This document shows positions 1 to 64,000 of a stretch of DNA of 64,000 nucleotides, in pieces. Each line of letters opens with the position of its first letter. Position 1 is the first letter of the stretch. The position numbers and the translations under genes are program-made. The DNA is from Paenibacillus sp. FSL H8-0048 (GTDB lineage Bacteria > Bacillota > Bacilli > Paenibacillales > Paenibacillaceae). The stretch is taken from contig NZ_JBBODF010000001.1 in assembly GCF_038002825.1 (NCBI RefSeq), positions 5,456,001 to 5,520,000 of the forward strand, read 5' to 3'. Under the pieces are notes generated by a model. That model worked only from the letters and a program-made list of their open reading frames with translations, ran no database searches and was not told where the DNA came from.

Positions 1-34
1 GGTGATTTGGAGCTTAGAAAGGAGGGGATGGCCA

Positions 35-1093
35 GTGTATGAGGATCAGACGTACGAGGCTCTGCTGGAACGTATGCTGGACCGGGTTCCAGAGGGGCTG
101 GACAAGCGCGAGGGAAGTATTATCTATGATGCGCTTGCGCCGGCAGCGGCTGAGATGGCCCAGATGTATCTTGAGCTTGAGGTCAGCAATAATCTGTTCT
201 TCCCGGATACGGCGGACGGCGAATATCTGGAACGAGCCATTGCCTGGACGGGACTGAAGCGTCATCCGGCAGGCAAAGCGCAGCTGGGCGCGAGGTTCTA
301 TACCAGCGGCGAACAGCCTCTGGACATTCCGCTGGGCAGCCGTTTCTCCCTGGGACTGCTTCATTATAGTGCAGCGGAGAAGCTGGCTCCCGGGACGTAC
401 CGCCTGGATAGCGAGACGGCCGGGGCTGAGGGGAATCAGTATTCAGGCGCGCTGCTGCCGGTCGATTATATCCCGGGGCTGGCCCGGGGGGAGATTACGG
501 GCCTGCTGGTTCCCGGCACGGATGCGGAGACGGATGAAGCGCTGCGGCAGCGGTACTTCGATTCGGCCCGTCGGCCTGCAACGAGCGGCAATAAATATCA
601 TTATATGGAGTGGGCGCAGCAGATTCAGGGCGTAGGGGGAGCGCGGGTCTTCCCGCTGTGGGCCGGCCCGAAGACGGTCAAGGTGGTCATTGTGAACGCG
701 GAGCATCAGCCCGCCTCCCCGCTGCTGGTCTCCCAGGTGCAGCAGTTCATTGATCCTGCGCCGGGTCTTGGCGAGGGCCAGGCTCCGGTGGGGGCGGTGG
801 TGACCGTGGAATCGGCCACAGGCCGGACGATTAGCGTGACCGCGAAGGTCACGCTGGCGGCCGGCTATGCGCTGCAGCCGGTTGTTCAGGCTTTTACCGC
901 GCTCCTGGAGAAGTATCGTAAGGAGAAGGCTTTTGCCGCTACCTATATCAGTCAATCGGTCATTGGCGCATTGCTGCTGAATACGGAGGGCGTAGTGGAC
1001 TATAGCGGGCTGAAGCTGAACGGCGGGACGGCAAACATTCCTCTGTTGGAGACAGAAGTGCCGCTGTTCGGCAATGTCGTACTGGAGGTGTAG
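35..1093 (+). CDS. Phage baseplate J-like protein (XkdT family)
   Basis: Baseplate wedge protein of a contractile tail, gp47/XkdT family, joining the baseplate to the tail fibres. The reading frame is open from base 2, but the GTG at 35 lies about 10 bases after AAAGGAGG and gives an N-terminus (MYEDQTYE, then RMLDRVPEGLDKREGS) typical of PBSX XkdT proteins, so I start there (352 aa). The segment around residues 20-45 (REGSIIYDALAPAA) is the family's most recognisable motif, and the usual length is about 350 aa, so the gene looks complete. It is followed after one base by the next tail gene. Genes further left, which would tell prophage from tailocin, lie outside the window. Confidence 0.88.
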   Translation: MYEDQTYEALLERMLDRVPEGLDKREGSIIYDALAPAAAEMAQMYLELEVSNNLFFPDTADGEYLERAIAWTGLKRHPAGKAQLGARFYTSGEQPLDIPLGSRFSLGLLHYSAAEKLAPGTYRLDSETAGAEGNQYSGALLPVDYIPGLARGEITGLLVPGTDAETDEALRQRYFDSARRPATSGNKYHYMEWAQQIQGVGGARVFPLWAGPKTVKVVIVNAEHQPASPLLVSQVQQFIDPAPGLGEGQAPVGAVVTVESATGRTISVTAKVTLAAGYALQPVVQAFTALLEKYRKEKAFAATYISQSVIGALLLNTEGVVDYSGLKLNGGTANIPLLETEVPLFGNVVLEV

Positions 1094-1094
1094 C

Positions 1095-1508
1095 ATGGGA
1101 TATCCGGAGCAGATTGATGTCTTTCAGGATAAGCTGAACAAAAAGGCAAATGGCGGCAGTCATGTTGTAGAGGAGAAGCTTCGGCTTACAGGTGGTGCAT
1201 TCAGCGGACTGCTGGCCCACGACAATATTAACAATCAGACGCTGGCCGTGTACACAGGCTCACGCTTCAGCGGGACAGAGGTGCGGAATTACTCGGTCTC
1301 TTTCCCGGACGAGGCCCCTTGGCGGCGGCTCATCAACATCTATGCAGATGTGCCCGAAGTCTATGTGACTTACGAGACTCCGGGGGATACCGTCGAAGCG
1401 GATGATGTGAACCAGTTGCAGGGCGGACTTACGGCTACGCAGCGTGAGCTGGAGCGTTATAAACAGGCCGGTCTGATTGACGGCGGATCTTTTAGAAGAG
1501 AGGTGTAA
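1095..1508 (+). CDS. Phage tail-associated protein, unknown function
   Basis: A 137-residue protein between the baseplate J gene and the tail-fibre genes, starting one base after the baseplate stop codon with GGAGG just upstream. No catalytic motif is visible. The middle is rich in aromatic and beta-forming residues (RNYSVSFPDEAPWRRL) and the C-terminal third looks helical. Position and translational coupling indicate a structural or assembly role in the tail tip, which is inference. I do not recognise a named family. Confidence 0.75.
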   Translation: MGYPEQIDVFQDKLNKKANGGSHVVEEKLRLTGGAFSGLLAHDNINNQTLAVYTGSRFSGTEVRNYSVSFPDEAPWRRLINIYADVPEVYVTYETPGDTVEADDVNQLQGGLTATQRELERYKQAGLIDGGSFRREV

Positions 1509-1509
1509 T

Positions 1510-2532
1510 ATGGCACAGACCATTCAGGTCAAACGCGGTACCCGGGCCGAGCTGTCCACTTACGGGATGCTGAAGGCAGGCGAAATGGGCTTTTGTACAG
1601 ATACGAAGGAGGTCTATATCGGAGACGGTTCGTCTAACTCCATGGTGGGCCGGGCCTTATCCGGTCCCGAAGCTTCGCGTCCTGCGGCAGCCTCGGCGGG
1701 GCGTCTGTATGTGGTGAGCAGCGGGAATAACAACGGGTATTTGTATTTCGATGACGGGACCGCCTGGCGGCGGGTTAACGCGCAGAAATTAACAGATGTG
1801 AGCGGAACGGTGGACGATATCGCTGACGGCTCCACGTATGCCAAGGTGCTTAAGGCAGATCTTACAGCAGGGCATCCCAATAAAGTGTCGGACGGCACGA
1901 ATACGAAGACCGCCGCAGAAATTGCAACGCATCTTAACGATGCCGCGAAGCACAGGGTGATCAACGATGGCGGGTCGACGATTACAGATCTGTGGTCCGC
2001 ACAAAAAATCAAAAACGAAATCGAGCTGGCCAAGCATAATATTGAGCCGCAGGCTTCGGTGAAGGATCAGCATCTGACGGCTCCGCCCTCCAGTCCCGCG
2101 GAAGCGGACCGGTATATCATTCCTTCCGGCGCAACCGGCGTCTGGGCAGGCAAAACGAACCAGATTGCGGAGTATGCCTCAGGTAGCTGGGCCTATTATG
2201 TTCCGGCTGTCGGCTGGACGGCTTATGTGGACGACGAGCAGAAAATCTACAGCTGGAACGGGAGCGCCTGGGTGCGGACGGGCGGTGCGCTGCAGACGAT
2301 CACGGCGGGGAATGGGCTTACCGGCGGCGGGCAGGCGGACAGTGTCACGCTGACCGTCGGGGCAGGCAACGGGATCATTGTCGGCTCAACGAGTGTTGCA
2401 GCCAAGCCGGGTAAGGGAGTTCTGGTAAACTCCACGGGCATCGAGGTCAATATCGACGGCTCAAGCATCATTTACGATTCGGCCAATGGCAACCAGCTCA
2501 CGGTAGGCACTATCGACGGCGGAACATTCTAG
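1510..2532 (+). CDS. Phage tail fibre protein with Mtd-type N-terminal domain
   Basis: Tail-fibre protein of 340 residues. Residues 1-45 (IQVKRGTRAEL, then LKAGEMGFCTDT and YIGDGSSN) match the short N-terminal domain found in major-tropism-determinant and other fibre proteins, which attaches the fibre to the baseplate. Residues about 195-260 (PPSSPAEADRYIIPSGATG, then NQIAEY, YSWNGSAWV) resemble the DUF2793-like module of tail proteins. The C-terminus is a Gly/Thr/Val-rich repeat (GNGLTGGG, GNGIIVGS) typical of trimeric beta-structured fibres. It starts at the ATG that follows AGAGAGGTGTAAT, directly after the previous stop, and the short paralogue at 2545 repeats the same N-terminal domain. 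Confidence 0.8.
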   Translation: MAQTIQVKRGTRAELSTYGMLKAGEMGFCTDTKEVYIGDGSSNSMVGRALSGPEASRPAAASAGRLYVVSSGNNNGYLYFDDGTAWRRVNAQKLTDVSGTVDDIADGSTYAKVLKADLTAGHPNKVSDGTNTKTAAEIATHLNDAAKHRVINDGGSTITDLWSAQKIKNEIELAKHNIEPQASVKDQHLTAPPSSPAEADRYIIPSGATGVWAGKTNQIAEYASGSWAYYVPAVGWTAYVDDEQKIYSWNGSAWVRTGGALQTITAGNGLTGGGQADSVTLTVGAGNGIIVGSTSVAAKPGKGVLVNSTGIEVNIDGSSIIYDSANGNQLTVGTIDGGTF

Positions 2533-2544
2533 GAGGCGGTGACC

Positions 2545-2880
2545 ATGGCACGGAAGACATTGATTCAAATCCGCCGCGGCCTGGAAAGTGCGCTGGGTAC
2601 GCTGGCCGCAGGCGAGCTGGGCTACTGCACGGATAGCGGCAAGCTGTTCATCGGCAGCGGCAGCAGCAATATGCTGCTGGCGGCAGGCCAAAGCACAGGC
2701 GATATGCTAAAAAGCATCTACGACACGAATAACAACGGCAAGGTCGATTATGCCCAGGCTGCGGATACGGTTCCGTGGTCAGGGGTGGACGGCAAGCCTT
2801 CGGTCTATCCGGCAGCTGCACATACCCATGATTATATGCCGAAGGGTCCGCTGACCTGGAATCAGCTGAAGGGGGTGTAG
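2545..2880 (+). CDS. Short tail fibre protein with Mtd-type N-terminal domain
   Basis: A 111-residue paralogue of the N-terminal part of the preceding fibre protein: IQIRRGLESALGTLAAGELGYC and LFIGSGSSN line up with IQVKRGTRAELSTYGMLKAGEMGFC and YIGDGSSN. The last 40 residues (AAAHTHDYMPKGPLTWNQL) are a fibre-type linker with the PAAAHTHD motif seen in many tail fibres. The start is ATG 2545, eight bases after AGGAGG; an in-frame GTG at 2539 sits too close to it. It may be an attachment adaptor or a truncated fibre left by domain shuffling. Confidence 0.75.
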   Translation: MARKTLIQIRRGLESALGTLAAGELGYCTDSGKLFIGSGSSNMLLAAGQSTGDMLKSIYDTNNNGKVDYAQAADTVPWSGVDGKPSVYPAAAHTHDYMPKGPLTWNQLKGV

Positions 2881-2882
2881 CT

Positions 2883-3494
2883 GTGGCTTATGGAGACAGT
2901 ATCTATGGTCTTGCGGCGTATTCGGCAGATGGTGTGACAGGGGAAGGGCCGGAGATTACCGCTCCCGATCTGATGAAATACCTGCCTGATTATTATCAGG
3001 GCGTGCCTGAGATGGAGGCAGTACAGGGCAGCGCAGGTAGAGCCTGCGGTGAAGTGGCTTACGCCATGGCAGACAGTGACGATCAGAAGACGCTGGAGTC
3101 GGCGACATGGGGGCTGGCCCGCTGGGAGCGGATGCTGGGGTTGAACACAGATACAAACAAGTCCTACGCGACCCGCCGCGAGATGATCAAGGCCAAGCTG
3201 CGGGGCAGCGGCACGACGACACCGGAGATGATCCGGCGGACGGCGTCTGCTTTTTCAGGGGGAGATGTGGAGGTAGTCGAGGTGCCCGGAGCGTATAGCT
3301 TCGAGGTGCGCTTCGTCGGCACGCTGGGTATCCCGGCCAATATGGCGGGTCTGATTCAGATCATGGAAGAGATTAAGCCGGCTCATCTGGACTATAGCTT
3401 CGTATACAGCTACACCTGGTGGGACTCCTTGAAGTCCCTCACCTGGAACGCTGCGCACAGCAAGACCTGGAACGAACTAAGAGTATATGAATAG
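2883..3494 (+). CDS. XkdU/YmfQ-family phage tail protein
   Basis: Tail protein of 203 residues matching the PBSX XkdU (YmfQ, DUF2313) family: a conserved N-terminal LMKYLPDYYQG motif near residue 30, then ATWGLARWERMLGL, then TRREMIKAKLRGSGTTTPEMI around residues 95-115. Members sit after the baseplate J protein in contractile-tail operons and are thought to help attach the fibre network. Here two fibre genes lie between it and the J protein. It starts with GTG two bases after the previous stop, downstream of GGGGGTG. Confidence 0.85.
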   Translation: MAYGDSIYGLAAYSADGVTGEGPEITAPDLMKYLPDYYQGVPEMEAVQGSAGRACGEVAYAMADSDDQKTLESATWGLARWERMLGLNTDTNKSYATRREMIKAKLRGSGTTTPEMIRRTASAFSGGDVEVVEVPGAYSFEVRFVGTLGIPANMAGLIQIMEEIKPAHLDYSFVYSYTWWDSLKSLTWNAAHSKTWNELRVYE

Positions 3495-3505
3495 GAGTGT
3501 GAGCG

Positions 3506-5344
3506 ATGAAAACAACGGGTAATCTGGGGCTGAAAAAGCCCGATGGTACAGACATTGTAGATATCACCGACCTGAACGGCAATATGGATATTCTGGATAC
3601 CGCCGTCAAGGCCGCGCAGGATCATGCCGCTGATACGGTTAAGCATATTACGGCGGCTGAGCGCAGCGCATGGAATGCGAAGGCGTCTACGGCGGTTGCC
3701 ACCACGACCGCAGCGGGATTGATGGCCGCAGCGGATAAGTCGAAGCTGGATGGGGTGGCGCAGGGGGCTAATAATTATGTGCATCCCAATCATACCGGGG
3801 ATGTAACCAGTTCTTCGGATGGTGTAACGGCAATTTCTCCTGGAGTGATTGTTAATGCGGATGTTAATGCAGCCGCCGGGATTGATGCCAGCAAGATCGG
3901 AACGGGTGTGGTGTCGAATGCGGAGTTTGGGTATTTGGATGGGGTGACTGGTAATGTACAGGCTCAGCTAGATAACCGCCCCCAACTGAATAGTAATAAC
4001 ACGTTCACAAATAACCAAAAAATCATTTCTACGGCTGGTATGAACACATCCCCAGCTCTTTCTATTGAGGGGGTTACATTTAATGCTGCATTGCAAATCA
4101 AGAACACGACCCCATCGACCGGGAAAAGATATTCCTTGTATTCATATAACGGCGGAGATTTCGCCATCGTAAATGAAACGGATGCATACGCCGTAGCTCA
4201 AGTTGACGCTGCTTCTAAGGTATGGACGATCCCGGGTGGTGTGAAATCTCCAAACGTCCCGAATCAGACTACGGCTGATATTACCTACTATGTCCGGACG
4301 GATGGGAATGATGGGAATACGGGAACGGCAGATACGGCGGGCGGAGCGTTTAAGACATGGGCAAAAGCTTATAGCGTCCTGCCGAAAACAATCAATCATA
4401 CAGTTAATGTTTATGTAGGACCGGGAACATACCCAGAAACAATTTCACTAAAAGGATTTGGCGGAGAAGGTGCACTGAGTGTTATCGGGATCGCTGCAAG
4501 CAGATTTGTGCAGAGGGTTGAGATTGTTAACTGTACGATTGTCACGACGATTGACGGTTTTACTTGTACTGCAACAACGGTTGAAGCGGTGAGCATTCGT
4601 TCTTCTACTGCAGCAGTCGTGAATCAAGTAATATCTACTGTAAGCGCGACGAATCAATCTGGTATTGTGCTAAATTTAGCAACTGCACGATTAACAGCTT
4701 GTGTGATTTCTAATAAAGGGAGGGTTGTGAGCGCCGTTAATGGCGGGAAAGCCTATGCTGAAAATTTCAGTGGCACAGGGAATACACACGGGTATGTAGC
4801 AGATTTGGCTGGTCACATATCGTATGCAGGCACTCAGGCAACTTCTATAAATGGAAATTATGCCGGAGCGGGAGGGATTGTAAATTCAGAGGTGCTCAAC
4901 CCATGGGGAGATAATACACTTGCAAGTAGGCCCGTCACGAGAGCATATATAGGGACTGGACACGGGTTAACAGGGGGGGCATTTACTAAACTACAATTTA
5001 ATGCTACGTACTATGATTACCAGAGCAATTTTAGTGTCGGGCTGAATAGATTTACCGCGAAGAAGTCCGGACTGTATTTAATCACAGGCGGCGTAATTAC
5101 AGACTCTTTCGCCCCTGCCTCCGCCTCTCTTGTTCTAAGCGCATGGATCAACGGAACGAGACAGTTAGACATGGGTTCCTATAATAAATCTGGAGCGACT
5201 GGAAACATATACACACAAGGCACAAGAACTGTATATCTAAGTGCTGGGGATTATGTAGAGATGTACGCTTACGCAGATGCATATATGGTCACACAAGGCG
5301 GCGTCGGTGTTTTTAACGACTTTTCAGTTACACAAATTGCATAA
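3506..5344 (+). CDS. Large tail fibre / receptor-binding protein
   Basis: Tail fibre of 612 residues, probably the host-recognition protein. Residues 1-150 are a helical shaft with fibre motifs (HITAAERSAWNAK, AAADKSKLDGV, HPNHTGDV). Residues about 265-420 (YYVRTDGNDGNTG, VNVYVGPGTYPETI) read like a right-handed beta-helix of the kind found in tailspikes. The last 130 residues (GLNRFTAKKSGLYLITGGV, LSAGDYVEMYAY) have the pattern of a C1q/TNF-like trimeric head. The DNA from about 3965 onward is clearly more AT-rich than the first 450 bases of the gene, suggesting that the distal receptor-binding part was exchanged by recombination while the proximal part stayed with the operon. Confidence 0.85.
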   Translation: MKTTGNLGLKKPDGTDIVDITDLNGNMDILDTAVKAAQDHAADTVKHITAAERSAWNAKASTAVATTTAAGLMAAADKSKLDGVAQGANNYVHPNHTGDVTSSSDGVTAISPGVIVNADVNAAAGIDASKIGTGVVSNAEFGYLDGVTGNVQAQLDNRPQLNSNNTFTNNQKIISTAGMNTSPALSIEGVTFNAALQIKNTTPSTGKRYSLYSYNGGDFAIVNETDAYAVAQVDAASKVWTIPGGVKSPNVPNQTTADITYYVRTDGNDGNTGTADTAGGAFKTWAKAYSVLPKTINHTVNVYVGPGTYPETISLKGFGGEGALSVIGIAASRFVQRVEIVNCTIVTTIDGFTCTATTVEAVSIRSSTAAVVNQVISTVSATNQSGIVLNLATARLTACVISNKGRVVSAVNGGKAYAENFSGTGNTHGYVADLAGHISYAGTQATSINGNYAGAGGIVNSEVLNPWGDNTLASRPVTRAYIGTGHGLTGGAFTKLQFNATYYDYQSNFSVGLNRFTAKKSGLYLITGGVITDSFAPASASLVLSAWINGTRQLDMGSYNKSGATGNIYTQGTRTVYLSAGDYVEMYAYADAYMVTQGGVGVFNDFSVTQIA

Positions 5345-5356
5345 GGAGGTATGACC

Positions 5357-5830
5357 GTGAATATATCACAAGCAATTATGTATCTATACCCAACCGCCAA
5401 CCCCCTACACGATTTCATCGTCCAGGACAACGGCCCAGAACCCGTTCTGCGGCCAGGGGCCGAAGCCAAAGGCCGGGTACGCTACGAGATCAAGCCGCCA
5501 GAAATTATCGAACAATCAGTAGAAGGCATCCACTACCGCTATGGCATCGACTACAATCTACTGACCGAAGGCGAGGATTATGATCTGGTGGAACGCGGGC
5601 CGTATATTGCGGTCTGGAAGCTGGATGCACCGCAGCCGACCGAGGCTGAGTTGCAGGCAGCCTGGGAAGCGTACCAGGAAGCTGAGGCGAACAAGCCGCC
5701 GGTGCTGACGGAGATGGAGCAGTTGCAGCATGAGAATCTGCTGCTGAAGGCGCAGAATAACGCGCTCACCGAGCGTGCGGATTTTATCGAGGATATTATT
5801 GCTGAAATGGCAAGCCAAGTCTACTCTTAA
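5357..5830 (+). CDS. XkdW-like phage tail protein
   Basis: A 157-residue protein resembling PBSX XkdW, a small gene usually found right after the tail fibre. The N-terminal half (AIMYLYPTANPLHDFIVQDNG) is beta-rich and the last 55 residues form a predicted coiled coil (MEQLQHENLLLKAQNNALTE). GTG 5357 is seven bases from AAGGAGG; the alternative ATG at 5351 almost touches it. It may be a fibre-assembly chaperone by analogy with tail-fibre assembly proteins, which is inference. Confidence 0.75.
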   Translation: MNISQAIMYLYPTANPLHDFIVQDNGPEPVLRPGAEAKGRVRYEIKPPEIIEQSVEGIHYRYGIDYNLLTEGEDYDLVERGPYIAVWKLDAPQPTEAELQAAWEAYQEAEANKPPVLTEMEQLQHENLLLKAQNNALTERADFIEDIIAEMASQVYS

Positions 5831-5885
5831 ACGTTCGGTTGGCTTGCCTAAGGTTTCACATATTAATAGAAAGGTGGTGAGAGCA

Positions 5886-6017
5886 ATGGCATTGTTTTTT
5901 GCACAACGCGTTACGCTGGGGAAGACGGAGTATAGCGAGGTTCCCTCTACGCTGAAGCCTGCCGTCAAGGAGATTCTGGTGGAGAATGGACTTACGTTCC
6001 TTGTTACTGAAGAGTAG
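5886..6017 (+). CDS. XkdX-family phage protein
   Basis: A 43-residue protein with the size, position and composition of XkdX, the tiny gene after xkdW in PBSX-like elements. It starts at an ATG after AAAGGTGGTGAGAGC. Its function is not known in the family. A short GC-rich dyad followed by TTTTTATTTT (about 6030-6055) may act as a weak terminator ending the tail-fibre transcription unit. Confidence 0.65.
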   Translation: MALFFAQRVTLGKTEYSEVPSTLKPAVKEILVENGLTFLVTEE

Positions 6018-6159
6018 ATTGCCGCAGGCGCCGCTGAGGGCGTTTTTATTTTGCCCTCGGACCCGTCCGGGGGCTATATATGACGATGAAGCTTCAAGTT
6101 TAAATCTTAAGTGCGTCTTATATAACTATTTTTATAACCACACAGAAGGGAGTGAAGCA

Positions 6160-6477
6160 ATGGACAGCAACGATGTTGCGAATCTGGAGAAGCTGCTGCC
6201 GCTTGCGGATAAGTATGGACTGGCTTATATCATCGCTCTGATTCTGCTCATGATTATGCTTGTGCTTTTGCGGTCAATTGTGAAGGGGAATCTGGTGCCG
6301 CGTGAACTGCTGGAGCGTGCTGAGGAAGACCGGGACAGGCTGCAGAATATACTTGACAAAGAGCGGTCAGACTTCATGGCACCTACGCTTGAAGTCTTAC
6401 AGCGATTGAAGATAGACCATTCCGCAGGCAATCATACAGGTAGTAATAGTATTAATGAAGAAGACAGGGGGGGATAA
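6160..6477 (+). CDS. Phage membrane protein with coiled coil (holin-associated)
   Basis: A 105-residue protein with one transmembrane segment at about residues 21-42 (YIIALILLMIMLVLLRSIV) and a charged helical tail (ERAEEDRDRLQNILDKER). It opens the lysis module, a position where PBSX-like elements carry XhlA-type or haemolysin-like membrane proteins that work with the holin. The ribosome binding site is AGAAGGGAGTG. I cannot assign the family firmly. Confidence 0.65.
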   Translation: MDSNDVANLEKLLPLADKYGLAYIIALILLMIMLVLLRSIVKGNLVPRELLERAEEDRDRLQNILDKERSDFMAPTLEVLQRLKIDHSAGNHTGSNSINEEDRGG

Positions 6478-6478
6478 C

Positions 6479-6676
6479 GTGCTGAGTGCGTGGATCAAGC
6501 GTCTATCGCCCCTGCACCGGGACAGAGAGCGGAGGCTGGCGCTGGCAGGACATAAGGTGTCGCTCTCTATCCGAAGGTACAAGAATGTCTCTCAGGACAT
6601 TCAGGATGAAATCAGGAACAACGGGTTCGCCCAGTTCCTAATCTATGATCGGGGGGCAGAAGATGAGCAGCATTGA
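6479..6676 (+). CDS. Small phage protein, unknown
   Basis: A 65-residue basic protein (LSAWIKRLSPLHRDRERRLALAG) between two membrane-protein genes of the lysis module. GTG 6479 sits after AGGGGGGGATAAC; an ATG at 6455 would extend it by eight residues into the previous gene but has no ribosome binding site. The 3' end overlaps the next start by 14 bases, which supports it being real through translational coupling. No function can be inferred. Confidence 0.5.
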   Translation: MLSAWIKRLSPLHRDRERRLALAGHKVSLSIRRYKNVSQDIQDEIRNNGFAQFLIYDRGAEDEQH

Positions 6677-7055
6677 TATGGTGTTGTTACTGGCCTATTC
6701 CATATCCTTTATCTGTGCGCTGCTGCTGATGGCTGCGCTTTTTTTGTATTTCCGCCGGAGATTCCAGGTACGCGTAGTCAGTCTGTTTATGCTGGCGGCG
6801 TTCTTTTTCCTCGGGGCGTATACGGTAAAAATGGCGGTGGCCTTCTGGATCAGATTCAGCTCCGCGCCGGGCCCGAATGCTATACGAAGCTCGCTGCAAT
6901 CGGATGCCTGGGCTATTGCCCAGACGGGAACAACCATAGGGCTAGTCATTCTAACCCTCTTAATGTACACCAGACGGAAGGATCTGTTCGTGGTCCTCTC
7001 TGAAATCAGGAAAGGGGAGAAGTCGCATGCTGACGCTGGCTCAGGTACTGAATAA
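6663..7055 (+). CDS. Phage-associated membrane protein
   Basis: A 130-residue membrane protein with three hydrophobic segments (about residues 7-28, 38-60 and 83-104) and a charged cytoplasmic tail. It lies within the lysis module, after GGGGGGCAGAAG, and overlaps the endolysin start by 29 bases. It may be part of the holin/antiholin set or an envelope protein; nothing in the sequence settles this. Confidence 0.6.
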   Translation: MSSIDMVLLLAYSISFICALLLMAALFLYFRRRFQVRVVSLFMLAAFFFLGAYTVKMAVAFWIRFSSAPGPNAIRSSLQSDAWAIAQTGTTIGLVILTLLMYTRRKDLFVVLSEIRKGEKSHADAGSGTE

Positions 7056-7737
7056 ATCCGCTGCCCGTCTGTCTGGGCTTCATCCCGCTGTCCTTGCCGC
7101 AGCGACCGCACTGATTGAACGCAGTTATGCTGGCGGGGTTCCCATCCTGATCACGCAAGGCCTGCGGACGATTGCCGAACAGGATGCGCTCTATGCCCAG
7201 GGGCGAACCCGGCCGGGAGCGATCGTGACGAATGCGCGCGGCGGGTACAGCTATCACAATTATGGATTGGCGGCGGATTTTGCGCTGCTGCTTCAAGATG
7301 GCTCTAGCGTCTCTTGGGATATGAACAGGGACGGGAACCAGAATGGGACCCGGGATTGGCTGGAGGTGGTGCAGCATGCTAAGGCCATTGGATTCGAATG
7401 GGGCGGCGACTGGACCAGCTTCAAGGATTACCCGCATCTGCAGATGAGCTTCGGACTAGGTCTGGCAGATCTGCGAACGGGGAAAAAGCCTGCGGCTGAC
7501 GCGGTGGAGGCGGCGATAGAACGAATCAAGCCCAAGGAGGAACAAGCGGTGAAGACTCAGATGAAAGTTGCAGTACAGGTGAATGGAACGAAGATTGCAG
7601 ACGGGTGGCTGGAGAATGGGGTCACCTATGTTCCTGCACGTAAAATTGCGGAGGCGCTGGGCGCTCAGATTGCCTATCATCCGGCTGCCAACATCGTCGA
7701 AATCACCACCACACCGCAGAAAGGAGCGATTTCATGA
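7027..7737 (+). CDS. Endolysin: M15-family L,D-peptidase with copper amine oxidase-like domain
   Basis: Peptidoglycan-degrading endolysin of 236 residues. Residues about 10-140 form an M15 (VanY/CwlK type) zinc peptidase: the zinc ligands are in SYHNYGLAADF (SxHxxGxAxD, around residue 77) and in YPHLQ (around residue 138). The enzymes cleave stem peptides, typically L-Ala-D-Glu. Residues about 180-232 (VQVNGTKIADGW, VTYVPARKIAEALGA) form a copper amine oxidase N-terminal-like domain, common in Paenibacillus secreted proteins and likely used for wall attachment. No signal peptide, so export would depend on the holin encoded next, whose start overlaps this stop. Confidence 0.88.
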   Translation: MLTLAQVLNKSAARLSGLHPAVLAAATALIERSYAGGVPILITQGLRTIAEQDALYAQGRTRPGAIVTNARGGYSYHNYGLAADFALLLQDGSSVSWDMNRDGNQNGTRDWLEVVQHAKAIGFEWGGDWTSFKDYPHLQMSFGLGLADLRTGKKPAADAVEAAIERIKPKEEQAVKTQMKVAVQVNGTKIADGWLENGVTYVPARKIAEALGAQIAYHPAANIVEITTTPQKGAIS

Positions 7738-8015
7738 TGAACCGCGAACTGCTGGATAATGTATTGGCTTTTGCCTCCATTCTGTCCGTCTTTATTCTTG
7801 CCCTAGTGCAGCTGATCAAAAATAATACCCATTTGCCGCGTAACAGCATCCCTTTTATTGGACTAGGCATCGGGCTACTGGTTGGAGCGGCGGCGTATCC
7901 TTTTACAGAGCTGGAGCTGACCTTGCGTCTATGGGCAGGCGGATTGGCCGGGTTGTCGGCTACCGGATTATTTGAATTGGCATTCAACAACCGCTCAGAC
8001 CATACAATGAAATAA
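7734..8015 (+). CDS. Phage holin
   Basis: A 93-residue protein with three hydrophobic segments (residues about 9-28, 42-58 and 66-82) and a short basic tail, matching the Phage_holin_5_2-type small holins that follow endolysin genes in Paenibacillus and Bacillus prophages. Holins form membrane lesions that let the endolysin reach the wall. The start codon overlaps the endolysin stop, and a strong terminator follows at 8035, so this is the last gene of the phage module. Confidence 0.75.
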   Translation: MMNRELLDNVLAFASILSVFILALVQLIKNNTHLPRNSIPFIGLGIGLLVGAAAYPFTELELTLRLWAGGLAGLSATGLFELAFNNRSDHTMK

Positions 8016-8034
8016 AAGTTAACCTGTAATCAAC

Positions 8035-8062
8035 GGTCGGCTCTGCGGAGCTGGCCTTTTTT
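8035..8062 (+). terminator. Rho-independent terminator of the phage module
   Basis: GGTCGGCTC pairs with GAGCTGGCC across a TGCG tetraloop, followed by six T. It ends the lysis module and separates the phage genes from ppc. The remaining 250 bases before ppc are AT-rich and contain two TATAAT-like boxes (near 8121 and 8176) but no convincing paired -35 box. I see no integrase or attachment-site repeat. Confidence 0.85.
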
Positions 8063-8315
8063 GTCGTTTTACGTCACATAACTTTACATGAAAACCACAT
8101 GAAACACTTATAAAAGAGAGAATATAATAGCAAGAAATACATAATTTTTTATGACTGCATAAATAGCCGGTTTGGTGTATAATCGAAATTACTGCACTGC
8201 TTTACCGCGCAATAAAGTTGAAGATTTCCGGGCTGTTTTATTGTATGATATGTAGAAAGCTTTTCAAATAGACAATGTTAAGAGCATTGATCCGGAAGAG
8301 GATGGGGGGAGCAGC

Positions 8316-11108
8316 ATGACCGAACTTACGACTACCGTTAGCAAAAGCAACTCCAACAATCTGCTGCGGCGGGACGTACGGTTCCTGGGGAACATACTGG
8401 GCGAAGTCTTGGTACACCAAGGCGGCAACGAACTGCTGGATATTGTGGAGAAGATCCGGGAGACCAGCAAATCGCTGCGCTCATTGTTTTTGCCTGAACT
8501 GCACAATGAATTTAAAGAGCTGATCAGCTCACTGGACCCGGAGAATCGCCATCAGGTAATCCGCGCGTTCGCTATTTATTTCCAGTTAGTGAATATCGCT
8601 GAACAGAACCACCGTATTCGCCGTAAACGCGACTACGAACGTTCTGCCGGGGAGACGGTGCAGCCGGGGTCGATTGAGAGCGCGGTTCAGGAGCTTCGCG
8701 AACGGGATTTCTCCCACGAAGAGGTTCTTGAGATCATGAGCGGCATGTCGCTCGAGCTGGTTATGACCGCTCACCCAACTGAAGCTATGCGCCGTGCGAT
8801 TCTCGATATCCACAAACGGATCTCCGACGATGTCATGGGCCTTGATAATCCGACGCTAACCTTCCGCGAACGCGAACAGCTCCGGGAGAAGCTGCTGAAT
8901 GAGGTTATTACCTTGTGGCAGACCGATGAACTGCGCGACCGCAAGCCTACGGTGCTGGATGAAGTGCGTAACGGGATGTATTACTTCCATGAGACGATTT
9001 TTGAAGTGCTGCCGGATGTATATCAGGAGCTGGAGCGCTGTTTGAGCAAATATTATCCGGGCCAGAACTGGCATGTGCCGACCTATCTGCGTTTCGGTTC
9101 ATGGATCGGGGGAGACCGCGACGGCAACCCTTCCGTGAAGGCAAAAGTAACCTTGCAGACACTTCGTCTGCAGCGTAAGCTGGCTATTCGTGAATACCAG
9201 CGTATTATGCGCGAGCTGATGCAGTATCTCAGCTTTAGTACAAGCATTGTGAATGTGACGCCGGAGCTGCTGGAATCCATTGAGACTGACCGGAATATTA
9301 TCAATCTCAACCGGGTTGATGCCTGGCGTAATGATAACGAGCCTTACCGGATTAAGCTCAGCTATATGATCTCGAAGACCCAGAATGTGCTGGACGATGA
9401 GAAAAAAGGAACACCAGAGCGCTATGCATCCCCAGCGCAATTCATCGACGACCTGAACGTGATTGACCGCAGCCTGCGGCATCACTATGCCGATTATGTA
9501 GCCGATACCTACATTAAGAAGCTGATTCGTCAGGTGGAGCTGTTTGGCTTCCACACCTCTACGCTGGATGTCCGCCAGCACAGTCAGGAGCATGAGAATG
9601 CAATGACAGAGGTTCTGGCCAAGATGAATGTTACACCGGATTACTCCAAGCTGTCGGAGCAAGAGAAGATTGTGCTGCTGGAGAAGCTGCTGAATGATCC
9701 GCGTCCGCTAACTTCCCCTTACCAGTCTTATAGTGAAGGGACAGAGGAATGCCTGGCGGTATACCGTGCGATCTATGAAGCGCAGGAAGAATACGGCGTG
9801 CAGTGCATCACTAGCTATCTGATCAGTATGGCGGAGGCGGCAAGCGATATTCTGGAGGTTATGGTCTTCTCCAAGGAAGTCGGCTTGTTCCGCAAAGACA
9901 ACGACGGGACGGTAGTCTGTACTCTGCAGGCGGTGCCGCTGTTCGAGACGATTGACGACCTGCATGATGCGCCGCAGATTATGCGTACGCTGCTCAGCAT
10001 GCCGATCTACCGTGATGCCGTCAGTGCGATGAATGATCTGCAGGAGATCATGCTGGGGTATTCTGACAGTAATAAAGACGGCGGTGTGGTTACAGCGAAC
10101 TGGGAGCTGCGTGTGGCCCTGAAAGAGATCACAGCGACTGCCGATGAGTTCGGCATTAAGCTGAAGTTCTTCCATGGACGGGGCGGCGCCCTCGGACGCG
10201 GCGGTATGCCGCTTAACCGGAGTATTCTAGCCCAACCAGCTTCCACCATCGGCGGCGGGATTAAGATTACCGAGCAGGGTGAGGTTATCTCTTCCCGGTA
10301 TTCGATGAAAGGCATTGCTTACCGCAGTCTGGAGCAGGCGACGTCTGCGCTCATTACAGCGGCCATCCATGCCAGATCGCCACAGGCGGATCTGTACGAA
10401 GCCAAGTGGGATGAGATTATTGCCCGCATCTCTGAAGTCTCGCTGAATAAATATCAGGATCTGATCTTCCGTGATCCGGATTTCCTGACGTACTTCAAAG
10501 AGTCCACGCCGCTACCGGAGGTAGGCGAGCTGAATATCGGCTCACGCCCTTCGAAGCGGAAGAATAGCGAGCGCTTCGAGGATCTGCGTGCAATTCCTTG
10601 GGTATTCGCTTGGACGCAGAGCCGTTATCTGCTTCCAGCATGGTATGCTGCCGGAACCGGTCTGCAGAGCTTCTATGAGGGCAAGGAAGAGAATATGAAG
10701 ATCATGCAGCATATGTATGCGAACTTCTCATTCTTCACGACCCTGATCGATACGCTGCAGATGGCTATTGCGAAGGCGGATCTTGTCATCGCTAAGGAAT
10801 ACGCCGGCATGGGCAAGAACGAGGAGGCGCGTGCGCGGATCTTCGGCCAGATCGAAGCCGAGTTCAAGCTGACCTCTGAGCTGATCCTTCAGATCACCGG
10901 CCAGCAGGATATTCTGGATAATGTCCCGGTCATTCAGGAATCCATCCGCCTGCGTAATCCGTACGTTGATCCGCTCAGCTACCTGCAGGTTCAACTCCTC
11001 GCCGAGCTTCGCGCCCTGCGTGAAGCTGAGGGGGACGACGCTGAACTGCTGCGTGAAGTGCTGCTCACGATCAATGGTATTGCCGCCGGTCTTCGGAATA
11101 CCGGCTGA
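8316..11108 (+). CDS. ppc: Phosphoenolpyruvate carboxylase
   Basis: Carboxylates phosphoenolpyruvate with bicarbonate to oxaloacetate, refilling the TCA cycle. At 930 residues it has the usual full length. Visible signatures are VMTAHPTEA with the catalytic His at residue 153, FGSWIGGDRDGNP near residue 265, and the glycine-rich FHGRGGALGRGG loop near residue 620. The C-terminus ends in RNTG, the standard PEPC ending whose last residues lie at the active and allosteric sites. The start ATG follows GGGGGGAGCAGC. It is monocistronic, between the phage module and a structured non-coding region, with a terminator at 11262. Confidence 0.97.
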   Translation: MTELTTTVSKSNSNNLLRRDVRFLGNILGEVLVHQGGNELLDIVEKIRETSKSLRSLFLPELHNEFKELISSLDPENRHQVIRAFAIYFQLVNIAEQNHRIRRKRDYERSAGETVQPGSIESAVQELRERDFSHEEVLEIMSGMSLELVMTAHPTEAMRRAILDIHKRISDDVMGLDNPTLTFREREQLREKLLNEVITLWQTDELRDRKPTVLDEVRNGMYYFHETIFEVLPDVYQELERCLSKYYPGQNWHVPTYLRFGSWIGGDRDGNPSVKAKVTLQTLRLQRKLAIREYQRIMRELMQYLSFSTSIVNVTPELLESIETDRNIINLNRVDAWRNDNEPYRIKLSYMISKTQNVLDDEKKGTPERYASPAQFIDDLNVIDRSLRHHYADYVADTYIKKLIRQVELFGFHTSTLDVRQHSQEHENAMTEVLAKMNVTPDYSKLSEQEKIVLLEKLLNDPRPLTSPYQSYSEGTEECLAVYRAIYEAQEEYGVQCITSYLISMAEAASDILEVMVFSKEVGLFRKDNDGTVVCTLQAVPLFETIDDLHDAPQIMRTLLSMPIYRDAVSAMNDLQEIMLGYSDSNKDGGVVTANWELRVALKEITATADEFGIKLKFFHGRGGALGRGGMPLNRSILAQPASTIGGGIKITEQGEVISSRYSMKGIAYRSLEQATSALITAAIHARSPQADLYEAKWDEIIARISEVSLNKYQDLIFRDPDFLTYFKESTPLPEVGELNIGSRPSKRKNSERFEDLRAIPWVFAWTQSRYLLPAWYAAGTGLQSFYEGKEENMKIMQHMYANFSFFTTLIDTLQMAIAKADLVIAKEYAGMGKNEEARARIFGQIEAEFKLTSELILQITGQQDILDNVPVIQESIRLRNPYVDPLSYLQVQLLAELRALREAEGDDAELLREVLLTINGIAAGLRNTG

Positions 11109-11138
11109 TGGTTTATGGGCACCCGCTCTGCCGGTCTT

Positions 11139-11208
11139 GATCTAAAAAAACGGCGAAGCCGCTTTAAGGTTTGGATCTAAAAGTCGGCGAAGCCGCTTTA
11201 GGGTTTTG
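11139..11208 (+). repeat. Tandem duplication of a 35-base hairpin unit
   Basis: Two near-identical units (11139-11172 and 11173-11208), each GATCTAAAA, then CGGCGAAGCCG, then CTTTA and GGTTT. The core CGGC-GAA-GCCG forms a small stable hairpin in each copy. The duplication lies just behind the ppc stop codon and before the likely terminator, so it may affect 3'-end stability of the ppc mRNA. Confidence 0.75.
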
Positions 11209-11261
11209 ATTTTTGGGGTTTCAGCATTGAAGCTGGCCCTAAACCGCTTCAGAACACCCGT

Positions 11262-11294
11262 CCGCCTCCTTAACTGGAGGTGGGCGGTTTTTTG
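11262..11294 (+). terminator. Terminator downstream of ppc
   Basis: CCGCCTCC and GGAGGTGGGCGG pair around a TTAACT loop with one bulge, followed by a run of six T. It is the best candidate for the ppc terminator, after the duplicated small hairpins. Confidence 0.75.
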
Positions 11295-11517
11295 GTTATT
11301 CAGGAAATAATACCAACAAGGTGGACATCTCCGAAGAAGCAGATAGACCAACTGGAAACAGTAGGGGAATGGATGAAACTTTGGCGAAAGGCAGGAATAA
11401 TTGGATTTACTACACTTGCTAATAAGCAGAAAAGCCCTCGACAGAAGTTAGTTGGAAAAAGGACACTTAATCTGCTGTAAATAGATCACGTTAGCAGAAA
11501 GTAACATAATTAAATAA

Positions 11518-11590
11518 CATTTATCCAATTAATTTCCTCTGGCGCTCCAAAACCTCCAATTTAAGATACGTTTATCCAACTAATGTTCCA
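11518..11590. repeat. Two-copy short repeat with 51-base spacing
   Basis: The block ATTTATCCAATTAATTTCC is followed 51 bases later (TTTATCC at 11520 and 11571) by GTTTATCCAACTAATGTTCC. Core and spacing resemble the architecture, though not the sequence, of the repeat arrays at 53288 and 62492. Confidence 0.5.
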
Positions 11591-11639
11591 TCATGCAAAG
11601 TGACCACCCTTTACTTTGATTGTACAAATACGGTTTGGG

Positions 11640-11832
11640 AGTTAGAGGGGGATAAGGAGGGCTTCAGTCTGCGCGCGATTCTCCCTCTCTGTATATTTTA
11701 GTTGTTTCCAGCGAGGCCGGGAGTCACAGACCCGGCCGAGCCCCATGCCCCGCCCCATTGTTGCCTGAGATATACTTGGGCAACAAGAAAAGCTGTGGGG
11801 GAACCCAGGCTGATGGAGGGGGCGAAGCGGAA
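11640..11832. other. Structured non-coding stretch, possible ncRNA
   Basis: No convincing gene lies between 11295 and 12170. This part contains consecutive dyads: GAGGG(GGA) against TCCCTCTC, GGCCGGG-agtcacaga-CCCGGCC at about 11714-11736, and TTGTTGC-n13-GCAACAA at about 11758-11784. I compared it by eye with 6S RNA, SRP RNA and RNase P and could not match any of them. The density of stems suggests a structured transcript or a decayed element; strand and boundaries are unknown. Confidence 0.35.
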
Positions 11833-11940
11833 ATTTGGAACTGTAGGAGCGGTAGCGTTCGCCTTTATTGGCAGATTTCAACCGCAGCTAGCGGTTCCAA
11901 TCAGGAAATCTGCAAATAACAGCGGCCGGAAGTCCAAATG
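11833..11940. repeat. Long hairpin repeat element, copy A
   Basis: An imperfect inverted repeat of about 108 bases. The outer arms are TTTGGAACT and AGTCCAAA, inner arms are GCAGATTTC and GAAATCTGC, and the apex is AACCGC-agcta-GCGGTT. The 13-mer AGCGTTCGCCTTT (11854-11866) also occurs at the same position in the second copy at 62871. No open reading frame is plausible in it. It looks like a dispersed non-autonomous repeat or a structured RNA element. Confidence 0.6.
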
Positions 11941-12072
11941 TTCTGCGCAGCCCCCGACTAATCAGCCGCCAGGGGGTTCCCGCTGCAATCAGCCGCCAGG
12001 GGTCCAGGGGGCCGCCAGCAACCCGACAGCCAGCTTTTCCAGCACATTATATAGAAGGTAACAATACAAACC

Positions 12073-12101
12073 TTGATTTTTGAACACACATGATTTACGA
12101 T
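12073..12101 (+). promoter_or_regulatory. Possible sigma-A-type promoter of sigW
   Basis: TTGATT and TACGAT are separated by 17 bases, about 70 bases upstream of the sigW start. I looked for the ECF autoregulatory pattern (TGAAAC, 16-17 bases, CGTA) and found only a TGAACA without a properly spaced CGTA, so autoregulation is not shown by the sequence. Confidence 0.3.
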
Positions 12102-12170
12102 TTAAATGCTTGTACCGTGGTCTTCGAAGAGCTGACAGTCCAAGGGCGGCAAGTCTGGGGGAATTAACAG

Positions 12171-12737
12171 GTGGAGAATCTGGAAGGCAGACTGACAAAG
12201 CTCGCCCTGAAGGGTGACCAAAGGGCATTTGCCGAGCTTGTGGATCTATATAAAGATAAAATTTATCATTTGGCTTACCGTATGCTGAATAACCGCCATG
12301 AGGCGGAGGATGTTGTTCAGGAGACTTTTTTGCGCGTCTACAGAAATTTGGATAGGTATGATGATAAGCAGAAGTTCTCGACATGGATCTACCGGATTGG
12401 CACGAACCTCTGCATTGACCGGCTGCGTAAGCGGCGCCCGACCTATTCCCTGGATGCCGAGATGAACGACCAGGAGGGGATTGACGGGTATTCGATGATT
12501 CCGAGCGATAATGTGACACCGGAGACGGAGCTTCTGCTCTCGGAGACACAGAGACTCATCTATGAAGCCATCGACAGCCTGCCCGTGAAGTACAGGTCGG
12601 TGATGATTCTGCGGTATTTGCAGGATTTGTCACTTCAGGAGATCGGCGATGTGCTGGATATGCCCGTGACGACGATTAAGACCCGGGTGCACCGGGGCCG
12701 TGAGTTTTTACGTAAGAAATTAGGACCCAAATTGTAA
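12171..12737 (+). CDS. sigW: ECF RNA polymerase sigma factor SigW
   Basis: Group IV sigma factor of 188 residues that directs genes protecting against cell-envelope stress such as antimicrobial peptides. Region 2 is at about residues 20-95 (LVDLYKDKIYHLAYRML, then AEDVVQETFLRVYRNLDRY) and region 4 at about 125-180 (LPVKYRSVMILRYLQDLSLQEIGDVLDMPVTT in segments). The region 2-4 linker (SLDAEMNDQEGIDGYS) and following context, anti-sigma gene and then cdaA, match the conserved Bacillales sigW-rsiW-ybbP(cdaA)-ybbR(cdaR)-glmM-glmS locus. It starts at GTG after GGGGGAATTAACAG. Confidence 0.93.
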   Translation: MENLEGRLTKLALKGDQRAFAELVDLYKDKIYHLAYRMLNNRHEAEDVVQETFLRVYRNLDRYDDKQKFSTWIYRIGTNLCIDRLRKRRPTYSLDAEMNDQEGIDGYSMIPSDNVTPETELLLSETQRLIYEAIDSLPVKYRSVMILRYLQDLSLQEIGDVLDMPVTTIKTRVHRGREFLRKKLGPKL

Positions 12738-12836
12738 AAATAGATTATTTTTTATGAAACTCCTGCATTGCAGGGACGTATGTAAGTTAAGCAAGTCTTA
12801 TGCACTAAATTAGCACGTATGAAAGGATTGGCTCCT

Positions 12837-13451
12837 ATGGAATGCAAACTGGCCGTCTCTATGATGCACGACTACCTGGATGACGACTTGCCCGACCTGC
12901 AGCAGAGGGAATTGAAGGAGCATCTTTTATCCTGTACGGAGTGCCGTGCGAGGTTCAAAGAACTGGAACAGACCGATATGCTGATGTTTTCCCTGATGCA
13001 CCAGACACCTGTGGCCTCGGAGGATTTGGTTGGCCGGATTATGGATTCATTACCGAAACCCAAGAAGGAAAGAGCCTTCATCACCTGGATCAAGCGGCAT
13101 CCGGCCCTGACGGCGGCGTCCCTGTTCATTCTTGTGATGCTGATGAGCTCCGTAACCTTTTGGAATCAGGATCGGCAGCTTGTGGTTAGAGGGGCAGACC
13201 TCGACCAGGTTGTGATCAAGGGGAATACGGTGATTGTACCCTCCGGCAAAATTATCTCCGGTGATCTGACGGTGGAGAACGGGAAGACTCAAGTCTACGG
13301 GGAAGTCAACGGGAACGTAACGGTGATCGACGGTTCGCTGTATCAGGCTTCAACCGCCCATATCTCCGGGCAAGTCAAAAGTATAGACCAAGCAGTAAGC
13401 TGGATCTGGTATAAAGTGACGAACATGTTCTCTGAAGTTGCCTACCGATAG
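12837..13451 (+). CDS. rsiW: Anti-sigma-W factor with zinc-binding ZAS domain
   Basis: Membrane anti-sigma factor of 204 residues. The N-terminus carries the zinc anti-sigma signature: Cys3, then HDYLDDDL, then HLLSCTEC (H-x3-C-x2-C near residues 31-38), which holds SigW inactive. A single transmembrane helix lies at about residues 88-108 (ALTAASLFILVMLMSSV). In B. subtilis RsiW is destroyed by PrsW and then RasP cleavage. The extracytoplasmic part is unusual in reading like a short bactofilin-like beta-repeat (GKIISGDLTVENGKTQVYGE, then VNGNVTVIDGSLY). The start is ATG 12837, ten bases after AAAGGA, rather than ATG 12819. Confidence 0.88.
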   Translation: MECKLAVSMMHDYLDDDLPDLQQRELKEHLLSCTECRARFKELEQTDMLMFSLMHQTPVASEDLVGRIMDSLPKPKKERAFITWIKRHPALTAASLFILVMLMSSVTFWNQDRQLVVRGADLDQVVIKGNTVIVPSGKIISGDLTVENGKTQVYGEVNGNVTVIDGSLYQASTAHISGQVKSIDQAVSWIWYKVTNMFSEVAYR

Positions 13452-13662
13452 CTATATGTTGGTCGCTTGTAGCAGATAACTCATTTGCGCCTCTTTTTCC
13501 GGAAAGATGGCGCTTTTTTGTTGCCTGAAATGACAGGTTCTTCAATTTACCAGCCGACAAACTTGCAACCGGAGGCGTAACGTTATAACCTAGAATAAGA
13601 TTCAAGCTTAACAGACAATTTACATAAACCCAGCTAATTTGATATGACGGGGGTTTTCGGCC

Positions 13663-14496
13663 ATGAGCTACTTTACTGACCTTACATGGAAAGAATCCAT
13701 TAAAGATATAATCGATATTCTAATTGTCAGCTACATTATCTATAAAGTGCTCAATATGGTGCGCGGGACGCGGGCGGTTCAGCTGCTGAAGGGGATTCTG
13801 GTGCTGGTCGTGATCTGGGGCGGCAGTACGCTGCTCGACTTATACACGCTGAAATGGCTGATGAACCAGATGTTTACGTTCGGGGTGTTTGCGATCTTTA
13901 TTATTTTTCAGCCGGAGCTGCGGCGGGGACTGGAACAGCTGGGACGGGGCAAATTCTTCGGACGGAATGCGGAGAGCGATGAAGAGATCAGCAAATTAAT
14001 CGGCGAAGTGATTAAAGCCGTGAATTATCTGGCTGTCCGCAAAATCGGGGCATTGATCGTATTCGAACGGGCGACGGGGCTTAATGAATATACGGAATCC
14101 GGGATCGCTATGCGTTCTGAGGTCAGCTCGGAGCTGCTGATTAATATCTTCATCCCTAATACACCGCTGCATGACGGGGCGCTGATTATGCAGGGAAGCC
14201 AGATTGCGGCGGCGGCCTGTTACCTGCCGCTCTCCGAGAATCCGTTCATCAGCAAGGAACTGGGAACCCGGCACCGTGCCGCCATCGGTATCAGTGAGGT
14301 GGCAGACTCGGTGTCTGTAGTCGTCTCAGAGGAGACGGGGCAGATCTCACTGGCCATTAATGGACAAATTGTCCGGGATATCAAGGAAGAGTCCCTGATC
14401 TCGAAGCTGCACGAAGAGCTGAGTGCAAGCAGCTCGCCCCTGATGGAGAAGAGCTCCGCTTTCTGGAGACGGAGGGGGAATAAAAACAATGGATAA
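13663..14496 (+). CDS. cdaA: Diadenylate cyclase CdaA
   Basis: Membrane enzyme of 277 residues that condenses two ATP into c-di-AMP, the essential second messenger for potassium and osmotic homeostasis. Three transmembrane segments occupy about residues 15-90; the DAC catalytic domain follows, with the DGA motif at Asp171 (LHDGALI) and RHR at residues 203-205 (GTRHRAAIG). It overlaps the next gene, cdaR, by eight bases, as usual, and lies upstream of glmM, whose product is known to bind and restrain CdaA. A KimA-type potassium importer, a known c-di-AMP target, is encoded at 43067. Confidence 0.96.
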   Translation: MSYFTDLTWKESIKDIIDILIVSYIIYKVLNMVRGTRAVQLLKGILVLVVIWGGSTLLDLYTLKWLMNQMFTFGVFAIFIIFQPELRRGLEQLGRGKFFGRNAESDEEISKLIGEVIKAVNYLAVRKIGALIVFERATGLNEYTESGIAMRSEVSSELLINIFIPNTPLHDGALIMQGSQIAAAACYLPLSENPFISKELGTRHRAAIGISEVADSVSVVVSEETGQISLAINGQIVRDIKEESLISKLHEELSASSSPLMEKSSAFWRRRGNKNNG

Positions 14497-15946
14497 GTGG
14501 ATGAAGAATAACAACTTCAACAAGATCCTTGCCCTGGCTCTGGGGATTATTCTGTGGACCATTGTGCATGTGGATACCGCACCAACGTACCAGACTACGG
14601 TTAATACCGAATCGAAGACGATTGAGAATGTCAAAGTGGAGATTGAAGGCTTCGACAGTGAGAATTATGTACTGACCAAGGATGTGGATAGCGTCAGGAT
14701 GGAGGTAATGGGCAAGAAGTCCGATCTGACCTACAAGTTCTCCGATGCCTACCGGGTATGGCTGGATCTGAAGGATGTGAAGCCCGGCGATAACACACTT
14801 CCGCTGATGTATTCGACTCCAAGTGGTGTAACCCTGGAAGCTATGGTCCCGAATCAGGTGAATGTGCATATCGAGCCGCGGACGACCAAGTCTTTTCCCG
14901 TCTCACTGAATATTATGGGAGAGCCGGCAGCAGGCTATGAAGTAGGCAGTCCTGTGATTGACCCGGTATCTGTGGAAGTTACCCTTCCGGCTAGTGATCT
15001 TGCACGGGTAGCGAAGGTGCAGGGGAAGGTGGAGCTGGATGGGCAAAATGAGACTTTTAGCGAGAAGAGGCTGAAGCTCTTTGCTCTTGACAGTAAGGGG
15101 AATACGCTGGAGGATGCGGTCATTGAACCCTCTACAGTAGCTGTAGAATTGCCTGTTACCCTCCCGTCCAAAACCTTGCCGCTGGACATCAGCTTCACGG
15201 GCAGTCTGCCGGGTTCACTGGTGCTCTCTAGGGTAACGCCTGAGCAGGATATGGTAACAGTGTACGGCAGTGCAGAGACCCTTAAGACCTTATCTTCGTA
15301 TGAGGCTGTCCTGGATTTAAGCACTATCAAGAATGCGGGGACAGAGCAGATGAAGCTGGAGCTTAAGCCGCCCGAGGGTACCGGCAAGATTGAGCCTGCA
15401 GCAATGACTGTGGCGGTCTCAGCGGCGGAGATTACCGAGCGGACTCTCTCTGCTATTCCCATTAAGCTGGAGGGCGTCAGCAGCGGGCTGACAGCCCGTG
15501 TCATAGATCCTGGGGGTGCTACTATAGATCTGACCCTTTCAGGCGCGCCAACGCTGCTGGACCAGCTCGACCAGGATAGCATCAGCGTGGTTGCAGATGT
15601 AGTAGGGCTTACGGCTGGCGTTCACGATGTTACGCTGCAGGTCTCGCTCCCCCGGTTCATTACCCTGCAGAATGCCGCCTCGCAGCTTGTGGCGAAGGTG
15701 GAACTGTCGGCACCTGCTGCTCCAGCCGCGACTGCCGCGCCGGACAGCAGCCCGGCCTCATCATCGCCTACGCCGGAGCCCAGCGCTGAACCTGCATCAG
15801 GGGATGAGACGCTCGTAGAGCCGACCCCGGAGCATACCGGTGAGATTATAGAGGAGACTCCGGCACCGACACATATTCCGCTGGAGACTGCTGAACCAAC
15901 GCCGCCTGCAAGCGGAAATAATGCCGACAGTACGGGCGGAACGTAA
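14489..15946 (+). CDS. cdaR: CdaA regulatory protein CdaR (YbbR domains)
   Basis: Extracytoplasmic regulator of CdaA, 485 residues. An N-terminal membrane anchor (about residues 9-28, ILALALGIILWTIVHVDT) is followed by YbbR-type repeats, recognisable by the recurring pattern of beta strands ending in VEVTLPAS, VAVELPVTLPSKTL and similar. The last 75 residues are a disordered, Pro/Thr/Glu/Ala-rich tail, which may reach into the wall. It is translationally coupled to cdaA and upstream of glmM. Confidence 0.93.
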   Translation: MDKWMKNNNFNKILALALGIILWTIVHVDTAPTYQTTVNTESKTIENVKVEIEGFDSENYVLTKDVDSVRMEVMGKKSDLTYKFSDAYRVWLDLKDVKPGDNTLPLMYSTPSGVTLEAMVPNQVNVHIEPRTTKSFPVSLNIMGEPAAGYEVGSPVIDPVSVEVTLPASDLARVAKVQGKVELDGQNETFSEKRLKLFALDSKGNTLEDAVIEPSTVAVELPVTLPSKTLPLDISFTGSLPGSLVLSRVTPEQDMVTVYGSAETLKTLSSYEAVLDLSTIKNAGTEQMKLELKPPEGTGKIEPAAMTVAVSAAEITERTLSAIPIKLEGVSSGLTARVIDPGGATIDLTLSGAPTLLDQLDQDSISVVADVVGLTAGVHDVTLQVSLPRFITLQNAASQLVAKVELSAPAAPAATAAPDSSPASSSPTPEPSAEPASGDETLVEPTPEHTGEIIEETPAPTHIPLETAEPTPPASGNNADSTGGT

Positions 15947-16058
15947 CTTTTCATGTAAGTACGAGTCTATTTATATGCACCTGACATACACGAATTATCG
16001 AATCATTCATACTATAATTTATTAAGCTGAAGCAGCGTATTCAAAAGGAGAAAAAAAG

Positions 16059-17399
16059 ATGGGTAAGTATTTCGGAACAGACGGCGTACGCGGGGTGGCT
16101 AACCGTGAACTAACAGCAGAAATGGCCTACAGTATTGGACGCTGCGGGGGATATGTGCTGGCAGGAAATGTGGAAAAGCCTAAAGTGGTCATCGGGATGG
16201 ATACACGAATCTCCGGTCCGCTGCTTGAATCGGCACTGATTGCCGGCTTGTTGTCCATTGGGGCAGATGTGATCCGTCTGGGTGTAGTCTCTACACCTGC
16301 TGTAGCTTATATCACTAGATTGCTGAAGGCGGATGCCGGAGTGATGATCTCTGCTTCACATAATCCGGTGGAGGATAACGGAATCAAGTTCTTCGGCGGA
16401 GACGGCTTCAAGCTGACGGATGAAACGGAGCTGCGCATCGAGGAGCTGATGGATGCCGAGCAGGATGAGCTGCCACGTCCGGTAGGATCGGGTCTGGGCA
16501 CGCTGCGGGTGGATGATCAAGCGAAATACCTCTACCTGGAGTATCTGAAGACCACCATCGACCAGAGCTTCAAGGGTACGAAGGTGGTGCTTGACTGCGC
16601 ACACGGCGCAGCCTATGAACTAGCACCGCGATTATTCAAGGAACTGGGCGCAGAAGTGATTGCCATTGGGGCAGAGCCGGACGGGCTGAATATCAACGAC
16701 GGCTTTGGCTCCACACACCCGGAGACTCTGCGTGCAGAGGTGCTGCGGCATGGTGCGGATCTGGGACTTGCTTTTGACGGGGATGCGGACCGCTTGATTG
16801 CTATTGATGAGAACGGCGACGAGGTGGATGGAGACTTCATTCTCTGCATTTGCGGGGATGCGATGAACCGTGCAGGGAAGCTGAAGGACGGCACTATTGT
16901 ATCTACAGTAATGAGTAACATCGGGTTCTACAAGGCGACAGAGAAGCTGGCGCTGAATACGGCGAAGACCGCCGTCGGCGACCGTTATGTCATGGAAGAG
17001 ATGCGCCGCGGCGGCTATAATCTGGGCGGGGAGCAATCCGGCCATGTGATTTTCCTGGACTATAATACTACGGGTGACGGAATTCTGACTGCGATTCAAC
17101 TGGTGAATACCATGAAGGCTTCCGGCAAAAAGCTAAGCACACTGAAGTCCATGATGACTAAATATCCGCAGGTGCTGGTCAATGTGCGGGTGCAGGACAA
17201 AACCAATTATCCGAACAATCCGGCCATTGAGGCCGCGATCATAGAGGTAGAAAGCAAGCTGGGCGACAATGGGCGTGTCCTGGTGCGTCCTTCGGGAACC
17301 GAGCCGCTGATCCGTGTAATGGCCGAAGGGCCGGATAAGGCGGAGCTGGATCTTTTTGTAGGGCAGATTGTTGAAGTGGTTCAGCGCGAGCTGGTGTAA
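16059..17399 (+). CDS. glmM: Phosphoglucosamine mutase
   Basis: Converts glucosamine-6-phosphate to glucosamine-1-phosphate for UDP-GlcNAc and peptidoglycan synthesis. It has 446 residues, the usual length. The N-terminus [14 protein letters not shown] and the catalytic phosphoserine motif ISASHNP (Ser100) are canonical, as are the metal-binding loop DGDADR near residue 240 and the phosphate-binding RPSGTEP near residue 410. The ribosome binding site is AAAAGGAGAAA. It lies between cdaR and glmS, which makes its substrate; a GCCGGTG/CACCGGC dyad follows at about 17430-17462. Confidence 0.97.
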
Positions 17400-17534
17400 T
17401 CACTCACTGAAGTAGCAGGACAGATGGCCGGTGGATGGATCAATCCGATTCGTTCACCGGCTGAATTATTAATGAGGTCATGGCTGTTTGGAAAAAGTGT
17501 GAAATGGATGAAAAAGGTTTTCTTCACCACATCG

Positions 17535-17563
17535 TTGCAAAAACGGGTTGAGGTGCATATAAT
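17535..17563 (+). promoter_or_regulatory. Sigma-A promoter of the glmS ribozyme transcript
   Basis: TTGCAA and TATAAT separated by exactly 17 bases, ending about 55 bases upstream of the ribozyme cleavage site. It would give a short leader ahead of the ribozyme and allows glmS to be expressed separately from glmM. Confidence 0.7.
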
Positions 17564-17599
17564 AGACTAAGTGTCATTCCAGAAGGAAAGCGGGGATTG

Positions 17600-17850
17600 T
17601 AAGGTTATTGCAACACAAGCGCCAGAGCTTGATCTTGCGCGGGGGAGAAGGGAGGACCGGTGGCTGCGTGAGCAGTGCAGATCGGTCTGAACGGATCACG
17701 GCAGATGTAAGCTGACGAGGTGGAGGTGTTCGAAATGTTCGGCGGGGACCTCCCGGTGATGCACCAGAGCCGTAAATGGAAGCGGAAAATGCGAGGGCGA
17801 CCTTGCACACAACGCTTTTGTGGGTGCTAACTTAAAGATGTACAGAGCAT
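17600..17850 (+). ncRNA. glmS ribozyme: glmS ribozyme-riboswitch
   Basis: Self-cleaving riboswitch that uses glucosamine-6-phosphate as a cofactor and shuts off glmS when its product is abundant. The core AAGCGCCAGAGCTTG (from 17617) contains the cleavage site just before GCGCC at 17619, and P2/P2.1 sequences (CGCGGGGGAGAAGGGAGG) follow. The conserved GACGAGGTGGAGG and CGGCGGGGACCTCCCGG segments at about 17714-17757 form P3 and its pseudoknot, then GAGCCGTAAATGG closes the central part. Open reading frames drawn on the opposite strand here are shadows of the RNA. About 200 further bases separate it from the glmS start. Confidence 0.95.
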
Positions 17851-17932
17851 GGGTATGCGCATTTGCAGGAAGACAGGACGGTTCTGCCACGGCAGAGGAG
17901 AAGACTGTGCATAATCGTGACTAACGATGTAG

Positions 17933-17974
17933 TTGACAGGTTATCATGTTGGTTGTAATGGACAACATCATATT
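17933..17974 (+). promoter_or_regulatory. Dyad and promoter-like boxes between glmS ribozyme and glmS
   Basis: TTGACA at 17933-17938 is followed 15 bases later by TGTAAT, a spacing slightly short for sigma-A. Overlapping it is an inverted repeat ATGTTG-n11-CAACAT (about 17946-17968). If active, this promoter would make a glmS mRNA that escapes the ribozyme. It could equally be a hairpin in the leader. Confidence 0.3.
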
Positions 17975-18057
17975 TGCTTTTCTTCAAAACATGCCGCACG
18001 GCACGTTTCTTTCCTCATGCGCGCCTAATTACGATAAATTGGACGGAGGAAAATATA

Positions 18058-19890
18058 ATGTGTGGTATTGTAGGATATATTGGTAATCAGAATTCGCAGG
18101 GGATCTTGGTCGAGGGTCTGAAGAAACTGGAATATCGCGGGTATGATTCCGCTGGTATTGCTGTGTTCACGAAGGATGGTCTGCAGGTGGTAAAAGCACA
18201 GGGACGTATGGCGAACCTGGAATCCCGTCTGGACGCGACTCCGCTGACAGGCAGCGCCGGGATCGGTCACACACGCTGGGCTACACACGGCAAGCCATCC
18301 GATGAGAACTCTCATCCTCACACTGACAACAGTCACAAATTCTCGGTAGTACACAACGGGATTGTCGAGAATTACCTGGATCTCAAGGAAGAGCTGATTG
18401 CCGGAGGATGCCACTTCACCTCTGAGACAGATACAGAAGTTATCTCCCACCTGATTGCCCGCGAATACAAGGGAGATATCGTTAAGGCGGTACAGCAGGC
18501 GATTTCTTACATGCGCGGAGCGTTTGCTCTGGGTGTACTGACTGAATATGAACCGGATAAGCTGGTAGCTGTGCGTCAAGCGAGCCCGCTGATCATCGGT
18601 CTGGGCGATGGCGAGAACTTTATCGGGTCTGATATTCCGGCACTGCTAGAATACACCCGCAACGTATATATTCTGAACGACGGCGAAATGGCTGTATTGA
18701 CACGGGATGCTGTCGAACTGATGACGATTGAAGGCAACTTTATTTCTCGGGAAATGATTACTGTCGATTGGGATGCCGTTACCGCAGAAAAGGGCGGTTA
18801 TGAGCACTTCATGCTGAAAGAAATCCACGAGCAGCCTAAGGCATACCGCGATACCATGCGCGGACGGATGAATGCGGAAGGCAACAAAGTCATTCTGCCT
18901 GAGCTTAACCTGACAGAAGAACAAATCAAGAACATCCGCAATATCCAAGTGGTAGCTTGCGGTACTGCATATAATGCCGGATTGGTTGGACGTAACCTGA
19001 TTGAGTCCCTGGTACGCATTCCTGTAGAGAATGATATCGCTTCTGAATACCGTTACCGTTCACCAATCGTAACTCCAGAGACACTGGTTATCGTAGTGAG
19101 CCAATCGGGTGAAACTGCTGATACACTGGCTGCACTTCGTGAAGGTCAAGCGAATGGAGCTCATGTACTTGCAATCACTAACGTAGTAGGCAGCTCTATT
19201 GCCCGGGAAGCAGACAGTGTACTGGTTACGCTGGCTGGTCCAGAAATCGCTGTAGCCTCGACCAAGGCTTACACTTCCCAGCTGATCGCATTCACTTTGC
19301 TGGGTCTGTATCTGGCAGAAGTACGCGGCACACAGTCTGAGGCTGAGGTTACGAAGATTCTGGCCGCTATGCAGTCTCTGCCGGAGCAAGTTGAAGTCAT
19401 TCTGAGTCAAAAAGACGCGATTAAAGCCTATGCCGAGCAAATCGCTGAGCACAAGCACCTGTTCTTCATCGGCCGCGGCGTAGATTACGCTGTAGCTCAG
19501 GAAGGCTCGCTGAAGCTCAAGGAAATCTCCTACATTCACTCGGAAGCCTATGCTGCGGGTGAACTGAAGCATGGTACCCTGGCCCTGATCGAAGAAGGCG
19601 TTCCTGTCATCGCTCTGGCTACCCTGGAATCCGTGCTCGAGAAGACCGTCAGCAATATCAAAGAAGTAAAAGCCCGTGGCGCTCATGTCATGGCCATCAC
19701 CCACGAAGAGCACAAAGACGACCTGCTCCGCTCTGTTGACCAGGTATTCGTGATCCCTCAGACCCTGCCGCTGCTTACCGCTGCATTGTCAGTAGTTACG
19801 CTGCAGTTGCTGGCCTACTACGCATCTCTGGCCCTGGGTCATGATGTCGATAAGCCAAGAAACCTGGCGAAGAGTGTTACTGTGGAGTAG
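18058..19890 (+). CDS. glmS: Glutamine-fructose-6-phosphate aminotransferase
   Basis: Makes glucosamine-6-phosphate from fructose-6-phosphate and glutamine, the first step to amino sugars. It has 610 residues. The N-terminal glutaminase starts MCGIVGYIG with Cys2 as nucleophile, and RWATHG lies near residue 75. Two SIS isomerase domains follow, with VSQSGETADTL near residue 350, and the C-terminus ends NLAKSVTVE as in the family. The start is ATG 18058, preceded by GGAGGAAAATATA; the open frame upstream to 17974 is not part of the protein. A strong terminator follows at 19992. Confidence 0.98.
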   Translation: MCGIVGYIGNQNSQGILVEGLKKLEYRGYDSAGIAVFTKDGLQVVKAQGRMANLESRLDATPLTGSAGIGHTRWATHGKPSDENSHPHTDNSHKFSVVHNGIVENYLDLKEELIAGGCHFTSETDTEVISHLIAREYKGDIVKAVQQAISYMRGAFALGVLTEYEPDKLVAVRQASPLIIGLGDGENFIGSDIPALLEYTRNVYILNDGEMAVLTRDAVELMTIEGNFISREMITVDWDAVTAEKGGYEHFMLKEIHEQPKAYRDTMRGRMNAEGNKVILPELNLTEEQIKNIRNIQVVACGTAYNAGLVGRNLIESLVRIPVENDIASEYRYRSPIVTPETLVIVVSQSGETADTLAALREGQANGAHVLAITNVVGSSIAREADSVLVTLAGPEIAVASTKAYTSQLIAFTLLGLYLAEVRGTQSEAEVTKILAAMQSLPEQVEVILSQKDAIKAYAEQIAEHKHLFFIGRGVDYAVAQEGSLKLKEISYIHSEAYAAGELKHGTLALIEEGVPVIALATLESVLEKTVSNIKEVKARGAHVMAITHEEHKDDLLRSVDQVFVIPQTLPLLTAALSVVTLQLLAYYASLALGHDVDKPRNLAKSVTVE

Positions 19891-19991
19891 GGGGAAATGT
19901 AGGTAACTAATCATTGAATTCGTAAAATAGAAGTGGGAATTAGACGTTAGATTCCGCTACAATCATGCTTCTGCATAAATAATTCGTAATG

Positions 19992-20027
19992 GGACTCTCT
20001 ATTTGTACAATAGAGAGTCCTTTTTTT
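19992..20027 (+). terminator. Terminator downstream of glmS
   Basis: GGACTCTCTA and TAGAGAGTCC form a perfect 10-base-pair stem followed by seven T. It closes the conserved housekeeping block and insulates it from the peptide cluster. Confidence 0.93.
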
Positions 20028-20253
20028 ATAAAAAAACGGACTTAATTTGACTAAATGTAGTTGGCAATGACGAAAATAATTGCTTAACTTATCCGTTGAC
20101 TTATAGTTGAAGCTTTATCTCCCGAATTTAATATAACAATTAGGAAATAGCCTCCATGTAATCTCCTCTCCAACTCCCATTGAACTCTCTATTTTAGGGA
20201 AAATGATATTAATTTTTAATGATTAACTATGGTAAATTCTTAAAAAAATGTAT

Positions 20254-20282
20254 TTGACGTCCTTTATAAGCGGTGATAGAGT
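20254..20282 (+). promoter_or_regulatory. Candidate promoter of the peptide gene cluster
   Basis: TTGACG and TAGAGT separated by 17 bases, about 110 bases upstream of the first cluster gene, in a 360-base AT-rich stretch with no genes. The -10 box is imperfect. No regulator gene is present in the cluster, so control must be from outside or constitutive. Confidence 0.4.
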
Positions 20283-20392
20283 TTAGTTGTTTCTATTATT
20301 TGGATTAGGTGTAATTCGTTTGTTTTTTAAGTGAAAATATTCACATATCTTAGATTTTTAACTAACTAAATTTGTTGAAGAGGAGAAATTCT

Positions 20393-21784
20393 ATGTCCGG
20401 GTACAGAGTAAGCAAATACAACATTTATTTGGAAATGAAGCGGGATCAGAATAAAAAACTGATGATTCAGGGAATTCGCGGAGCCTTTGATATTGTGGAT
20501 CATTCCATCGCTGAAATTCTGGAAAAAGGTGAAGCGGATAGCAGCGTGCTGGATGCCATCAGCATTGAGGACAAAGAGGTTCTGGCCAACAGAGGATATA
20601 TTACCACTCTAACAGATGAGGAAGAGTATAAAGTGATTGAGAGAATCAGTCACACCTTGAACGCCAGCAGCCGAAAAAATTTATGTATTACCATCATGCC
20701 TACCTATAACTGCAATTTCAGATGTGAATATTGCTTTGAACAAAATTTGCTGGCTAAAGGTAAGGAGTTTCTTAATAAGAAAATATCAGTAGAAACAGTG
20801 GATGCGATCTTTGTCCAATTAGCTAAATATAAAGCTGAGGGTTATAAAATCGGGAGTGTCTACTTATTTGGCGGAGAGCCGCTTTTGAAAAGCAGTAAGG
20901 ATATTGTAACTTACATATGCGAAAAATGCCGGGAAATGAATATTCCTATCAGTTGCATCAGCAACGGTTATTTTCTGGATGAATATGTCGATTTGATCAA
21001 TGAATATAAGTTTCAAAAAGTTCAAATTACAATTGACGGAATCGGGGAAGAGCATGATAAGCGAAGATTTCTGGTAGGGGGACAGGGAACGTATGACAGA
21101 ATAAAAGCCAACATCAGCTTAGCGTTGGAAAAAGGTAATAATATTTCATTGCGAACCAATGTCAACCGTAAGAATACCGATTCCGTAAAGGCTTTAATTG
21201 AAGAATATCAAAAAGAAGGCTGGATCGGCAAACCTAATTTTCATTATTATTTCAAGACAAATATCAGATGTTATGAGCAGGAGGACGAGAACGCCCTCTC
21301 TGATGTGGAATTGATGCAGCAGTTAGGAGAGTATGTAGGCCAGGGCACGGACCGCTTTAACCTGAACAGTATTTACAGCGGATTAGCCGAAGGGATTAGA
21401 TATATGCTGCAAAATAACAGCTATGCACCGCTCCGTTCAGGTTTTTGCGGTGCAAATACAGGAATGTACACGATAGATCCATTTGGAGATATTTATCCTT
21501 GTTGGGATGTGTTATCCGAGGCGGACAGCCGTATTGGCACGGTAGATGTTCAGCAAGGAGAATTTGTCCTTACTGACGTACATAGTACCTGGAAAGACAG
21601 AACGGTAGACCGTATCAGCGATTGCAGCAAATGCAGATATATGCTGTTTTGCGGCGGCGGCTGCTCTGCCCAGGCTAAAGTAATGCACAATGACATGAAT
21701 CAGGTGTATTGTGATGATTTTACTGCTCTTTTTGATGAGGTTGCCGTGGATCTGTGTGAAGAATATTCCGCTGTGCCATCATAG
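20393..21784 (+). CDS. Radical SAM/SPASM peptide maturase
   Basis: Radical SAM enzyme of 463 residues, the likely main maturase of the cluster. Residues 1-95 form a winged-helix-like region such as binds leader peptides; the 4Fe-4S motif is CNFRCEYC (Cys107, Cys111, Cys114), followed by LFGGEPL near residue 163. The C-terminus is a full SPASM domain with CGANTGMYTIDPFGDIYPCW and CSKCRYMLFCGGGCSAQA, which binds auxiliary clusters. Such enzymes make thioether, C-C or other crosslinks in ribosomal peptides. The precursor genes begin 50 bases downstream. The ATG at 20393 follows AGAGGAGAAATT; a TTG at 20372 is less likely. The gene is AT-richer than glmS before it. Confidence 0.93.
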   Translation: MSGYRVSKYNIYLEMKRDQNKKLMIQGIRGAFDIVDHSIAEILEKGEADSSVLDAISIEDKEVLANRGYITTLTDEEEYKVIERISHTLNASSRKNLCITIMPTYNCNFRCEYCFEQNLLAKGKEFLNKKISVETVDAIFVQLAKYKAEGYKIGSVYLFGGEPLLKSSKDIVTYICEKCREMNIPISCISNGYFLDEYVDLINEYKFQKVQITIDGIGEEHDKRRFLVGGQGTYDRIKANISLALEKGNNISLRTNVNRKNTDSVKALIEEYQKEGWIGKPNFHYYFKTNIRCYEQEDENALSDVELMQQLGEYVGQGTDRFNLNSIYSGLAEGIRYMLQNNSYAPLRSGFCGANTGMYTIDPFGDIYPCWDVLSEADSRIGTVDVQQGEFVLTDVHSTWKDRTVDRISDCSKCRYMLFCGGGCSAQAKVMHNDMNQVYCDDFTALFDEVAVDLCEEYSAVPS

Positions 21785-21834
21785 GCGCTCCACAGATCAT
21801 TAAGCAATAATTAGTCTTTCTAACCAGAAAGGAG

Positions 21835-21981
21835 GTGGATTTTGTTCCTATTGTTACTCTGAATCAGCACCTGGAAGGGGACATTGAAGACATCGAGAAG
21901 ATGATTGTGGAGATGGTAGCAAGGGAAGAGTGTTCCTGCACCGGCAATGGCTGCGGTGGGGATGCTTGTGGCATCAAATAA
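21835..21981 (+). CDS. Precursor-like peptide 1 (Cys/Gly-rich core), start codon uncertain
   Basis: Small peptide of about 48 residues with a leader (LNQHLEGDIEDIEKMIVEMVAREE) and core CSCTGNGCGGDACGIK that align closely with peptide 2. The start is a problem: AAAGGAGG at 21828-21835 is excellent, but the in-frame GTG at 21835 overlaps it, no other standard start lies before the conserved leader, and the well-spaced TTG at 21842 is in another frame and stops after six codons. Either the GTG or a non-standard codon (ATT at 21850) is used, or the gene has lost its start. The core has four Cys, in the pattern CxCTxxGCGxxACG. Confidence 0.7.
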   Translation: MDFVPIVTLNQHLEGDIEDIEKMIVEMVAREECSCTGNGCGGDACGIK

Positions 21982-22004
21982 ATCAAAAAAAGGAAGTGTG
22001 GACA

Positions 22005-22145
22005 ATGAACCGGATTGAATCCCTGAACCGCCAGATTGAAATGAGCAGTGAGGAATTCGAGGATATGATTGCCGAGTTGGTGGAAAGAGAAGAATGTGCC
22101 TGTACGCTGGATGGATGCGGAGCTAAAGCCTGTGGCGTGAATTAA
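22005..22145 (+). CDS. Precursor-like peptide 2 (Cys/Gly-rich core)
   Basis: Clear small gene of 46 residues with ATG after AAAAAAGGAAGTGTGGACA. The acidic leader (SLNRQIEMSSEEFEDMIAEL, then VEREE) precedes a C-terminal core CACTLDGCGAKACGVN with Cys31, Cys33, Cys38 and Cys43. The pattern CxCTxxGCGxxACG is shared with peptide 1. The arrangement is that of a radical-SAM RiPP precursor, with a leader recognised by the maturase and Cys residues as donors for thioether bonds. The Cys-Gly spacing resembles peptides of the so-called ACGX radical SAM families, from memory only. Confidence 0.88.
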   Translation: MNRIESLNRQIEMSSEEFEDMIAELVEREECACTLDGCGAKACGVN

Positions 22146-22181
22146 GCCCAATTAACAGGTTACAGAAAGGATAAGCATATT

Positions 22182-22316
22182 ATGGAGATTAAGATGCTGA
22201 ACCAAGAACTTGACACTGACAGCCAGGAAATGGAGCAACTGATATCGGAGCTGGCTGAACGCGGAGAAATGGCTTGCACTGGAAATGGTTGTGGAGCGCA
22301 AGCGGAAGGCCTTTAA
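22182..22316 (+). CDS. Precursor-like peptide 3 (two-Cys variant)
   Basis: Peptide of 44 residues, too short for most gene callers, starting at an ATG behind AGAAAGGA. Its leader (LNQELDTDSQEMEQLISEL, then AERGE) is homologous to those of peptides 1 and 2. The core is CTGNGCGAQAEGL: only Cys32 and Cys37 remain, and the third Cys position of the ACG motif is Glu42. It may give a product with a single crosslink, or may be a copy that is losing function. Confidence 0.82.
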   Translation: MEIKMLNQELDTDSQEMEQLISELAERGEMACTGNGCGAQAEGL

Positions 22317-22357
22317 CCCTACTAATGACTCTACCTGCTTAGAAAGGAGCGTAACCT

Positions 22358-22549
22358 GTGATTACTTCTATGAATTCTGCGATCGACAATGAAGAACTGG
22401 ACTTATTCATGAATGAGCTCGAAGAAAGAGATGAGATGCTGTGTTTTTTTAATGCCTGTGGCGCCGCTGCCAACCCATGTGGTGGCCAAGCCTGTGCCGC
22501 CGGCTGTGTCGGTATTTCTGTCTGCTTCCTGGGGCTGCACGTAGCCTAA
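22358..22549 (+). CDS. Precursor-like peptide 4 (six-Cys, extended core)
   Basis: Peptide of 63 residues from GTG 22358, which follows AGAAAGGAGCGTAACCT. The leader (IDNEELDLFMNELEERDEM) resembles the end of the other three, but the core is longer and different: Cys29, 34, 41, 46, 50 and 56 in a Gly/Ala-rich, increasingly hydrophobic sequence ending ISVCFLGLHVA. The NACG and QAC segments echo the GCG and ACG of the siblings. Four precursors with one leader type and different cores suggest one set of enzymes making several products, or a two-component system. Confidence 0.85.
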   Translation: MITSMNSAIDNEELDLFMNELEERDEMLCFFNACGAAANPCGGQACAAGCVGISVCFLGLHVA

Positions 22550-22560
22550 ATATTAGATGG

Positions 22561-22602
22561 CAGACCGGACTGCAGGCTGAGTTCTCGTGTTGGTTCGGTC
22601 TG
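22561..22602 (+). promoter_or_regulatory. Hairpin between precursor genes and the downstream operon
   Basis: CAGACCGGAC pairs with GTTCGGTCTG (ten pairs including one G-U) around a 22-base loop, immediately after precursor 4. There is no T-run, so it is not a standard terminator. Such hairpins often stabilise the upstream mRNA, raising precursor levels over enzymes; that role is inferred. Confidence 0.55.
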
Positions 22603-22641
22603 TTAAGGGGATACGGCCTAAACAAGAAGGGAGAGGAACTT

Positions 22642-25059
22642 ATGAATACAGCTACCCCAGTCAACAGCTATTCATGGAGCAACCCTGTCCTTAAGGTGAA
22701 GGAAGAAGTGGAAATTTCAGTATTTGACGATGGCAATGAACAGCCCTGCTATCTGATTACGATGAACGGACGTCAATGGAAGGTATCAGAGACTATTTAT
22801 TATATCCTGTTCAGCATGGACGGCCAGCGGACGGTGGAAGAACTGCAGGAATTTTTGCATGATCGTTATTCACTGAGAATCAGTAAGCAGAAATTGGAGC
22901 AAGTCATTGAGCTAACTTTAGTCCGTAATGGAATTCTGGAAGGTACGATAGCTACAACCGAACCCCCTCATAATAAAATGATGTGGGGCAAATTCACTTT
23001 GCTCCGTCCAAGTGTAATCGCAAAGCTCAAAATTTTTATTTTTTTATTCCATAAAAAGACGTTGACGGGTCTTAGTTCCCTTGCTGTTATATGGCTTGCC
23101 TATATTTTATTCGCCTATTCCAATACACAGGTAATTGGCAGCATGTTCAGTCTGGATATCAAGGATATTGCCTTATGCGTATTTTTTATTTTTGCAACAG
23201 GATTGATTCATGAGTTTGGTCATTCCATTGCAGCAATGTCCTATGGTGTTGCTCCAGGCAGAATTGGTGTTGGAGTATATTTTGTGATGCCGGTAATGTT
23301 CTCGGATGTCACTAGAATTTGGAGAATCAAACGTCATCAGCGTGTAATTGTGGATTTGGCAGGAATGTACCTTCAATGTGTTTTCTTGATGCTGTCCTTC
23401 CTGTTCAATGCGCTATTCTTGCATAGTCATCTCTTGAATATAGCTATTTTACTCTCTGGATTTACGATTCTCGGCAATTTTAATCCTTTTATCAAATTTG
23501 ACGGGTATTGGGTGCTGGTTGATTATCTGGGGATTACAGAGGTGAAGACAGTTATATATCAATTATGGGCCAATCTGTTTTATAAGGTCTTGGGCAGACC
23601 GGCAGTTCCAGTTTTACTGAGTAAAGGAAAAAAAGCCGTGATGTATATATATTCGTTACTTACCGTGTGCTTTTTCGCATCGTTCATCCGGTTCCTGGTA
23701 GAGAGCTGGATTCTGGCGTTCCACAACCTCAGCCATGATATCACAGCTTTGTTAAAGCTGACTCCTTCACAGGTCAATATCAGCTTTGCTGAAGCGGTCA
23801 GATATTTGTCTGACAGAATCACTACATATATTGCCTTGTTCTTTTTCTTGAATCTGGTTTGGCGTTTTATGGTCAAGAAAGTGCTTCTTCAAATCAAAAA
23901 AAACGCACGCGTGTGCCGGAGGAGGTACGCTGTGCAGTTGATTGAAACCTACCGCCAGATTGCACGGAGAGAGATGCTGGATTGCAGAATTAAGTCTCTT
24001 CAGGAATGGGTCCGGCACTACGGCTTAAATCTTCATTCCTATGAAATTATGCTGTTAAGTGAAAGCTATACCTTCATGTATGACCGAATCAAAATACCCG
24101 GGGTAGCCATTGAGGCATTGCCTTACGCTGTAGCATCACAGAATCAGGTGGAAATCCGTTTTTTCCGAAATTTAAATATCCAATATCATCAGGAGCATAT
24201 ATCCGGTGATCTTCCGGGCTGGGAACAGTTCAAGCGCTTAATAGATCAAGACATTCCTGTGTTGTTCAAAATTGACAGCCGCTTCCTGAGAGGGGCTGAG
24301 GATGCTGCTCCTCGAGCACTCAAACTTAACCTGTATTATCTGTCTACCTTATTGCTGGTTGGCTATGATGAAGAACAGGATCAGGCGCTGGTCGTGTTGA
24401 CCAACGATGATGAGCGGGAAAGCGTGAACGAAATCAGTATAGGTGAATTCCAGACCTACAGACACTCCAGTTGCGTACCGTTCTCACCGGGAGGCTTGTG
24501 CTATTATTTGAAGCCGAATGATGGGGACGCCGGAATTCGTTCTCCTGACATTAGGGAGGCTGTACTCAACAGTATTATTGCGACCACGAATATCATGCTG
24601 AACGAAGGCGAGTGGCCCCAATCGGATCTAGGGCTATTTATTGGTGAATCAGACTCCTGGGGGATTCAGGGCATGAAGAGGCTGCAAGAGGATTTACAGA
24701 GGCTGCTGCTTCAATGCAAGACCCAGGGCAACTCGGCGATTATCCGGCTAAAGATAGTTTTTTTGCGCAACAATCTGTTGTTCGGGAGTTATTCTGCATT
24801 CCGAGAAGAGTTTGGACGATGCATAAAATACTGTGCTTTAAAATATAATGTACCTTATTTGTATGATACAGGTTGCGAGTTTGCCCAAATAACATCTTTA
24901 TGGAAGGAGCTCTTCACCTTGTTCAGCAGGATTGCACATAATAAAGGAGAACTGGCCGCAAATCTGCTGCAGGCTCTTCAGGTTTGGGAGAAGATTATTG
25001 TATCAGAGCAGCGACAGTTTACAGCTATCAAAACTATTTTCAGCACCGCTTCTATGTAG
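22642..25059 (+). CDS. PqqD-like / M50 metalloprotease / BtrH-like acyltransferase fusion
   Basis: An 805-residue protein with three parts. Residues about 30-100 (RQWKVSETIYYILFSMDG, then RTVEELQEFL) resemble a PqqD-type peptide-binding domain. Residues about 130-420 are a multi-pass M50 protease with HEFGH at 190-194 and the third metal ligand in KFDGYW at Asp287, as in YydH-type RiPP proteases. Residues about 430-800 match BtrH plus its DUF4872-like tail: DCRIKSLQEWVRHYGL with Cys448 at the nucleophile position, then LLSESYTFMY and LLVGYDEEQDQALVV. BtrH moves an acyl group from a carrier protein to an amine, and a carrier protein and acyl ligase are encoded downstream. ATG 22642 follows GGGAGAGGAACTT. 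The M50 and BtrH assignments are firm to fair; the fusion's role is inferred. Confidence 0.82.
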   Translation: MNTATPVNSYSWSNPVLKVKEEVEISVFDDGNEQPCYLITMNGRQWKVSETIYYILFSMDGQRTVEELQEFLHDRYSLRISKQKLEQVIELTLVRNGILEGTIATTEPPHNKMMWGKFTLLRPSVIAKLKIFIFLFHKKTLTGLSSLAVIWLAYILFAYSNTQVIGSMFSLDIKDIALCVFFIFATGLIHEFGHSIAAMSYGVAPGRIGVGVYFVMPVMFSDVTRIWRIKRHQRVIVDLAGMYLQCVFLMLSFLFNALFLHSHLLNIAILLSGFTILGNFNPFIKFDGYWVLVDYLGITEVKTVIYQLWANLFYKVLGRPAVPVLLSKGKKAVMYIYSLLTVCFFASFIRFLVESWILAFHNLSHDITALLKLTPSQVNISFAEAVRYLSDRITTYIALFFFLNLVWRFMVKKVLLQIKKNARVCRRRYAVQLIETYRQIARREMLDCRIKSLQEWVRHYGLNLHSYEIMLLSESYTFMYDRIKIPGVAIEALPYAVASQNQVEIRFFRNLNIQYHQEHISGDLPGWEQFKRLIDQDIPVLFKIDSRFLRGAEDAAPRALKLNLYYLSTLLLVGYDEEQDQALVVLTNDDERESVNEISIGEFQTYRHSSCVPFSPGGLCYYLKPNDGDAGIRSPDIREAVLNSIIATTNIMLNEGEWPQSDLGLFIGESDSWGIQGMKRLQEDLQRLLLQCKTQGNSAIIRLKIVFLRNNLLFGSYSAFREEFGRCIKYCALKYNVPYLYDTGCEFAQITSLWKELFTLFSRIAHNKGELAANLLQALQVWEKIIVSEQRQFTAIKTIFSTASM

Positions 25060-25093
25060 GGATTAACTTCTAAGAGGAAATGGAGCGTTAAAT

Positions 25094-25492
25094 ATGAGCA
25101 GAAAAAAAATCTTTATCCTGTTGTCTGCCGGATTGCTGCTGTTAATATCGGTCGTGCTTATTGGGGCGGGCTTCCTTGGTCCTGATGTCAGAGTGGGATA
25201 CGGCGAAAACAGCTATGGGAACAAACTGAACGCCTCTTTCTATTATTTTAACGGTACTAACACTAAAAAGCTGAAATTCAACAAAGGAGACCAAGTCAAG
25301 ATGACTTACTCCATTGAATTATCCAAAGGAACCCTCCAGATGAAAGTAAGGGACGAGGCTGACAACGAGGTTTTTCTCAAGACAGAGGGCTCAGGAGAGG
25401 TCGACTTCATTGTAGATAAGACCCAAAATTATGAAATCGAAATCAAGGCTATAAAAGCAAAAGGCAAATATACGCTAGATTGGAGCAAATGA
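25094..25492 (+). CDS. Small membrane-anchored extracellular protein
   Basis: A 132-residue protein with an uncleaved-looking N-terminal hydrophobic segment (about residues 6-28, FILLSAGLLLLISVVLIGAG) and a beta-rich exterior (KLKFNKGDQVKMTYSIEL, FIVDKTQNYEIEI). There is no lipobox. Small proteins of this type are common in peptide-antibiotic clusters next to ABC transporter genes and sometimes contribute to self-protection. That is analogy only; I do not recognise a family. It lies between the protease fusion and the FtsX-type permease. Confidence 0.75.
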   Translation: MSRKKIFILLSAGLLLLISVVLIGAGFLGPDVRVGYGENSYGNKLNASFYYFNGTNTKKLKFNKGDQVKMTYSIELSKGTLQMKVRDEADNEVFLKTEGSGEVDFIVDKTQNYEIEIKAIKAKGKYTLDWSK

Positions 25493-25529
25493 AGGCAGTC
25501 TACACTCCTAACCTATTCTTTCTGTAAAG

Positions 25530-28025
25530 GTGCTGGCGTACGTGAAAATAATTACAAAATACATCCTCAAACATATGGCTGCGAACCGGCTAATCAGTCT
25601 GTTAATCGTTATTGCCTTGACCCTCTCTACTGCAATGATTTATTTGAATATGACGGTCAAAGATCAAATGCTGTTGCAGTATAAGTCGATCCTTCAGGGA
25701 ACATACCAGGATTTTAATTACTATGTATATAAAAGCAACGTCTCCAGCGAGCAGGATAGGTATTTTAGTGTAAATGAGCTGAATTTATCCAATCTAAAGG
25801 TCAAAAACCTACTGGGGCTTACAAAAGCTCCCGGTGCCGGCCAATTAAAAGAGGGAGTCACTCCGCTGAATATCTATGGCATGGACTTAAGCCTGGTACT
25901 GGAAAACAAGCTGCTGGTACTTAAAGAGAGGAAGGCCGGCTTTGATCCTGCCGCTAAGCAACAAGTGATTATCAGTCAGCGTGCAGCGGAAAAGTATGGT
26001 TTTCATATTAATGATACCTTACAGGTATCCACTTTGGCTGGGGAACAAAAGCTGATAGTGGGCGGAATTGCTGAGAATAAAGGCTTATATTTGAAGGAAA
26101 ATAATAAATTGATGTTATTCTCTTCTCCTCAATATGTAGGATATTTAAATGGAATGGGAGACAAGGTGTCAGGTGTCTATGTCCAGAAGGACCTTGCGAT
26201 GGCACCGGAGCATTTCGACACCCAGTTTAGGGCTGATAATCCGGCTTTTACTGGTGACATGCTTGCCAATGAGGCTGCCATTAAGGCAGAGCTGGAGAAA
26301 ACCAATCAGTTGCTGTTTATTGTTTTGCTCGCGGTAATTCTGATGGTTTTCTATTTAAACGCCAGTAATACCAGGATCATTGTGGCCAAAAGAATGCCCG
26401 AAATAGCAACCTTCCGCAGCATTGGGGCCACCCGCTTCAGAATGAATCTGATTCTGCTTGCTGAACATGCGCTATATGGATTGTTTGGCGGTATTATTGG
26501 TGTAATTGCAGGAGTTCTTCTGAAAGAGCCAGTGATGTCCGCTCTGGGCTCCTACGGGGGGAAGGCTTCCTATTTGAATATTCCGGATAAATTTGAAATT
26601 CGATATGTAGTATATTCGCTGGCTTTGACAGTGATTTTTCAGATTCTGGTCTCTATGTATGGAATTCTATCGGCAAGCCGCCAATCGATTAGAGCCATTA
26701 TGCTGGATACTGTATATGCCAAGGCCAGAGTCTCCAGGCCAAGAAGTCTATGCGGGCTCGTCCTCTGGGGATGCTCCATTCTTTTGTATATTGTCAATAC
26801 AGAGTATAGCCTGCTGCTGGCAGGTCTGGTATTTATACTGCTGCTGACAGGTACGATTTGTATGCTTCCTTGGCTTATTAGAGGCTTATCCAGAATTCTC
26901 TCCAGGATAACAAGATTGCGGGCTGGAGCGAGCAATCATCTGTGCAGCAAGAATCTTGCGGGCAGCAAAACCATTCACTCTAGTATTACACTGGTAACAG
27001 TCACTCTATCTATAATGCTAACCATCTATTTAACAACATTATCGATTAATCAGGTATTTGCACGGGTGGGCGAGAGCTTTGAAGGGGATATTCAACTGAC
27101 GGGCTTGTCTGAGCGCGCTGAAATGTACAGCAGACTTGAACTTGTGGAAGGGGTGCAGTCCCTTCAGCCTGTATACTACAGCTTCAATAATATTACAGTT
27201 AATCATCAAGCCATGAATATAGGCATCTTTGGGATGGATCATGAGATGCTCGGAATCAAGGATACCTCGGATAAAATGAGTGGACTGTCAGCAGGAGAAG
27301 CTTTGATCGACAAATATTATGGGCCCCGCAACCAACTGGACATCGGTGACCGGCTGACCCTGAGGAGTGCAGGGAAGGAGGCATTTACAGTGAAGATAGC
27401 CGGCTATGTGGATGCTGGAGAATTCACTTCAAGCAGAAATGTAGTTGTGATCTCTCCAGAGCAATATCTGCAAAAAGTGAGCCGGATTCCAGCCACCATT
27501 GAAATCGGGATTACAGGAAAACCGGAGCAGGTGAAAGATCAGTTGATCCGGACACTGGCTGGAACAGGAGTCAATGTGCAGACTGTGAAGGAGTTCCTGG
27601 ACGGCAACAAAAGTGAGATTGATTCTTTATTGTCTTTGATCAACCTGATTATAGGCTTGTCTGCCTTGATTGCCTTTACGGGCGTGCTCATTAATCAACT
27701 GATCGGATTTCTTCAGCGTAAAAAGGAGTATGCAGTTTTATATTCCCTCGGAATGAGCAGGTCACAGTTGAAGCGGATGGTTGTTATTGAGCTGGCAGGG
27801 ACTTTTGTGACCGGCTGTCTGTTTGCCGGAGGTCTTGGCCTGGTTCTTGCAAAGGCACTGGAGCAGATTCTTTTTTGCATCGGTGAATACGTAAGCATAA
27901 GCTTGGATGTGGCGGCCGCCTGCACATTACTGGGGGGGATGTTCCTTCTTCTGATGATGGCTTCAGCGTTGTCGATCCGAAGAATCCCAAGCTTGAATGT
28001 CGTCCAGGAATTGAAATACGAATGA
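25530..28025 (+). CDS. FtsX/MacB-type ABC transporter permease
   Basis: An 831-residue permease with two FtsX-like domains. An N-terminal helix (residues about 18-38) is followed by a large extracellular domain, then helices near 260-380 with the motif EIATFRSIGATRFRMN. Central helices lie at about 410-500, a second extracellular domain follows, and the final helices (730-820) carry EYAVLYSLGMSRSQLKR. This layout fits BceB/LolE-like permeases that remove peptides from the membrane. Its ATPase is probably the LolD-type protein at 29556, encoded three genes later. The start may be GTG 25530 or GTG 25542; the second is better spaced from TAAAGG. Confidence 0.85.
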   Translation: MLAYVKIITKYILKHMAANRLISLLIVIALTLSTAMIYLNMTVKDQMLLQYKSILQGTYQDFNYYVYKSNVSSEQDRYFSVNELNLSNLKVKNLLGLTKAPGAGQLKEGVTPLNIYGMDLSLVLENKLLVLKERKAGFDPAAKQQVIISQRAAEKYGFHINDTLQVSTLAGEQKLIVGGIAENKGLYLKENNKLMLFSSPQYVGYLNGMGDKVSGVYVQKDLAMAPEHFDTQFRADNPAFTGDMLANEAAIKAELEKTNQLLFIVLLAVILMVFYLNASNTRIIVAKRMPEIATFRSIGATRFRMNLILLAEHALYGLFGGIIGVIAGVLLKEPVMSALGSYGGKASYLNIPDKFEIRYVVYSLALTVIFQILVSMYGILSASRQSIRAIMLDTVYAKARVSRPRSLCGLVLWGCSILLYIVNTEYSLLLAGLVFILLLTGTICMLPWLIRGLSRILSRITRLRAGASNHLCSKNLAGSKTIHSSITLVTVTLSIMLTIYLTTLSINQVFARVGESFEGDIQLTGLSERAEMYSRLELVEGVQSLQPVYYSFNNITVNHQAMNIGIFGMDHEMLGIKDTSDKMSGLSAGEALIDKYYGPRNQLDIGDRLTLRSAGKEAFTVKIAGYVDAGEFTSSRNVVVISPEQYLQKVSRIPATIEIGITGKPEQVKDQLIRTLAGTGVNVQTVKEFLDGNKSEIDSLLSLINLIIGLSALIAFTGVLINQLIGFLQRKKEYAVLYSLGMSRSQLKRMVVIELAGTFVTGCLFAGGLGLVLAKALEQILFCIGEYVSISLDVAAACTLLGGMFLLLMMASALSIRRIPSLNVVQELKYE

Positions 28026-28052
28026 GCCAAAATGGGAAAAGGATGGGATAGG

Positions 28053-28766
28053 GTGACGGCTATTATGGAGTGCCTTGCATTGAGCAAACGGTATGAGCAT
28101 CATACCGCGCTTGATAATATCAACGTGACGGTGGAGCAGGGAAGGATTGTCGGATTGCTCGGACCCAACGGCAGCGGCAAGACAACTCTGCTCAAGCTGA
28201 TCAACGGTCTGCTGGTGCCGTCGAGTGGAGAGGTGAGAATCAATGGAAGGAGCCCAGGCATAGAAACCAAGCGGCAGATCGCTTTCCTTCCTGAGAGGAA
28301 TTGTCTGAACAATTGGATGAAGGTGCAGGAGCTGGTCGCCTTTTACAGCGATTTCTATCCGGACTTCAGCCGCAGCATGGCCTATGAGTTACTAAATAAA
28401 CTGAATATCAACTCCAATGCCCGATTGAAGACCCTCTCTAAGGGGACAAAAGAGAAAATACAAATTATTCTTGTGATGAGCCGTGATGCAGAGCTGTACT
28501 GCCTTGATGAGCCAATCGGCGGGGTAGACCCCGCATCCAGAGACTATATCATCGATACGATTCTGAAATGCTATAACCGAAAAGCCTCCATTTTAATTTC
28601 CACCCATCTGATTGCGGATATCGAGCATATTCTGGATGATGTAATCCTTATCGATCAGGGATGCCTTGTACAGGCGGCGGCAGCCAAAGACATCAGGACC
28701 GGAAATGAAATGACTGTCGATCAATATTTTAGGAGGCTTTATGCTAAAAAAACTGATCAAATATGA
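28053..28766 (+). CDS. ABC transporter ATP-binding protein (YtrB/CcmA type)
   Basis: ATPase subunit of about 237 residues. Walker A is GPNGSGKTT near residue 35, the signature is an atypical LSKGTKEKI, and Walker B is LYCLDEPIGGVDP. Segments FYSDFYPDFSR and LDEPIGGVD are typical of the YtrB-like group that pairs with ABC-2 permeases. The permease gene overlaps its 3' end by 26 bases. GTG 28053 is chosen after GGAAAAGGAT; ATG 28032 or ATG 28065 are alternatives. Confidence 0.85.
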   Translation: MTAIMECLALSKRYEHHTALDNINVTVEQGRIVGLLGPNGSGKTTLLKLINGLLVPSSGEVRINGRSPGIETKRQIAFLPERNCLNNWMKVQELVAFYSDFYPDFSRSMAYELLNKLNINSNARLKTLSKGTKEKIQIILVMSRDAELYCLDEPIGGVDPASRDYIIDTILKCYNRKASILISTHLIADIEHILDDVILIDQGCLVQAAAAKDIRTGNEMTVDQYFRRLYAKKTDQI

Positions 28767-29529
28767 TTTTAAATCAACGATGAGGTATATGTTTCCTGTG
28801 TATCTGATTTTCGTCTTTTTTACAGTATTGGCCTGGGGAACGACCCGTTGGAGCGTATTTGCTGGAGTCTTCGCATTCATTCCTGTTGTGTCCAAGCTGA
28901 CCTATGAGCTGATGCTGGCAGCGGTCATTCTTATAACATACGCTCTGCAGGCTATCCGGTATTATACCAGCATGGTTACTGATGAAGGGTATCTAACCTT
29001 CACTTTGCCTGCTCCTACCCGGAACTTGACCCTTTCCAAGCTTATAACCGCAGTAAGCTGGAATGCTGCAACAATGCTGCTGGTGCTGGCTTCGCTGGCG
29101 GTAGTCTTTTATTCCCCAGACAATTCTCGAGTTTTTAGGGAAGCATTGGAAGGTTTTTTTCAATCAGGAACGGCTGGTCCGGGGACGAGGCTGGTTATAG
29201 CTGTAAGCTCAATAGTAGCTATATACATGGTTTCTTCCATGACCATTAATTTATTTATGTACACGGCTATAGCCTTGGGACAAATTCTTATGGGTAAAAA
29301 CAGACTGGCAGGCACTTTTATTGCAGGCATTGTCGTCTATATTGTAATGCAAATTCTGCTGGTGGCTCTGCTGGTGCCGGCTATATATCTGCTCGGACTC
29401 CATACCGTAAATCAGAGCGGCAATATGTTGTCCTTGATTGGGATATGTGTATTGTTTCAGTTGTTGATCTGCGGTCTTATGTACAGCACGATAAACTATA
29501 TTTTCATCAAGAAATTAAATTTAGAATAA
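28741..29529 (+). CDS. ABC-2 type transporter permease
   Basis: Membrane subunit of 262 residues with about six helices, starting within the end of the ATPase gene and preceded by TTAGGAGGCTTT. The stretch MVTDEGYLTFTLPAPTRNL near residue 80 is a hallmark of ABC-2 permeases next to YtrB-like ATPases. Together they could export the mature peptide or protect the cell from it. Confidence 0.82.
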   Translation: MLKKLIKYDFKSTMRYMFPVYLIFVFFTVLAWGTTRWSVFAGVFAFIPVVSKLTYELMLAAVILITYALQAIRYYTSMVTDEGYLTFTLPAPTRNLTLSKLITAVSWNAATMLLVLASLAVVFYSPDNSRVFREALEGFFQSGTAGPGTRLVIAVSSIVAIYMVSSMTINLFMYTAIALGQILMGKNRLAGTFIAGIVVYIVMQILLVALLVPAIYLLGLHTVNQSGNMLSLIGICVLFQLLICGLMYSTINYIFIKKLNLE

Positions 29530-29555
29530 GGGCAATGGATTAGGAGGGGAGCGTC

Positions 29556-30263
29556 ATCTCATTACTTGAACTGAATCATGTTTACAAGCAGTACAAGGAT
29601 GCTGTTGTTCTGAAGGACGTATCACTAATCATTGCAGAGGGGGAATTTACCACAATAATGGGCTCGTCGGGCAGTGGGAAAAGCACACTCCTGTACATTA
29701 TGAGTGGTATGGAGTATCCAACCAGCGGGACTGTCCACTTATCTGGACGCGATCTTAACAAATTGTCGGACAGACAAAAAAGTAAAATTCGCCAAAGTGA
29801 AATAGGCTTTGTATTCCAGAACTATAATCTTGTTCAAAATCTGACCGTGGAGGAGAACATTGAGCTGCCGGTTCTGTTAGCAGGCAGAAAGAGAAGCACT
29901 GCCGCATCTGGGCTGGAGGAACTACTGGAGCTTCTGGCACTGACAGAACATAGGCGGAAGCTTCCTGCGCAATTGTCAGGAGGGCAGCAGCAGCGGGTGG
30001 CGATTGCCAGGGCAGTTATTAATAATCCCCCGTTGATTCTTGCCGATGAGCCTACTGGAAATCTGGACACCGCCTCGGCGGTTCAGGTGATGGAAATGCT
30101 GCAGCAGCTTAACCGGATTTGGCAAACAAGCATTGTACATATCACCCATAATGCAGAATTGATCGGCTATGGCACCAGAAATATAGTCGTCAAGGATGGA
30201 CAGTTGGTATCGGATACCTTGTTAGCTGCTGATTCTCGCATTGCCATTGTTGGAAACTCTTAA
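29556..30263 (+). CDS. LolD/MacB-type ABC ATPase with a non-standard start codon
   Basis: ATPase of about 235 residues: the N-terminal strand [13 protein letters not shown], Walker [11 protein letters not shown]-loop VFQNYNL, signature LSGGQQQR, Walker [13 protein letters not shown]. It is the natural partner of the FtsX-type permease at 25530. No ATG, GTG or TTG is available upstream: the frame after the stop at 29541 reads GAG GGG AGC GTC ATC TCA. AGGAGG at 29542-29547 is ideally spaced, eight bases, from ATC 29556. Starting at ATG 29658 would remove the first beta strands and leave only the P-loop, so initiation at ATC, or a sequence error, is more likely. Confidence 0.8.
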
Positions 30264-30276
30264 GGAGACTGGTCAA

Positions 30277-31884
30277 ATGAGTGAATTAGAGCGAAACGCC
30301 ATGTTCATGGGAGGAGCAGATAGTATCCCTGAATTTCTGTCTCACAGTGCAGGGAGATACCGCCATCAAACAGCGGTTGAGGCCAAGCAAGACGGCGAGA
30401 GGCTTCAAAAAACATACCTGCAGTTAAAGTCTGATTCGGATGCACTGAGCGCTGCGTTTGAAGCGAGGGGGCTGAGCCAAAAACATGTTGCTTTTATCGG
30501 CGGTTTGAGCTACGAGTGGCTGGTTGCTTTTTTTGGAGTGACAGGCTCTAGCAATATAGCCGTTCCTATGGACAAGGATTTAAGCCTGGATGATCTGGTA
30601 ACCCTGGTTCTTCAGGCCGATATATCCATGTTGTTTGTAGATAGCAGCATGTCGCACATTGTACAGCAGTTGAGGCACAGTTGCGAAACTCTGGAAGTGA
30701 TCGTGTGTTTTCAAGCGGGAGGCCCCTTTCCAAGTATAGCTGAATTCATAAGAGATACCCGGTGCAGCGAGAAACTTAGGTCCACTCATGTGGATGCAGA
30801 TCAGACGGCTATGATTGTCTTCACCTCAAGTGAAACAGGCGGCTACAAAGGCGCAATGCTCTCCCACCGGAATATTTGCCATAATATCATCTGCTCCGTC
30901 TATCTGGCTGGCATAGAAGCCTTTGAGCCCGGAGGGTGCACAGTTGTCGTATTGCCGCCGCATCATATGTTTGCCGTTACGTCAGGGATGCTGGTTCCGC
31001 TGTTGTTTTACGGCTTGACGCTGTGCCTTAGTGGCGGGTTAAGCGGCTATCTGAGCAGTATACAGCAATTCCGCCCCTCGGTGCTCTTTATGGTTCCCAT
31101 GCTTGTGGAAGGCTTACATAAGCGGATCTCGCGAGAGGCAGCAAGGACGGGGCAGTTGAACCTTGAATTTTTTGGCGGACAGTTGCGTACGATTATTTGC
31201 GGCGGGGCTTATCTGGACGCGGAATGGGTGGTGAAATATAAGAAGCTGGGAATTAACCTATTGAACGGATACGGAATTACCGAATGTTCACCGCTTGTCT
31301 CCTGTAACCGGCCTAACGGGATCATCAGTCATTCTGTGGGGCTGGTTGGGCCAGAGCCATATTGCCGGGTACGAATCGAAGATGACGAGATTCAGGTTCA
31401 AGGAAGTATTGTGATGAAGCAATATTACAAGGATTGCAAGAGCACAGCGGAGGCTTTTGACCAGGGCTGGTTTAGAACGGGAGATTTGGGTTATCTGGAT
31501 CAGCATAATTACCTCTATATTACAGGGCGCAAAAAAGACCTTATCATTCTGAAGGACGGCAACAATATTTCACCGGTGGGAATAGAACAAAGCATCGAAC
31601 GGCACCCATTAGTAGATCAGTCACTGGTTTATGCGGACGGTAAGAAGGGTGGGGAGACCCTGGTGGCCATCATACACCCTGATTATGATTATGCAGTTAA
31701 CAACGGATATACTGATGTGAGGTTAGCTTTAGACGAACTCATACAGATGCTAAATGACAATTCGCCTGCATTCAGACGGATTCGGAGACTAGAGGTAAGC
31801 GAGAAGCCCTTCGATAAGCTTGCATTGAAGAAGGAGCTAAGAGCGCCTACTAGAATAACCAGAGAGAAGGTAAATCATGATTAG
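30277..31884 (+). CDS. Acyl-AMP ligase (fatty acyl-CoA/ACP synthetase family)
   Basis: ANL-superfamily enzyme of 535 residues that activates a carboxylic acid with ATP. Motifs are IVFTSSETGGYKGAMLSH (A3 loop, with SSE instead of the usual SGT), LNGYGITECSPLVS (A5), FRTGDLGYLD (A7) and GRKKDLIILKDGNNISP (A8); a C-terminal Lys in FDKLALKKEL is likely the A10 catalytic residue. Overall it is closest to long-chain fatty acid ligases. With the carrier protein overlapping its 3' end by eight bases it should load an acyl chain onto that carrier. The start is ATG 30277 after TAAGGAGACTGGTCAA. Confidence 0.9.
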   Translation: MSELERNAMFMGGADSIPEFLSHSAGRYRHQTAVEAKQDGERLQKTYLQLKSDSDALSAAFEARGLSQKHVAFIGGLSYEWLVAFFGVTGSSNIAVPMDKDLSLDDLVTLVLQADISMLFVDSSMSHIVQQLRHSCETLEVIVCFQAGGPFPSIAEFIRDTRCSEKLRSTHVDADQTAMIVFTSSETGGYKGAMLSHRNICHNIICSVYLAGIEAFEPGGCTVVVLPPHHMFAVTSGMLVPLLFYGLTLCLSGGLSGYLSSIQQFRPSVLFMVPMLVEGLHKRISREAARTGQLNLEFFGGQLRTIICGGAYLDAEWVVKYKKLGINLLNGYGITECSPLVSCNRPNGIISHSVGLVGPEPYCRVRIEDDEIQVQGSIVMKQYYKDCKSTAEAFDQGWFRTGDLGYLDQHNYLYITGRKKDLIILKDGNNISPVGIEQSIERHPLVDQSLVYADGKKGGETLVAIIHPDYDYAVNNGYTDVRLALDELIQMLNDNSPAFRRIRRLEVSEKPFDKLALKKELRAPTRITREKVNHD

Positions 31885-32155
31885 AGAACAGAATGACGAG
31901 ACGATGCTGAAAATCAAAACAGTGATCTCTCCATTTACAGATGTTGATATTCAGGAGATTCAGATGGAATCCAAGCTGATTTGCGATCTGGGGTTCACTT
32001 CCTTTGATTTAGTATGTCTGCTGTCTGTACTGGAAGAAGAATTCGGTCTGAAGGTCGATGAGAAAATGCTGAAAGGTATTCAAACGGTGGAAGATGTGAG
32101 GAATGCAGTCTTAAAGCACCAGGCGTCAAGCCAGACAGTTCTAAAAACCGAATAG
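31877..32155 (+). CDS. Acyl carrier protein
   Basis: A 92-residue acyl carrier protein. The phosphopantetheine site is in DLGFTSFDLVCLL with Ser42; the usual DSL is TSF here. The surrounding helices (LKIKTVISPF, LSVLEEEFGLKV, VEDVRNAVLKH) fit the four-helix fold. It overlaps the acyl ligase gene by eight bases, so the two are made together. It is a dedicated carrier, distinct from the fatty acid synthase ACP. In this cluster it probably presents an acyl group to the BtrH-like domain of the fusion protein. No phosphopantetheinyl transferase is encoded nearby. Confidence 0.9.
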   Translation: MIREQNDETMLKIKTVISPFTDVDIQEIQMESKLICDLGFTSFDLVCLLSVLEEEFGLKVDEKMLKGIQTVEDVRNAVLKHQASSQTVLKTE

Positions 32156-32169
32156 AAGAGGTGAAGAGG

Positions 32170-33453
32170 ATGACAGTATTGATGAAGAAAGCTGTTCTGA
32201 ATGAAGAGGCCTTAAGTGCAATGCAGCAATGCGATTTAAGCGAATTGGCCGGATATGTGGGGGAATTTTTTCAAGGTAAGAATGAGAGCTTTACGTACAA
32301 CCCGGCCGGCGGCAATTTTTATATGAGCAGTTTCTTCCCCTCCTTCCCCAGCCCTGCCTGGAATCGGCTGATCGCTGGTATTCATGACATTGTCTATGAG
32401 GACAAGCGAGTTCCGCTTCAAGCTGATATTGTGGTTACGGGAAGATGCCATTGCGACTGCTGGCACTGCTTCAGAGCCAAATACGGACAAGAAGATATGA
32501 GTCTGGATAAAATTAAGGAATGTATGAATGCTTTAGCGGAGCTCGGGGCTGCTTCGGTGGGAATTACTGGAGGGGAGCCTATGCTGCGGACGGACATTAT
32601 GGAGATTATCGGAGCCATACCGGAAGGAATGGAAGGGGTTCTATTCTCAACCGGTCTTGGCATTGATGATGCTTTTGCGCTCAAGCTGGAGCATACCCGT
32701 TTGACCAGATGTATACTGAGCCTGGATCATTTCGATGAGGAAATTTGCTGTAAGCTCAGACGTAACCGTAACGCCTTCAAGGATGCTGTACAAGCCATTC
32801 AAGCACTGACGGCTAAGGATATCTATACGGCTGTGACGGTCTGCATTACGCATGAATTGATGAAGGAAGGGGCATTGCAGCAGTATTTCGAATTTGTCGG
32901 GGGGCTTGGGGTTCAAGAGGTGCGGGTAGTGATGCCTATTCCGCAGGGTAATCTGGAAGGTCAAGAGGTAGGCAGATTTTATGGAAAAGCCATGGGATTG
33001 TTGAAACAGCTAAAACGAGAAAATGCAGCCAATGAGGCATTCCCGGTCATTATTAATTTCTGCGAGTTTGAAAGCTCAGATTACTTTGGATGCGGTGCAG
33101 GCTCCAATTATATTGCGATTAATAATGACGGCCATGTGTCGCCATGCGTCTCAGTGCCCTCCTCATTCGGAAGCGTATATGACCATACATTGGAGAAAAT
33201 ATATAATGATATGGGAGCCATCTTCTCCAGCTCCAATTGTGCCTGCTTCGGAATTTCATCCAGCAGTGTCATTGCCAAAGAAAATATTGATACTTCCTTA
33301 ACGCCGATGCCGCCTGAGTTGTCCGTTGAGGTTGCCAAAAAATGCAGAGTTTCAAGTGAAAGAGCGGGCATATTCAGATATTGTGCCTCCAAAGGCCGGC
33401 CTAAGGAGGAAGCGGCGGGTGAAGCTGAGCTTGAATTACCGAGTTCTGTCTAG
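32170..33453 (+). CDS. Second radical SAM enzyme
   Basis: Radical SAM protein of 427 residues. The cluster motif is CHCDCWHC with Cys93, Cys97 and Cys100 as CxxxCxxC ligands plus an extra Cys95, followed by GITGGEPML. The C-terminal part has more cysteines (FGCGAGSNYI, INNDGHVSPCV, SSNCACFG, FRYCASKG), consistent with a SPASM or twitch-like auxiliary cluster but not the standard spacing. It differs from the first maturase in sequence and lacks its N-terminal region. It may act on the peptide or on the acyl chain while it is on the carrier protein encoded just before. GTG 32161 is an alternative start. Confidence 0.88.
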   Translation: MTVLMKKAVLNEEALSAMQQCDLSELAGYVGEFFQGKNESFTYNPAGGNFYMSSFFPSFPSPAWNRLIAGIHDIVYEDKRVPLQADIVVTGRCHCDCWHCFRAKYGQEDMSLDKIKECMNALAELGAASVGITGGEPMLRTDIMEIIGAIPEGMEGVLFSTGLGIDDAFALKLEHTRLTRCILSLDHFDEEICCKLRRNRNAFKDAVQAIQALTAKDIYTAVTVCITHELMKEGALQQYFEFVGGLGVQEVRVVMPIPQGNLEGQEVGRFYGKAMGLLKQLKRENAANEAFPVIINFCEFESSDYFGCGAGSNYIAINNDGHVSPCVSVPSSFGSVYDHTLEKIYNDMGAIFSSSNCACFGISSSSVIAKENIDTSLTPMPPELSVEVAKKCRVSSERAGIFRYCASKGRPKEEAAGEAELELPSSV

Positions 33454-34042
33454 GTTATATGATGTATGTGATTTGCTGTTCTTCAGCCGACCCGGAAGGA
33501 GTCCCCGCCAAGCCTTATTAGGCTTCTTACCGGATGAACCGGTCCATATCCTTGATATCTGTGCGGGCACAGCCAGCAATGACATTCTGATTGCAGAGCA
33601 GAAATCCAATGCTACGGTAGTCGGAATTGATAATTCCAAAGAGATGCTCTCCATAGCCCGCAGGAAAATAGCCCAAAAAAAGCTTCACGGTGTGAACATG
33701 CTTGAAATGGATGCCATGAAGCTGGAATTTGCCGGACAGTCTTTTGATGTGGTGATTATTTCATTGATATTACATGAGATGGGAAAACCCTTGGCCAGCA
33801 AAATGCTAAGCGAAGCACGGAGGGTTGTAAAACCGGAGGGAATGATCTTAGTAGTAGAGTGGGAGCAGCCTCAGGGCTTGTTTCAGAAATGTATGTTCTC
33901 CATCATTAAGCGGCTTGAATTCGACAACTTTGAACACTTTTTGAAAAAGGATCTGAAACAGTATTTTAAAAATCACGGATTCAGTATCGAAAATGTGAAG
34001 CACTGCGATTATACGCAAATTCTCCAGCTTAAAGTCCAGTGA
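33419..34042 (+). CDS. Class I SAM-dependent methyltransferase (UbiE-like)
   Basis: Methyltransferase of 207 residues with motif I ILDICAGTASNDI, motif II VVGIDNSKEML, and motif IV VVIISLILHEM. The start is GTG 33419, nine bases after AAGGAGG at 33403, inside the end of the radical SAM gene (35-base overlap), so the two are coupled. The resemblance to UbiE/MenG enzymes suggests C-methylation or O-methylation of a small molecule or peptide. It is the last gene of the cluster. Confidence 0.88.
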   Translation: MKLSLNYRVLSRLYDVCDLLFFSRPGRSPRQALLGFLPDEPVHILDICAGTASNDILIAEQKSNATVVGIDNSKEMLSIARRKIAQKKLHGVNMLEMDAMKLEFAGQSFDVVIISLILHEMGKPLASKMLSEARRVVKPEGMILVVEWEQPQGLFQKCMFSIIKRLEFDNFEHFLKKDLKQYFKNHGFSIENVKHCDYTQILQLKVQ

Positions 34043-34050
34043 AATTATGA

Positions 34051-34079
34051 CCGTCCTGAAACGATAGGACGGCCTTTTT
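34051..34079 (+). terminator. Terminator of the peptide gene cluster
   Basis: CCGTCCT and AGGACGG form a seven-pair stem with an eight-base loop, then CC and five T. It marks the 3' end of the cluster and may also serve the converging araC-type gene. Confidence 0.85.
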
Positions 34080-34085
34080 AATGCA

Positions 34086-34994
34086 CTACTTAGATAATCT
34101 CAGAATCCCCTGAACATCCGACACCGGAGGTCTCCCGTACTGGCGGGCGTATTCGCGGCTGAATTGGGAGGGGCTCTCATAGCCTACACGGAAGGCAGCA
34201 TCGGAGGCTTGGAGCGATTCGGTCAGCATGAGGCGGCGGGCTTCCTGCAAGCGGATGACCTTCTGGTATTGCAGCGGGCTCATGGCGGTGACACGCTTGA
34301 AATGCTTGTGGAAGGCAGAGGTGCTCATATTCACGGATTCTGCAAGCTGTTCAACGACAAGGGACTCGGCGTATTGCCTGGTGATCACCTGGATGGCCTC
34401 AGCAATCCGGTGCGCATGGCTGCCGATAATGGCGAATTGATACAGGTGTGCGCCTTGGTCACTCTGAAGAACACGATAGAGAATCTCGCGGATCACGAGC
34501 GGGGATAGAATGGCAATATCCTGAGGTGCGTCAAGTAACTGGATAAGCCGTACGATGGCTTCGAGTAAGGGCTCAGAGGTTCGGGCAACCGTGATGCCAA
34601 GGGAGGTTTCACCCGCAACAAGGGTGGGGTCCGTCATTTCTTTTACAATTTCCAGGATGGTCCCGGGATCGAAGCTTAGCTTGATGCCCAGAAAAGGATG
34701 CTCAGACGTAGCCCCGGTAATTCTCCCGTTAATCGGCAGCTCGACAGAGGTCACCAGGTACGTTGACGGATCGTAATGAAATGTTTCACCCGACAGGGTG
34801 GCTGCTTTAGCTCCCTCAGCAACGACGCAGATCGATGGCTTATAGACCGACTCCAGCGGTTCTGCTACATCCGTGGCGTGCATCAGCTGCAAGGAAGGAA
34901 TAAGCGTCTGATGGGTGCCTGCCGATGGAGCATGGCAAAGGATCAGCGCGGCCAATTGCTCTAAAAGCGGCCCGGTCCGCAATGAATCGTTCAA
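34086..34994 (-). CDS. AraC-family transcriptional regulator
   Basis: Regulator of 302 residues. The N-terminal part (SVYKPSICVVAEGAKAATL, then YLVTSVELPINGRI) is the AraC_N sensory domain typical of regulators beside oxidoreductase genes. The C-terminal DNA-binding part has the two helix-turn-helix motifs (VEQLAESVNMSTSAFHKHF, then LQASDAAFRVGYESPSQFS). It starts at TTG, eight bases after AGGAGG. It is divergent from the dehydrogenase gene at 35174 and probably controls it through the 180-base region between them. It converges on the peptide cluster, and nothing links it to that cluster functionally. Confidence 0.9.
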   Translation of the reverse strand: MNDSLRTGPLLEQLAALILCHAPSAGTHQTLIPSLQLMHATDVAEPLESVYKPSICVVAEGAKAATLSGETFHYDPSTYLVTSVELPINGRITGATSEHPFLGIKLSFDPGTILEIVKEMTDPTLVAGETSLGITVARTSEPLLEAIVRLIQLLDAPQDIAILSPLVIREILYRVLQSDQGAHLYQFAIIGSHAHRIAEAIQVITRQYAESLVVEQLAESVNMSTSAFHKHFKRVTAMSPLQYQKVIRLQEARRLMLTESLQASDAAFRVGYESPSQFSREYARQYGRPPVSDVQGILRLSK

Positions 34995-35173
34995 GTTAGT
35001 AGCCTCCTTTTCACATATACGTAGGGTTGTTGTTAATCATAGCGAGTTGAAGAGAAATAGGCAAGAAGTGAACAGGTCTGTTATAACGGGATGCTCTTCG
35101 AATGATTTACAATGAATCCATAAGGCCAACAGATCATCATCCGGCCTAAGCAAACTTAAGGAGAGTGTTCCTA

Positions 35174-35911
35174 ATGAGTCAGAACGGAAAAGTAGCCATC
35201 GTCACAGGTGCATCACGGGGTATAGGAAGACAAATCGCCATTCAGTTGGCCGGTTTAGGAATAAAAGTAGCTGTCAACTATTCATCCAACCGGGGAAAAG
35301 CGGACGAGGTCGTGCAAATCATCAAGGAATTCGGCGGGGAAGCGATAGCCGTTCAAGGTGATGTAAGCAAGGTCAGTGAGGTCGAAGCGCTTTTCTCGGA
35401 GACAATCGGGCAATTCGGGCGTGTTGATATTTTGGTGAATAATGCCGGAATTATGGACTGCGTGCCTATCGCAGATGTAACGGAGGAAATGTTCGACCGG
35501 CACTTTGCTGTAAATGTAAAAGGCACGTATTTCGCCTGCCAGCAAGCAATGAAGCATATGGAGCGGGGTGGAACAATTATTAATTTCTCGACCTCAGTAT
35601 CAGGCGCGATGCTGCCGACCTATAGCGTCTATGCCGCAACCAAAGGGGCAGTCGAGCAGTTAACCCGCCAATTAGCGAAGGAGTTCGGAGCGAAGGATAT
35701 CGTCGTGAACTGCGTTGCACCCGGGCAAGTATCGACGGAGTTATTCCTGAACGGGAAATCCGATGAGCTGGTGGATTCCTTCCGCCGGATGAATGCTTTT
35801 GGACGGCTTGGTGAACCGGAGGATATTGCGAATGTAATCGACTTGCTCGTCAGTGACAAGGCCCGCTGGATCACCGGGCAGACGATTCGCGTCAATGGCG
35901 GGTTTAACTGA
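35174..35911 (+). CDS. Short-chain dehydrogenase/reductase
   Basis: NAD(P)-dependent oxidoreductase of 245 residues. The coenzyme motif is TGASRGIGRQ near residue 12, NNAG lies near residue 88, and the catalytic Ser and YxxxK are in STSVSGAMLPTYSVYAATK. The C-terminus (GRLGEPEDIAN, then WITGQTIRVNGGF) is standard, close to 3-oxoacyl reductases and glucose dehydrogenase-like SDRs. The substrate is unknown. ATG 35174 follows AAGGAGAGTGTTCCTA. Confidence 0.92.
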   Translation: MSQNGKVAIVTGASRGIGRQIAIQLAGLGIKVAVNYSSNRGKADEVVQIIKEFGGEAIAVQGDVSKVSEVEALFSETIGQFGRVDILVNNAGIMDCVPIADVTEEMFDRHFAVNVKGTYFACQQAMKHMERGGTIINFSTSVSGAMLPTYSVYAATKGAVEQLTRQLAKEFGAKDIVVNCVAPGQVSTELFLNGKSDELVDSFRRMNAFGRLGEPEDIANVIDLLVSDKARWITGQTIRVNGGFN

Positions 35912-35979
35912 AGCAGATGATGAGTTCCTTCCTCTATCGCCTATGGTTTATAATGGAAGGATGAATAGGAGGGAACGAA

Positions 35980-36378
35980 TTGAATAAAGGCATGTTGCTT
36001 GTTCTAAATGGAACCTCAAGCTCTGGGAAGACGTCCATCTCGGCTGAGGTTGTAAAACAGAAAGAGATCCCGTTTTATCATGTGTCGATTGATGATTTTT
36101 TCATGAATTACAATGATTTCATTAATCATAAATATCCAGATGAGCCAGTACGCGAAATCGACCATCAGGTGGTCTCTGATATTCTGGACGATTCCATCTG
36201 CTCCGTGTTCTATTCAACGATTAAGCTGTAATATGATCTCGAAGTGAACACGGTAGAGCTGAATCCGGCGGAATGCGCCGAACAGATTTTAAACTACATT
36301 AAGTCTGATAATGAATACTCGGTATTTCAGAAATTGCGTAAAAGAGATGTTGATCTTAATAAAACGCTACTGACATAA
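35980..36378 (+). pseudogene. Broken chloramphenicol phosphotransferase-like kinase gene
   Basis: The first part reads LVLNGTSSSGKTSISAEVV, a P-loop like those of chloramphenicol phosphotransferase-like (CPT) kinases, then FYHVSIDDFF. After residue 83 a TAA at 36229 interrupts the frame, and the same frame continues with YDLEVNTVELNPAECAEQI to a stop at 36378, matching the C-terminus of CPT proteins. Together the pieces give about 132 residues against about 180 in the family, so about 50-60 central residues have been deleted and a stop lies at the junction. The TTG start still has a good AGGAGGG site, so the loss may be recent. Confidence 0.75.
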
Positions 36379-36448
36379 CGTTGTCAGGAAGGGTGGGTAT
36401 AATGAAGACTATATTAACCTACAAACGCGAATATTAGGAGGCTATATT

Positions 36449-36817
36449 ATGTCAGTCATTGGACCCGATTTCATCTCACTTCAGGTCAGCGATCTTGAAG
36501 GCTCGGCTGAATTTTATCAACACTATCTTGGACTCGTCCGTTCACAGGCGGGCCCGCCTCATGCGGTGGTTTTTGAGACCAAGCCTATTGCATTTGCACT
36601 TCGTGACCTCATGCCGGGAGTCGAACTTAGTAAGGGAACTCAGCCTGGACTTGGTGTTGCGTTATGGCTCTATGCTCCGGATACGCAAGATATTCACGAT
36701 AAACTCGCAGCAGCGGGCGTGAAAATTACATCTGTACCCATCGACGGTCCCTTCGGACGTACCTTTACCTTCGCCGATCCGGACGGATACTTGATTACTC
36801 TTCACAGTAAAGGCTGA
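36449..36817 (+). CDS. VOC superfamily (glyoxalase/bleomycin-resistance-like) protein
   Basis: A 122-residue protein of the vicinal-oxygen-chelate fold: LQVSDLEGSAEFYQHYLGL at the start and GPFGRTFTFADPDGYLITLH at the end, with possible metal ligands in these segments. Function within the family ranges from metalloenzymes to drug-binding proteins, and nothing here narrows it. The start follows AGGAGGCTATATT. A nested hairpin terminator follows. Confidence 0.88.
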   Translation: MSVIGPDFISLQVSDLEGSAEFYQHYLGLVRSQAGPPHAVVFETKPIAFALRDLMPGVELSKGTQPGLGVALWLYAPDTQDIHDKLAAAGVKITSVPIDGPFGRTFTFADPDGYLITLHSKG

Positions 36818-36854
36818 TTCGCACCACAAGAACACAGTGTTTCTGTACTGATTG

Positions 36855-36913
36855 ACTCCCCATATGGTAGACAGGTGAGATAATAAAGCCTGTTGCTGTA
36901 TGGGGAGTTTTTG
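36855..36913 (+). terminator. Nested-stem terminator after the VOC gene
   Basis: ACTCCCCATA pairs with TATGGGGAGT over 34 intervening bases, which themselves contain ACAGG/CCTGT, and TTTTTG follows. Between here and the KWG-protein start at 37212 I see only a small open frame (36947-37174) without a ribosome binding site. Confidence 0.75.
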
Positions 36914-37211
36914 TTTGATTGAATTCTATTTTCTAAGAGAAACCAGATGATGAAAAATGGACGATTGTGTTGCTTTCATCTGGCTGGCACCCTACTCCTT
37001 CTATATTGCATTGCATCCATTCCAAGTATTTGGAGTGGATTTTTCCTGAGAAAAGTTCAACCTGAAGGAGATACGCTGCATCCGCAAAGGGCAGTCCTAT
37101 TTTTTGGCAAGTGTTCTTTATCTTTCTTCCAAAACATGCACAACAAAACGGGTACAACCGCCGTCTATACATAAAGAATGGAAAATAGTCTCAAAGGAGT
37201 GTGAACCGCAA

Positions 37212-38327
37212 TTGTTCAAAAAGCTGGCTTTAACATTTCTAATGACGACGATGGTGTTCAGTGCAAGTGTAGCGGGTCCATCGCAATCGCAGGCCAAGGT
37301 CCAGGCCGCCGGTGCTGGGGCTGTACAGGCCAAGACCGCCGATCAATTGTATCCGGTTGAAGTGAACAGGAAATACGGCTTCATTAACGGAAAAGGTAAG
37401 GTTGTTATCGAAGCGGTATACGACGGATACGGGTATTCAGGAGTGCCCGGAGGGACAGTATATGTCGAGGACCACGCGGCTAAAAAGCAATACTATTTCA
37501 GTTCGGAGGGCACCAAGCTGTTTGAATACAAGCTGAGAGATGCCGGCATTCTGTATAATGACCGTGCGCTGTATACAGCGAAGATTCAACTCGCTGGCGG
37601 GGCTACGGCGACCCGGTACGGGTATATCGACAGTCAAGGCAAGGTGGCTATACAGCCAAGCTACGTCCGGGCTTTTAATTTCTCCGAAGGTCTGGCCCGG
37701 GTTAATTTGGGCAAAGCCTCAGGGTACATCAACACGAAGGGCGAGCTTATCGTTCCGTACCGGTACAGCTTTACGTCTGATTTCTCCGAAGGCATGGCAG
37801 CTGTTACGCTTGCCGTTGGCGGCAAATACGGCTACATCGACACCACCGGCAAGCTTCGCATAACCCCACGGTATGATTACGCCACACCGTTCTCCGATGG
37901 GGCAGCAGTCGTGTCTGTGAATGGCAAATACGGCTACATCGACAAAAAAGGCAATTACCTGATCAAGCCGCAGTTCAGCATGGCGCAGCCGTTCTCGGAA
38001 GGACTGGCATTCGTTGAGCGCAATGGAGTCACTTTCTATATTAATAAGAAGGGTGTCAAAGTCATCCAGGGATATACGGCCGGAGGTTTGTTCAAGGGCG
38101 GTCTGGCTCCAGTCAGCCCGGGGCAGAGGTACGGCTACATTAATACCTCCGGCCGCTTCGTGGTCAAGCCGCAACTCTATTGGGCCGATTCGTTCAATGG
38201 CGAGTTGGCGGAAATCACCCTGCTCGTTCCAGATACACGCGAGGAAATCAGAGGGTACATGAACCGCAGCGGAACCATCGTCTGGCCACCGGCTTCCGGG
38301 CTTCCGGCCGGCGTGGTGAAGCCTTAA
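37212..38327 (+). CDS. Secreted KWG-repeat protein
   Basis: A 371-residue exported protein. The signal peptide covers about residues 1-25 (LALTFLMTTMVFSASVAG), followed by at least seven WG/KWG-type repeats of about 45 residues with cores such as KYGYIDTTGKLRITPRYD and KYGYIDKKGNYLIKPQFS. Such repeats form beta-propeller or solenoid-like folds and may bind wall or matrix components. The start is TTG 37212, downstream of AAAGGAG; the open frame before it to 37104 is not convincing as protein. Confidence 0.85.
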   Translation: MFKKLALTFLMTTMVFSASVAGPSQSQAKVQAAGAGAVQAKTADQLYPVEVNRKYGFINGKGKVVIEAVYDGYGYSGVPGGTVYVEDHAAKKQYYFSSEGTKLFEYKLRDAGILYNDRALYTAKIQLAGGATATRYGYIDSQGKVAIQPSYVRAFNFSEGLARVNLGKASGYINTKGELIVPYRYSFTSDFSEGMAAVTLAVGGKYGYIDTTGKLRITPRYDYATPFSDGAAVVSVNGKYGYIDKKGNYLIKPQFSMAQPFSEGLAFVERNGVTFYINKKGVKVIQGYTAGGLFKGGLAPVSPGQRYGYINTSGRFVVKPQLYWADSFNGELAEITLLVPDTREEIRGYMNRSGTIVWPPASGLPAGVVKP

Positions 38328-38368
38328 CTACATCAATCGACTAAGAGTAGAGGAGGCAACAATATTTC

Positions 38369-38617
38369 ATGGGCAACAACTTATACCGAAAACTAGGTGC
38401 GGCTTTTTTGATTGCTGCCGGGTTAATCTACACGATCGAACGTGTAGGGACTATGATCGCGCGAAGTCATGAATATTCTGCGTTATACGAAGCTAACTTG
38501 TTGAATTTCCAGCCAGAAACGCCTATCGCAGGCTTCTTCGATAATATCTTTGTTCCAGTTCTTACGTTAATTGGTGTGATCCTATTCGTATACGGTTTTC
38601 CAAAGAAAACAAAATAG
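38369..38617 (+). CDS. Small two-helix membrane protein
   Basis: An 82-residue protein with two transmembrane segments (about residues 9-28 and 57-76) and basic ends (YRKLG at the start, KKTK at the end). AGGAGG lies some 14 bases upstream. It is co-directional with the KWG gene. I recognise no family or function. Confidence 0.65.
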   Translation: MGNNLYRKLGAAFLIAAGLIYTIERVGTMIARSHEYSALYEANLLNFQPETPIAGFFDNIFVPVLTLIGVILFVYGFPKKTK

Positions 38618-38628
38618 GAGAAGTATAG

Positions 38629-40020
38629 TTAAAAGGTATACACATGATCCCCGGCATCCGCCCAGGCCAGCGTTCCATCCGGCATCCAGTCCAGCAGTGT
38701 GCCTGCGGCCACGAAGCTAAAGGTCCGCTCCTGTGTGTCGTAGACCTGTATGGCACCTGTGCCGGATTTGAAGGCTGCAAATCTGTTGTCCGGTGACCAG
38801 TGGAGTTCGGCGAACAGGAAGTCATCTCGCTGCTGCCGCTCATGCTCCGAGATATCCTGTTGTACCTGGACCGTGATCCGCTGATCCTGCATCACCGAAG
38901 AATCTCCGCTTCCGGTATTGTATCGGATTTGGCCGAGAGGGTTATTCTCACCTCTGTCTGCGGGAAGAATCAGATACGAATCATCCGCCCAAGCCAGCGG
39001 ATACACGAACAGGAAGCCGTCACTGTGGGAGAGGAAGACGGCGTTCTCCCGCGAATGCAGTATTTTCCCCTTCTGATCTAGCACTGTCAAGTCTGCCCCG
39101 GGACCGATGAACTCGTCATGTGCGGTAAGTACAGCGATACGCTTACCGTCAGCCGAGGAGGACATTCCGTAGACCGGCTTGTCGAACACATGAAGCTTCA
39201 TACGGGTGAAGTCCTTCAGGTCCACCCGGTACAGCGTCTTATTGCCTGAGATCATATAAGTGAAGTCCCCGTAGAAGCGGTCAGAGTACATCTCTTGGTA
39301 ACCATAGTCATTACCGTAGGCCTCCTTCTCCTCGGGAAAAGCCGGAATCTCCAGCGCCTCGCCAGTCAGGGCGTGAACCAGATGATGCTTCTCCTGCCCG
39401 TAGAACAGATAGGAGGGGGCCACCGATTTCGGGGTCTGAATGGACTTAATCCAGCCCGTGTTCCAGGCAGGTACTACGCGCCGGATGCCGGAGGTGATGC
39501 CCTGGAACAGCAGACTGCCCTCGCCGGCCTGAGTTCTGACCACAACCGAGTTACGGTATGGCTGCTCCGTACTGGCATACTTACGCCCGTCTGCGGTAAC
39601 GGCTTCATCCAGATTGAACGTCCCGGACCAGGCGCTGCTTTCATCCAGATGCAGAATGATTTGCAGAAACCGCGGGGACTCCCATTCCAGCGTATACCGG
39701 AACTCTGTCTCGGGATCACTGGTCTGTAGACTGTTTTTCAGTGCTTGCTCCAGTGACTTCTGGTCGATATCGCTGTTCGACTTCACCTGTATCAGTTGTC
39801 CGCCTCCGCCGATAGATTTCAATTGCTCAATATAAAGTAGCGGTTCCTCCATGCTTGAAGATGCTGAAGCGGAAGGTGTAGTTGATGTAGCTGTGGGTGA
39901 TCCGATCGTTGGGGAAGCTGTGGATGGTGCTGAGGAAGAGTTGTCCACAGCTTTCTTGTCCGCCGCCTGACATCCTGTGAGCAGAGCCGCCGCTAGTACA
40001 ATTGCTGTCATATAGCGCAT
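38629..40020 (-). CDS. Lipoprotein with TolB-like beta-propeller features
   Basis: A 463-residue lipoprotein: signal peptide with lipobox LLTGC (Cys17), a Ser/Thr/Pro-rich linker to about residue 55, then a large exterior part. The C-terminal half has propeller-like strands (GMSSSADGKRIAVLTAHDEF, HWSPDNRFAAFKSGTGAIQV, LDWMPDGTLAWAD). The N-terminal half is about 150 residues and unassigned. It is not in an operon. Its function is unknown; Bacillales have many such surface lipoproteins. Confidence 0.82.
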   Translation of the reverse strand: MRYMTAIVLAAALLTGCQAADKKAVDNSSSAPSTASPTIGSPTATSTTPSASASSSMEEPLLYIEQLKSIGGGGQLIQVKSNSDIDQKSLEQALKNSLQTSDPETEFRYTLEWESPRFLQIILHLDESSAWSGTFNLDEAVTADGRKYASTEQPYRNSVVVRTQAGEGSLLFQGITSGIRRVVPAWNTGWIKSIQTPKSVAPSYLFYGQEKHHLVHALTGEALEIPAFPEEKEAYGNDYGYQEMYSDRFYGDFTYMISGNKTLYRVDLKDFTRMKLHVFDKPVYGMSSSADGKRIAVLTAHDEFIGPGADLTVLDQKGKILHSRENAVFLSHSDGFLFVYPLAWADDSYLILPADRGENNPLGQIRYNTGSGDSSVMQDQRITVQVQQDISEHERQQRDDFLFAELHWSPDNRFAAFKSGTGAIQVYDTQERTFSFVAAGTLLDWMPDGTLAWADAGDHVYTF

Positions 40021-40349
40021 ATATTAACCTCCTGTGGTGTTTAATTGTCCTATTGTTTTCAGAGAATAGATAGATTTACCATATTGTTATGGACGCGGTT
40101 GCTGTGCAGAAGTTGCAGATGCGGGTGCGAGGGCTAAGTTAGGTTAACCGTATAGAATGAGTAAAACGGTTCTTTCTTTTGACTTCCCGGCTACGAATGT
40201 CTACCCTGAAGTTACATAATAAGGAAAGCGAGTGAACCTATGAATAGAAGCGCTGACAAGCTGAACGTTGTCATTCGGGACACGGAAGGGGTTAAGCGCT
40301 CACGCCAATTCACTTCCGTGTAGGCACAACAGATACGGAGGGATAGCTT

Positions 40350-41096
40350 TTGAAGAATACGCAAGCAGGCTTTGAGTACAATGGGGATTATTATGAAGCC
40401 ATCGGAGATTTCATGCGGGAGCAGTATTTGAAATATGGTTTCGCCCAGGGAACGATGCAGGAAGCAGACTTTTTAATGAAGTTAATGAATCTGCGGCAGG
40501 GTACTCGCATTCTGGATATTGGCTGTGGTCCGGGGCGGCATAGTCTGGAATTGGCCCGGCGCGGAGTGAGAACAGTGGGCGTGGATATTTCTGCGGAATT
40601 TATCAGACACGCGAACCGGGAAGCTGCGAAGGAAGAGTTAGAGGCAACATTTCTGGCGGCGGATGCCCGCGAGCTAATGTTTGATCAGGAGTTCGATGGT
40701 GCGATTTGTCTGTGTGAAGGGGCTTTTGGACTGGCGGGCAGTGAAGAGAATCACCGGAAGGTCCTTAGAGGAGTTCATCGGGCGCTGAAGCCGGGTGCTC
40801 TATTTGTTCTTACGGTAATTAATGCGTTTAACTTAGCCCGGCGTATACAGGATGAGTCGTTATTTGATCCGTATTCCTGCACCGTGATCGATAAAGAAGA
40901 GATTCATAGTCCCGAGGGTGAATCCAAAGAGGTATTGATCTATACCACCGCTTTTACCTTCCGGGAATTACAGATGCTTCTGGATAGTGAAGGCTTCGCT
41001 GTAGAGGCTGCATATGGCTGTAGCCCAGGACAATTCGGGAAGCATCCCTTACAGCTTGGCAGCATGGAGATTATGATGGTCGCCCGGCGTAAGTAG
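40350..41096 (+). CDS. Class I SAM-dependent methyltransferase
   Basis: A 248-residue methyltransferase with motif I ILDIGCGPGRHSLELARRG near residue 54, then VGVDISAEFI and DGAICLCEGAFGL, and the FTFRELQMLLDSEGF segment common in small-molecule methyltransferases. TTG start after GGAGGGATAGCT. The 330 bases upstream hold no gene I would support, only a 27-codon open frame at 40240. The substrate is unknown. Confidence 0.88.
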   Translation: MKNTQAGFEYNGDYYEAIGDFMREQYLKYGFAQGTMQEADFLMKLMNLRQGTRILDIGCGPGRHSLELARRGVRTVGVDISAEFIRHANREAAKEELEATFLAADARELMFDQEFDGAICLCEGAFGLAGSEENHRKVLRGVHRALKPGALFVLTVINAFNLARRIQDESLFDPYSCTVIDKEEIHSPEGESKEVLIYTTAFTFRELQMLLDSEGFAVEAAYGCSPGQFGKHPLQLGSMEIMMVARRK

Positions 41097-41202
41097 ACAG
41101 TAGTGTGTTGAATAAGGAGCGGTAGCCGGTCTTAAGGGGCCAGGGTACCGCTATTTGGTGTATATAATGGGAAGAGATAAACTAAATACCAGGAGGGTAA
41201 TT

Positions 41203-41751
41203 ATGGAACTTACTGTGAAGAACTCTAGGATTCAGTTGGTCCAAGGTGATATAACCAAGATTGAGGCGGAAGCGATAGTGAACGCAGCTAATACCAGCTT
41301 GCTGGGTGGGGGTGGTGTAGATGGCGCAATCCATAGAGTCGGGGGAAAAGCTATTTTAGAAGAATGTATGAAGATCCGGAATCAGCAAGGTGGTTGTGAG
41401 GTTGGAGAAGCGGTAGTCACCACAGCAGGGAACTTGCCAAGCCGTTATGTCATTCATACCGTTGGCCCCGTGTGGAATGGCGGAGGGAATCAGGAGGAGG
41501 ATAAGCTGAGAAATTGTTACAGGAATGCATTAACACAGGCTGAAGGAAAGGAAGTGGCAAGCATTGCTTTTCCTAATATAAGCACTGGCATCTACAGATA
41601 CCCGAAAGACCCGGCGTGTTCCATCGCGGTTGAGGAAGTGTCCGGGTATTTATCGAAGAATGAAACAAACATTAAGAGGGTTATATTTGTATGCTTTGAT
41701 GAAAATAACTTGGAAATCTATAAGAATGAATTCAAGAAGTACGGAGCATAG
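41203..41751 (+). CDS. Macro-domain protein (ADP-ribose hydrolase type)
   Basis: A 182-residue macro domain: LVQGDITKIEAEAIVNAAN at the start, then LLGGGGVDGAIHRVGG, YVIHTVGPVW and FPNISTGIYRYP, which are the ADP-ribose binding loops of the YmdB/MacroD type. These enzymes deacetylate O-acetyl-ADP-ribose and remove ADP-ribose from proteins. The length is typical, and the ATG follows CCAGGAGGGTAATT. It is a single gene between the methyltransferase and the hydrolase. Confidence 0.94.
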   Translation: MELTVKNSRIQLVQGDITKIEAEAIVNAANTSLLGGGGVDGAIHRVGGKAILEECMKIRNQQGGCEVGEAVVTTAGNLPSRYVIHTVGPVWNGGGNQEEDKLRNCYRNALTQAEGKEVASIAFPNISTGIYRYPKDPACSIAVEEVSGYLSKNETNIKRVIFVCFDENNLEIYKNEFKKYGA

Positions 41752-41868
41752 TGAGGCCAAAACATTAACGTAAATGAACCTTATCCCTATTTCATTTGTT
41801 AATGATATAACAGGCTCTGGGTAGTGGGGAACGTCTGGCTGTTCAGAGCAGCAAGTGGAGGGCTACAG

Positions 41869-42810
41869 GTGACGGTTATACTGGCAATGCATGTGATGAC
41901 ACATCTGCTTACAGGCAGTTTTGTTGTATCGATTGTGCTTATGCGCAAGGCGATATCTTTTAAGGAAAAAGTGGTTCTGCTCGGACTGGCCTCATTCCTG
42001 GGAATTGTGCCGGATCTCTTGGGGAACAGGTATGTGTCTCCTTGGTCGCATTCCATTGTCGTCATGGGGCTGGTCATGGTACCAATCGTGTTCTTATTCA
42101 AGCTGCTACTCAAGAAATATTCGTACATTCAGTTATATCTATGTCTGGCGGGGAGTGTGCTGGGGCATATTCTGGTAGACTCTCTGGGACATGGGGTGCA
42201 TTTGGTGTATCCTCTGTCCAGCGAAGCTTACACCCTGCCATTAATCTACCTCGGTGATCCTACGGTGTGGGTGCCTATGTTGGTGGGTGTTATGAGTTTT
42301 GTGCTTCCGGTGCCGTTGGGCAGGAGACGGGTGCTCAATGTAGCCTGTGCTGTGTGTATTGTCCTGTACCTCGGCCTTAAGCTTGCCATGCTGATGCAGC
42401 TGGAGCAAGGGCTTCCGCGTAAATTCACGCTAACTCCAGAGGCCGCCGTACAGGTGCATCCGCTTGGGGATTATCAGGTTCAAGGGCTTACGGATTTTTG
42501 GAAAATGGGGTTTGACGTCATCGACTCCCAGCGCAGAATCCTTGGAATATTGCCTGTCCCGGGCGGCGGCATCCGGTTGGAGGTTAATCTGATCTTTGCC
42601 GCGAAGGGTGACGTTGTACGCAGCAATTCGGGAAAAGACGGGCTGGAGTACGTGTACCGGATGCCCTCTGCTGAAGATGAAGCTTCATTGGAAGTGCTGG
42701 AGGAGAGCAGACAAGGGCTTACCGGAGAGATTGTTGCACGCGACCAGGAGGGAAATTCCCGTTATTTCATCTATAAGGATGGAGCGTGGGCAGAAGAACA
42801 GAGGAAATAG
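41869..42810 (+). CDS. YdjM-like membrane-bound metal-dependent hydrolase
   Basis: A 313-residue protein with His/Asp residues in MHVMTHLLTG, GIVPDLLGNR, SPWSHSIVV and DSLGHGVH, the spacing of the YdjM/YbcI family of membrane metal-dependent hydrolases. About four to six helices span residues 1-180; the C-terminal 120 residues are soluble (VQGLTDFWKMGFDVIDSQRR). GTG 41869 is seven bases from GGAGGG; an open frame reaches back to 41824. The true substrate of the family is not known. Confidence 0.8.
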   Translation: MTVILAMHVMTHLLTGSFVVSIVLMRKAISFKEKVVLLGLASFLGIVPDLLGNRYVSPWSHSIVVMGLVMVPIVFLFKLLLKKYSYIQLYLCLAGSVLGHILVDSLGHGVHLVYPLSSEAYTLPLIYLGDPTVWVPMLVGVMSFVLPVPLGRRRVLNVACAVCIVLYLGLKLAMLMQLEQGLPRKFTLTPEAAVQVHPLGDYQVQGLTDFWKMGFDVIDSQRRILGILPVPGGGIRLEVNLIFAAKGDVVRSNSGKDGLEYVYRMPSAEDEASLEVLEESRQGLTGEIVARDQEGNSRYFIYKDGAWAEEQRK

Positions 42811-42835
42811 ACTATTGCAAAGTAGGAGGCAGCGC

Positions 42836-42946
42836 GTGGAAGATACTCAAGCACTTATTCAAAAACTGGATTGGGATACACCAGAAGGTGAACAAGCAGA
42901 GGCTATGGGTCGACCAGCCAGCTCCAATATCTTAATGCAATCTTAA
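42836..42946 (+). pseudogene. Short gene remnant
   Basis: A 36-codon open frame starting at GTG behind AGTAGGAGGCAGC: EDTQALIQKLDWDTPEGEQAEAM then an unrelated-looking tail. The good ribosome binding site and protein-like beginning, with an abrupt end, suggest a truncated larger gene. I recognise no parent family. Confidence 0.35.
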
Positions 42947-42993
42947 TGTTCTTGCATATTCCTTAACGCTATATTAATGCCGGACATGATATG

Positions 42994-43032
42994 TTGAACA
43001 CCACAGAATAGTCTTCTGTGGTGTTTTTGTTG
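42994..43032 (+). terminator. Hairpin upstream of the potassium importer
   Basis: ACACCACAGA and TCTGTGGTGT pair, followed by TTTTTG, ending 35 bases before the kimA-like start. It may terminate upstream transcription or act as an attenuator. I looked for the c-di-AMP (ydaO) riboswitch that precedes kimA in B. subtilis and do not see room or conserved sequence for it. Confidence 0.75.
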
Positions 43033-43066
43033 TGTCCTACAAATAACAAGCGAGTGGTGAAACTGA

Positions 43067-44893
43067 GTGATTTCATTTTTAAAACGGTTTTTAATTGGCA
43101 GACCCTTAAAGTCCAGTGAGCTCGGAGAGCAAAAGTTAAATAAAAAGAAAGCACTGGCTATACTGTCTTCTGATGCGCTGTCATCCGTGGCCTACGGGCC
43201 GGAGCAGATACTGATTGTTCTGGTTACGGTTGGGGCCGCCGCCTTCTGGTATTCGATCCCGATTGCGCTGGGTGTGCTGATCCTGCTGACCGCGCTCATT
43301 CTGTCCTACCGGCAGATTATTTTTGCTTATTCCCACGGCGGGGGCGCCTATGTGGTGTCCAAGGAGAACCTGGGCAAGTATCCGGGGTTAATTGCCGGCG
43401 GTTCGCTGCTGGTTGACTATATTCTAACGGTTGCTGTAAGCATATCGGCGGGGACGGATGCCATCACCTCAGCGTTTCCAAGCCTGCATGAGCATAAAGT
43501 GGTGATTGCCATTGCTTTTGTGCTGCTGATCACGATTTTGAACCTAAGAGGAGTAACGGAATCTGCCTCCGTCCTCGCTTATCCGGTCTATTTATTCGTC
43601 CTGGCCTTATTCATCCTTATTGGTACAGGTCTGTACAACATCTTGTCAGGTAACGTTCCGGCAGAGCTGCATACCTCGCTGGGTACTCCTGTAGCGGGAA
43701 TAAGCCTATTTCTATTATTGCGCGCATTTTCTTCCGGGAGCTCTGCGTTAACGGGGGTTGAAGCGATCTCCAATGCCATACCGAATTTCAAAAGCCCGGA
43801 AGCGTCCAACGCCTCCAAAACCTTAATCGCCATGGGCGTGTTACTGGCTGTCATGTTCTCAGGCATTGTGGTGTTAGCTTATTATTACGGGATTGCACCC
43901 CGCGCTGACGTCACTGTGGTGTCGCAAATTGCCGAGCAAACCTTTGGCCGGAATGCGATGTACTATTTTATCCAAGGAACGACTGCATTAATCTTGATAC
44001 TGGCTGCCAATACCGGTTATTCCGCCTTTCCACTACTGGCTGTGAACCTTGCCAAGGATAAATTCATTCCGCGAATGTTTACTATGCGGGGGGACCGGCT
44101 GGGCTACTCCAACGGCATTATCATATTGGGTGTTCTGTCCATGCTTCTGATTTATGTCTTTGAGGGGAAAACAGAGCAGCTGATTCCTTTATATGCTGTA
44201 GGTGTGTTCATTCCCTTTACGTTGTCGCAGAGCGGGATGATGGTGAAATGGCTCCGGGAAAAGCCAGCAGGCTGGGTGCAAAAGTTCATCATTAACACGG
44301 TTGGCGCTCTAATCAGCTTCGTGGTGACGATGATGTTCTTCATGACCAAGTTTACTCAGGTATGGCCGGTATTTGTCTTCCTGCCGATTCTGCTCCTGGT
44401 GTTCCACCGGATTCATAAGCATTATGAGGCCATTGCGGACCAGCTTAGAATTACGACCTGTGAGGAAACGATCAAGATTGAAGGCAATGTGATTATCGTG
44501 CCGGTTGCCGGAATCACTCATGTCGTAATGAACTCCCTGGAATATGCCAAGTCGCTGTCTCCGCAGCAGATTATAGCCGTCTACGTGCCCTTCGAGCGGG
44601 AAGATGAAGCGGTGTTCGAGGAGAAGTGGAGAAAGTGGCAGCCGGACGTAAGGTTAGTAACCCTATATACTCCTTATAGAAGCATCGTACAGCCATTGAC
44701 CAAGTTTATTGATAAAGTGAATTGGAAGGCTGCAGAGCTGAATCATAGAGTAACGGTAATTATTCCACAGTTCATTCCGAAGAAAGGCTGGCATAATATC
44801 CTTCATAATCAATCGAGTCTGCTGATACGCGCCCGTCTGCTGTTCCGCAGTGATGTGATTGTCACTACAGTGCCTTATCATTTAAAGAAGTGA
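43067..44893 (+). CDS. kimA: KimA-type potassium importer (APC superfamily)
   Basis: A 608-residue transporter closely resembling B. subtilis KimA/YdaO, a proton-coupled high-affinity potassium importer inhibited by c-di-AMP. The N-terminus FLKRFLIGRPLKSSELGEQKL, then ALAILSSDALSSVAYGPEQIL and GGGAYVVSKENLG near residue 90, are the family's marks. Twelve helices cover about residues 30-460, and a cytoplasmic C-terminal domain (450-608) follows, the part that binds c-di-AMP. It is monocistronic, with terminators before and after. Regulation at RNA level by a ydaO riboswitch is not apparent here. Confidence 0.9.
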   Translation: MISFLKRFLIGRPLKSSELGEQKLNKKKALAILSSDALSSVAYGPEQILIVLVTVGAAAFWYSIPIALGVLILLTALILSYRQIIFAYSHGGGAYVVSKENLGKYPGLIAGGSLLVDYILTVAVSISAGTDAITSAFPSLHEHKVVIAIAFVLLITILNLRGVTESASVLAYPVYLFVLALFILIGTGLYNILSGNVPAELHTSLGTPVAGISLFLLLRAFSSGSSALTGVEAISNAIPNFKSPEASNASKTLIAMGVLLAVMFSGIVVLAYYYGIAPRADVTVVSQIAEQTFGRNAMYYFIQGTTALILILAANTGYSAFPLLAVNLAKDKFIPRMFTMRGDRLGYSNGIIILGVLSMLLIYVFEGKTEQLIPLYAVGVFIPFTLSQSGMMVKWLREKPAGWVQKFIINTVGALISFVVTMMFFMTKFTQVWPVFVFLPILLLVFHRIHKHYEAIADQLRITTCEETIKIEGNVIIVPVAGITHVVMNSLEYAKSLSPQQIIAVYVPFEREDEAVFEEKWRKWQPDVRLVTLYTPYRSIVQPLTKFIDKVNWKAAELNHRVTVIIPQFIPKKGWHNILHNQSSLLIRARLLFRSDVIVTTVPYHLKK

Positions 44894-44905
44894 TGGATTA
44901 TAAAA

Positions 44906-44943
44906 AAGCCTGCACCCCTCTATACCGGGCGTGCAGGCTTCTT
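44906..44943. terminator. Bidirectional terminator between kimA and the calcium ATPase
   Basis: AAGCCTGCAC and GTGCAGGCTT form a perfect ten-pair stem between converging genes; A-rich sequence precedes it and T-rich follows, so it can serve both strands. Confidence 0.85.
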
Positions 44944-44975
44944 GCTGTTATTAAGGTTCGTTAAGTTAGCCTAGC

Positions 44976-47630
44976 TTAAGCAGCCTGCTTCGCAGGCAGC
45001 AGACGGCGGACCAGCTTCGCCAGCTCCATCACAATGACTGCGCCTAGGGCGAGTCCGGTGGCGGTCAGCCAGTGGTTCATTCCGAACGTGGCAGGGATCG
45101 AGAAGATCTCTCTGACACCTGGCAGGACCGCAATGCCGTAGAAGGCGAAGCAGATCATGACCGCGCCGATTACATATTTGTTGCTGAAGAATCCAGCTTC
45201 CACTGAGGTCTGGCTATTGGAGCGGGCAGCAAAGGTCTGCAGGGTGCGCGCCAGAATCAGTGTGGTGAAGGCCATCGCAATCCCCATTTCATCCGAATGC
45301 TGCAGCCCGATATACTGGGAGGTAATTACGGCGATCCCGATCAGCAGACCACGGGTGATCACTGCCTGCATCATCCCGCCTGCGAAGATGCCTTCGCTGA
45401 TGTCCCGCGGCTTGCGGCTCATTACATCCGGCTCGGCCTTTTCCATGCCCAGTGCAATCGCCGGGAGGGAGTCATTCGCCAGGTTAATGAACAACAGCTG
45501 AATCGCCGTGAACGGATTGATCCAGTCGAAGATCAGGGCGAACAGGATGGCGATAATCGCCCCCAGATTGCCGGCGAACAGATAGGCGATCGCCTTCTTA
45601 ATGTTATCGAACACTGTCCGGCCAACGGCCACTGCATTGACAATCGACACGAAGTTATCATCGGTGAGGATCATAGCCGCCGAATCCTTGGCAACATCGG
45701 TTCCGCTGCCCATCGCAACTCCGATATCGGCCTGCTTCAGTGCCGGGGCATCATTGACACCGTCACCGGTCATGGCGGTGATTTTACCCTTGCGCTGCCA
45801 GGCCCGGACGATCCGGATCTTGTTCTCCGGGGAGACGCGGGCGTAGACGCCGATCTGCTCCAATCTGCTGTCCAGCTCTTCGTCGGACATGGCGTCCAGC
45901 TCCTGGCCGGTCACTGCGATCTCATGCTCCGCCATCAGCCCGATGTCGCGGCCTATGGCCTGGGCGGTGGTTTTATGGTCCCCGGTGATCATAATCGTAC
46001 GGATACCTGCTTTGTTCGACTCAGCAATAGAGCCATATACGGCCTCGCGCGGCGGGTCAATCATCGCCGACAGGCCGACCAGCACCATGTCATGCTCATC
46101 GTCAAGGCCCACCTCAGTCACCGTGTCCGGCACGTTCTTATAGGCATAAGCAAGCACGCGCAGCGCTCTGCTGGAGAACTGTTCATTCGCTTCATTGAAG
46201 TATTCCAGGACCTCCTCTGACAGCGGAACCTCCTGGCCCTCCAGCAGGACATGGGAGCATCTGCTGAACAGAACATCCGGACCGCCTTTCGTAAGCAGGG
46301 CTTTCTGACCTTCGAACGTATGCAATGTGGTCATTAGCTTGCGTTCCGAATCGAACGGCAGCTCGGCCTCGCGCGGGAAGTTATCGCGGATCTCGCGGTA
46401 ATCCCTGTCCTTGTTATTACTGAAGGCAATCAGTGCTACCTCGGTCGGGTCGCCCAGTTCCTTGCCTTCTTCATTAATATTGGAGTCGTTACAGAGTACG
46501 GCGATATGCAGCAGCTTGCGGGCTTCTTCCGACCAGTCATCGGCCTTCAGCTTGAACTGCTCCTTCGGCCCTCCGGGGAGGAAATAATCGACAACCGTCA
46601 TTTTATTCTGGGTCAGCGTCCCGGTCTTGTCCGTACAGATGACGCTCGTTGATCCCAGTGCCTCTACAGCAGGCAGTTTACGGATAATTGCATGCTGACG
46701 GGCCATTTTGTTCGTGCCCACGGAGAGTACAATGGTTACGATAGAAGACAACGCCTCGGGGATAGCGGCGACGGCTACTGCAACAGCGAACATCAGGGCA
46801 TTCAGGATGGCTTCGGTGGTGTCCACCGTGTCATTCGAGAGCCAGACGCGTGCGGCCTGAATGGAGAAGATTAGTACAGACAGCAGCAGGACGGCAATTC
46901 CCAGCTTTTTGCCGAAGCTCTCCAGCTTGCGCTGCAGGGGCGTCTGTTTGGCTTCGGCACTCTCGATCAGCCCGGCGATCTTTCCGAGCTCGGTGCCGAG
47001 TGCCGTTCCTGTAATCACCAGAGTTCCCCGTCCATAGACGACCAGTGAGCCGCTGAAGGCCATGTTGCGCCGGTCACCCAGCGGAGCCTCCTGCGGGATC
47101 GGGTCAGTATGCTTTTCCACGGCTTCGGATTCGCCCGTCAGCATGCCCTCATCAATCCGCAGACTCCCGGATTCAATAATCCGTCCATCCGCAGGCACAT
47201 AATCACCAGCCTCCAGGAAGACGATGTCTCCCCGGACAAGCTCCCTTGCCGGAATCGACAGTAAGGCCCCGTCACGCATGACCTTGGCTTCGGGTGCGGA
47301 CATTTTACGCAGGGCGTCCAGTGAGCTCTCCGCCTTCCGGGTCTGCACCACACTAATTACAGCATTCAGAATCAGCACCACGAAGATGATGACGGATTCC
47401 ATAATATGTCCCATTACGATCTGAACGGTAGCCGCGATGAGCAGCACAATGACCATAGGATCTTTGAAATTCTCCAGAAACAGCTTCCATAGCGGGTCCT
47501 TCGCTTTGCCCTTCAACTCATTGTAGCCTTCCTTGGCCAGCCGGTTCTCTGCTTCAGCAGACGTAAGCCCGCTTGCGGAACTGCCGACTTCTTCCAGGGT
47601 GTCTGATATATGGCGGCGGTAATATTCCAT
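44976..47630 (-). CDS. P-type calcium-transporting ATPase
   Basis: P2A-type ion pump of 884 residues, like B. subtilis YloB and cyanobacterial PacL. The phosphorylation site is ICDKTGTLT near residue 330, the actuator motif is [10 protein letters not shown] near 165, the hinge is [17 protein letters not shown], and ten helices flank these domains. Ion-site residues PEAL in helix 4 ([11 protein letters not shown]) and the helix 6 NLANDSLPA motif fit a single calcium site. ATG 47630 is ten bases after GAGGAG; the TTG three codons before overlaps it. Confidence 0.93.
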
Positions 47631-47800
47631 CAGGTACAAGCTCCTCTCCCGTTAGTTATTCTTTAGTCTGTATGGTCCAAATTTACGTTATATAGTATGA
47701 CAAGTTTCAAGATTTTCAGCCCGGGCGGCTAATTACTTATACCCCAAAGGGCGGCTTTTGTATAAAATCAAAGAAAATAGTTATAGTGTTGCGGAACCAG

Positions 47801-47834
47801 AGACGCTAAGGGCCATGCCCAGGCGTCTTTTTTT
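47801..47834 (+). terminator. Orphan terminator-like hairpin upstream of the solute-binding protein
   Basis: AGACGC, then GGGC-cat-GCCC, then GCGTCT and seven T. No gene on the plus strand ends here: the calcium ATPase gene begins at 47630 on the other strand. It may be an attenuator in a long leader of the sugar operon. A TATAAT lies at 47911, without a clear -35 box. Confidence 0.6.
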
Positions 47835-47967
47835 GTACTTTTAGAGCAAAACCCATAAAAAGTGGTATTTTTCCCAATGAGGGTTCCTTATGCCGGAGAG
47901 GGACAGGCACTATAATATGAAGGCGGTTACATAAAACCGAGGATGAATATAAAAGGGGAGGCAAAGT

Positions 47968-49386
47968 ATGAAAAGTATGAAGCGTGTTTTAGCGGGGCTC
48001 TCAACAGTACTCGTAATGTCATCTGCTCTGGCAGGCTGCGGCGGGAACTCAGGTAATAGCTCGTCCGGCGCAGCTGCAACAACGGCTCCGGCATCGAATG
48101 CGGCAGAGGCAACCAAAGCTCCTGATGCAGGTAGCGGTGAGAAGGTAACGATCAATCTGTGGAGCTTCACCGATGAAATTCCGAACATGACTAAGAAGTA
48201 TTTGGAAATCCATCCCGAGGCAAATGTAGAGTTCAAAACTACGATTGTTGCAACTACAGACGGCGCATATCAGCCTGCGCTTGACCAGGCTCTAGCTGCC
48301 GGCGGCAAAGATGCACCTGATATTTATGCTACTGAAGGCGCATTCGTACTCAAATATACACAAGGTGATGCATCCACTTTTGCAGCCAACTATGCGGACC
48401 TGGGCCTTACTGATCAAATGGTTAAGGATGCAGGCATTGCCCAGTACTCTGTAGATATTGGCAGCAGCACTGACGGACAGCTGAAAGGTCTCGGATATCA
48501 GGCCACAGGCGGAGCCTTTATCTATCGCCGCTCGCTTGCCAAAGATGTATTTGGAACAGATGACCCGGCTAAGATTAAGGATGAGGTGGGTCCAGGCTGG
48601 GATAAATTCTTCAGTGCAGCAGAGAAGCTGAAAGCTAAAGGGTATGCTGCAGTTTCCGGTGACGGCGATATCTGGCACGCGATCGAAAACAGCTCGGATA
48701 AAGGCTGGATTGTCGATGGCAAGCTGCATATCGATCCGAAGCGTGAAGAATTCCTTGATCTCTCTAAGAAGCTTAAAGACAATAACTACTACAACGATAC
48801 GACAGATTGGCAAGAAGCCTGGTTCGCTGATATGAACGGCACTGGCGAAAAACCAGTCTTCGGATTCTTCGGTCCGGCTTGGCTCATTAACTATACATTA
48901 AGCGAACATGCCAAAGATACAAAGGGTGACTGGGCAGTTACTGAATCCCCAACAGGATTCTTCTGGGGAGGCACTTGGTTGCTCGCTAACAAAGACGTAG
49001 TCAAGGACGAAGCCAAGAAAAAGGCGGTTGCAGACTTTATCAAGTGGGTAACGCTCGATACCACTGAAACCGGACTCCAGTACTACTGGGCTAACGGAAC
49101 GTTGAAAGATGGCGAGCAAGGCGCGAAGGACAGCGTTGCTTCCTCCGTTGTCATGGACAAGTCCAAGGGTGACTTGGAACTCGTTGGCGGACAGAACATC
49201 TTCGATATCTTTGTTCCGGCGAATGCCAACGCTTCCGGTAAGAACTTGACTGCATTCGACGAAACGATCAACAAGCTCTGGCGTGATCAAGTACGCGAAT
49301 ATACGGCAGGCAATAAGACCCGTGATAAAGCAATCGAAACCTTCAAACAGCAAGTCAAAGACCAACTTAATATTGATAGCGAATAA
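47968..49386 (+). CDS. ABC transporter solute-binding lipoprotein (sugar type)
   Basis: A 472-residue extracellular binding protein of the family 1 (MalE-like) fold. Lipoprotein signal with ALAGC (Cys25), a Ser/Ala-rich linker to about residue 52, then INLWSFTDEIPNM and the usual aromatic ligand-site residues (FFGPAWLINY, FFWGGTWLL). It is the first gene of a three-gene operon with two permeases and likely delivers an oligosaccharide. No ATPase gene is present, so a shared MsmX-type ATPase must energise the system. The start follows GGGGAGGCAAAGT. Confidence 0.93.
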   Translation: MKSMKRVLAGLSTVLVMSSALAGCGGNSGNSSSGAAATTAPASNAAEATKAPDAGSGEKVTINLWSFTDEIPNMTKKYLEIHPEANVEFKTTIVATTDGAYQPALDQALAAGGKDAPDIYATEGAFVLKYTQGDASTFAANYADLGLTDQMVKDAGIAQYSVDIGSSTDGQLKGLGYQATGGAFIYRRSLAKDVFGTDDPAKIKDEVGPGWDKFFSAAEKLKAKGYAAVSGDGDIWHAIENSSDKGWIVDGKLHIDPKREEFLDLSKKLKDNNYYNDTTDWQEAWFADMNGTGEKPVFGFFGPAWLINYTLSEHAKDTKGDWAVTESPTGFFWGGTWLLANKDVVKDEAKKKAVADFIKWVTLDTTETGLQYYWANGTLKDGEQGAKDSVASSVVMDKSKGDLELVGGQNIFDIFVPANANASGKNLTAFDETINKLWRDQVREYTAGNKTRDKAIETFKQQVKDQLNIDSE

Positions 49387-49395
49387 AAATTAAAC

Positions 49396-49425
49396 GAAGG
49401 GGCGGGGGAGTCATCCCGCCCCTTC
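49396..49425 (+). promoter_or_regulatory. Strong hairpin between binding protein and permease genes
   Basis: GAAGGGGCGGG and CCCGCCCCTTC form 11 pairs around an eight-base loop without a T-run. In such operons this hairpin usually stabilises or ends part of the transcripts, giving more binding protein than permease. Confidence 0.8.
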
Positions 49426-49448
49426 ATATCAACTAAAGGGGTGAGAGC

Positions 49449-50432
49449 ATGCGCCGCAAAGGTGTGAACTACTCTAAATTTGGCTATATTTTTACGTTTC
49501 CGTTTGTTTTGGCATTTCTGATTTTCTCACTCTATCCTATTTTATACACCGCATTCATCGGGTTCACGGATTTGCAGGGATTAATACCAAAACCAATACA
49601 TATTTTGGATAATCCTTTTCAGAATTTCAAAGATTTGCTTTTTAGTAATGCCTCTTTCCGGAAATCACTGATTAACACCGGATTGCTCTGGTTCCTTAAC
49701 TTCGTTCCTCAGATCCTTCTTGCGCTCTTACTCACTGCATGGTTCACTAACCAGCGTCTTAAAATTAGGGGACAGGGCTTTTTCAAGGTTCTGCTCTACA
49801 TGCCAAATGTTATTACTGCAGGTACCATCGCCTTGCTGTTCAGCACTCTGTTTGGCTATCCGATGGGTCCGGTAAACAGCTTTTTTCAAATGATGGGCTG
49901 GTCCGACGCTCCAATCTATTTCCTTCAGGATAAGACGGTAGCGCGGGGCATTGTGGCATTCATCCAGTTCTGGATGTGGTACGGAAACACCATGATCATC
50001 CTTATCGCAGGTGTTATGGGGATCAATCCTGCGCTCTTCGAGTCTGCGGCAATTGACGGTGCAAACGGAGTTCAGACGTTCTTCCGGATCACGCTGCCAA
50101 GTTTACGTACCATTATGTTATTCACGCTGATTACATCGATGGTCGGTGGCTTGACTATGTTTGATATTCCGCAGCTCTTCCTTGCAGGCGGACCGGATGA
50201 CTCTACGCTTACCACCTCCATGTTCATTTATGGGCAAGCCTTTAAAGGAAGCTATTTGTACAACCGTGCAGCTGCTGCGAGTATGATTATGTTCCTGATT
50301 TCGGGGATATTGTCCGCATTTGTGTTCTATCTAATGCGTGACCGTGACGCGGCCAGACTTAAAAAAATCGAAAAAATGCACCGGAAATCCACCAAGAGCA
50401 GCCAAAAGGGGGGCGTAGCACATGGACAATAA
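49449..50432 (+). CDS. Sugar ABC transporter permease (MalF type)
   Basis: A 327-residue inner-membrane subunit with about six helices and the EAA loop ESAAIDGANGVQTFFRITLP near residue 200, which docks the ATPase. The N-terminus has no large periplasmic insertion. It overlaps the next permease by 11 bases. Likely substrate an oligosaccharide, as for the binding protein before it. Confidence 0.93.
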   Translation: MRRKGVNYSKFGYIFTFPFVLAFLIFSLYPILYTAFIGFTDLQGLIPKPIHILDNPFQNFKDLLFSNASFRKSLINTGLLWFLNFVPQILLALLLTAWFTNQRLKIRGQGFFKVLLYMPNVITAGTIALLFSTLFGYPMGPVNSFFQMMGWSDAPIYFLQDKTVARGIVAFIQFWMWYGNTMIILIAGVMGINPALFESAAIDGANGVQTFFRITLPSLRTIMLFTLITSMVGGLTMFDIPQLFLAGGPDDSTLTTSMFIYGQAFKGSYLYNRAAAASMIMFLISGILSAFVFYLMRDRDAARLKKIEKMHRKSTKSSQKGGVAHGQ

Positions 50433-51276
50433 TCAAAAAGGCGGAAATGTCACCCGGACGATCAATAAAACGATTATTTATATCGTTTGTATCAGCCTGG
50501 CGTTGCTCAGCATTTTACCGTTTTGGATCATGTTTGTTAACGCCACCCGCTCTTCGGCACAAATTCAAGCAGGTCTCTCGCTATTGCCTTCAACGCATAT
50601 GATGGACAACCTGCGGGTGCTGCTCGAAAAGAGCTTCGATCCGATTCAGGGGTTCATGAATTCATTTATTATTTCGGCTTCAGCCACTCTCCTGACTGTC
50701 TATTTCTCATCCCTTGCGGCGTATGGTCTGGTGACTTATAGCTGGAAGCTGCGCGGGGCATTCTTTACCTTTATTTTGTGTGTAATGATGATTCCCTCTC
50801 AGGCAAGTGCCATTGGTTTCTATCAGTTTATGTATAAAATTCATTGGACGAACAGCTTCCTTCCACTGATTCTTCCTGCAATTGCCGCGCCGGCTGTAGT
50901 GTTCTTTATGCGCCAGTATCTGCTGGCCACACTGTCGATTGAGATTGTGGAAGCAGCACGCGTGGACGGGTCCGGTGAGTTTAAAACCTTTAACCGCATC
51001 ATCTTGCCGCTGATGGTTCCGGCAGTCGCAACGCAGGCCATCTTCGCCTTCGTGGGCAACTGGAACAACTTGTTCATGCCGTTAATCCTCCTTACTCAGA
51101 AGGAGAAGTACACGATGCCGATCATGGTCAGCTTGCTCCGGGGGGATATATACAAGACCTCCTTCGGCTCGATTTACATGGGGCTGGCGCTGACGGCATT
51201 GCCGCTGTTCGTAGTCTACTTCCTGCTGTCCCGTTATATTATCGCAGGTGTAGCACTGGGCGGAGTCAAAGAATAA
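50422..51276 (+). CDS. Sugar ABC transporter permease (MalG type)
   Basis: A 284-residue permease with six helices and the EAA loop EAARVDGSGEFKTFNRIILPL near residue 175. The pair with the MalF-type permease forms the channel. The start overlaps the previous gene after AGGGGGGCGTAGCAC. A terminator follows at 51308. Confidence 0.93.
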   Translation: MDNNQKGGNVTRTINKTIIYIVCISLALLSILPFWIMFVNATRSSAQIQAGLSLLPSTHMMDNLRVLLEKSFDPIQGFMNSFIISASATLLTVYFSSLAAYGLVTYSWKLRGAFFTFILCVMMIPSQASAIGFYQFMYKIHWTNSFLPLILPAIAAPAVVFFMRQYLLATLSIEIVEAARVDGSGEFKTFNRIILPLMVPAVATQAIFAFVGNWNNLFMPLILLTQKEKYTMPIMVSLLRGDIYKTSFGSIYMGLALTALPLFVVYFLLSRYIIAGVALGGVKE

Positions 51277-51307
51277 CCGGATCAGGATAGCTGTGAAGAC
51301 AAACCAT

Positions 51308-51354
51308 ACTGCAGAGAAGGTCCATTCCGGTGGAACATTCTACTGCAGTTTTTT
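51308..51354 (+). terminator. Terminator of the sugar ABC operon
   Basis: ACTGCAG and CTGCAGT pair over an inner imperfect stem (GGTCCA, TGGAAC), followed by six T. Confidence 0.75.
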
Positions 51355-51426
51355 GTGTGCGGCGGGTTGAATGAACATCCGGCATCAGGTAAGGTGGAAG
51401 GATCAACGGATAGGGGGGAAGCAGCA

Positions 51427-51915
51427 GTGAAAATCGGATTGTTAATTATCGACCTGCAAGAGGTCCATGTAAGCGGGGTAGAGCAGAAGGAAATTGACCG
51501 CGCCTGCGAGTATATCAATTTTGTCTCGGGACTGCTGCGCGCCAAGGGACATGCCGTTATTCATATTCAGGATATTGAGGGCATGCAGCCGTCTGAGGAA
51601 GCGAAGTTCGCGATTATCCCCGGCGTTGAGGTTCAGGAGACGGATTTCAATGTGAAGAAGGAATACTCGAATGCCTTTTGGAAGACGGATCTGGAGGAGC
51701 TTGTGCGGGAGCAGGGCATCGATCTGCTGATCCTCTCCGGCTATGCCGCCGAGCATTGCGTACTGTTCACCTATAACGGTGCTGCCGAGAGGGGAATTAA
51801 GGCGGTGCTGTTGCAGAATGGGATTCTAAGCTCGCACAAGGATGTAATCACGGCGGCGTACAGAGACCGGAATCTGATTTCGTATCCTGTGATTCAGGCC
51901 CTGGTTCAATCTTAG
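51427..51915 (+). CDS. Isochorismatase-like cysteine hydrolase
   Basis: A 162-residue hydrolase of the isochorismatase fold. The catalytic triad can be seen: Asp in LLIIDLQEVH (residue 9), Lys in the NVKKEYSNAFW segment, and Cys in GYAAEHCVLFTY. Members act on amides such as nicotinamide or on unknown substrates; this one cannot be placed further. GTG 51427 follows GGGGGGAAGCAGCA; the open frame continues back to 51355. Confidence 0.85.
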   Translation: MKIGLLIIDLQEVHVSGVEQKEIDRACEYINFVSGLLRAKGHAVIHIQDIEGMQPSEEAKFAIIPGVEVQETDFNVKKEYSNAFWKTDLEELVREQGIDLLILSGYAAEHCVLFTYNGAAERGIKAVLLQNGILSSHKDVITAAYRDRNLISYPVIQALVQS

Positions 51916-51974
51916 CTGGAGAAGGAACGCCGGACGATTGAGAAGATAGGGAGCTTCAGATGACGTCACCAAAA

Positions 51975-52008
51975 AACACCTCCGGCGCCGAATGGGCCTT
52001 GAGGTGTT
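51975..52008. terminator. Bidirectional terminator
   Basis: AACACCTC and GAGGTGTT pair around an 18-base loop with A- and T-rich flanks, between the converging hydrolase and monooxygenase genes. Confidence 0.8.
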
Positions 52009-52038
52009 TTGGGTATGCTGTGCTGTGCTTGCGTGCAG

Positions 52039-53109
52039 TTATTTCCCCTCAGCACGGGCTAACTCTGCATGCACGATAGGGGCCACCTTGGTGCCCAGCA
52101 GCTCGATGGCGCGCAGGACCTCACGGTGCGGCATGTAGCCTACATTCACATGCAGGAAGAACCGGGTCACGCCGAGATTCTTACGCAGCAGAATGATCTT
52201 CTCGGCGACATACTCTGCGTCACCGACATAGAGGGCGCCGCGTAAGCTGCGGGCATCGTCGAAGGCTGCGCGGTTGTAGGTTCCGCCCCATCCGCGTTCG
52301 CGTCCGATGACATTCATCTGGGCCTGGGTGGAAGGGTAGAACAAGGCCGCGGCCTGTTCGTTAGTTTCACCTACGAAGCCATGGGAGTGTGTGGCAATCT
52401 GCAGCTTGTCCGGATTATGCCCGGCGCGTGCTGCTGCTTCCTTGTACAGGTTCACCAGCGGAGCGAACCGCTCCGGCATTCCGCCAATAATGGCGAAGGC
52501 AATGGGCAGACCCAGTGTTCCGGCCCGCACGGCAGATTCGGGATTGCCGCCGCTGGCGACCCAGACCGGAAGCGGGTCCTGAACAGCACGGGGATAGACC
52601 GGCAGATTGTGAATTGCAGGACGATGCCCGCCGCGCCAGGTGACCTTCTCGGAGGCGCGGATCGCCAGCAGCAGCTCCAGATTCTCCTCGAACAATTCAT
52701 CGTAATCCTCCAGACTGTAACCGAACAGCGGGAAGGACTCAGTGAACGAACCGCGTCCGGCCATAATCTCTGCCCTGCCGTTCGAGAGGCCGTCCAGCGT
52801 AGCGAAATCCTGGTAAACCCGCACCGGGTCATCCGAAGATAAGACGCTGACCGCACTGGTCAGTCTAATCCGCTTGGTTGTCGCTGCCGCTGCGGCGAGG
52901 ATTACAGCCGGGGCACTTCCTGCATAATCCTTACGGTGATGCTCGCCTATTCCATATACGTCCAGGCCCACCTGATCAGCGAGCACGATCTCCTCGACAG
53001 CTTCCCGCAGCCGTTCTGCATGACTGATCGTCTGCCCTGTCACCGGGTCCGGTGTAGTCTCCAAAAACGTACTTATCCCAATTTCCATAATTTTCTTATC
53101 CTCGGCCAT
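52039..53109 (-). CDS. Luciferase-like flavin-dependent monooxygenase
   Basis: A 356-residue LLM-class oxidoreductase with a TIM-barrel fold. Segments [51 protein letters not shown] and [21 protein letters not shown] match the SP_0267/Atu2307-type group of bacterial luciferase-like proteins. These use reduced FMN, but their substrate is not known. Single gene, with GGGGCGG ahead of the ATG. Confidence 0.9.
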
Positions 53110-53234
53110 AATGATCCGCCCCTTTCTTCATGTCATCATTCTACTATACTTTTTAATGTTTCTCAACTTTAGTAAGTGAAATGGATGATTTTTATTAGTA
53201 TATACGGAAGACTCCGTGATTAGCAGGACGCGCC

Positions 53235-53512
53235 GATGTATGCGAAAAACCGAACACACTGGACAAGTACGTGGGGACGTGTGCGGATGTAATCGAAAAA
53301 CCGATTACAATTGAACCGGACGCGGCGTGTAGGCGATTGTAATCGAAAAACCGATTACAATGGGACCGGACGCGGCGCGAAGGTGAAATGTAATCGAAAA
53401 ACCGATTACAATGGGACCGGACGCGGCGCGAAGGTGAAATGTAATCGAAAAACCGATTACAATGGGACCGGACGCGGCGTGTAGGCGAAATGTAATCGAA
53501 AAACCGATTACA
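53235..53512. repeat. Tandem array of a 22-base palindromic repeat at 50-51 base spacing
   Basis: Five copies of TGTAATCG-aaaaac-CGATTACA start at 53288, 53338, 53389, 53440 and 53491; a decayed copy lies at about 53235. The 29-base segments between them are also partly conserved (GGGACCGGACGCGGCG then GAAGGTGAAA or GTAGGCGAAA). Each core can fold into a hairpin with eight pairs. The 51-base period keeps reading frames open on the minus strand, so the open frames there are artefacts. Confidence 0.9.
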
Positions 53513-53559
53513 ATGGGCATTTTGCCAGGTACGAGGGGGCGAGGGTCTACACTTCTCCA

Positions 53560-53595
53560 CGCCAAAGAGACCGGGTTGCCCCGGCCTCTTTGGCG
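53560..53595. terminator. Hairpin downstream of the tiny toxin-like gene
   Basis: CGCCAAAGAG and CTCTTTGGCG form ten pairs with a further CCGGG/CCCGG inside. It lies 19 bases beyond the stop of the 26-residue gene on the minus strand. No T-run on either side. Confidence 0.6.
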
Positions 53596-53613
53596 GCCTG
53601 CTGTCTTCAGGAT

Positions 53614-53694
53614 TCAGGATTTATCCTTCTTGACGGCAAGCTGTACAATCATAATAACGAGAACGAGCAGTGCGATGAGCTGGTCTGTACTCAT
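53614..53694 (-). CDS. Tiny hydrophobic protein resembling a type I toxin
   Basis: A 26-residue open frame: MSTDQLIALLVLVIMIVQL, then AVKKDKS. A single transmembrane helix flanked by a short polar start and a lysine-rich end is the layout of TxpA/BsrG-type and putative holin-like toxins in Bacillales. GGAGG is 11 bases upstream of the ATG, and a strong hairpin follows the stop. A type I system also needs an antisense RNA, which would overlap here on the plus strand; I cannot see a decisive promoter for one. Confidence 0.6.
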   Translation of the reverse strand: MSTDQLIALLVLVIMIVQLAVKKDKS

Positions 53695-54021
53695 GGTAGT
53701 CCGAACCTCCAATCCCGTAACAAGGATGGCTCTTTACGGACCTGCATCTCCTCTCCAAGAAGCTGCTTCGTTCCCCATAATCCAGCCTATGTATTCATAC
53801 ATACACTTAGCACTTAAGCATATAAATATTATTGCAGCAGACGTCTGCCGGGCGGAGCGGCAATGCCTCTAACCAGCCTTGCGTAACGCAGGTGAACCTT
53901 CCAGCAATTTTTAGCTTGTACTTCGGATAAGGCTGCTTTAGTATATATAAATTGGCTTATATTTATATCTACTGTAAGGAGTGCATCGGGGAATGCTGCA
54001 GATCAAATGGGGGGCTGAATT

Positions 54022-55311
54022 ATGGTTGTGATAGCCTGCCTGATTTTTGTTGTGACTTTGGTTTTTGTGATCTGGCAGCCGCGGAATTTATCGATTGGCT
54101 GGTCCGCCTGCGGCGGGGCGATTCTCGCGCTTGCAGCAGGAGTGGTCAGCTTCGGCGATGTCCGTGATGTGACGCTGATTGTCTGGAATGCGACGCTTGC
54201 CTTCGTAGCGATTATTCTAATTTCTTTAATTCTTGATCGTGTCGGCTTCTTCGAGTGGGCGGCACTGCATATGGCGGCGGCGGCACGCGGCAACGGCACG
54301 CTGATGTTCATCTATGTGATTGTACTGGGTGCAGTCGTGGCGATGCTGTTCGCCAATGACGGGGCAGCGCTGATTCTGACACCGATCGTGCTGGCGATGG
54401 TCCGGGCGCTGAATCTCGACGAGCGCAAGGTCTTTCCTTTCATTATTGCCAGCGGCTTCATTGCTGATACCACCTCGCTGCCGCTGACCGTCAGTAATCT
54501 GGTTAATATTGTATCCGCCGATTTCTTCGGCATCACCTTCATGCAGTATGCAGGACATATGTGGCTGCCGACCCTGTTCTCGCTGGGGGCGAGTATCCTG
54601 GTCTTATATCTATACTTCCGCCGCAGCATTCCGAAATCATATGACACGGCCGGAATGAAGCGTCCGGGGGACGCCATCAAGGACCAGCGGATGTTCCGGC
54701 TCTCCTGGTTCGTACTCGCGCTTCTGGTAGCCGGATATTTCGTCAGTGAATTCCTGGACATTCCAGTATCCGTGGTAGCGGGAGTAATCGCCATCTGCTT
54801 CCTGCTGATGGCCCGCAGAAGTCCTTACGTGAAGACGATGGAAGTGGTCAAGGGGGCACCTTGGGCGATTGTTTTCTTCTCTATTGGTATGTACGTGGTG
54901 GTGTATGGCCTGCGTAATGCGGGACTGACGGATGTGCTTGCAGAGATGATCGGCGGGATTGCGAAGCACGGGCTGTTCGCAGCCACGATGGGCATGGGCT
55001 TCCTGGCCGCGCTGCTCTCCTCGGTGATGAATAATCTGCCGACGGTGCTGATCGGGGCGCTGGCCATTGATACCGCACATGCCGCGGGCCTGGTGAAGGA
55101 GGCTCTGATCTACGCCAATGTTATCGGTTCGGATCTGGGGCCGAAAATTACACCGATCGGTTCACTGGCCACCCTGCTGTGGCTGCATGTGCTGTCCGGC
55201 AAGGGTGTGAAGATCTCCTGGGGCACCTATTTCAAAATAGGGATTATCCTCACGGTTCCCACACTGTTCATCACATTGCTGGGTCTATATCTGGAGCTGA
55301 GGTGGCTCTGA
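54022..55311 (+). CDS. arsB: Arsenite efflux pump ArsB
   Basis: A 429-residue transporter with about 11-12 helices, close to E. coli Ars[23 protein letters not shown], then [43 protein letters not shown] and [20 protein letters not shown]. It expels arsenite and antimonite using the proton gradient. Neither arsR nor arsC is near, which is unusual. The ATG follows GGGGGGCTGAATT. Confidence 0.92.
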
Positions 55312-55371
55312 TCAGGGATCTGGTAAGCGAACTGGGGGCCACGATCCCGTGTACCATTCATAATATACAAG

Positions 55372-55406
55372 GAGCGGTGCAGACCTTAGTCTGACCGCTC
55401 TTTTTT
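55372..55406 (+). terminator. Terminator downstream of arsB
   Basis: GAGCGGT-gc-AGAC and GTCT-g-ACCGCTC form a stem around CTTA, followed by six T. It may also help the converging oxalate decarboxylase gene. Confidence 0.85.
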
Positions 55407-55486
55407 GATTGGGGTCCCCGCAAATTACCTGAATATCATCGAAGCTAAAGCCACACTTTGTGGGGCTATTGTGAAATCTAAGCCTA

Positions 55487-56686
55487 TCATTCCTTGGTCT
55501 TCTCCTGTTCCTGCTCCGGGTACTTCACCACAGGCCATTTCACCTTGCGCAGGGCGTTCAACAGCTCCGGCCCGGCATGCAGATTGCTGCTGACCAGCTG
55601 CTGTGGCGTGAGCGCCATCCACTGGTTGAGGGAGACGTCGGCGAACCGGTCACTGCGGAACATCTCCAGGAACCAGAGCGTCTCGGTGCCGGTATTCTGA
55701 ACATAATGCCCCTGCGCAAAAGGCACATAGCCGACATCCCCGGCCCTGACATTGAAGGTGCGGGCATCGCCGTTGCCTCCGAAGACGGTCATTCGTCCTT
55801 GCCCGCTGAGGTAATACTGCCACTCATCATTATTCGGGTGCCAGTGCAGCTCCCGCATCGCCCCGGGCTCAATCTCTACCAGTGCTGCGGCGATATTCCG
55901 GGAGATGAGGAAATTGCTGGAGTCGACAATCCGCACACTGCCTCCCGGGGTCTTAAGCGGCGGCTGGGCCATCAGCCGGTGCTTGAAGCTCAGCGGAATC
56001 TCCCCGTAGGGCGATTCGACCCGCTGGCTTGCAATCGGGCCGGGCACCTGATCCTGATAGATGTACACCTGCTTCTTGGGAAGATAGGCGAATGCAGATT
56101 CAGGTACACCGAAGTTCGCGGACAGGACTTCACGCGGCGTATGGGCGAACCAGTCGGAGATTGACAGGGTGTTCAGGTCCGAGAAGCCTCCATCGTCGAA
56201 CACAAGCAGGAATTCACATCCCTCAGCCAGACCCTGAATGGAATGCGGGATGCCTGGAGGGAAATACCACAGATCGCCGGGACCGACATCGGCAATGAAG
56301 TTGCGGCCATTCTGGTCCACGGCTGTAATCCTTGCGCTGCCAAGTAACATGTAGGACCATTCTGCCTGCTGATGCCAGTGCAGCTCACGTACACCGCCCG
56401 GCGTCAGGCTCATATTCACGCCTGCAAGGGTAGTGGCCACCGGCAGCTCCCTGACCGTCACCTCACGGGACCAGCCGCCATGATTCAGCTGCATATGGGC
56501 GTCGGAGAACGAGAACTTCAGATTCGGGATCAGCCCGTTGTCTGTGACTGGAGGAACGAACATATCGGGATTCTCCCGGTCGCGCATGATGTCACGTGGA
56601 CCCAGGTCGACATTGCCTGCACCGTCACTGCGGATGGGCTGGGGAATGACGGGCTGGCCTGGAGAACGGGGATGCTCAGGATTCAT
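55487..56686 (-). CDS. Bicupin oxalate decarboxylase-family protein
   Basis: A 399-residue protein of two cupin domains, each with manganese ligands: [11 protein letters not shown] in domain 1 and [12 protein letters not shown] in domain 2. The rest follows B. subtilis OxdC closely ([41 protein letters not shown]). The enzyme converts oxalate to formate and CO2. The active-site lid of OxdC, SENST, is SDLNT here, with the catalytic Glu replaced by Asp, so the activity could differ. There is no signal peptide. ATG 56686 is seven bases from AAAGGAG. Confidence 0.88.
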
Positions 56687-56801
56687 CACATTGCTCCTTT
56701 CTGGAACGCACAGCATTTCAAGAAAATATATGCGCAAATGTGATAATATTTGACTACCGGACAAAGATCCGTACGATAATCAGAGAGCAGGGTTAGAACT
56801 A

Positions 56802-58358
56802 ATGACATTAAGTGGACAAGAACGCTACCGCTTCAGCGAAGCGCCTATATGGGAATTGCAGCGCACCTATTATGAACAGCTGGGTCTCCAGGCTTGGGCC
56901 AATGACCAGGTTCCGCAGTATATTACAAGCAATCCGATGATTGGAACGGCATATGCTGAGATCATCTTCGGCTTTCTTCAGGACCGTGCGCAGAAGGGAT
57001 TCACTAGAGAGCCGGTAGTGGTACTGGAGCTGGGTGCAGGAGTGGGACGTCTGGCGTTCCATGTGCTCCAGCAGCTCTGTGAGCTGATCCAGTATGCGGG
57101 CGTGCCGCTGCCGCCGTTCCGTTACGTGATGAGTGATTTACCGTGGAAGAACATTGAAGGCTGGCAGCAGCATGAGGGGCTGAAGCCTTTTGTAGAGCAG
57201 GGAATGCTTGATTTTGCCCGCTTCGATGCGGTCCGGGATACGGAGCTGTCCTTAACGCAGAGCGGATTGGTGATTAAGCCCGGGGAGCTGGAGCAGCCGC
57301 TGATGGTGATCGCCAACTATTTCTTCGACAGTATCCCGCAGGAGCTGCTCTATGTGGATGAAGGCAAAATCTATGAATGTGAGGTCTCGCTGAAATATCC
57401 TGAGCAATCCGCTACGATGGGGCCGTCCGAGGTGCTTCGTGATCTGGTGCCGGAATACCATTACAAGCGTGCAGCGGGCTATGAAGACAGCTCGTATCCT
57501 TATCATGAAGTGATTTCCTTCTATCTGGACAAGCTGGAGGATTCACATGTATTGTTCCCGGAGGCAGCCCTGTCCTGCATGGAGCGTCTGGGGGCACTGT
57601 CCCGGGGAAGCTTCCTGCTGCTCACTGCCGACAAGGGCGATCACCGGCTGGAGAACTGGGAATTTATCGAGCCGCCGAAGCTGATGCACCACGGCAGCAT
57701 CTCGCTTACGGCGAATTATCATGCGCTGGTGCATTTTTTTGAGCGGAAAGGCGCACAGTCTCAGTTCACGCAGCATCATTATAAGAATCTCAATGTGGGC
57801 TGCATCCTGATGCTGGAGGAGCCGATGCTGCATCCGCATACCCGGCTGGCCTACCGGCGGTTTGTCGAGCGGTTCGGGCCGGATGATTTCTTCAGCCTGA
57901 AGGTGTGGATCGACAAGAATTATGACACTATCGGCATGCAGCAGATCCTGGCCTTCTGGCGGCTGGGGGGATATGACGCGGAGCTGTTCATTCAGAGCGC
58001 CGAGCGGATCTCCGCGCTGCTGCCGGATGCCAGCGACGAGGAGCTGCTGGACCTTCAGCGGGGGATTGACCGGATGTGGCGGGGCTTCTACCCGATGCCG
58101 CAAAAGTATGATCTGGCGCTGGACTGCGGCCTGCTGCTGTTCGAGATGGAGCAGTACGGGGAATCCCGCCGCTTCCTGGAGCATTCGCAGGCGGCGAGTG
58201 AGGAGGAGCCGGTAATTACCGTGCTGTACTGCCTGGCGATCTGCAGCTATGAGCAGGAGGATGATGAGGCGGCGCTGGATTATACGCGCAGATCCCTGCT
58301 GATCGAGCCGGAGCATGAGGAAGCACTGGAGCTGCTGGCGGCGCTGAGCGAAGCGTAG
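56802..58358 (+). CDS. MidA-like SAM-dependent methyltransferase with TPR repeats
   Basis: A 518-residue protein. Residues about 70-330 resemble the MidA/NDUFAF7-type methyltransferase domain: VVVLELGAGVGRLAFHV is motif I, then YVMSDLPWKNIEGWQ and VIANYFFDSIPQELLYV. The C-terminal 130 residues contain TPR-like helices (YDLALDCGLLLFEMEQYGESRRFLEHSQ, AICSYEQEDDEAALDYTRRSL in segments), which suggest a protein partner. The target is unknown. Divergent from the decarboxylase gene, 115 bases away. Confidence 0.82.
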   Translation: MTLSGQERYRFSEAPIWELQRTYYEQLGLQAWANDQVPQYITSNPMIGTAYAEIIFGFLQDRAQKGFTREPVVVLELGAGVGRLAFHVLQQLCELIQYAGVPLPPFRYVMSDLPWKNIEGWQQHEGLKPFVEQGMLDFARFDAVRDTELSLTQSGLVIKPGELEQPLMVIANYFFDSIPQELLYVDEGKIYECEVSLKYPEQSATMGPSEVLRDLVPEYHYKRAAGYEDSSYPYHEVISFYLDKLEDSHVLFPEAALSCMERLGALSRGSFLLLTADKGDHRLENWEFIEPPKLMHHGSISLTANYHALVHFFERKGAQSQFTQHHYKNLNVGCILMLEEPMLHPHTRLAYRRFVERFGPDDFFSLKVWIDKNYDTIGMQQILAFWRLGGYDAELFIQSAERISALLPDASDEELLDLQRGIDRMWRGFYPMPQKYDLALDCGLLLFEMEQYGESRRFLEHSQAASEEEPVITVLYCLAICSYEQEDDEAALDYTRRSLLIEPEHEEALELLAALSEA

Positions 58359-58539
58359 GGTAGATGGGGAGCTTCTGGGCTGGGGTTATATTGGACGGTG
58401 CAAAGGCACGTTGGCCATGGGCCAACCGGCTACCGCCAGTATCGCACATCCATTAGGGTAATTGTCTTCCTGCCGCAAGCAGCCGGCCTTTACACGCTGC
58501 GTGAGATTTGATATTCTGTATCCAATAATTTAAACGCGA

Positions 58540-58824
58540 TGACGAGAAGAGTACATTCAGTTTCTTCCCTCACAGAGAGCTCCGGCTGGTGTGAAGGAGC
58601 AGGGAAGACTGGATGGAAACAAGCCTCTGAGCGGCTTACCGGAACCAGGCAGCAGCCGGGGATGGTAGACAGGAGCTCCTGTTATAGAGCTAGAGTATAA
58701 GCCCTGCCGGATGGCAGCGCCGTACTTGATGAGATTAATATGGTGACATATTAATAAACCTGGGGTGGTACCGCGAGAATTTCGTCCCCAAGACTTACGG
58801 TCTTGGAGGTGAGGTTCTTTTTTG
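58540..58824 (+). ncRNA. T-box riboswitch (glutamine) upstream of glnS
   Basis: Leader RNA that senses uncharged tRNA and controls glnS by antitermination. Stem I has the AG-bulge/distal loop motif AGAGAGCTCCGGCTGGTG at about 58575-58592. The specifier loop reads GGAAACAAGCC with CAA, a Gln codon, at 58620-58622, and GCCTCTGAGCGGC follows. The T-box sequence GGGGTGGTACCGCG is at 58762-58775. The competing terminator pairs CCCAAGAC with GTCTTGG and ends in six T (about 58785-58824). The specifier fits the gene it precedes. Confidence 0.95.
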
Positions 58825-58873
58825 TTGTATCCAGATCAAGCGGTGTACCACTCATAAACAGGAGGAGATTGGA

Positions 58874-60577
58874 ATGACAGAGAATAATGGACCGGCTCTG
58901 CCGGAGAATTATATGGATAAGCTGATTAGAGAGGATGTGGAGGCCGGAGTCTTCAGCCGGGAGATCTGCACCCGGTTTCCGCCGGAGCCTAATGGCTATC
59001 TGCATATCGGGAGTGCTTTTGCCATCCATACGAATGCGGGAATCGCCCGTAAATACGGCGGACGCTTCCACCTGCGCTACGACGATACCAACCCGCTCAA
59101 AGAGGATAAGGAGTATGTGGAGGCGATCATCCGTGATCTTGAATGGCTCGGCTGCAGTCCGGGGGAGCATATCTACTACGGCTCCGATTATTCGGAGGAG
59201 ATCTACCGCAGTGCAGAGATGCTGATTCTGAAGGGCAAAGCTTATGTCTGCGATCTGACGGCAGCGGAGGTAACGGCTTACCGGGGAAGCTTAACCGGGC
59301 CGGGGCAGGACAGTCCTTACCGCGGCCGCACACCGGAGGAGAGTCTGCGGTTGTTCCGGGCAATGCGCAAGGGGGAATACCCGAGCGGCGCCAAAGTGCT
59401 GCGGGCGCGGATTGACATGGCTTCGCCGAATATGAATCTGCGGGATCCGGTGCTCTACCGGATTATTCATGCAGAGCATTACCGTACAGGCAATGCCTGG
59501 TGTATTTATCCCATGTATGACTTCGCCCATCCGATTCAGGATGCGCTGGAAGGGGTGACGCATTCGCTGTGCTCGATCGAATTCAAGGATCACCGGCCGC
59601 TGTATGAGTGGGTGCTGCGGGAACTGGAAATCCCGGAAGCCCCTAGGCAAAGGGAGTTTGGCCGGGTGAACCTGACGGGAGTGGTCACCAGCAAGCGGTA
59701 TCTCCGGGAGCTGGTTGCCGGGGGCTATGTGGACGGCTGGGATGATCCGCGGCTGCCAACACTCAGCGGACTGCGCAGACGGGGATTCACGCCGGAGAGC
59801 ATCAGGGATTTCGTCCGGGAGATCGGGATGGTCCGGAATACGGCCATGGTGGATTTCTCGCTGCTGGAGCATTGCCTGAGACAGGATCTTAAGGCCAAGG
59901 TGCCGGCTGTCATGGCTGTGCTTGACCCGCTGAAGGTCGTGCTTACCAATTACGCAGCCGGGGCCTCCGAGCTGCTTACTATCAATAACAACCCCGAGAA
60001 TGCCGGGCTGGGCTCAAGAGAGGTGCCGTTCTCCGGTACGCTCTATATTGAGCGGGCCGATTTCATGGAGGTGCCTGTGAAGGGCTTCCGCAGATTGGTT
60101 CCAGGCGGCGAGGTGCGGCTTAAGGGCGGTTATATTATCTGCTGCCATGAGGTCATTAAGGATGCGCAGACGGGAGCCATTCTCGAACTGCGGTGTACCT
60201 ACGACCCGGAGACTAAGAGCGGCGGTACACTCAGCGGCCGGAAGGTGAGGGGGACCGTGCAATGGGTCTCGGCTGCTCATGCGCGGAAGAGTGACGTACA
60301 TCTGTATGAGCAACTGCTGACGGATAACAACGGGCCGAAGGAGGAAGGGGAGAGCTGGGAGGAATACATCAATCCGGGTTCCGCAACCTTGCTTAAGGAT
60401 TGCCTGCTGGAGCCGCTTGCCGGTAACCCTCAACCCGGGGATACCTACCAGTTCCTGCGTCACGGCTATTTCTGCATCGACAGCAGGCATAGCACAGCTC
60501 AGAAGCTGGTGTTCAACCGAATTGTCCCGCTTAAGGACACTTGGAAGGGCAACGCAGCAACATCTGCGGAAGTGTAA
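58874..60577 (+). CDS. glnS: Glutaminyl-tRNA synthetase
   Basis: Class I synthetase of 567 residues that charges tRNA-Gln directly. PPEPNGYLHIGSA near residue 36 is the HIGH motif, and the KMSKS-like loop is VVTSKRYLRELV near residue 275, following QREFGRVNLTG. The C-terminal anticodon-binding barrels are complete. Most Bacillota lack GlnRS and use GatCAB amidation; members that have it usually acquired it. Control by a Gln-specific T-box shows integration into host regulation. The start follows AACAGGAGGAGATTGGA. Confidence 0.95.
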   Translation: MTENNGPALPENYMDKLIREDVEAGVFSREICTRFPPEPNGYLHIGSAFAIHTNAGIARKYGGRFHLRYDDTNPLKEDKEYVEAIIRDLEWLGCSPGEHIYYGSDYSEEIYRSAEMLILKGKAYVCDLTAAEVTAYRGSLTGPGQDSPYRGRTPEESLRLFRAMRKGEYPSGAKVLRARIDMASPNMNLRDPVLYRIIHAEHYRTGNAWCIYPMYDFAHPIQDALEGVTHSLCSIEFKDHRPLYEWVLRELEIPEAPRQREFGRVNLTGVVTSKRYLRELVAGGYVDGWDDPRLPTLSGLRRRGFTPESIRDFVREIGMVRNTAMVDFSLLEHCLRQDLKAKVPAVMAVLDPLKVVLTNYAAGASELLTINNNPENAGLGSREVPFSGTLYIERADFMEVPVKGFRRLVPGGEVRLKGGYIICCHEVIKDAQTGAILELRCTYDPETKSGGTLSGRKVRGTVQWVSAAHARKSDVHLYEQLLTDNNGPKEEGESWEEYINPGSATLLKDCLLEPLAGNPQPGDTYQFLRHGYFCIDSRHSTAQKLVFNRIVPLKDTWKGNAATSAEV

Positions 60578-60665
60578 TAAGTACAAGACCTTTCTCACAC
60601 CTTCTAGGAACGTTGTACGGACTGGCTACGCTAAGGCTATTTCTTAAAAGCTCACAGAGTTACAC

Positions 60666-60702
60666 AATCAGCGATGCTCTTGTTATGGGAGCATCGCTGA
60701 TT
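60666..60702. terminator. Perfect 14-pair hairpin downstream of glnS
   Basis: AATCAGCGATGCTC and GAGCATCGCTGATT pair perfectly around nine bases, with an outer CTCAC/GTGAG pair. There is no T-run. It probably ends or protects the glnS mRNA. The rest of 60578-61008 holds no gene I can support. Confidence 0.6.
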
Positions 60703-61008
60703 TGCGTGAGGCGTCTGCCATGTTAAGGGTCGACAAGCGGGAGAATACCGTTTCCGGTTGGGAGTAGAGCGTTGTCTGCACTTTGTACATTAGATTTCAT
60801 TAAAATCGATCAAAAAACGGCTTCTATTGTAGTTTATACAGCGCACAAAGTACAATCACCTCCAGCAAAGGAGTTCGCCCGATTGTGGGAGCGGGTAATA
60901 ACATAAGGCATAAGCCTCACTTTATAGAGTCGAATTACATAATATGGGTGAAGGATTAGGTGTGCAGGCATAAGATCAGGCAGCGTATGAAAACCCAGTG
61001 AAAATACA

Positions 61009-61037
61009 TTTACAATTCTCATCTTGAGGATTATAAT
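61009..61037 (+). promoter_or_regulatory. Sigma-A promoter of mntH
   Basis: TTTACA and TATAAT separated by 17 bases, about 78 bases upstream of the mntH start. It is the clearest promoter in the window. Confidence 0.75.
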
Positions 61038-61052
61038 AAAACCAGATCAAAT

Positions 61053-61072
61053 GTTGCACCAGGGAAACTTTC
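61053..61072 (+). promoter_or_regulatory. Candidate MntR operator
   Basis: GTTGCACCAGGGAAACTTT resembles the B. subtilis MntR binding site (recalled as TTTGCCTNANGGAAACT). It lies just downstream of the -10 box, where manganese-bound MntR could block transcription of mntH. Confidence 0.55.
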
Positions 61073-61114
61073 GTGTGTATAGACAACTTTTTCCGGGCAA
61101 GAGGAGGACAGAAC

Positions 61115-62422
61115 ATGATGGAGCAAAATACCGCAGTAGAATCATCCCCTATACTTAAGGGTCATACAGGTCATACTAACAAACATTCGGCGCAATCGGT
61201 GCTTAACGGAGATGTCAAAGGACTGAAGAGACTTCTTCCTTTTCTGGGCCCGGCTTTTATAGCTTCCGTAGCTTACCTGGACCCCGGCAATTTCGCCACT
61301 AATATTACCGCAGGCTCGAAATACGGTTATCTGCTGCTCTGGGTCATCTTCGCCTCGAATCTGATGGCCGTACTGATTCAATCCTTATCCGCCAAGCTTG
61401 GCATTGCTACCGGCAAGAATCTGCCGGAGGTCGCGCGGGAGCAATTCCCGAAGGGCGTGTCGATCTTCCTGTGGATTCAGAGTGAAATCGTCATTATCGC
61501 CACCGATCTTGCGGAATTCATCGGCGCAGCGCTAGGACTTTATCTGCTGTTCGGCATCCCGATGCTTCCGGCGGCACTGATCACCGCGGTAGGATCGTTT
61601 GCCATTCTGGAATTACAGCGGCGCGGTTACCGTACGCTTGAGGCCGGAATCGCCGGCATGGTGATGATCGTTGTTCTGGCGTTTGTATTCCAGGTCATTA
61701 TGGCGAAGCCGGATGCAGGCAGCGTAGTGGCGGGGATGTTCACCCCCAGATTCGAAGGCGTGGACAGCATTCTGCTGGCTGCCGGGATTCTCGGTGCAAC
61801 GGTTATGCCCCATGCCATCTATCTGCATTCTTCGCTGACCCAGAGCCGTATCGTCGGCGCTAATGAGAAGGAGAAGAAGCAGATTTTCCGGCTCGAATTC
61901 ATCGATATCCTGATTGCGATGCTGATTGCCGGTGCAGTAAATATGGCTATGGTCATCGTCGCAGCGGCACTGTTCTTCAAGAATGGTCTGGTCGTCGAGG
62001 ATTTGGATATCGCCTTCGAGCAGTTCCGCAATCTGGCGGGTCCGGTTACAGCGATCTCCTTCGGCCTCAGCCTGCTGATCGCAGGTCTGTCCAGCTCGTC
62101 GGTGGGCACAATGGCCGGTGATGTGGTCATGCAGGGCTTCATTAATAAAAAAATCAATCTCTACCTCCGCCGGGCGATCACCATTATTCCGCCGCTCGCC
62201 ATCATCGCTTTAGGCGTTAATGCGACCAGCGCACTGGTGATGAGCCAGGTCGTCCTTTCCTTCGGGATTGCTTTCGCCCTGATTCCGCTCGTCATCTTCA
62301 CCAGTGACCGCCGGATCATGCAGGGGCTGGTGAACCACCGGATCACCACCATCCTCGGCTGGATCATCTCCGCCCTGGTGGTCGCGCTGAACCTGTTTCT
62401 GGTAGTGGAGATGTTTGTGTAA
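61115..62422 (+). CDS. mntH: NRAMP manganese/proton symporter
   Basis: A 435-residue Nramp transporter for manganese (and iron). The helix 1 metal site DPGN occurs in AYLDPGNFATNITAG, and the helix 6 site MPH in ATVMPHAIYLHSS; 11 helices are predicted. ATG 61115 is seven bases after GAGGAGG; the open frame back to 61073 is not supported. It has its own promoter and candidate MntR operator. The encoded oxalate decarboxylase nearby is a manganese enzyme, though nothing shows a link. Confidence 0.95.
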   Translation: MMEQNTAVESSPILKGHTGHTNKHSAQSVLNGDVKGLKRLLPFLGPAFIASVAYLDPGNFATNITAGSKYGYLLLWVIFASNLMAVLIQSLSAKLGIATGKNLPEVAREQFPKGVSIFLWIQSEIVIIATDLAEFIGAALGLYLLFGIPMLPAALITAVGSFAILELQRRGYRTLEAGIAGMVMIVVLAFVFQVIMAKPDAGSVVAGMFTPRFEGVDSILLAAGILGATVMPHAIYLHSSLTQSRIVGANEKEKKQIFRLEFIDILIAMLIAGAVNMAMVIVAAALFFKNGLVVEDLDIAFEQFRNLAGPVTAISFGLSLLIAGLSSSSVGTMAGDVVMQGFINKKINLYLRRAITIIPPLAIIALGVNATSALVMSQVVLSFGIAFALIPLVIFTSDRRIMQGLVNHRITTILGWIISALVVALNLFLVVEMFV

Positions 62423-62483
62423 GTTGTGCATGGAATTGATTATTTGAAGTGTGGACCCTATGCTCCACGGCCAGTAACATTTA

Positions 62484-62668
62484 TAGAGGAATCCTGCAAG
62501 ATGTGCAACAATACTGCCCCATAGAAGCGACTTATGCTGAAATCCTGCATAAAATGCAACAAATTCAGCGCTAACTTGCTATAAACACCAGAATTCCTGC
62601 AAAAGATGCAACAATCTACCGTAGCCCGTAACTTTTTTAGAGGAATCCTGCAAAATGTGCAACAATGC
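62484..62668. repeat. Four-copy repeat at 51-52 base spacing
   Basis: Copies of the core ATCCTGCAAAATGTGCAACA (with variation) start at 62491, 62542, 62594 and 62645. Each has a TGCA-n4/5-TGCA dyad, and the third copy reads TTCCTGCAAAAGATGCAACA. Intervening bases are mostly not conserved, but TTTATAGAGGA before the first copy and TTTTTTAGAGGA before the last are alike. Same spacing, different sequence, as in the arrays at 11518 and 53235. Confidence 0.85.
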
Positions 62669-62870
62669 GATCCATACAAGCGATCCGTGAGCGGAAAGTC
62701 TCGGAATTGGCGAGAGATAGGTGGAGCACCTCCAGGAAAGGAAGAAGCTACATTGGATACCACGTACAGTTCACCTGAACTTGCCGGAGGCGGGCGATAG
62801 GCGAGAATGAAGAGCAGATGTGCACTTGAATTAGAGTTTGTAACTCCCACCCTTAAACAGCGGAGTGGGC

Positions 62871-62974
62871 GGAATGATCCGCGGAGAAGCGGAGCGTTCG
62901 CCTTTGTATCCGGATTTTCACCGATTAGGGGAATGAAAAAAACCTGGATACAAGAGCGATTGGAACAACATTCC
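62871..62974. repeat. Long hairpin repeat element, copy B
   Basis: Outer arms GGAATG and CATTCC, inner arms GTATCC and GGATAC, and the 13-mer AGCGTTCGCCTTT at 62893-62905, which also occurs in copy A at 11854. Length (104 bases) and architecture match copy A, while the arm sequences differ and pair within each copy. Confidence 0.6.
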
Positions 62975-63023
62975 GTTTGCGGAGCGTGCTCACCGGGCGT
63001 CGTACGTAAATCATGCGCATAAC

Positions 63024-63072
63024 AAAAGAGGTGTCTCATTTGCCGTTTGCCGGCTTCTGGGACACCTCTTTT
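63024..63072. terminator. Terminator of the solute-binding protein gene
   Basis: AAAAGAGGTGTC and GACACCTCTTTT form a 12-pair stem around 25 bases, just beyond the stop codon of the minus-strand gene; T-rich on the minus strand. Confidence 0.85.
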
Positions 63073-63094
63073 CTGTTAATGGATCAGCTTGCTG

Positions 63095-64000
63095 CTATTG
63101 CTTCACAATATCCTGCACCGCTTTGTCCAGCTTCTCCAGCAGCTGGTCATGGTTCAGCTGGCCGCCGAGGTATTCCTGCATGGCTGCGCCGAAGCCCTGG
63201 GTGACGCCGTCAGGGAACATATCCCAGTTCCAGCCCAGCGCATTCCCGGATTTCTCCTGCACAGCAACGGCAACCTGGCCGATATCAGCGGCATCTGCGG
63301 TGATGTTCGCTTCCGCCGGAATGAACTTGAATTCCTTGGTCAGATACTTCTGGCCCGTTTCCGAGCTGACCATCCAGTTCAGGAAGGCCTTGGCTTCCTC
63401 CGGATGTGCGGATTTGCTGTTCACGATATAGTTGTTAGGCACGCCCACCAGGATGGTGCCTTCCTCGTTATTGATCGGGAGCGGGAGGAGGCCCAGGTTC
63501 AGGGCCGGATCAATTTTGTCGATATCGCCTTGCGTCCAGTTCCCTTGCAGCATCATGGCGGCCTTGCCAGAGGCAAATTCAGCCACCTGGGTCGCATAAT
63601 CGGTAGTCATCTTGTTGTCCTGGGCATTGCCTATGATCACATCTACGAGATCCAGCCATTGCTTGAAGACAGCGTTGCCCTTGATGGTCTGTTTGCCCGC
63701 CTTCACATCATCAATGAACTGCTTGGGATCAGGCTGGTGCGCCATACCCACGTTAACAAGGTGAATCCCCATCGACCACCACTCATTGGTCGCTTCGAAC
63801 GGCGTGATGCCGGCAGTCTTCAGCTTGGCAACAGCGTCCTTGAGCTGCGGGAGTGTCTTAGGCTCTTCCGTAATACCGGCCTTGGCGAACAGATCCTTGT
63901 TATAGATCAGCCCGTAGCCTTCAACATTCATAGGCATGCCATAGAGCTTGCCGTCTACGGTTGCCGGTGTCTTGGCGGTCGGAATCAGCTGGGCGGCCCA
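63095..64000 (-). CDS. ABC transporter solute-binding protein, C-terminal part
   Basis: The gene runs off the right edge of the window; 301 codons and the stop are present. The visible part is a sugar-type binding protein: GMPMNVEGYGLIYNKDLFAKAG, then FEATNEWWSMGIH, GKAAMMLQGNWTQGD and ETGQKYLTKEF. The N-terminal signal and about 100-130 residues are missing. The open frame continues upstream of the Met at 63937 to the edge, so that Met is internal. The transported sugar is unknown, and any permease genes would lie to the left of the stop or beyond the window; none is found on this side. Confidence 0.92.
   Translation of the reverse strand, partial: WAAQLIPTAKTPATVDGKLYGMPMNVEGYGLIYNKDLFAKAGITEEPKTLPQLKDAVAKLKTAGITPFEATNEWWSMGIHLVNVGMAHQPDPKQFIDDVKAGKQTIKGNAVFKQWLDLVDVIIGNAQDNKMTTDYATQVAEFASGKAAMMLQGNWTQGDIDKIDPALNLGLLPLPINNEEGTILVGVPNNYIVNSKSAHPEEAKAFLNWMVSSETGQKYLTKEFKFIPAEANITADAADIGQVAVAVQEKSGNALGWNWDMFPDGVTQGFGAAMQEYLGGQLNHDQLLEKLDKAVQDIVKQ

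Follow-up and report, generated by a model that had tools for sequence, protein, structure and literature searches.

Tandem leader-sharing precursor peptides in a Paenibacillus radical-SAM/SPASM operon, with a possible route to cross-linked and acylated RiPPs

The stretch of 64,000 nucleotides from Paenibacillus sp. FSL H8-0048 that was analysed here (the window) carries four tandem genes for short peptides, P1 to P4, which are predicted precursors of a radical-SAM/SPASM RiPP system without a curated family. These paralogous precursors with a shared leader, a radical-SAM/SPASM enzyme (rSAM1) and a PqqD-M50 protease make up a predicted operon core that is conserved in several lineages. In the other lineages, the gene set is nearly always accompanied by fatty-acid-handling enzymes; this suggests that the cross-linked peptides are capped with a fatty acid, and that the cell would make a mixture of such peptides. 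The full reading, namely a multi-product radical-SAM RiPP whose cleaved and cross-linked cores would be N-acylated, has in our judgement an even chance of being correct. All genes from rSAM1 through that of a methyltransferase point the same way and follow each other in a single run (20393-34042, + strand):

20393..21784, +: rSAM1, radical-SAM/SPASM peptide maturase; 463 aa; ATG at 20393 behind GAGGAG; Radical_SAM E 2.7e-18
21850..21981, +: precursor P1; type A core CSCTGNGCGGDACGIK; start codon uncertain (GTG 21835 first proposed; candidate ATT 21850); held-out profile E 5.5e-11
22005..22145, +: precursor P2; 46 aa; type A core CACTLDGCGAKACGVN; held-out profile E 3.4e-13
22182..22316, +: precursor P3; 44 aa; type B two-Cys core MACTGNGCGAQAEGL; held-out profile E 4.9e-13
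22358..22549, +: precursor P4; 63 aa; type C six-Cys hydrophobic core; held-out profile E 3.8e-9
22558..22605, +: stem-loop between P4 and the protease gene; MFE -24.8 kcal/mol, z only -1.0 in the window
22642..25059, +: fusion of PqqD-like, M50 intramembrane metalloprotease and BtrH_N/DUF4872 acyltransferase-like domains, assigned by domain matches, motifs and fold
25094..25492, +: small protein, secreted or anchored in the membrane, that is conserved along with the cluster (homologs in L039, 42%; L040, 24%; L078-L080, 38%)
25530..28025, +: FtsX-type ABC permease; FtsX E 2.4e-21
28032..28766, +: ABC ATPase; homolog on an Epulonipiscium contig
28741..29529, +: ABC-2 type membrane permease; homolog on an Epulonipiscium contig; no Pfam match
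29544..30263, +: ABC ATPase; the open frame extends N-terminally beyond the first ATG, without ATG/GTG/TTG
30277..31884, +: acyl-AMP ligase (fatty-acyl ligase-like); AMP-binding E 1.3e-46; PRK06187 E 1.7e-63
31877..32155, +: acyl carrier protein (ACP); LGFTSFD site; PP-binding E 1.2e-7; matches to acyl carrier protein models
32161..33453, +: rSAM2, second radical-SAM/SPASM protein; Radical_SAM E 1.2e-14, SPASM E 2.8e-6
33326..34042, +: SAM-dependent methyltransferase; Methyltransf_25 E 4.6e-21

The four peptides had been proposed in a sequence-only reading, and all of them are confirmed here. As noted there, P1 and P2 have the core pattern CxCTxxGCGxxACG in common, P3 lacks two of the cysteines (ECxC is changed to EMAC, and ACG to AEG), and P4 has six cysteines in a longer hydrophobic core; the leaders end in REE (P1 and P2), RGE (P3) and RDE (P4). 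In order to avoid circularity, the precursor profile was built from 31 precursors from other genomes, none of them from the window. P1-P4 are its sole four matches in the whole 7.46 Mb genome (E ≤ 10), which rules out chance open reading frames. Comparison with the Epulonipiscium counterparts gives pS of 0.76-0.99 and pN of 0.24-0.38, with pN/pS of 0.31-0.42 across P1-P4 and near-saturated synonymous sites; the low pN against the high pS indicates that the reading frames are constrained at the protein level. No NCBIfam or Pfam model matches P1-P4 above cut-off, and a scan of the 31 relatives against NCBIfam likewise matched no precursor family. The peptides combine the features by which precursors of radical-SAM RiPPs are recognised: short open reading frames, a conserved leader and a variable core, a neighbouring radical-SAM/SPASM gene, and conservation across genomes.

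The start of P1 is a special case. The GTG at 21835, proposed at first, turns out to fall within a 12-nt Shine-Dalgarno match (AGAAAGGAGGTG, 21826-21837). At normal spacing from it there is no in-frame ATG, GTG or TTG; a GTT is found at 21844 and an ATT at 21850. Those relatives whose start region was inspected all begin with ATG or GTG after a clear ribosome-binding site. The translation of P1 is uncertain because a well-placed start codon is lacking: P1 may be silent or weakly translated, or may start at ATT 21850. A similar situation is seen in the ABC ATPase gene that ends at 30263. Its full N-terminal domain is in frame (29544-29660), with no ATG, GTG or TTG before about residue 38, and it likely uses ATC or another rare start. 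The operon thus contains two genes without a standard start.

Orthologous clusters are found in an Epulonipiscium MAG (L039; contigs L107 and L108 carry further pieces of the operon), two Ruminococcus MAGs (L040 and L041), a genome from the same family as that of L041 (L129, genome G1196), and three more genomes from the genus of the window (L078-L080). The last three are near relatives, so that the number of independent lineages is about five. Small genes beside related maturases, whose absence would have counted against the proposed array, are indeed present: rSAM1 orthologs at 68 (L039), 57, 55, 47 and 44% identity are accompanied by leader-bearing peptides, as P1-P4 adjoin rSAM1 in the window. 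Between 2 and 14 precursors were found per cluster, with 14 in one Ruminococcus. Long, hydrophobic, Cys-rich peptides like P4 occur in L039, L040 and L041 (six cysteines) and in L078-L080 (five cysteines), usually as the last of the array. Short peptides with a CTGxxC core also recur in relatives; these include two-Cys forms like P3 (5324-5461 in L039; 7912-8037 in L041).

The array had been explained by duplication followed by diversification under one maturase. The first part fits P1 and P2, which look like a lineage-specific duplicate pair and are sisters in a leader tree (support 95/83; a weak tree of 31 columns, with forks mostly unresolved). The P4 type, however, is older, and the two-Cys core of P3 recurs in Epulonipiscium and Ruminococcus. 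In the same weak tree, the P4 type is more clustered than shuffled labels are (2 changes vs 4.7) and may or may not form a single clade (p-AU 0.228). The notion of one maturase is not supported in that form: a second radical-SAM/SPASM gene lies in the operon (32161-33453), and it is also present in the Epulonipiscium genome. Together with the methyltransferase, rSAM2 was seen only in these two genomes; in the latter, an rSAM2 homolog lies beside an ACP gene on L108, and a 42% homolog of the methyltransferase lies directly upstream of rSAM1 in L039. The closest solved relative of rSAM2 is SkfB (E 3.5e-9).

In ten orthologs of rSAM1, the CNFRCEYC motif and a set of seven SPASM cysteines are invariant. 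Its top NCBIfam scores are those for TIGR04463 (149.5 bits), CefB (147.6 bits) and PapB (138 bits), all of them far under the cut-offs, which places rSAM1 outside every curated family; its best solved relative is 5wgg. Among the matches listed for a plasmid collection, no rSAM1 ortholog exceeds 32% identity.

The cores are built on the repeat unit C-x-x-[N/D]-x. In 26 non-redundant cores, the gap from one cysteine to the next is exactly five in 32 of 63 cases (shuffled mean 5.6), and 32 cysteines are followed by N/D at +3 (shuffled mean 10.2); none of 5000 shuffles was as high in either case, although the test overstates significance because the core sequences are related, and the numbers are to be taken as describing a pattern, not as a strict probability. 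The share of cysteines with N/D is 37% at +3 and 10% at +4. The repeat unit likely reflects the donor-acceptor spacing of a radical-SAM cross-link, with the +3 acceptor assigned on statistical grounds only.

Radical-SAM thioether RiPPs are already known. The present system shares with the PapB and SCIFF ranthipeptide maturases a radical-SAM/SPASM enzyme with CX3CX2C and 7-Cys SPASM motifs, Cys-rich cores and leader-bearing precursors. It differs from them in score (138 bits against the PapB cut-off of 340, NF047865; 99 against 425 for SCIFF), in its arrays of 2-14 precursors and in its acyl genes. PapB substrates have CX3D/E spacing (PMC9413430); the cores do not follow this motif, with its acceptor at +4, but favour N/D at +3. 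The cores do have a cysteine at every fifth residue, as in the CefA/CefB 'Cys-every-fifth' system (NF038107), whereas rSAM1 stays far under the 600-bit cut-off for CefB, and the precursors tested match no NCBIfam precursor model. The protease resembles those of the daptide and YydH/LiaK epipeptide RiPP clusters (E 2.1e-34 and 4.3e-13), which are likewise HExxH intramembrane metalloproteases, but scores 119 bits against a cut-off of 300 (NF041824) and 49.5 against 225, respectively. The remaining daptide and epipeptide models gave no match.

The fusion protein comprises a PqqD-like and M50 part (about residues 1-425) and a BtrH_N/DUF4872 domain (about 425-805), with matches to the daptide HExxH, BtrH_N (E 1.1e-6) and PqqD (E 0.013) models. 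The protease part contains both M50 motifs, HExxH (HEFGH) and NxxPxxxxDG (NFNPFIKFDGYW); its orthologs have HExGH and NPF..DG, or NLVPFFKLDG in L129. For the second part, a search of solved structures with a BtrH-domain profile found no true relative, and only fold comparison did. The AlphaFold2 model, a confident one (pLDDT 84), has the papain-like plus helical fold of the BtrH/CcbD/CtaG family, and among solved structures it comes closest to AziU3, CcbD and CtaG (Foldseek E 1e-9 to 1e-6; Z 20-22, next fold 12.6). The copy in L039 also matches DarH_acyl (E 3.3e-15). As in this family, the nucleophilic cysteine (DCR) is invariant in all eight BtrH domains, together with a set of polar residues. 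Unlike in the family, the position of the catalytic histidine is occupied by serine in all eight, and that of the catalytic aspartate by threonine, asparagine, histidine or another residue. Activity by the known mechanism is therefore doubtful; the domain is not claimed to be a plain active acyltransferase, and its putative chemistry, if any, is altered. Further differences from the family are its location, either within the same protein as an M50 protease or beside one, and its acceptor, which would be a ribosomal peptide.

CcbD forms amides in a carrier-protein-dependent manner via a cysteine thioester, and takes fatty acyl groups (PMC12945683). Among 28 loci with rSAM1 homologs, a ketosynthase (KS), AMP ligase or ACP gene is present in seven of the eight that bear a BtrH domain, and in none of the 20 that do not (Fisher p 6.8e-6). 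The eighth, L039, is without local acyl genes because of contig breaks: in its genome, AMP ligase, ACP and rSAM2 are encoded on contigs other than L039, which gives 8/8 when split contigs are counted. The type of supply varies between lineages: a KS-CLF fusion with a ketoreductase (L040, L078-L080), AMP ligase with ACP (the window, L039, L041), or a PfaA-like synthase with AMP ligase and ACP (L129). Varied suppliers for one putative transferase are a pattern that would be expected of an acylation step. The window has protease and BtrH domain in a single protein, and in most relatives the two are neighbours, with a KS gene between them in L040. Lysine is absent from 22 of 32 cores, which leaves the N-terminus as the only universal amine; this, and the fusion or adjacency of protease and transferase, favours N-terminal capping. 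In L129, the PfaA-like gene encodes a polyunsaturated-fatty-acid-type synthase (TIGR02813 E 4e-262); this gene and a second ketosynthase gene (together 12923-20000) lie directly downstream of the RiPP cluster.

In the mechanism that we propose, rSAM1 would bind the common leader (LN...EELxERxE) and form thioether links from each cysteine to the residue three positions on, so that cores with two, four or six cysteines would give differently ringed products. The PqqD-M50 protease would then cut off the leader near ERxE. The AMP ligase may load the dedicated ACP with an acyl chain, which the fused BtrH/CcbD-like domain would move onto the freed N-terminus. Tailoring of the acyl chain or the peptide could be carried out by rSAM2 and the methyltransferase, and export of the family of lipid-capped, cross-linked peptides by the ABC systems. 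P4 would be the conserved hydrophobic component, around which the short peptides vary. The stem-loop downstream of P4 possibly sets the stoichiometry of precursors to enzymes; loops at the same position in relatives have z of -3.7 (L078, 9650-9690), -2.8 (L039, 5690-5722), -2.9 (L041, 9118-9153) and -2.0 (L040). The product class is probably set less by the tandem array than by the genes for the protease, acyl transfer and acyl supply.

The operon may also encode an ordinary multi-precursor thioether RiPP similar to ranthipeptides or sactipeptides, whose array diversifies the cores only; the BtrH domain would then be an inactive papain-like domain for binding or scaffolding, and the acyl genes would serve an unrelated or accessory metabolite. 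The replaced histidine and aspartate would fit such a case, as would the best scores of rSAM1, those with the TIGR04463, CefB and PapB maturases, its solved relative 5wgg, and the existence of more distant radical-SAM plus M50 clusters without BtrH or acyl genes. We nonetheless consider it less likely than the acylated reading, given that BtrH and acyl supply occur together in all BtrH-bearing lineages, through several unrelated supply types, and in none of the 20 other loci, that the cysteine and polar residues of the domain are invariant, and that it is fused to the protease in the window.

Two further possibilities concern the peptides themselves. By analogy with thuricin CD, in which two radical-SAM enzymes are reported to divide the substrates (PMC12093266), P4 (ACxxGCxG-like) might be the main bacteriocin of a two-component antimicrobial, with the short peptides as partners and the two radical-SAM enzymes splitting the substrates. 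In five genome groups (the window and four others), each array does have a single peptide of the P4 type, and the operon has two radical-SAM/SPASM genes, one of them closest to SkfB. However, rSAM2 was found in no genome other than those of the window and Epulonipiscium, the P4 type also where rSAM2 was not seen, and L041 has 13 short peptides per one P4 type, so that this arrangement appears distinctly improbable. More improbable still is a partly decaying array, in which P2 and P4 alone are of importance and P1 and P3 are copies undergoing degeneration. The start-codon anomaly of P1 and the reduction of P3 to two cysteines point that way; against it stand pN/pS values relative to the Epulonipiscium genes of 0.38 (P3) and 0.42 (P1) and the recurrence of the P3-type core in L039 and L041, which rule out that P3 is simply degenerate.

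Returning to acylated, cross-linked peptides, the most far-reaching version of this reading is a new class of ribosomal lipopeptides, with 2-14 radical-SAM-cross-linked cores, release by an intramembrane protease, an N-terminal cap added by a carrier-protein-dependent papain-like acyltransferase with an altered site, and interchangeable lipid or polyketide supply modules. We put this forward tentatively, as somewhat less probable than an even chance. Ribosomal peptides with fatty-acid or polyketide chains include lipolanthines (microvionin), goadvionins, lipoavitides and selidamides, and those treated in PMC13060382 are lanthipeptides acylated by GNAT enzymes. Here, in contrast, the peptide enzyme is a radical-SAM protein and the only acyltransferase candidate is the BtrH/CcbD-like domain; the genes annotated at 20372-34042 include neither a GNAT acyltransferase nor a lanthipeptide synthetase. 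In the literature searched, whose coverage leaves out most subscription papers, nothing joins radical-SAM RiPPs with BtrH-type transfer. If correct, the proposal would bring together two RiPP chemistries, radical-SAM cross-linking and fatty acylation, that no paper in that literature describes side by side, would name an enzyme type other than GNAT for the lipidation of RiPPs, and would provide a gene signature (radical-SAM, PqqD-M50, BtrH and acyl supply) for finding more clusters. The coupled cleave-and-cap step implied by the protease-acyltransferase fusion is directly testable, the 14-precursor Ruminococcus cluster would be a natural library from one maturase, and the altered catalytic site would raise the question of a papain-like amide synthase that works without histidine.

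Several other loci border on this system. A more distant form of the cluster, without BtrH, occurs in Petrocella (L042). L090-L097, rSAM1 homologs of about 30% identity from a Firmicutes sample, lack BtrH, M50 and any match to the leader profile, and were set aside as a different system. L081-L087, from the family of the window, contain related radical-SAM and PqqD-M50 clusters, a sister system that has no name yet and lacks both BtrH and acyl genes; L081, L083 and L084 have two adjacent radical-SAM genes each, and L081 and L082 a different short precursor, EVEELENRDEMTTTNAV... MAG clusters L044 (17349-17531) and L045 (8782-9009) encode a peptide rich in Cys, with rSAM1 at 32%; the leader of this peptide, DxLDxxIEELExRLEQAC, is a weak match to the precursor profile. 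The small protein encoded at 25094..25492 in the window matches no NCBIfam or Pfam family. A sigma-70-family (ECF-like) sigma factor gene, 12198-12752 in L078, lies within the cluster of L078-L080 and may control it. Finally, the genome of the window itself has another radical-SAM gene beside a BtrH_N match, in a region of AMP-ligase-like genes (L131; G000:C1 717253-718761).

Follow-up and report, generated by a model that had tools for sequence, protein, structure and literature searches.

The window, a stretch of 64,000 nucleotides from Paenibacillus sp. FSL H8-0048, contains a radical SAM RiPP cluster in which one gene joins an M50 metalloprotease to a BtrH-type domain. The cluster also encodes four precursors rich in Cys, an acyl carrier protein (ACP), and a ligase resembling FadD. 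The fused gene sits in an island of lower GC content (39 to 48%), flanked by a housekeeping run of cdaA, ybbR, glmM, and glmS at one end and an AraC-like gene at the other, as named by reading the translations. Coordinates are those of the window, and all of its features given with coordinates below are on the plus strand. The radical SAM RiPP maturase (20393..21784) is 46% identical to its counterpart in the clusters, described below, that carry the two halves as separate genes (the split clusters). The nearest models for this protein, and likewise the small Cys-rich precursors, recall the Clo7bot, TIGR04463, and CefB Cys-rich peptide systems, but it is not a member of those families, because its scores fall far below the curated cutoffs (149.5 versus 525 bits for TIGR04463).

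Four precursors were found by ORF reading and alignment: precursor 1 (...VAREECSCTGNGCGGDACGIK) at 21844..21981, precursor 2 (MNRIESLNRQ...EREECACTLDGCGAKACGVN) at 22005..22145, precursor 3 (MEIKMLNQ...ERGEMACTGNGCGAQAEGL) at 22182..22316, and precursor 4 (...ERDEMLCFFNACG...VCFLGLHVA) at 22358..22549. Precursor 4 has a long hydrophobic core and a counterpart in the split clusters. All share the leader motif ELxERxEM/C followed by xC. Across the precursors, four here and three in each split cluster, the residues N, E, R, E, C, and C are invariant; the leader is conserved, and the Cys-rich core is variable. No family was matched when the precursors were searched against NCBIfam. The region of precursor 1 (21811-21981) has AAAGGAGG yet no well-spaced ATG, GTG, or TTG.

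Downstream of the fused gene lies a small exported protein (25094..25492), a possible immunity protein that shares 34% identity with a lipoprotein-like product of the split clusters. It is followed by ABC genes recognized with NCBIfam (25530..30263), comprising an FtsX/MacB-like permease, an ATPase, a permease, and a LolD-like ATPase, which probably serve export or self-protection. Next come the FadD-like AMP-binding acyl ligase (30241..31884; PF00501, E = 1.3e-46) and the acyl carrier protein, with its Ser in GFTSFDL (31877..32155; PF00550, E = 1.2e-7). A second radical SAM/SPASM protein (32161..33453; profile search) and a SAM-dependent methyltransferase (33326..34042; NCBIfam), the real start of which is probably internal, complete the set.

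The fused gene (22642..25059) encodes a protein of 805 amino acids. Profiles, alignment, and structure prediction identify in it an M50/daptide-type membrane metalloprotease joined in frame to a full-length BtrH_N plus DUF4872 domain (residues 443 to 799). The ATG at 22642 is the likely start and has a good ribosome binding site upstream. A more upstream, in-frame ATG at 22477 was rejected as the start because it would overlap precursor 4 and has no clear ribosome site. An earlier, sequence-only reading had taken HEFGH (residues 190 to 194; 23209-23223) and FDGYW with Asp287 (23500-23502) as marks of an M50 protease, and Cys448 (23983-23985) in DCRIKSLQEWVRHYG, plus LLVGYDEEQDQALVV, as marks of BtrH; all of these motifs are where that reading placed them. 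The fusion that it described was confirmed: there is a single in-frame ORF, and both halves are present. Its interpretation, that one protein cuts the leader and acylates the new amine, was supported in part; it had not seen that the only relatives found, three in number, have two overlapping genes.

The N-terminal half (22642..23931) comprises, by profiles and hydropathy, a weakly PqqD/RRE-like region, about six predicted transmembrane helices, and the M50 motifs. The NCBIfam model of the daptide M50 protease (daptide_HExxH, NF041824) matches residues 42 to 354 with an E value of 2.1e-34, bearing out the M50 assignment, although its score of 119 bits is below the curated equivalog cutoff of 300; the YydH/LiaK model matches more weakly (E = 4.3e-13). 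His190, Glu191, His194, and Asp287 are invariant in an alignment of 11 homologs, and both HExxH and the downstream Asp lie in a multipass membrane protein. For a leader-binding PqqD-like/RRE domain there is a weak match (PF05402, E = 0.09 to 0.12). The protein resembles MpaP (NF041824) and the YydH/LiaK epipeptide proteases in its HExxH and downstream Asp, its membrane topology, and its position in a RiPP cluster. It differs from them in its fusion to BtrH, in its precursors, and in scoring below the NF041824 cutoff.

The C-terminal half (residues 443 to 799; 23968..25038) was assigned by profiles, alignment, and structure prediction. Pfam BtrH_N (PF14399) matches residues 448 to 584 with an E value of 1.1e-6 and 29.4 bits against a cutoff of 29.7; in a whole-genome search the score was 33 bits, above the cutoff, and the split homolog in L040 also exceeds it at 33.8 bits. 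DUF4872 (PF16169) weakly matches residues 607 to 793. A custom profile built from canonical BtrH proteins spans residues 443 to 799 with an E value of about 5e-20, and this together with the BtrH_N match shows that the homology is not due to chance. A first structure prediction from 4 sequences was dropped (pLDDT 48). With 34 sequences as input, a model of good confidence was obtained for the C-terminal half (pLDDT 83, pTM 0.86), and it has a papain-like/C39-like fold. A Foldseek comparison against the PDB gave AziU3, CcbD, and CtaG as the best matches (E = 1e-9 to 1e-6; target-normalized TM scores of about 0.6 to 0.68), with a C39-like peptidase (3erv) next, so the BtrH-like fold proposed by the earlier reading is supported by the model. 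CcbD is a carrier-protein-dependent amide synthase that works by a ping-pong mechanism with a Cys-His-Glu triad and takes fatty acyl groups (PMC12945683); CcbD/LmbD belongs to lincosamide synthesis and CtaG to the closthioamide cluster. AziU3/U2 is an aziridine synthase (PMC12559475), and the fold alone is therefore no proof of acyl transfer. The segment that follows the last transmembrane helix is rich in Arg and Lys (11 K+R in 34 residues), which places the BtrH half on the cytoplasmic side of the membrane, together with the ACP.

Of 396 genomes of the family, only three besides this one hold both halves; they belong to other species of the genus and carry the halves as two adjacent overlapping genes. 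When about 85,000 species were scanned, the split pair turned up in Paenibacillus piscarius P121 only, which is one of these three. The order radical SAM, precursors, M50, and BtrH is common to the window and the three split clusters, and the BtrH halves are 29% identical. All four of these clusters encode a supply of acyl-ACP, but by different genes: the window has the FadD-like ligase and ACP, whereas the split clusters have an ACP, a double ketosynthase (KS), FabG, and FabZ, named by sequence reading. The three split clusters (L038, 5217-13619; L040, 5297-13722; L041, 5217-13616) run from the ACP, double KS, FabG, and FabZ to the radical SAM protein, three precursors, M50, and BtrH, and apparently form a FAS-fed lipidated RiPP family. 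Seven further M50 relatives examined in the family (L042 to L048) are in radical SAM clusters without BtrH. A viral scan gave no relatives; on plasmids, relatives of the M50 half and canonical BtrH proteins were found, none of which spanned the fusion. A further fusion was not found in the collections searched.

Homology to the acyl-ACP:aminoglycoside acyltransferases of the BtrH family (PF14399 plus PF16169) extends over both domains. Adjoining acyl-ACP genes are a further shared feature, and Cys448 aligns with the family Cys, which is present in 32 of 34 sequences (31 of the 33 others). The likeness to the family does not extend to the rest of the triad. At the position of the catalytic His, which in the family precedes the G[YFM] of the motif by six residues, Ser568 (24343-24345) and its equivalents occur in all four M50-linked proteins, compared with His in 28 of the 30 others of the 34-sequence alignment. 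At the third triad position the four have Leu (Leu586; 24397-24399), where Asp or Glu is found, again in 28 of 30 others. A replacement His was sought in the four M50-linked proteins, but no His is invariant among them, and a nearby RH is RN in L041. The CcbD triad is Cys-His-Glu, and the PDB includes variants of CtaG at C11, H128, and D144, whereas the window protein lacks both the His and the acid. The His noted in BtrH before the Cys is Asp447 here, as the sequence-only reading had remarked; the same position also varies elsewhere, being N or Y in relatives and S or D in paralogs from the same genome. The Asp of the family DxYYL motif is retained as Asp545. Cys448, in MLDCRI, is among the best-conserved points of the four M50-linked proteins.

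Because the catalytic His and acid are absent, we do not class the C-terminal domain as a standard BtrH acyltransferase, although it is a BtrH homolog by descent and fold. The earlier designation as a BtrH-like acyltransferase accordingly holds for homology, fold, and Cys448 but had not taken account of the replacement of the family His and Asp. With His changed to Ser and Asp to Leu while the Cys is kept, a standard ping-pong reaction through Cys-His-Asp/Glu is excluded. The dN/dS values among the three split genes are 0.14 to 0.21 for BtrH and 0.10 to 0.11 for M50, and the changed BtrH site is therefore under purifying selection and not decaying.

As the simplest explanation, we propose that leader cutting may be coupled to ACP-dependent lipidation of a radical SAM RiPP by a rewired BtrH-type site, with the fusion having come about by a one-base change; we regard the chances that this is right or wrong as evenly balanced. 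The protein would be a membrane maturation enzyme of the radical SAM RiPP pathway. Its M50 half would remove the leader, with the conserved ELxERxEM/C ahead of xC, and its cytoplasmic half, of the BtrH/CcbD/CtaG fold, would dock acyl-ACP made with the cluster ligase and carrier protein. The acyl group would pass via Cys448 to the freed core peptide, probably to its N terminus or an N-terminal Cys, and the ABC transporters would then export the lipidated peptide. Leader removal and N-acylation would thereby be linked. Against acylation by a fused enzyme stand the single fusion among four systems, the replaced His and Asp of the triad, and the aziridine synthase that shares the fold.

An unlikely alternative is that the BtrH half has lost acyltransferase function and serves as a docking module for carrier protein or peptide, presenting acyl-ACP or the precursor to the protease or to a different enzyme. 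Replacement of two of the three triad residues in all four proteins would fit such a role, as would the other degenerate lineages of the family (L103/L104; L066, L067, and L069), but a docking module does not readily account for the high conservation of Cys448, the retention of Asp545, or the presence of an acyl supply in all four clusters.

The junction of the two halves bears on how the fusion arose and on whether the halves act as one protein. Within the fused gene, an internal Shine-Dalgarno sequence, AGGAGG (23920-23925), is followed after a 6-nucleotide spacer by an in-frame GTG (23932-23934), which sits where the split genes begin the BtrH ORF. In the split genes AGGAGG is followed after 7 nucleotides by a GTG in the +1 frame inside the M50 gene (in L038, AGGAGG at 12488 and GTG at 12501). 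A single base in the spacer is therefore enough to convert overlapping genes into a fused one. These arrangements are best explained by a one-base shift of register that joined two overlapping genes coupled in translation. A change from split to fused is the favored direction, since three systems are split and one is fused and a leftover start signal lies inside the fused gene. The sequence-only reading had missed the retained ribosome site and GTG; because of these, translation may also begin internally and yield a stand-alone acyltransferase domain.

It is quite unlikely, in our judgment, that the halves simply act as separate proteins, with BtrH made from the GTG at 23932 and the fusion incidental or a one-base sequence error. 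That reading draws on the split overlapping genes of the three relatives, on the retained AGGAGG and GTG, and on the fact that a single spacer base decides between the two states, but the base in question does not lie in a homopolymer, fused and split types alike read AGG AGG as Arg-Arg in the M50 frame, and the genome assembly has 2 contigs and a completeness of 99.99%. A run of eight A residues (23896-23903) lies shortly upstream of the junction and is a possible slippage site. An artifact through this run was judged unlikely, and no error there need be invoked, because the M50 frame through AGGAGG is the same in both types.

We also consider it quite unlikely that the BtrH half carries out some other reaction, such as hydrolysis, cyclization, or amide formation between peptide groups, on a carrier- or peptide-bound substrate, for which the aziridine-forming AziU3/U2 and the altered active-site residues could be adduced, since the acyl-ACP supply is conserved in both cluster types and amide synthesis is the reaction of CcbD, one of the closest structures solved.

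Returning to lipidation, a more specific and rather doubtful conjecture is that these systems represent a radical SAM RiPP class lipidated, without a Cys-His base, by a domain of BtrH fold that lacks the His and is linked to a leader protease. Since an invariant Cys adjoins the likely cleavage site, the acyl group could move by thiol exchange from Cys448 to an N-terminal cysteine and then by an S-to-N shift, with cutting and acylation both at the membrane. A base would then not be needed.

Lipidated RiPPs include the selidamides, goadvionins, and lipolanthines, in which acylation is by GNAT or PKS/NRPS-type enzymes; fatty acylation of a RiPP is also proposed here, but the acylating enzymes differ. 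Among the papers searched for BtrH with RiPPs, none linked the two or described BtrH-type acylation of a RiPP. RiPP M50 proteases and BtrH-fold enzymes are each of known kinds, and what is new is their combination and the rewiring; the window domain differs from the BtrH family in being fused to an M50 protease, or overlapping with it in the relatives, within a RiPP cluster. If the proposal is correct, RiPP pathways have recruited the BtrH/CcbD/CtaG amide synthase fold for lipidation, and a physical link to the leader protease couples cutting and capping. The mechanism would then be a real question of enzyme chemistry, because the His and acid are lost in a conserved way while the Cys is kept. 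The two cluster types would offer a natural comparison, of fused with split and of ligase-fed with FAS-fed.

The wider BtrH family showed further variation. The degenerate proteins L066, L067, L069, L103, and L104 lack the N-terminal Cys, L103 and L104 also lack the His, and all are probably noncatalytic or have other functions. Some canonical BtrH genes adjoin KS, FabG, FabZ, and FadD-like genes (L101, L102, and L106). In L106 (2468-17999), KS, FabZ, FabG, and ABC genes accompany a BtrH gene that lies beside a weakly BtrH-like gene encoding 438 amino acids. In one genome (L101, 7424-8500; L102, 1698-3910), three canonical BtrH-like genes lie close to FabG, FabZ, KS, and FadD-like genes and may belong to a multi-acyl pathway not yet described. 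In the genome of the window itself (L001 and L003), BtrH domains that have the family His end large PKS/NRPS-type ORFs, directly after an apparent carrier-protein domain.
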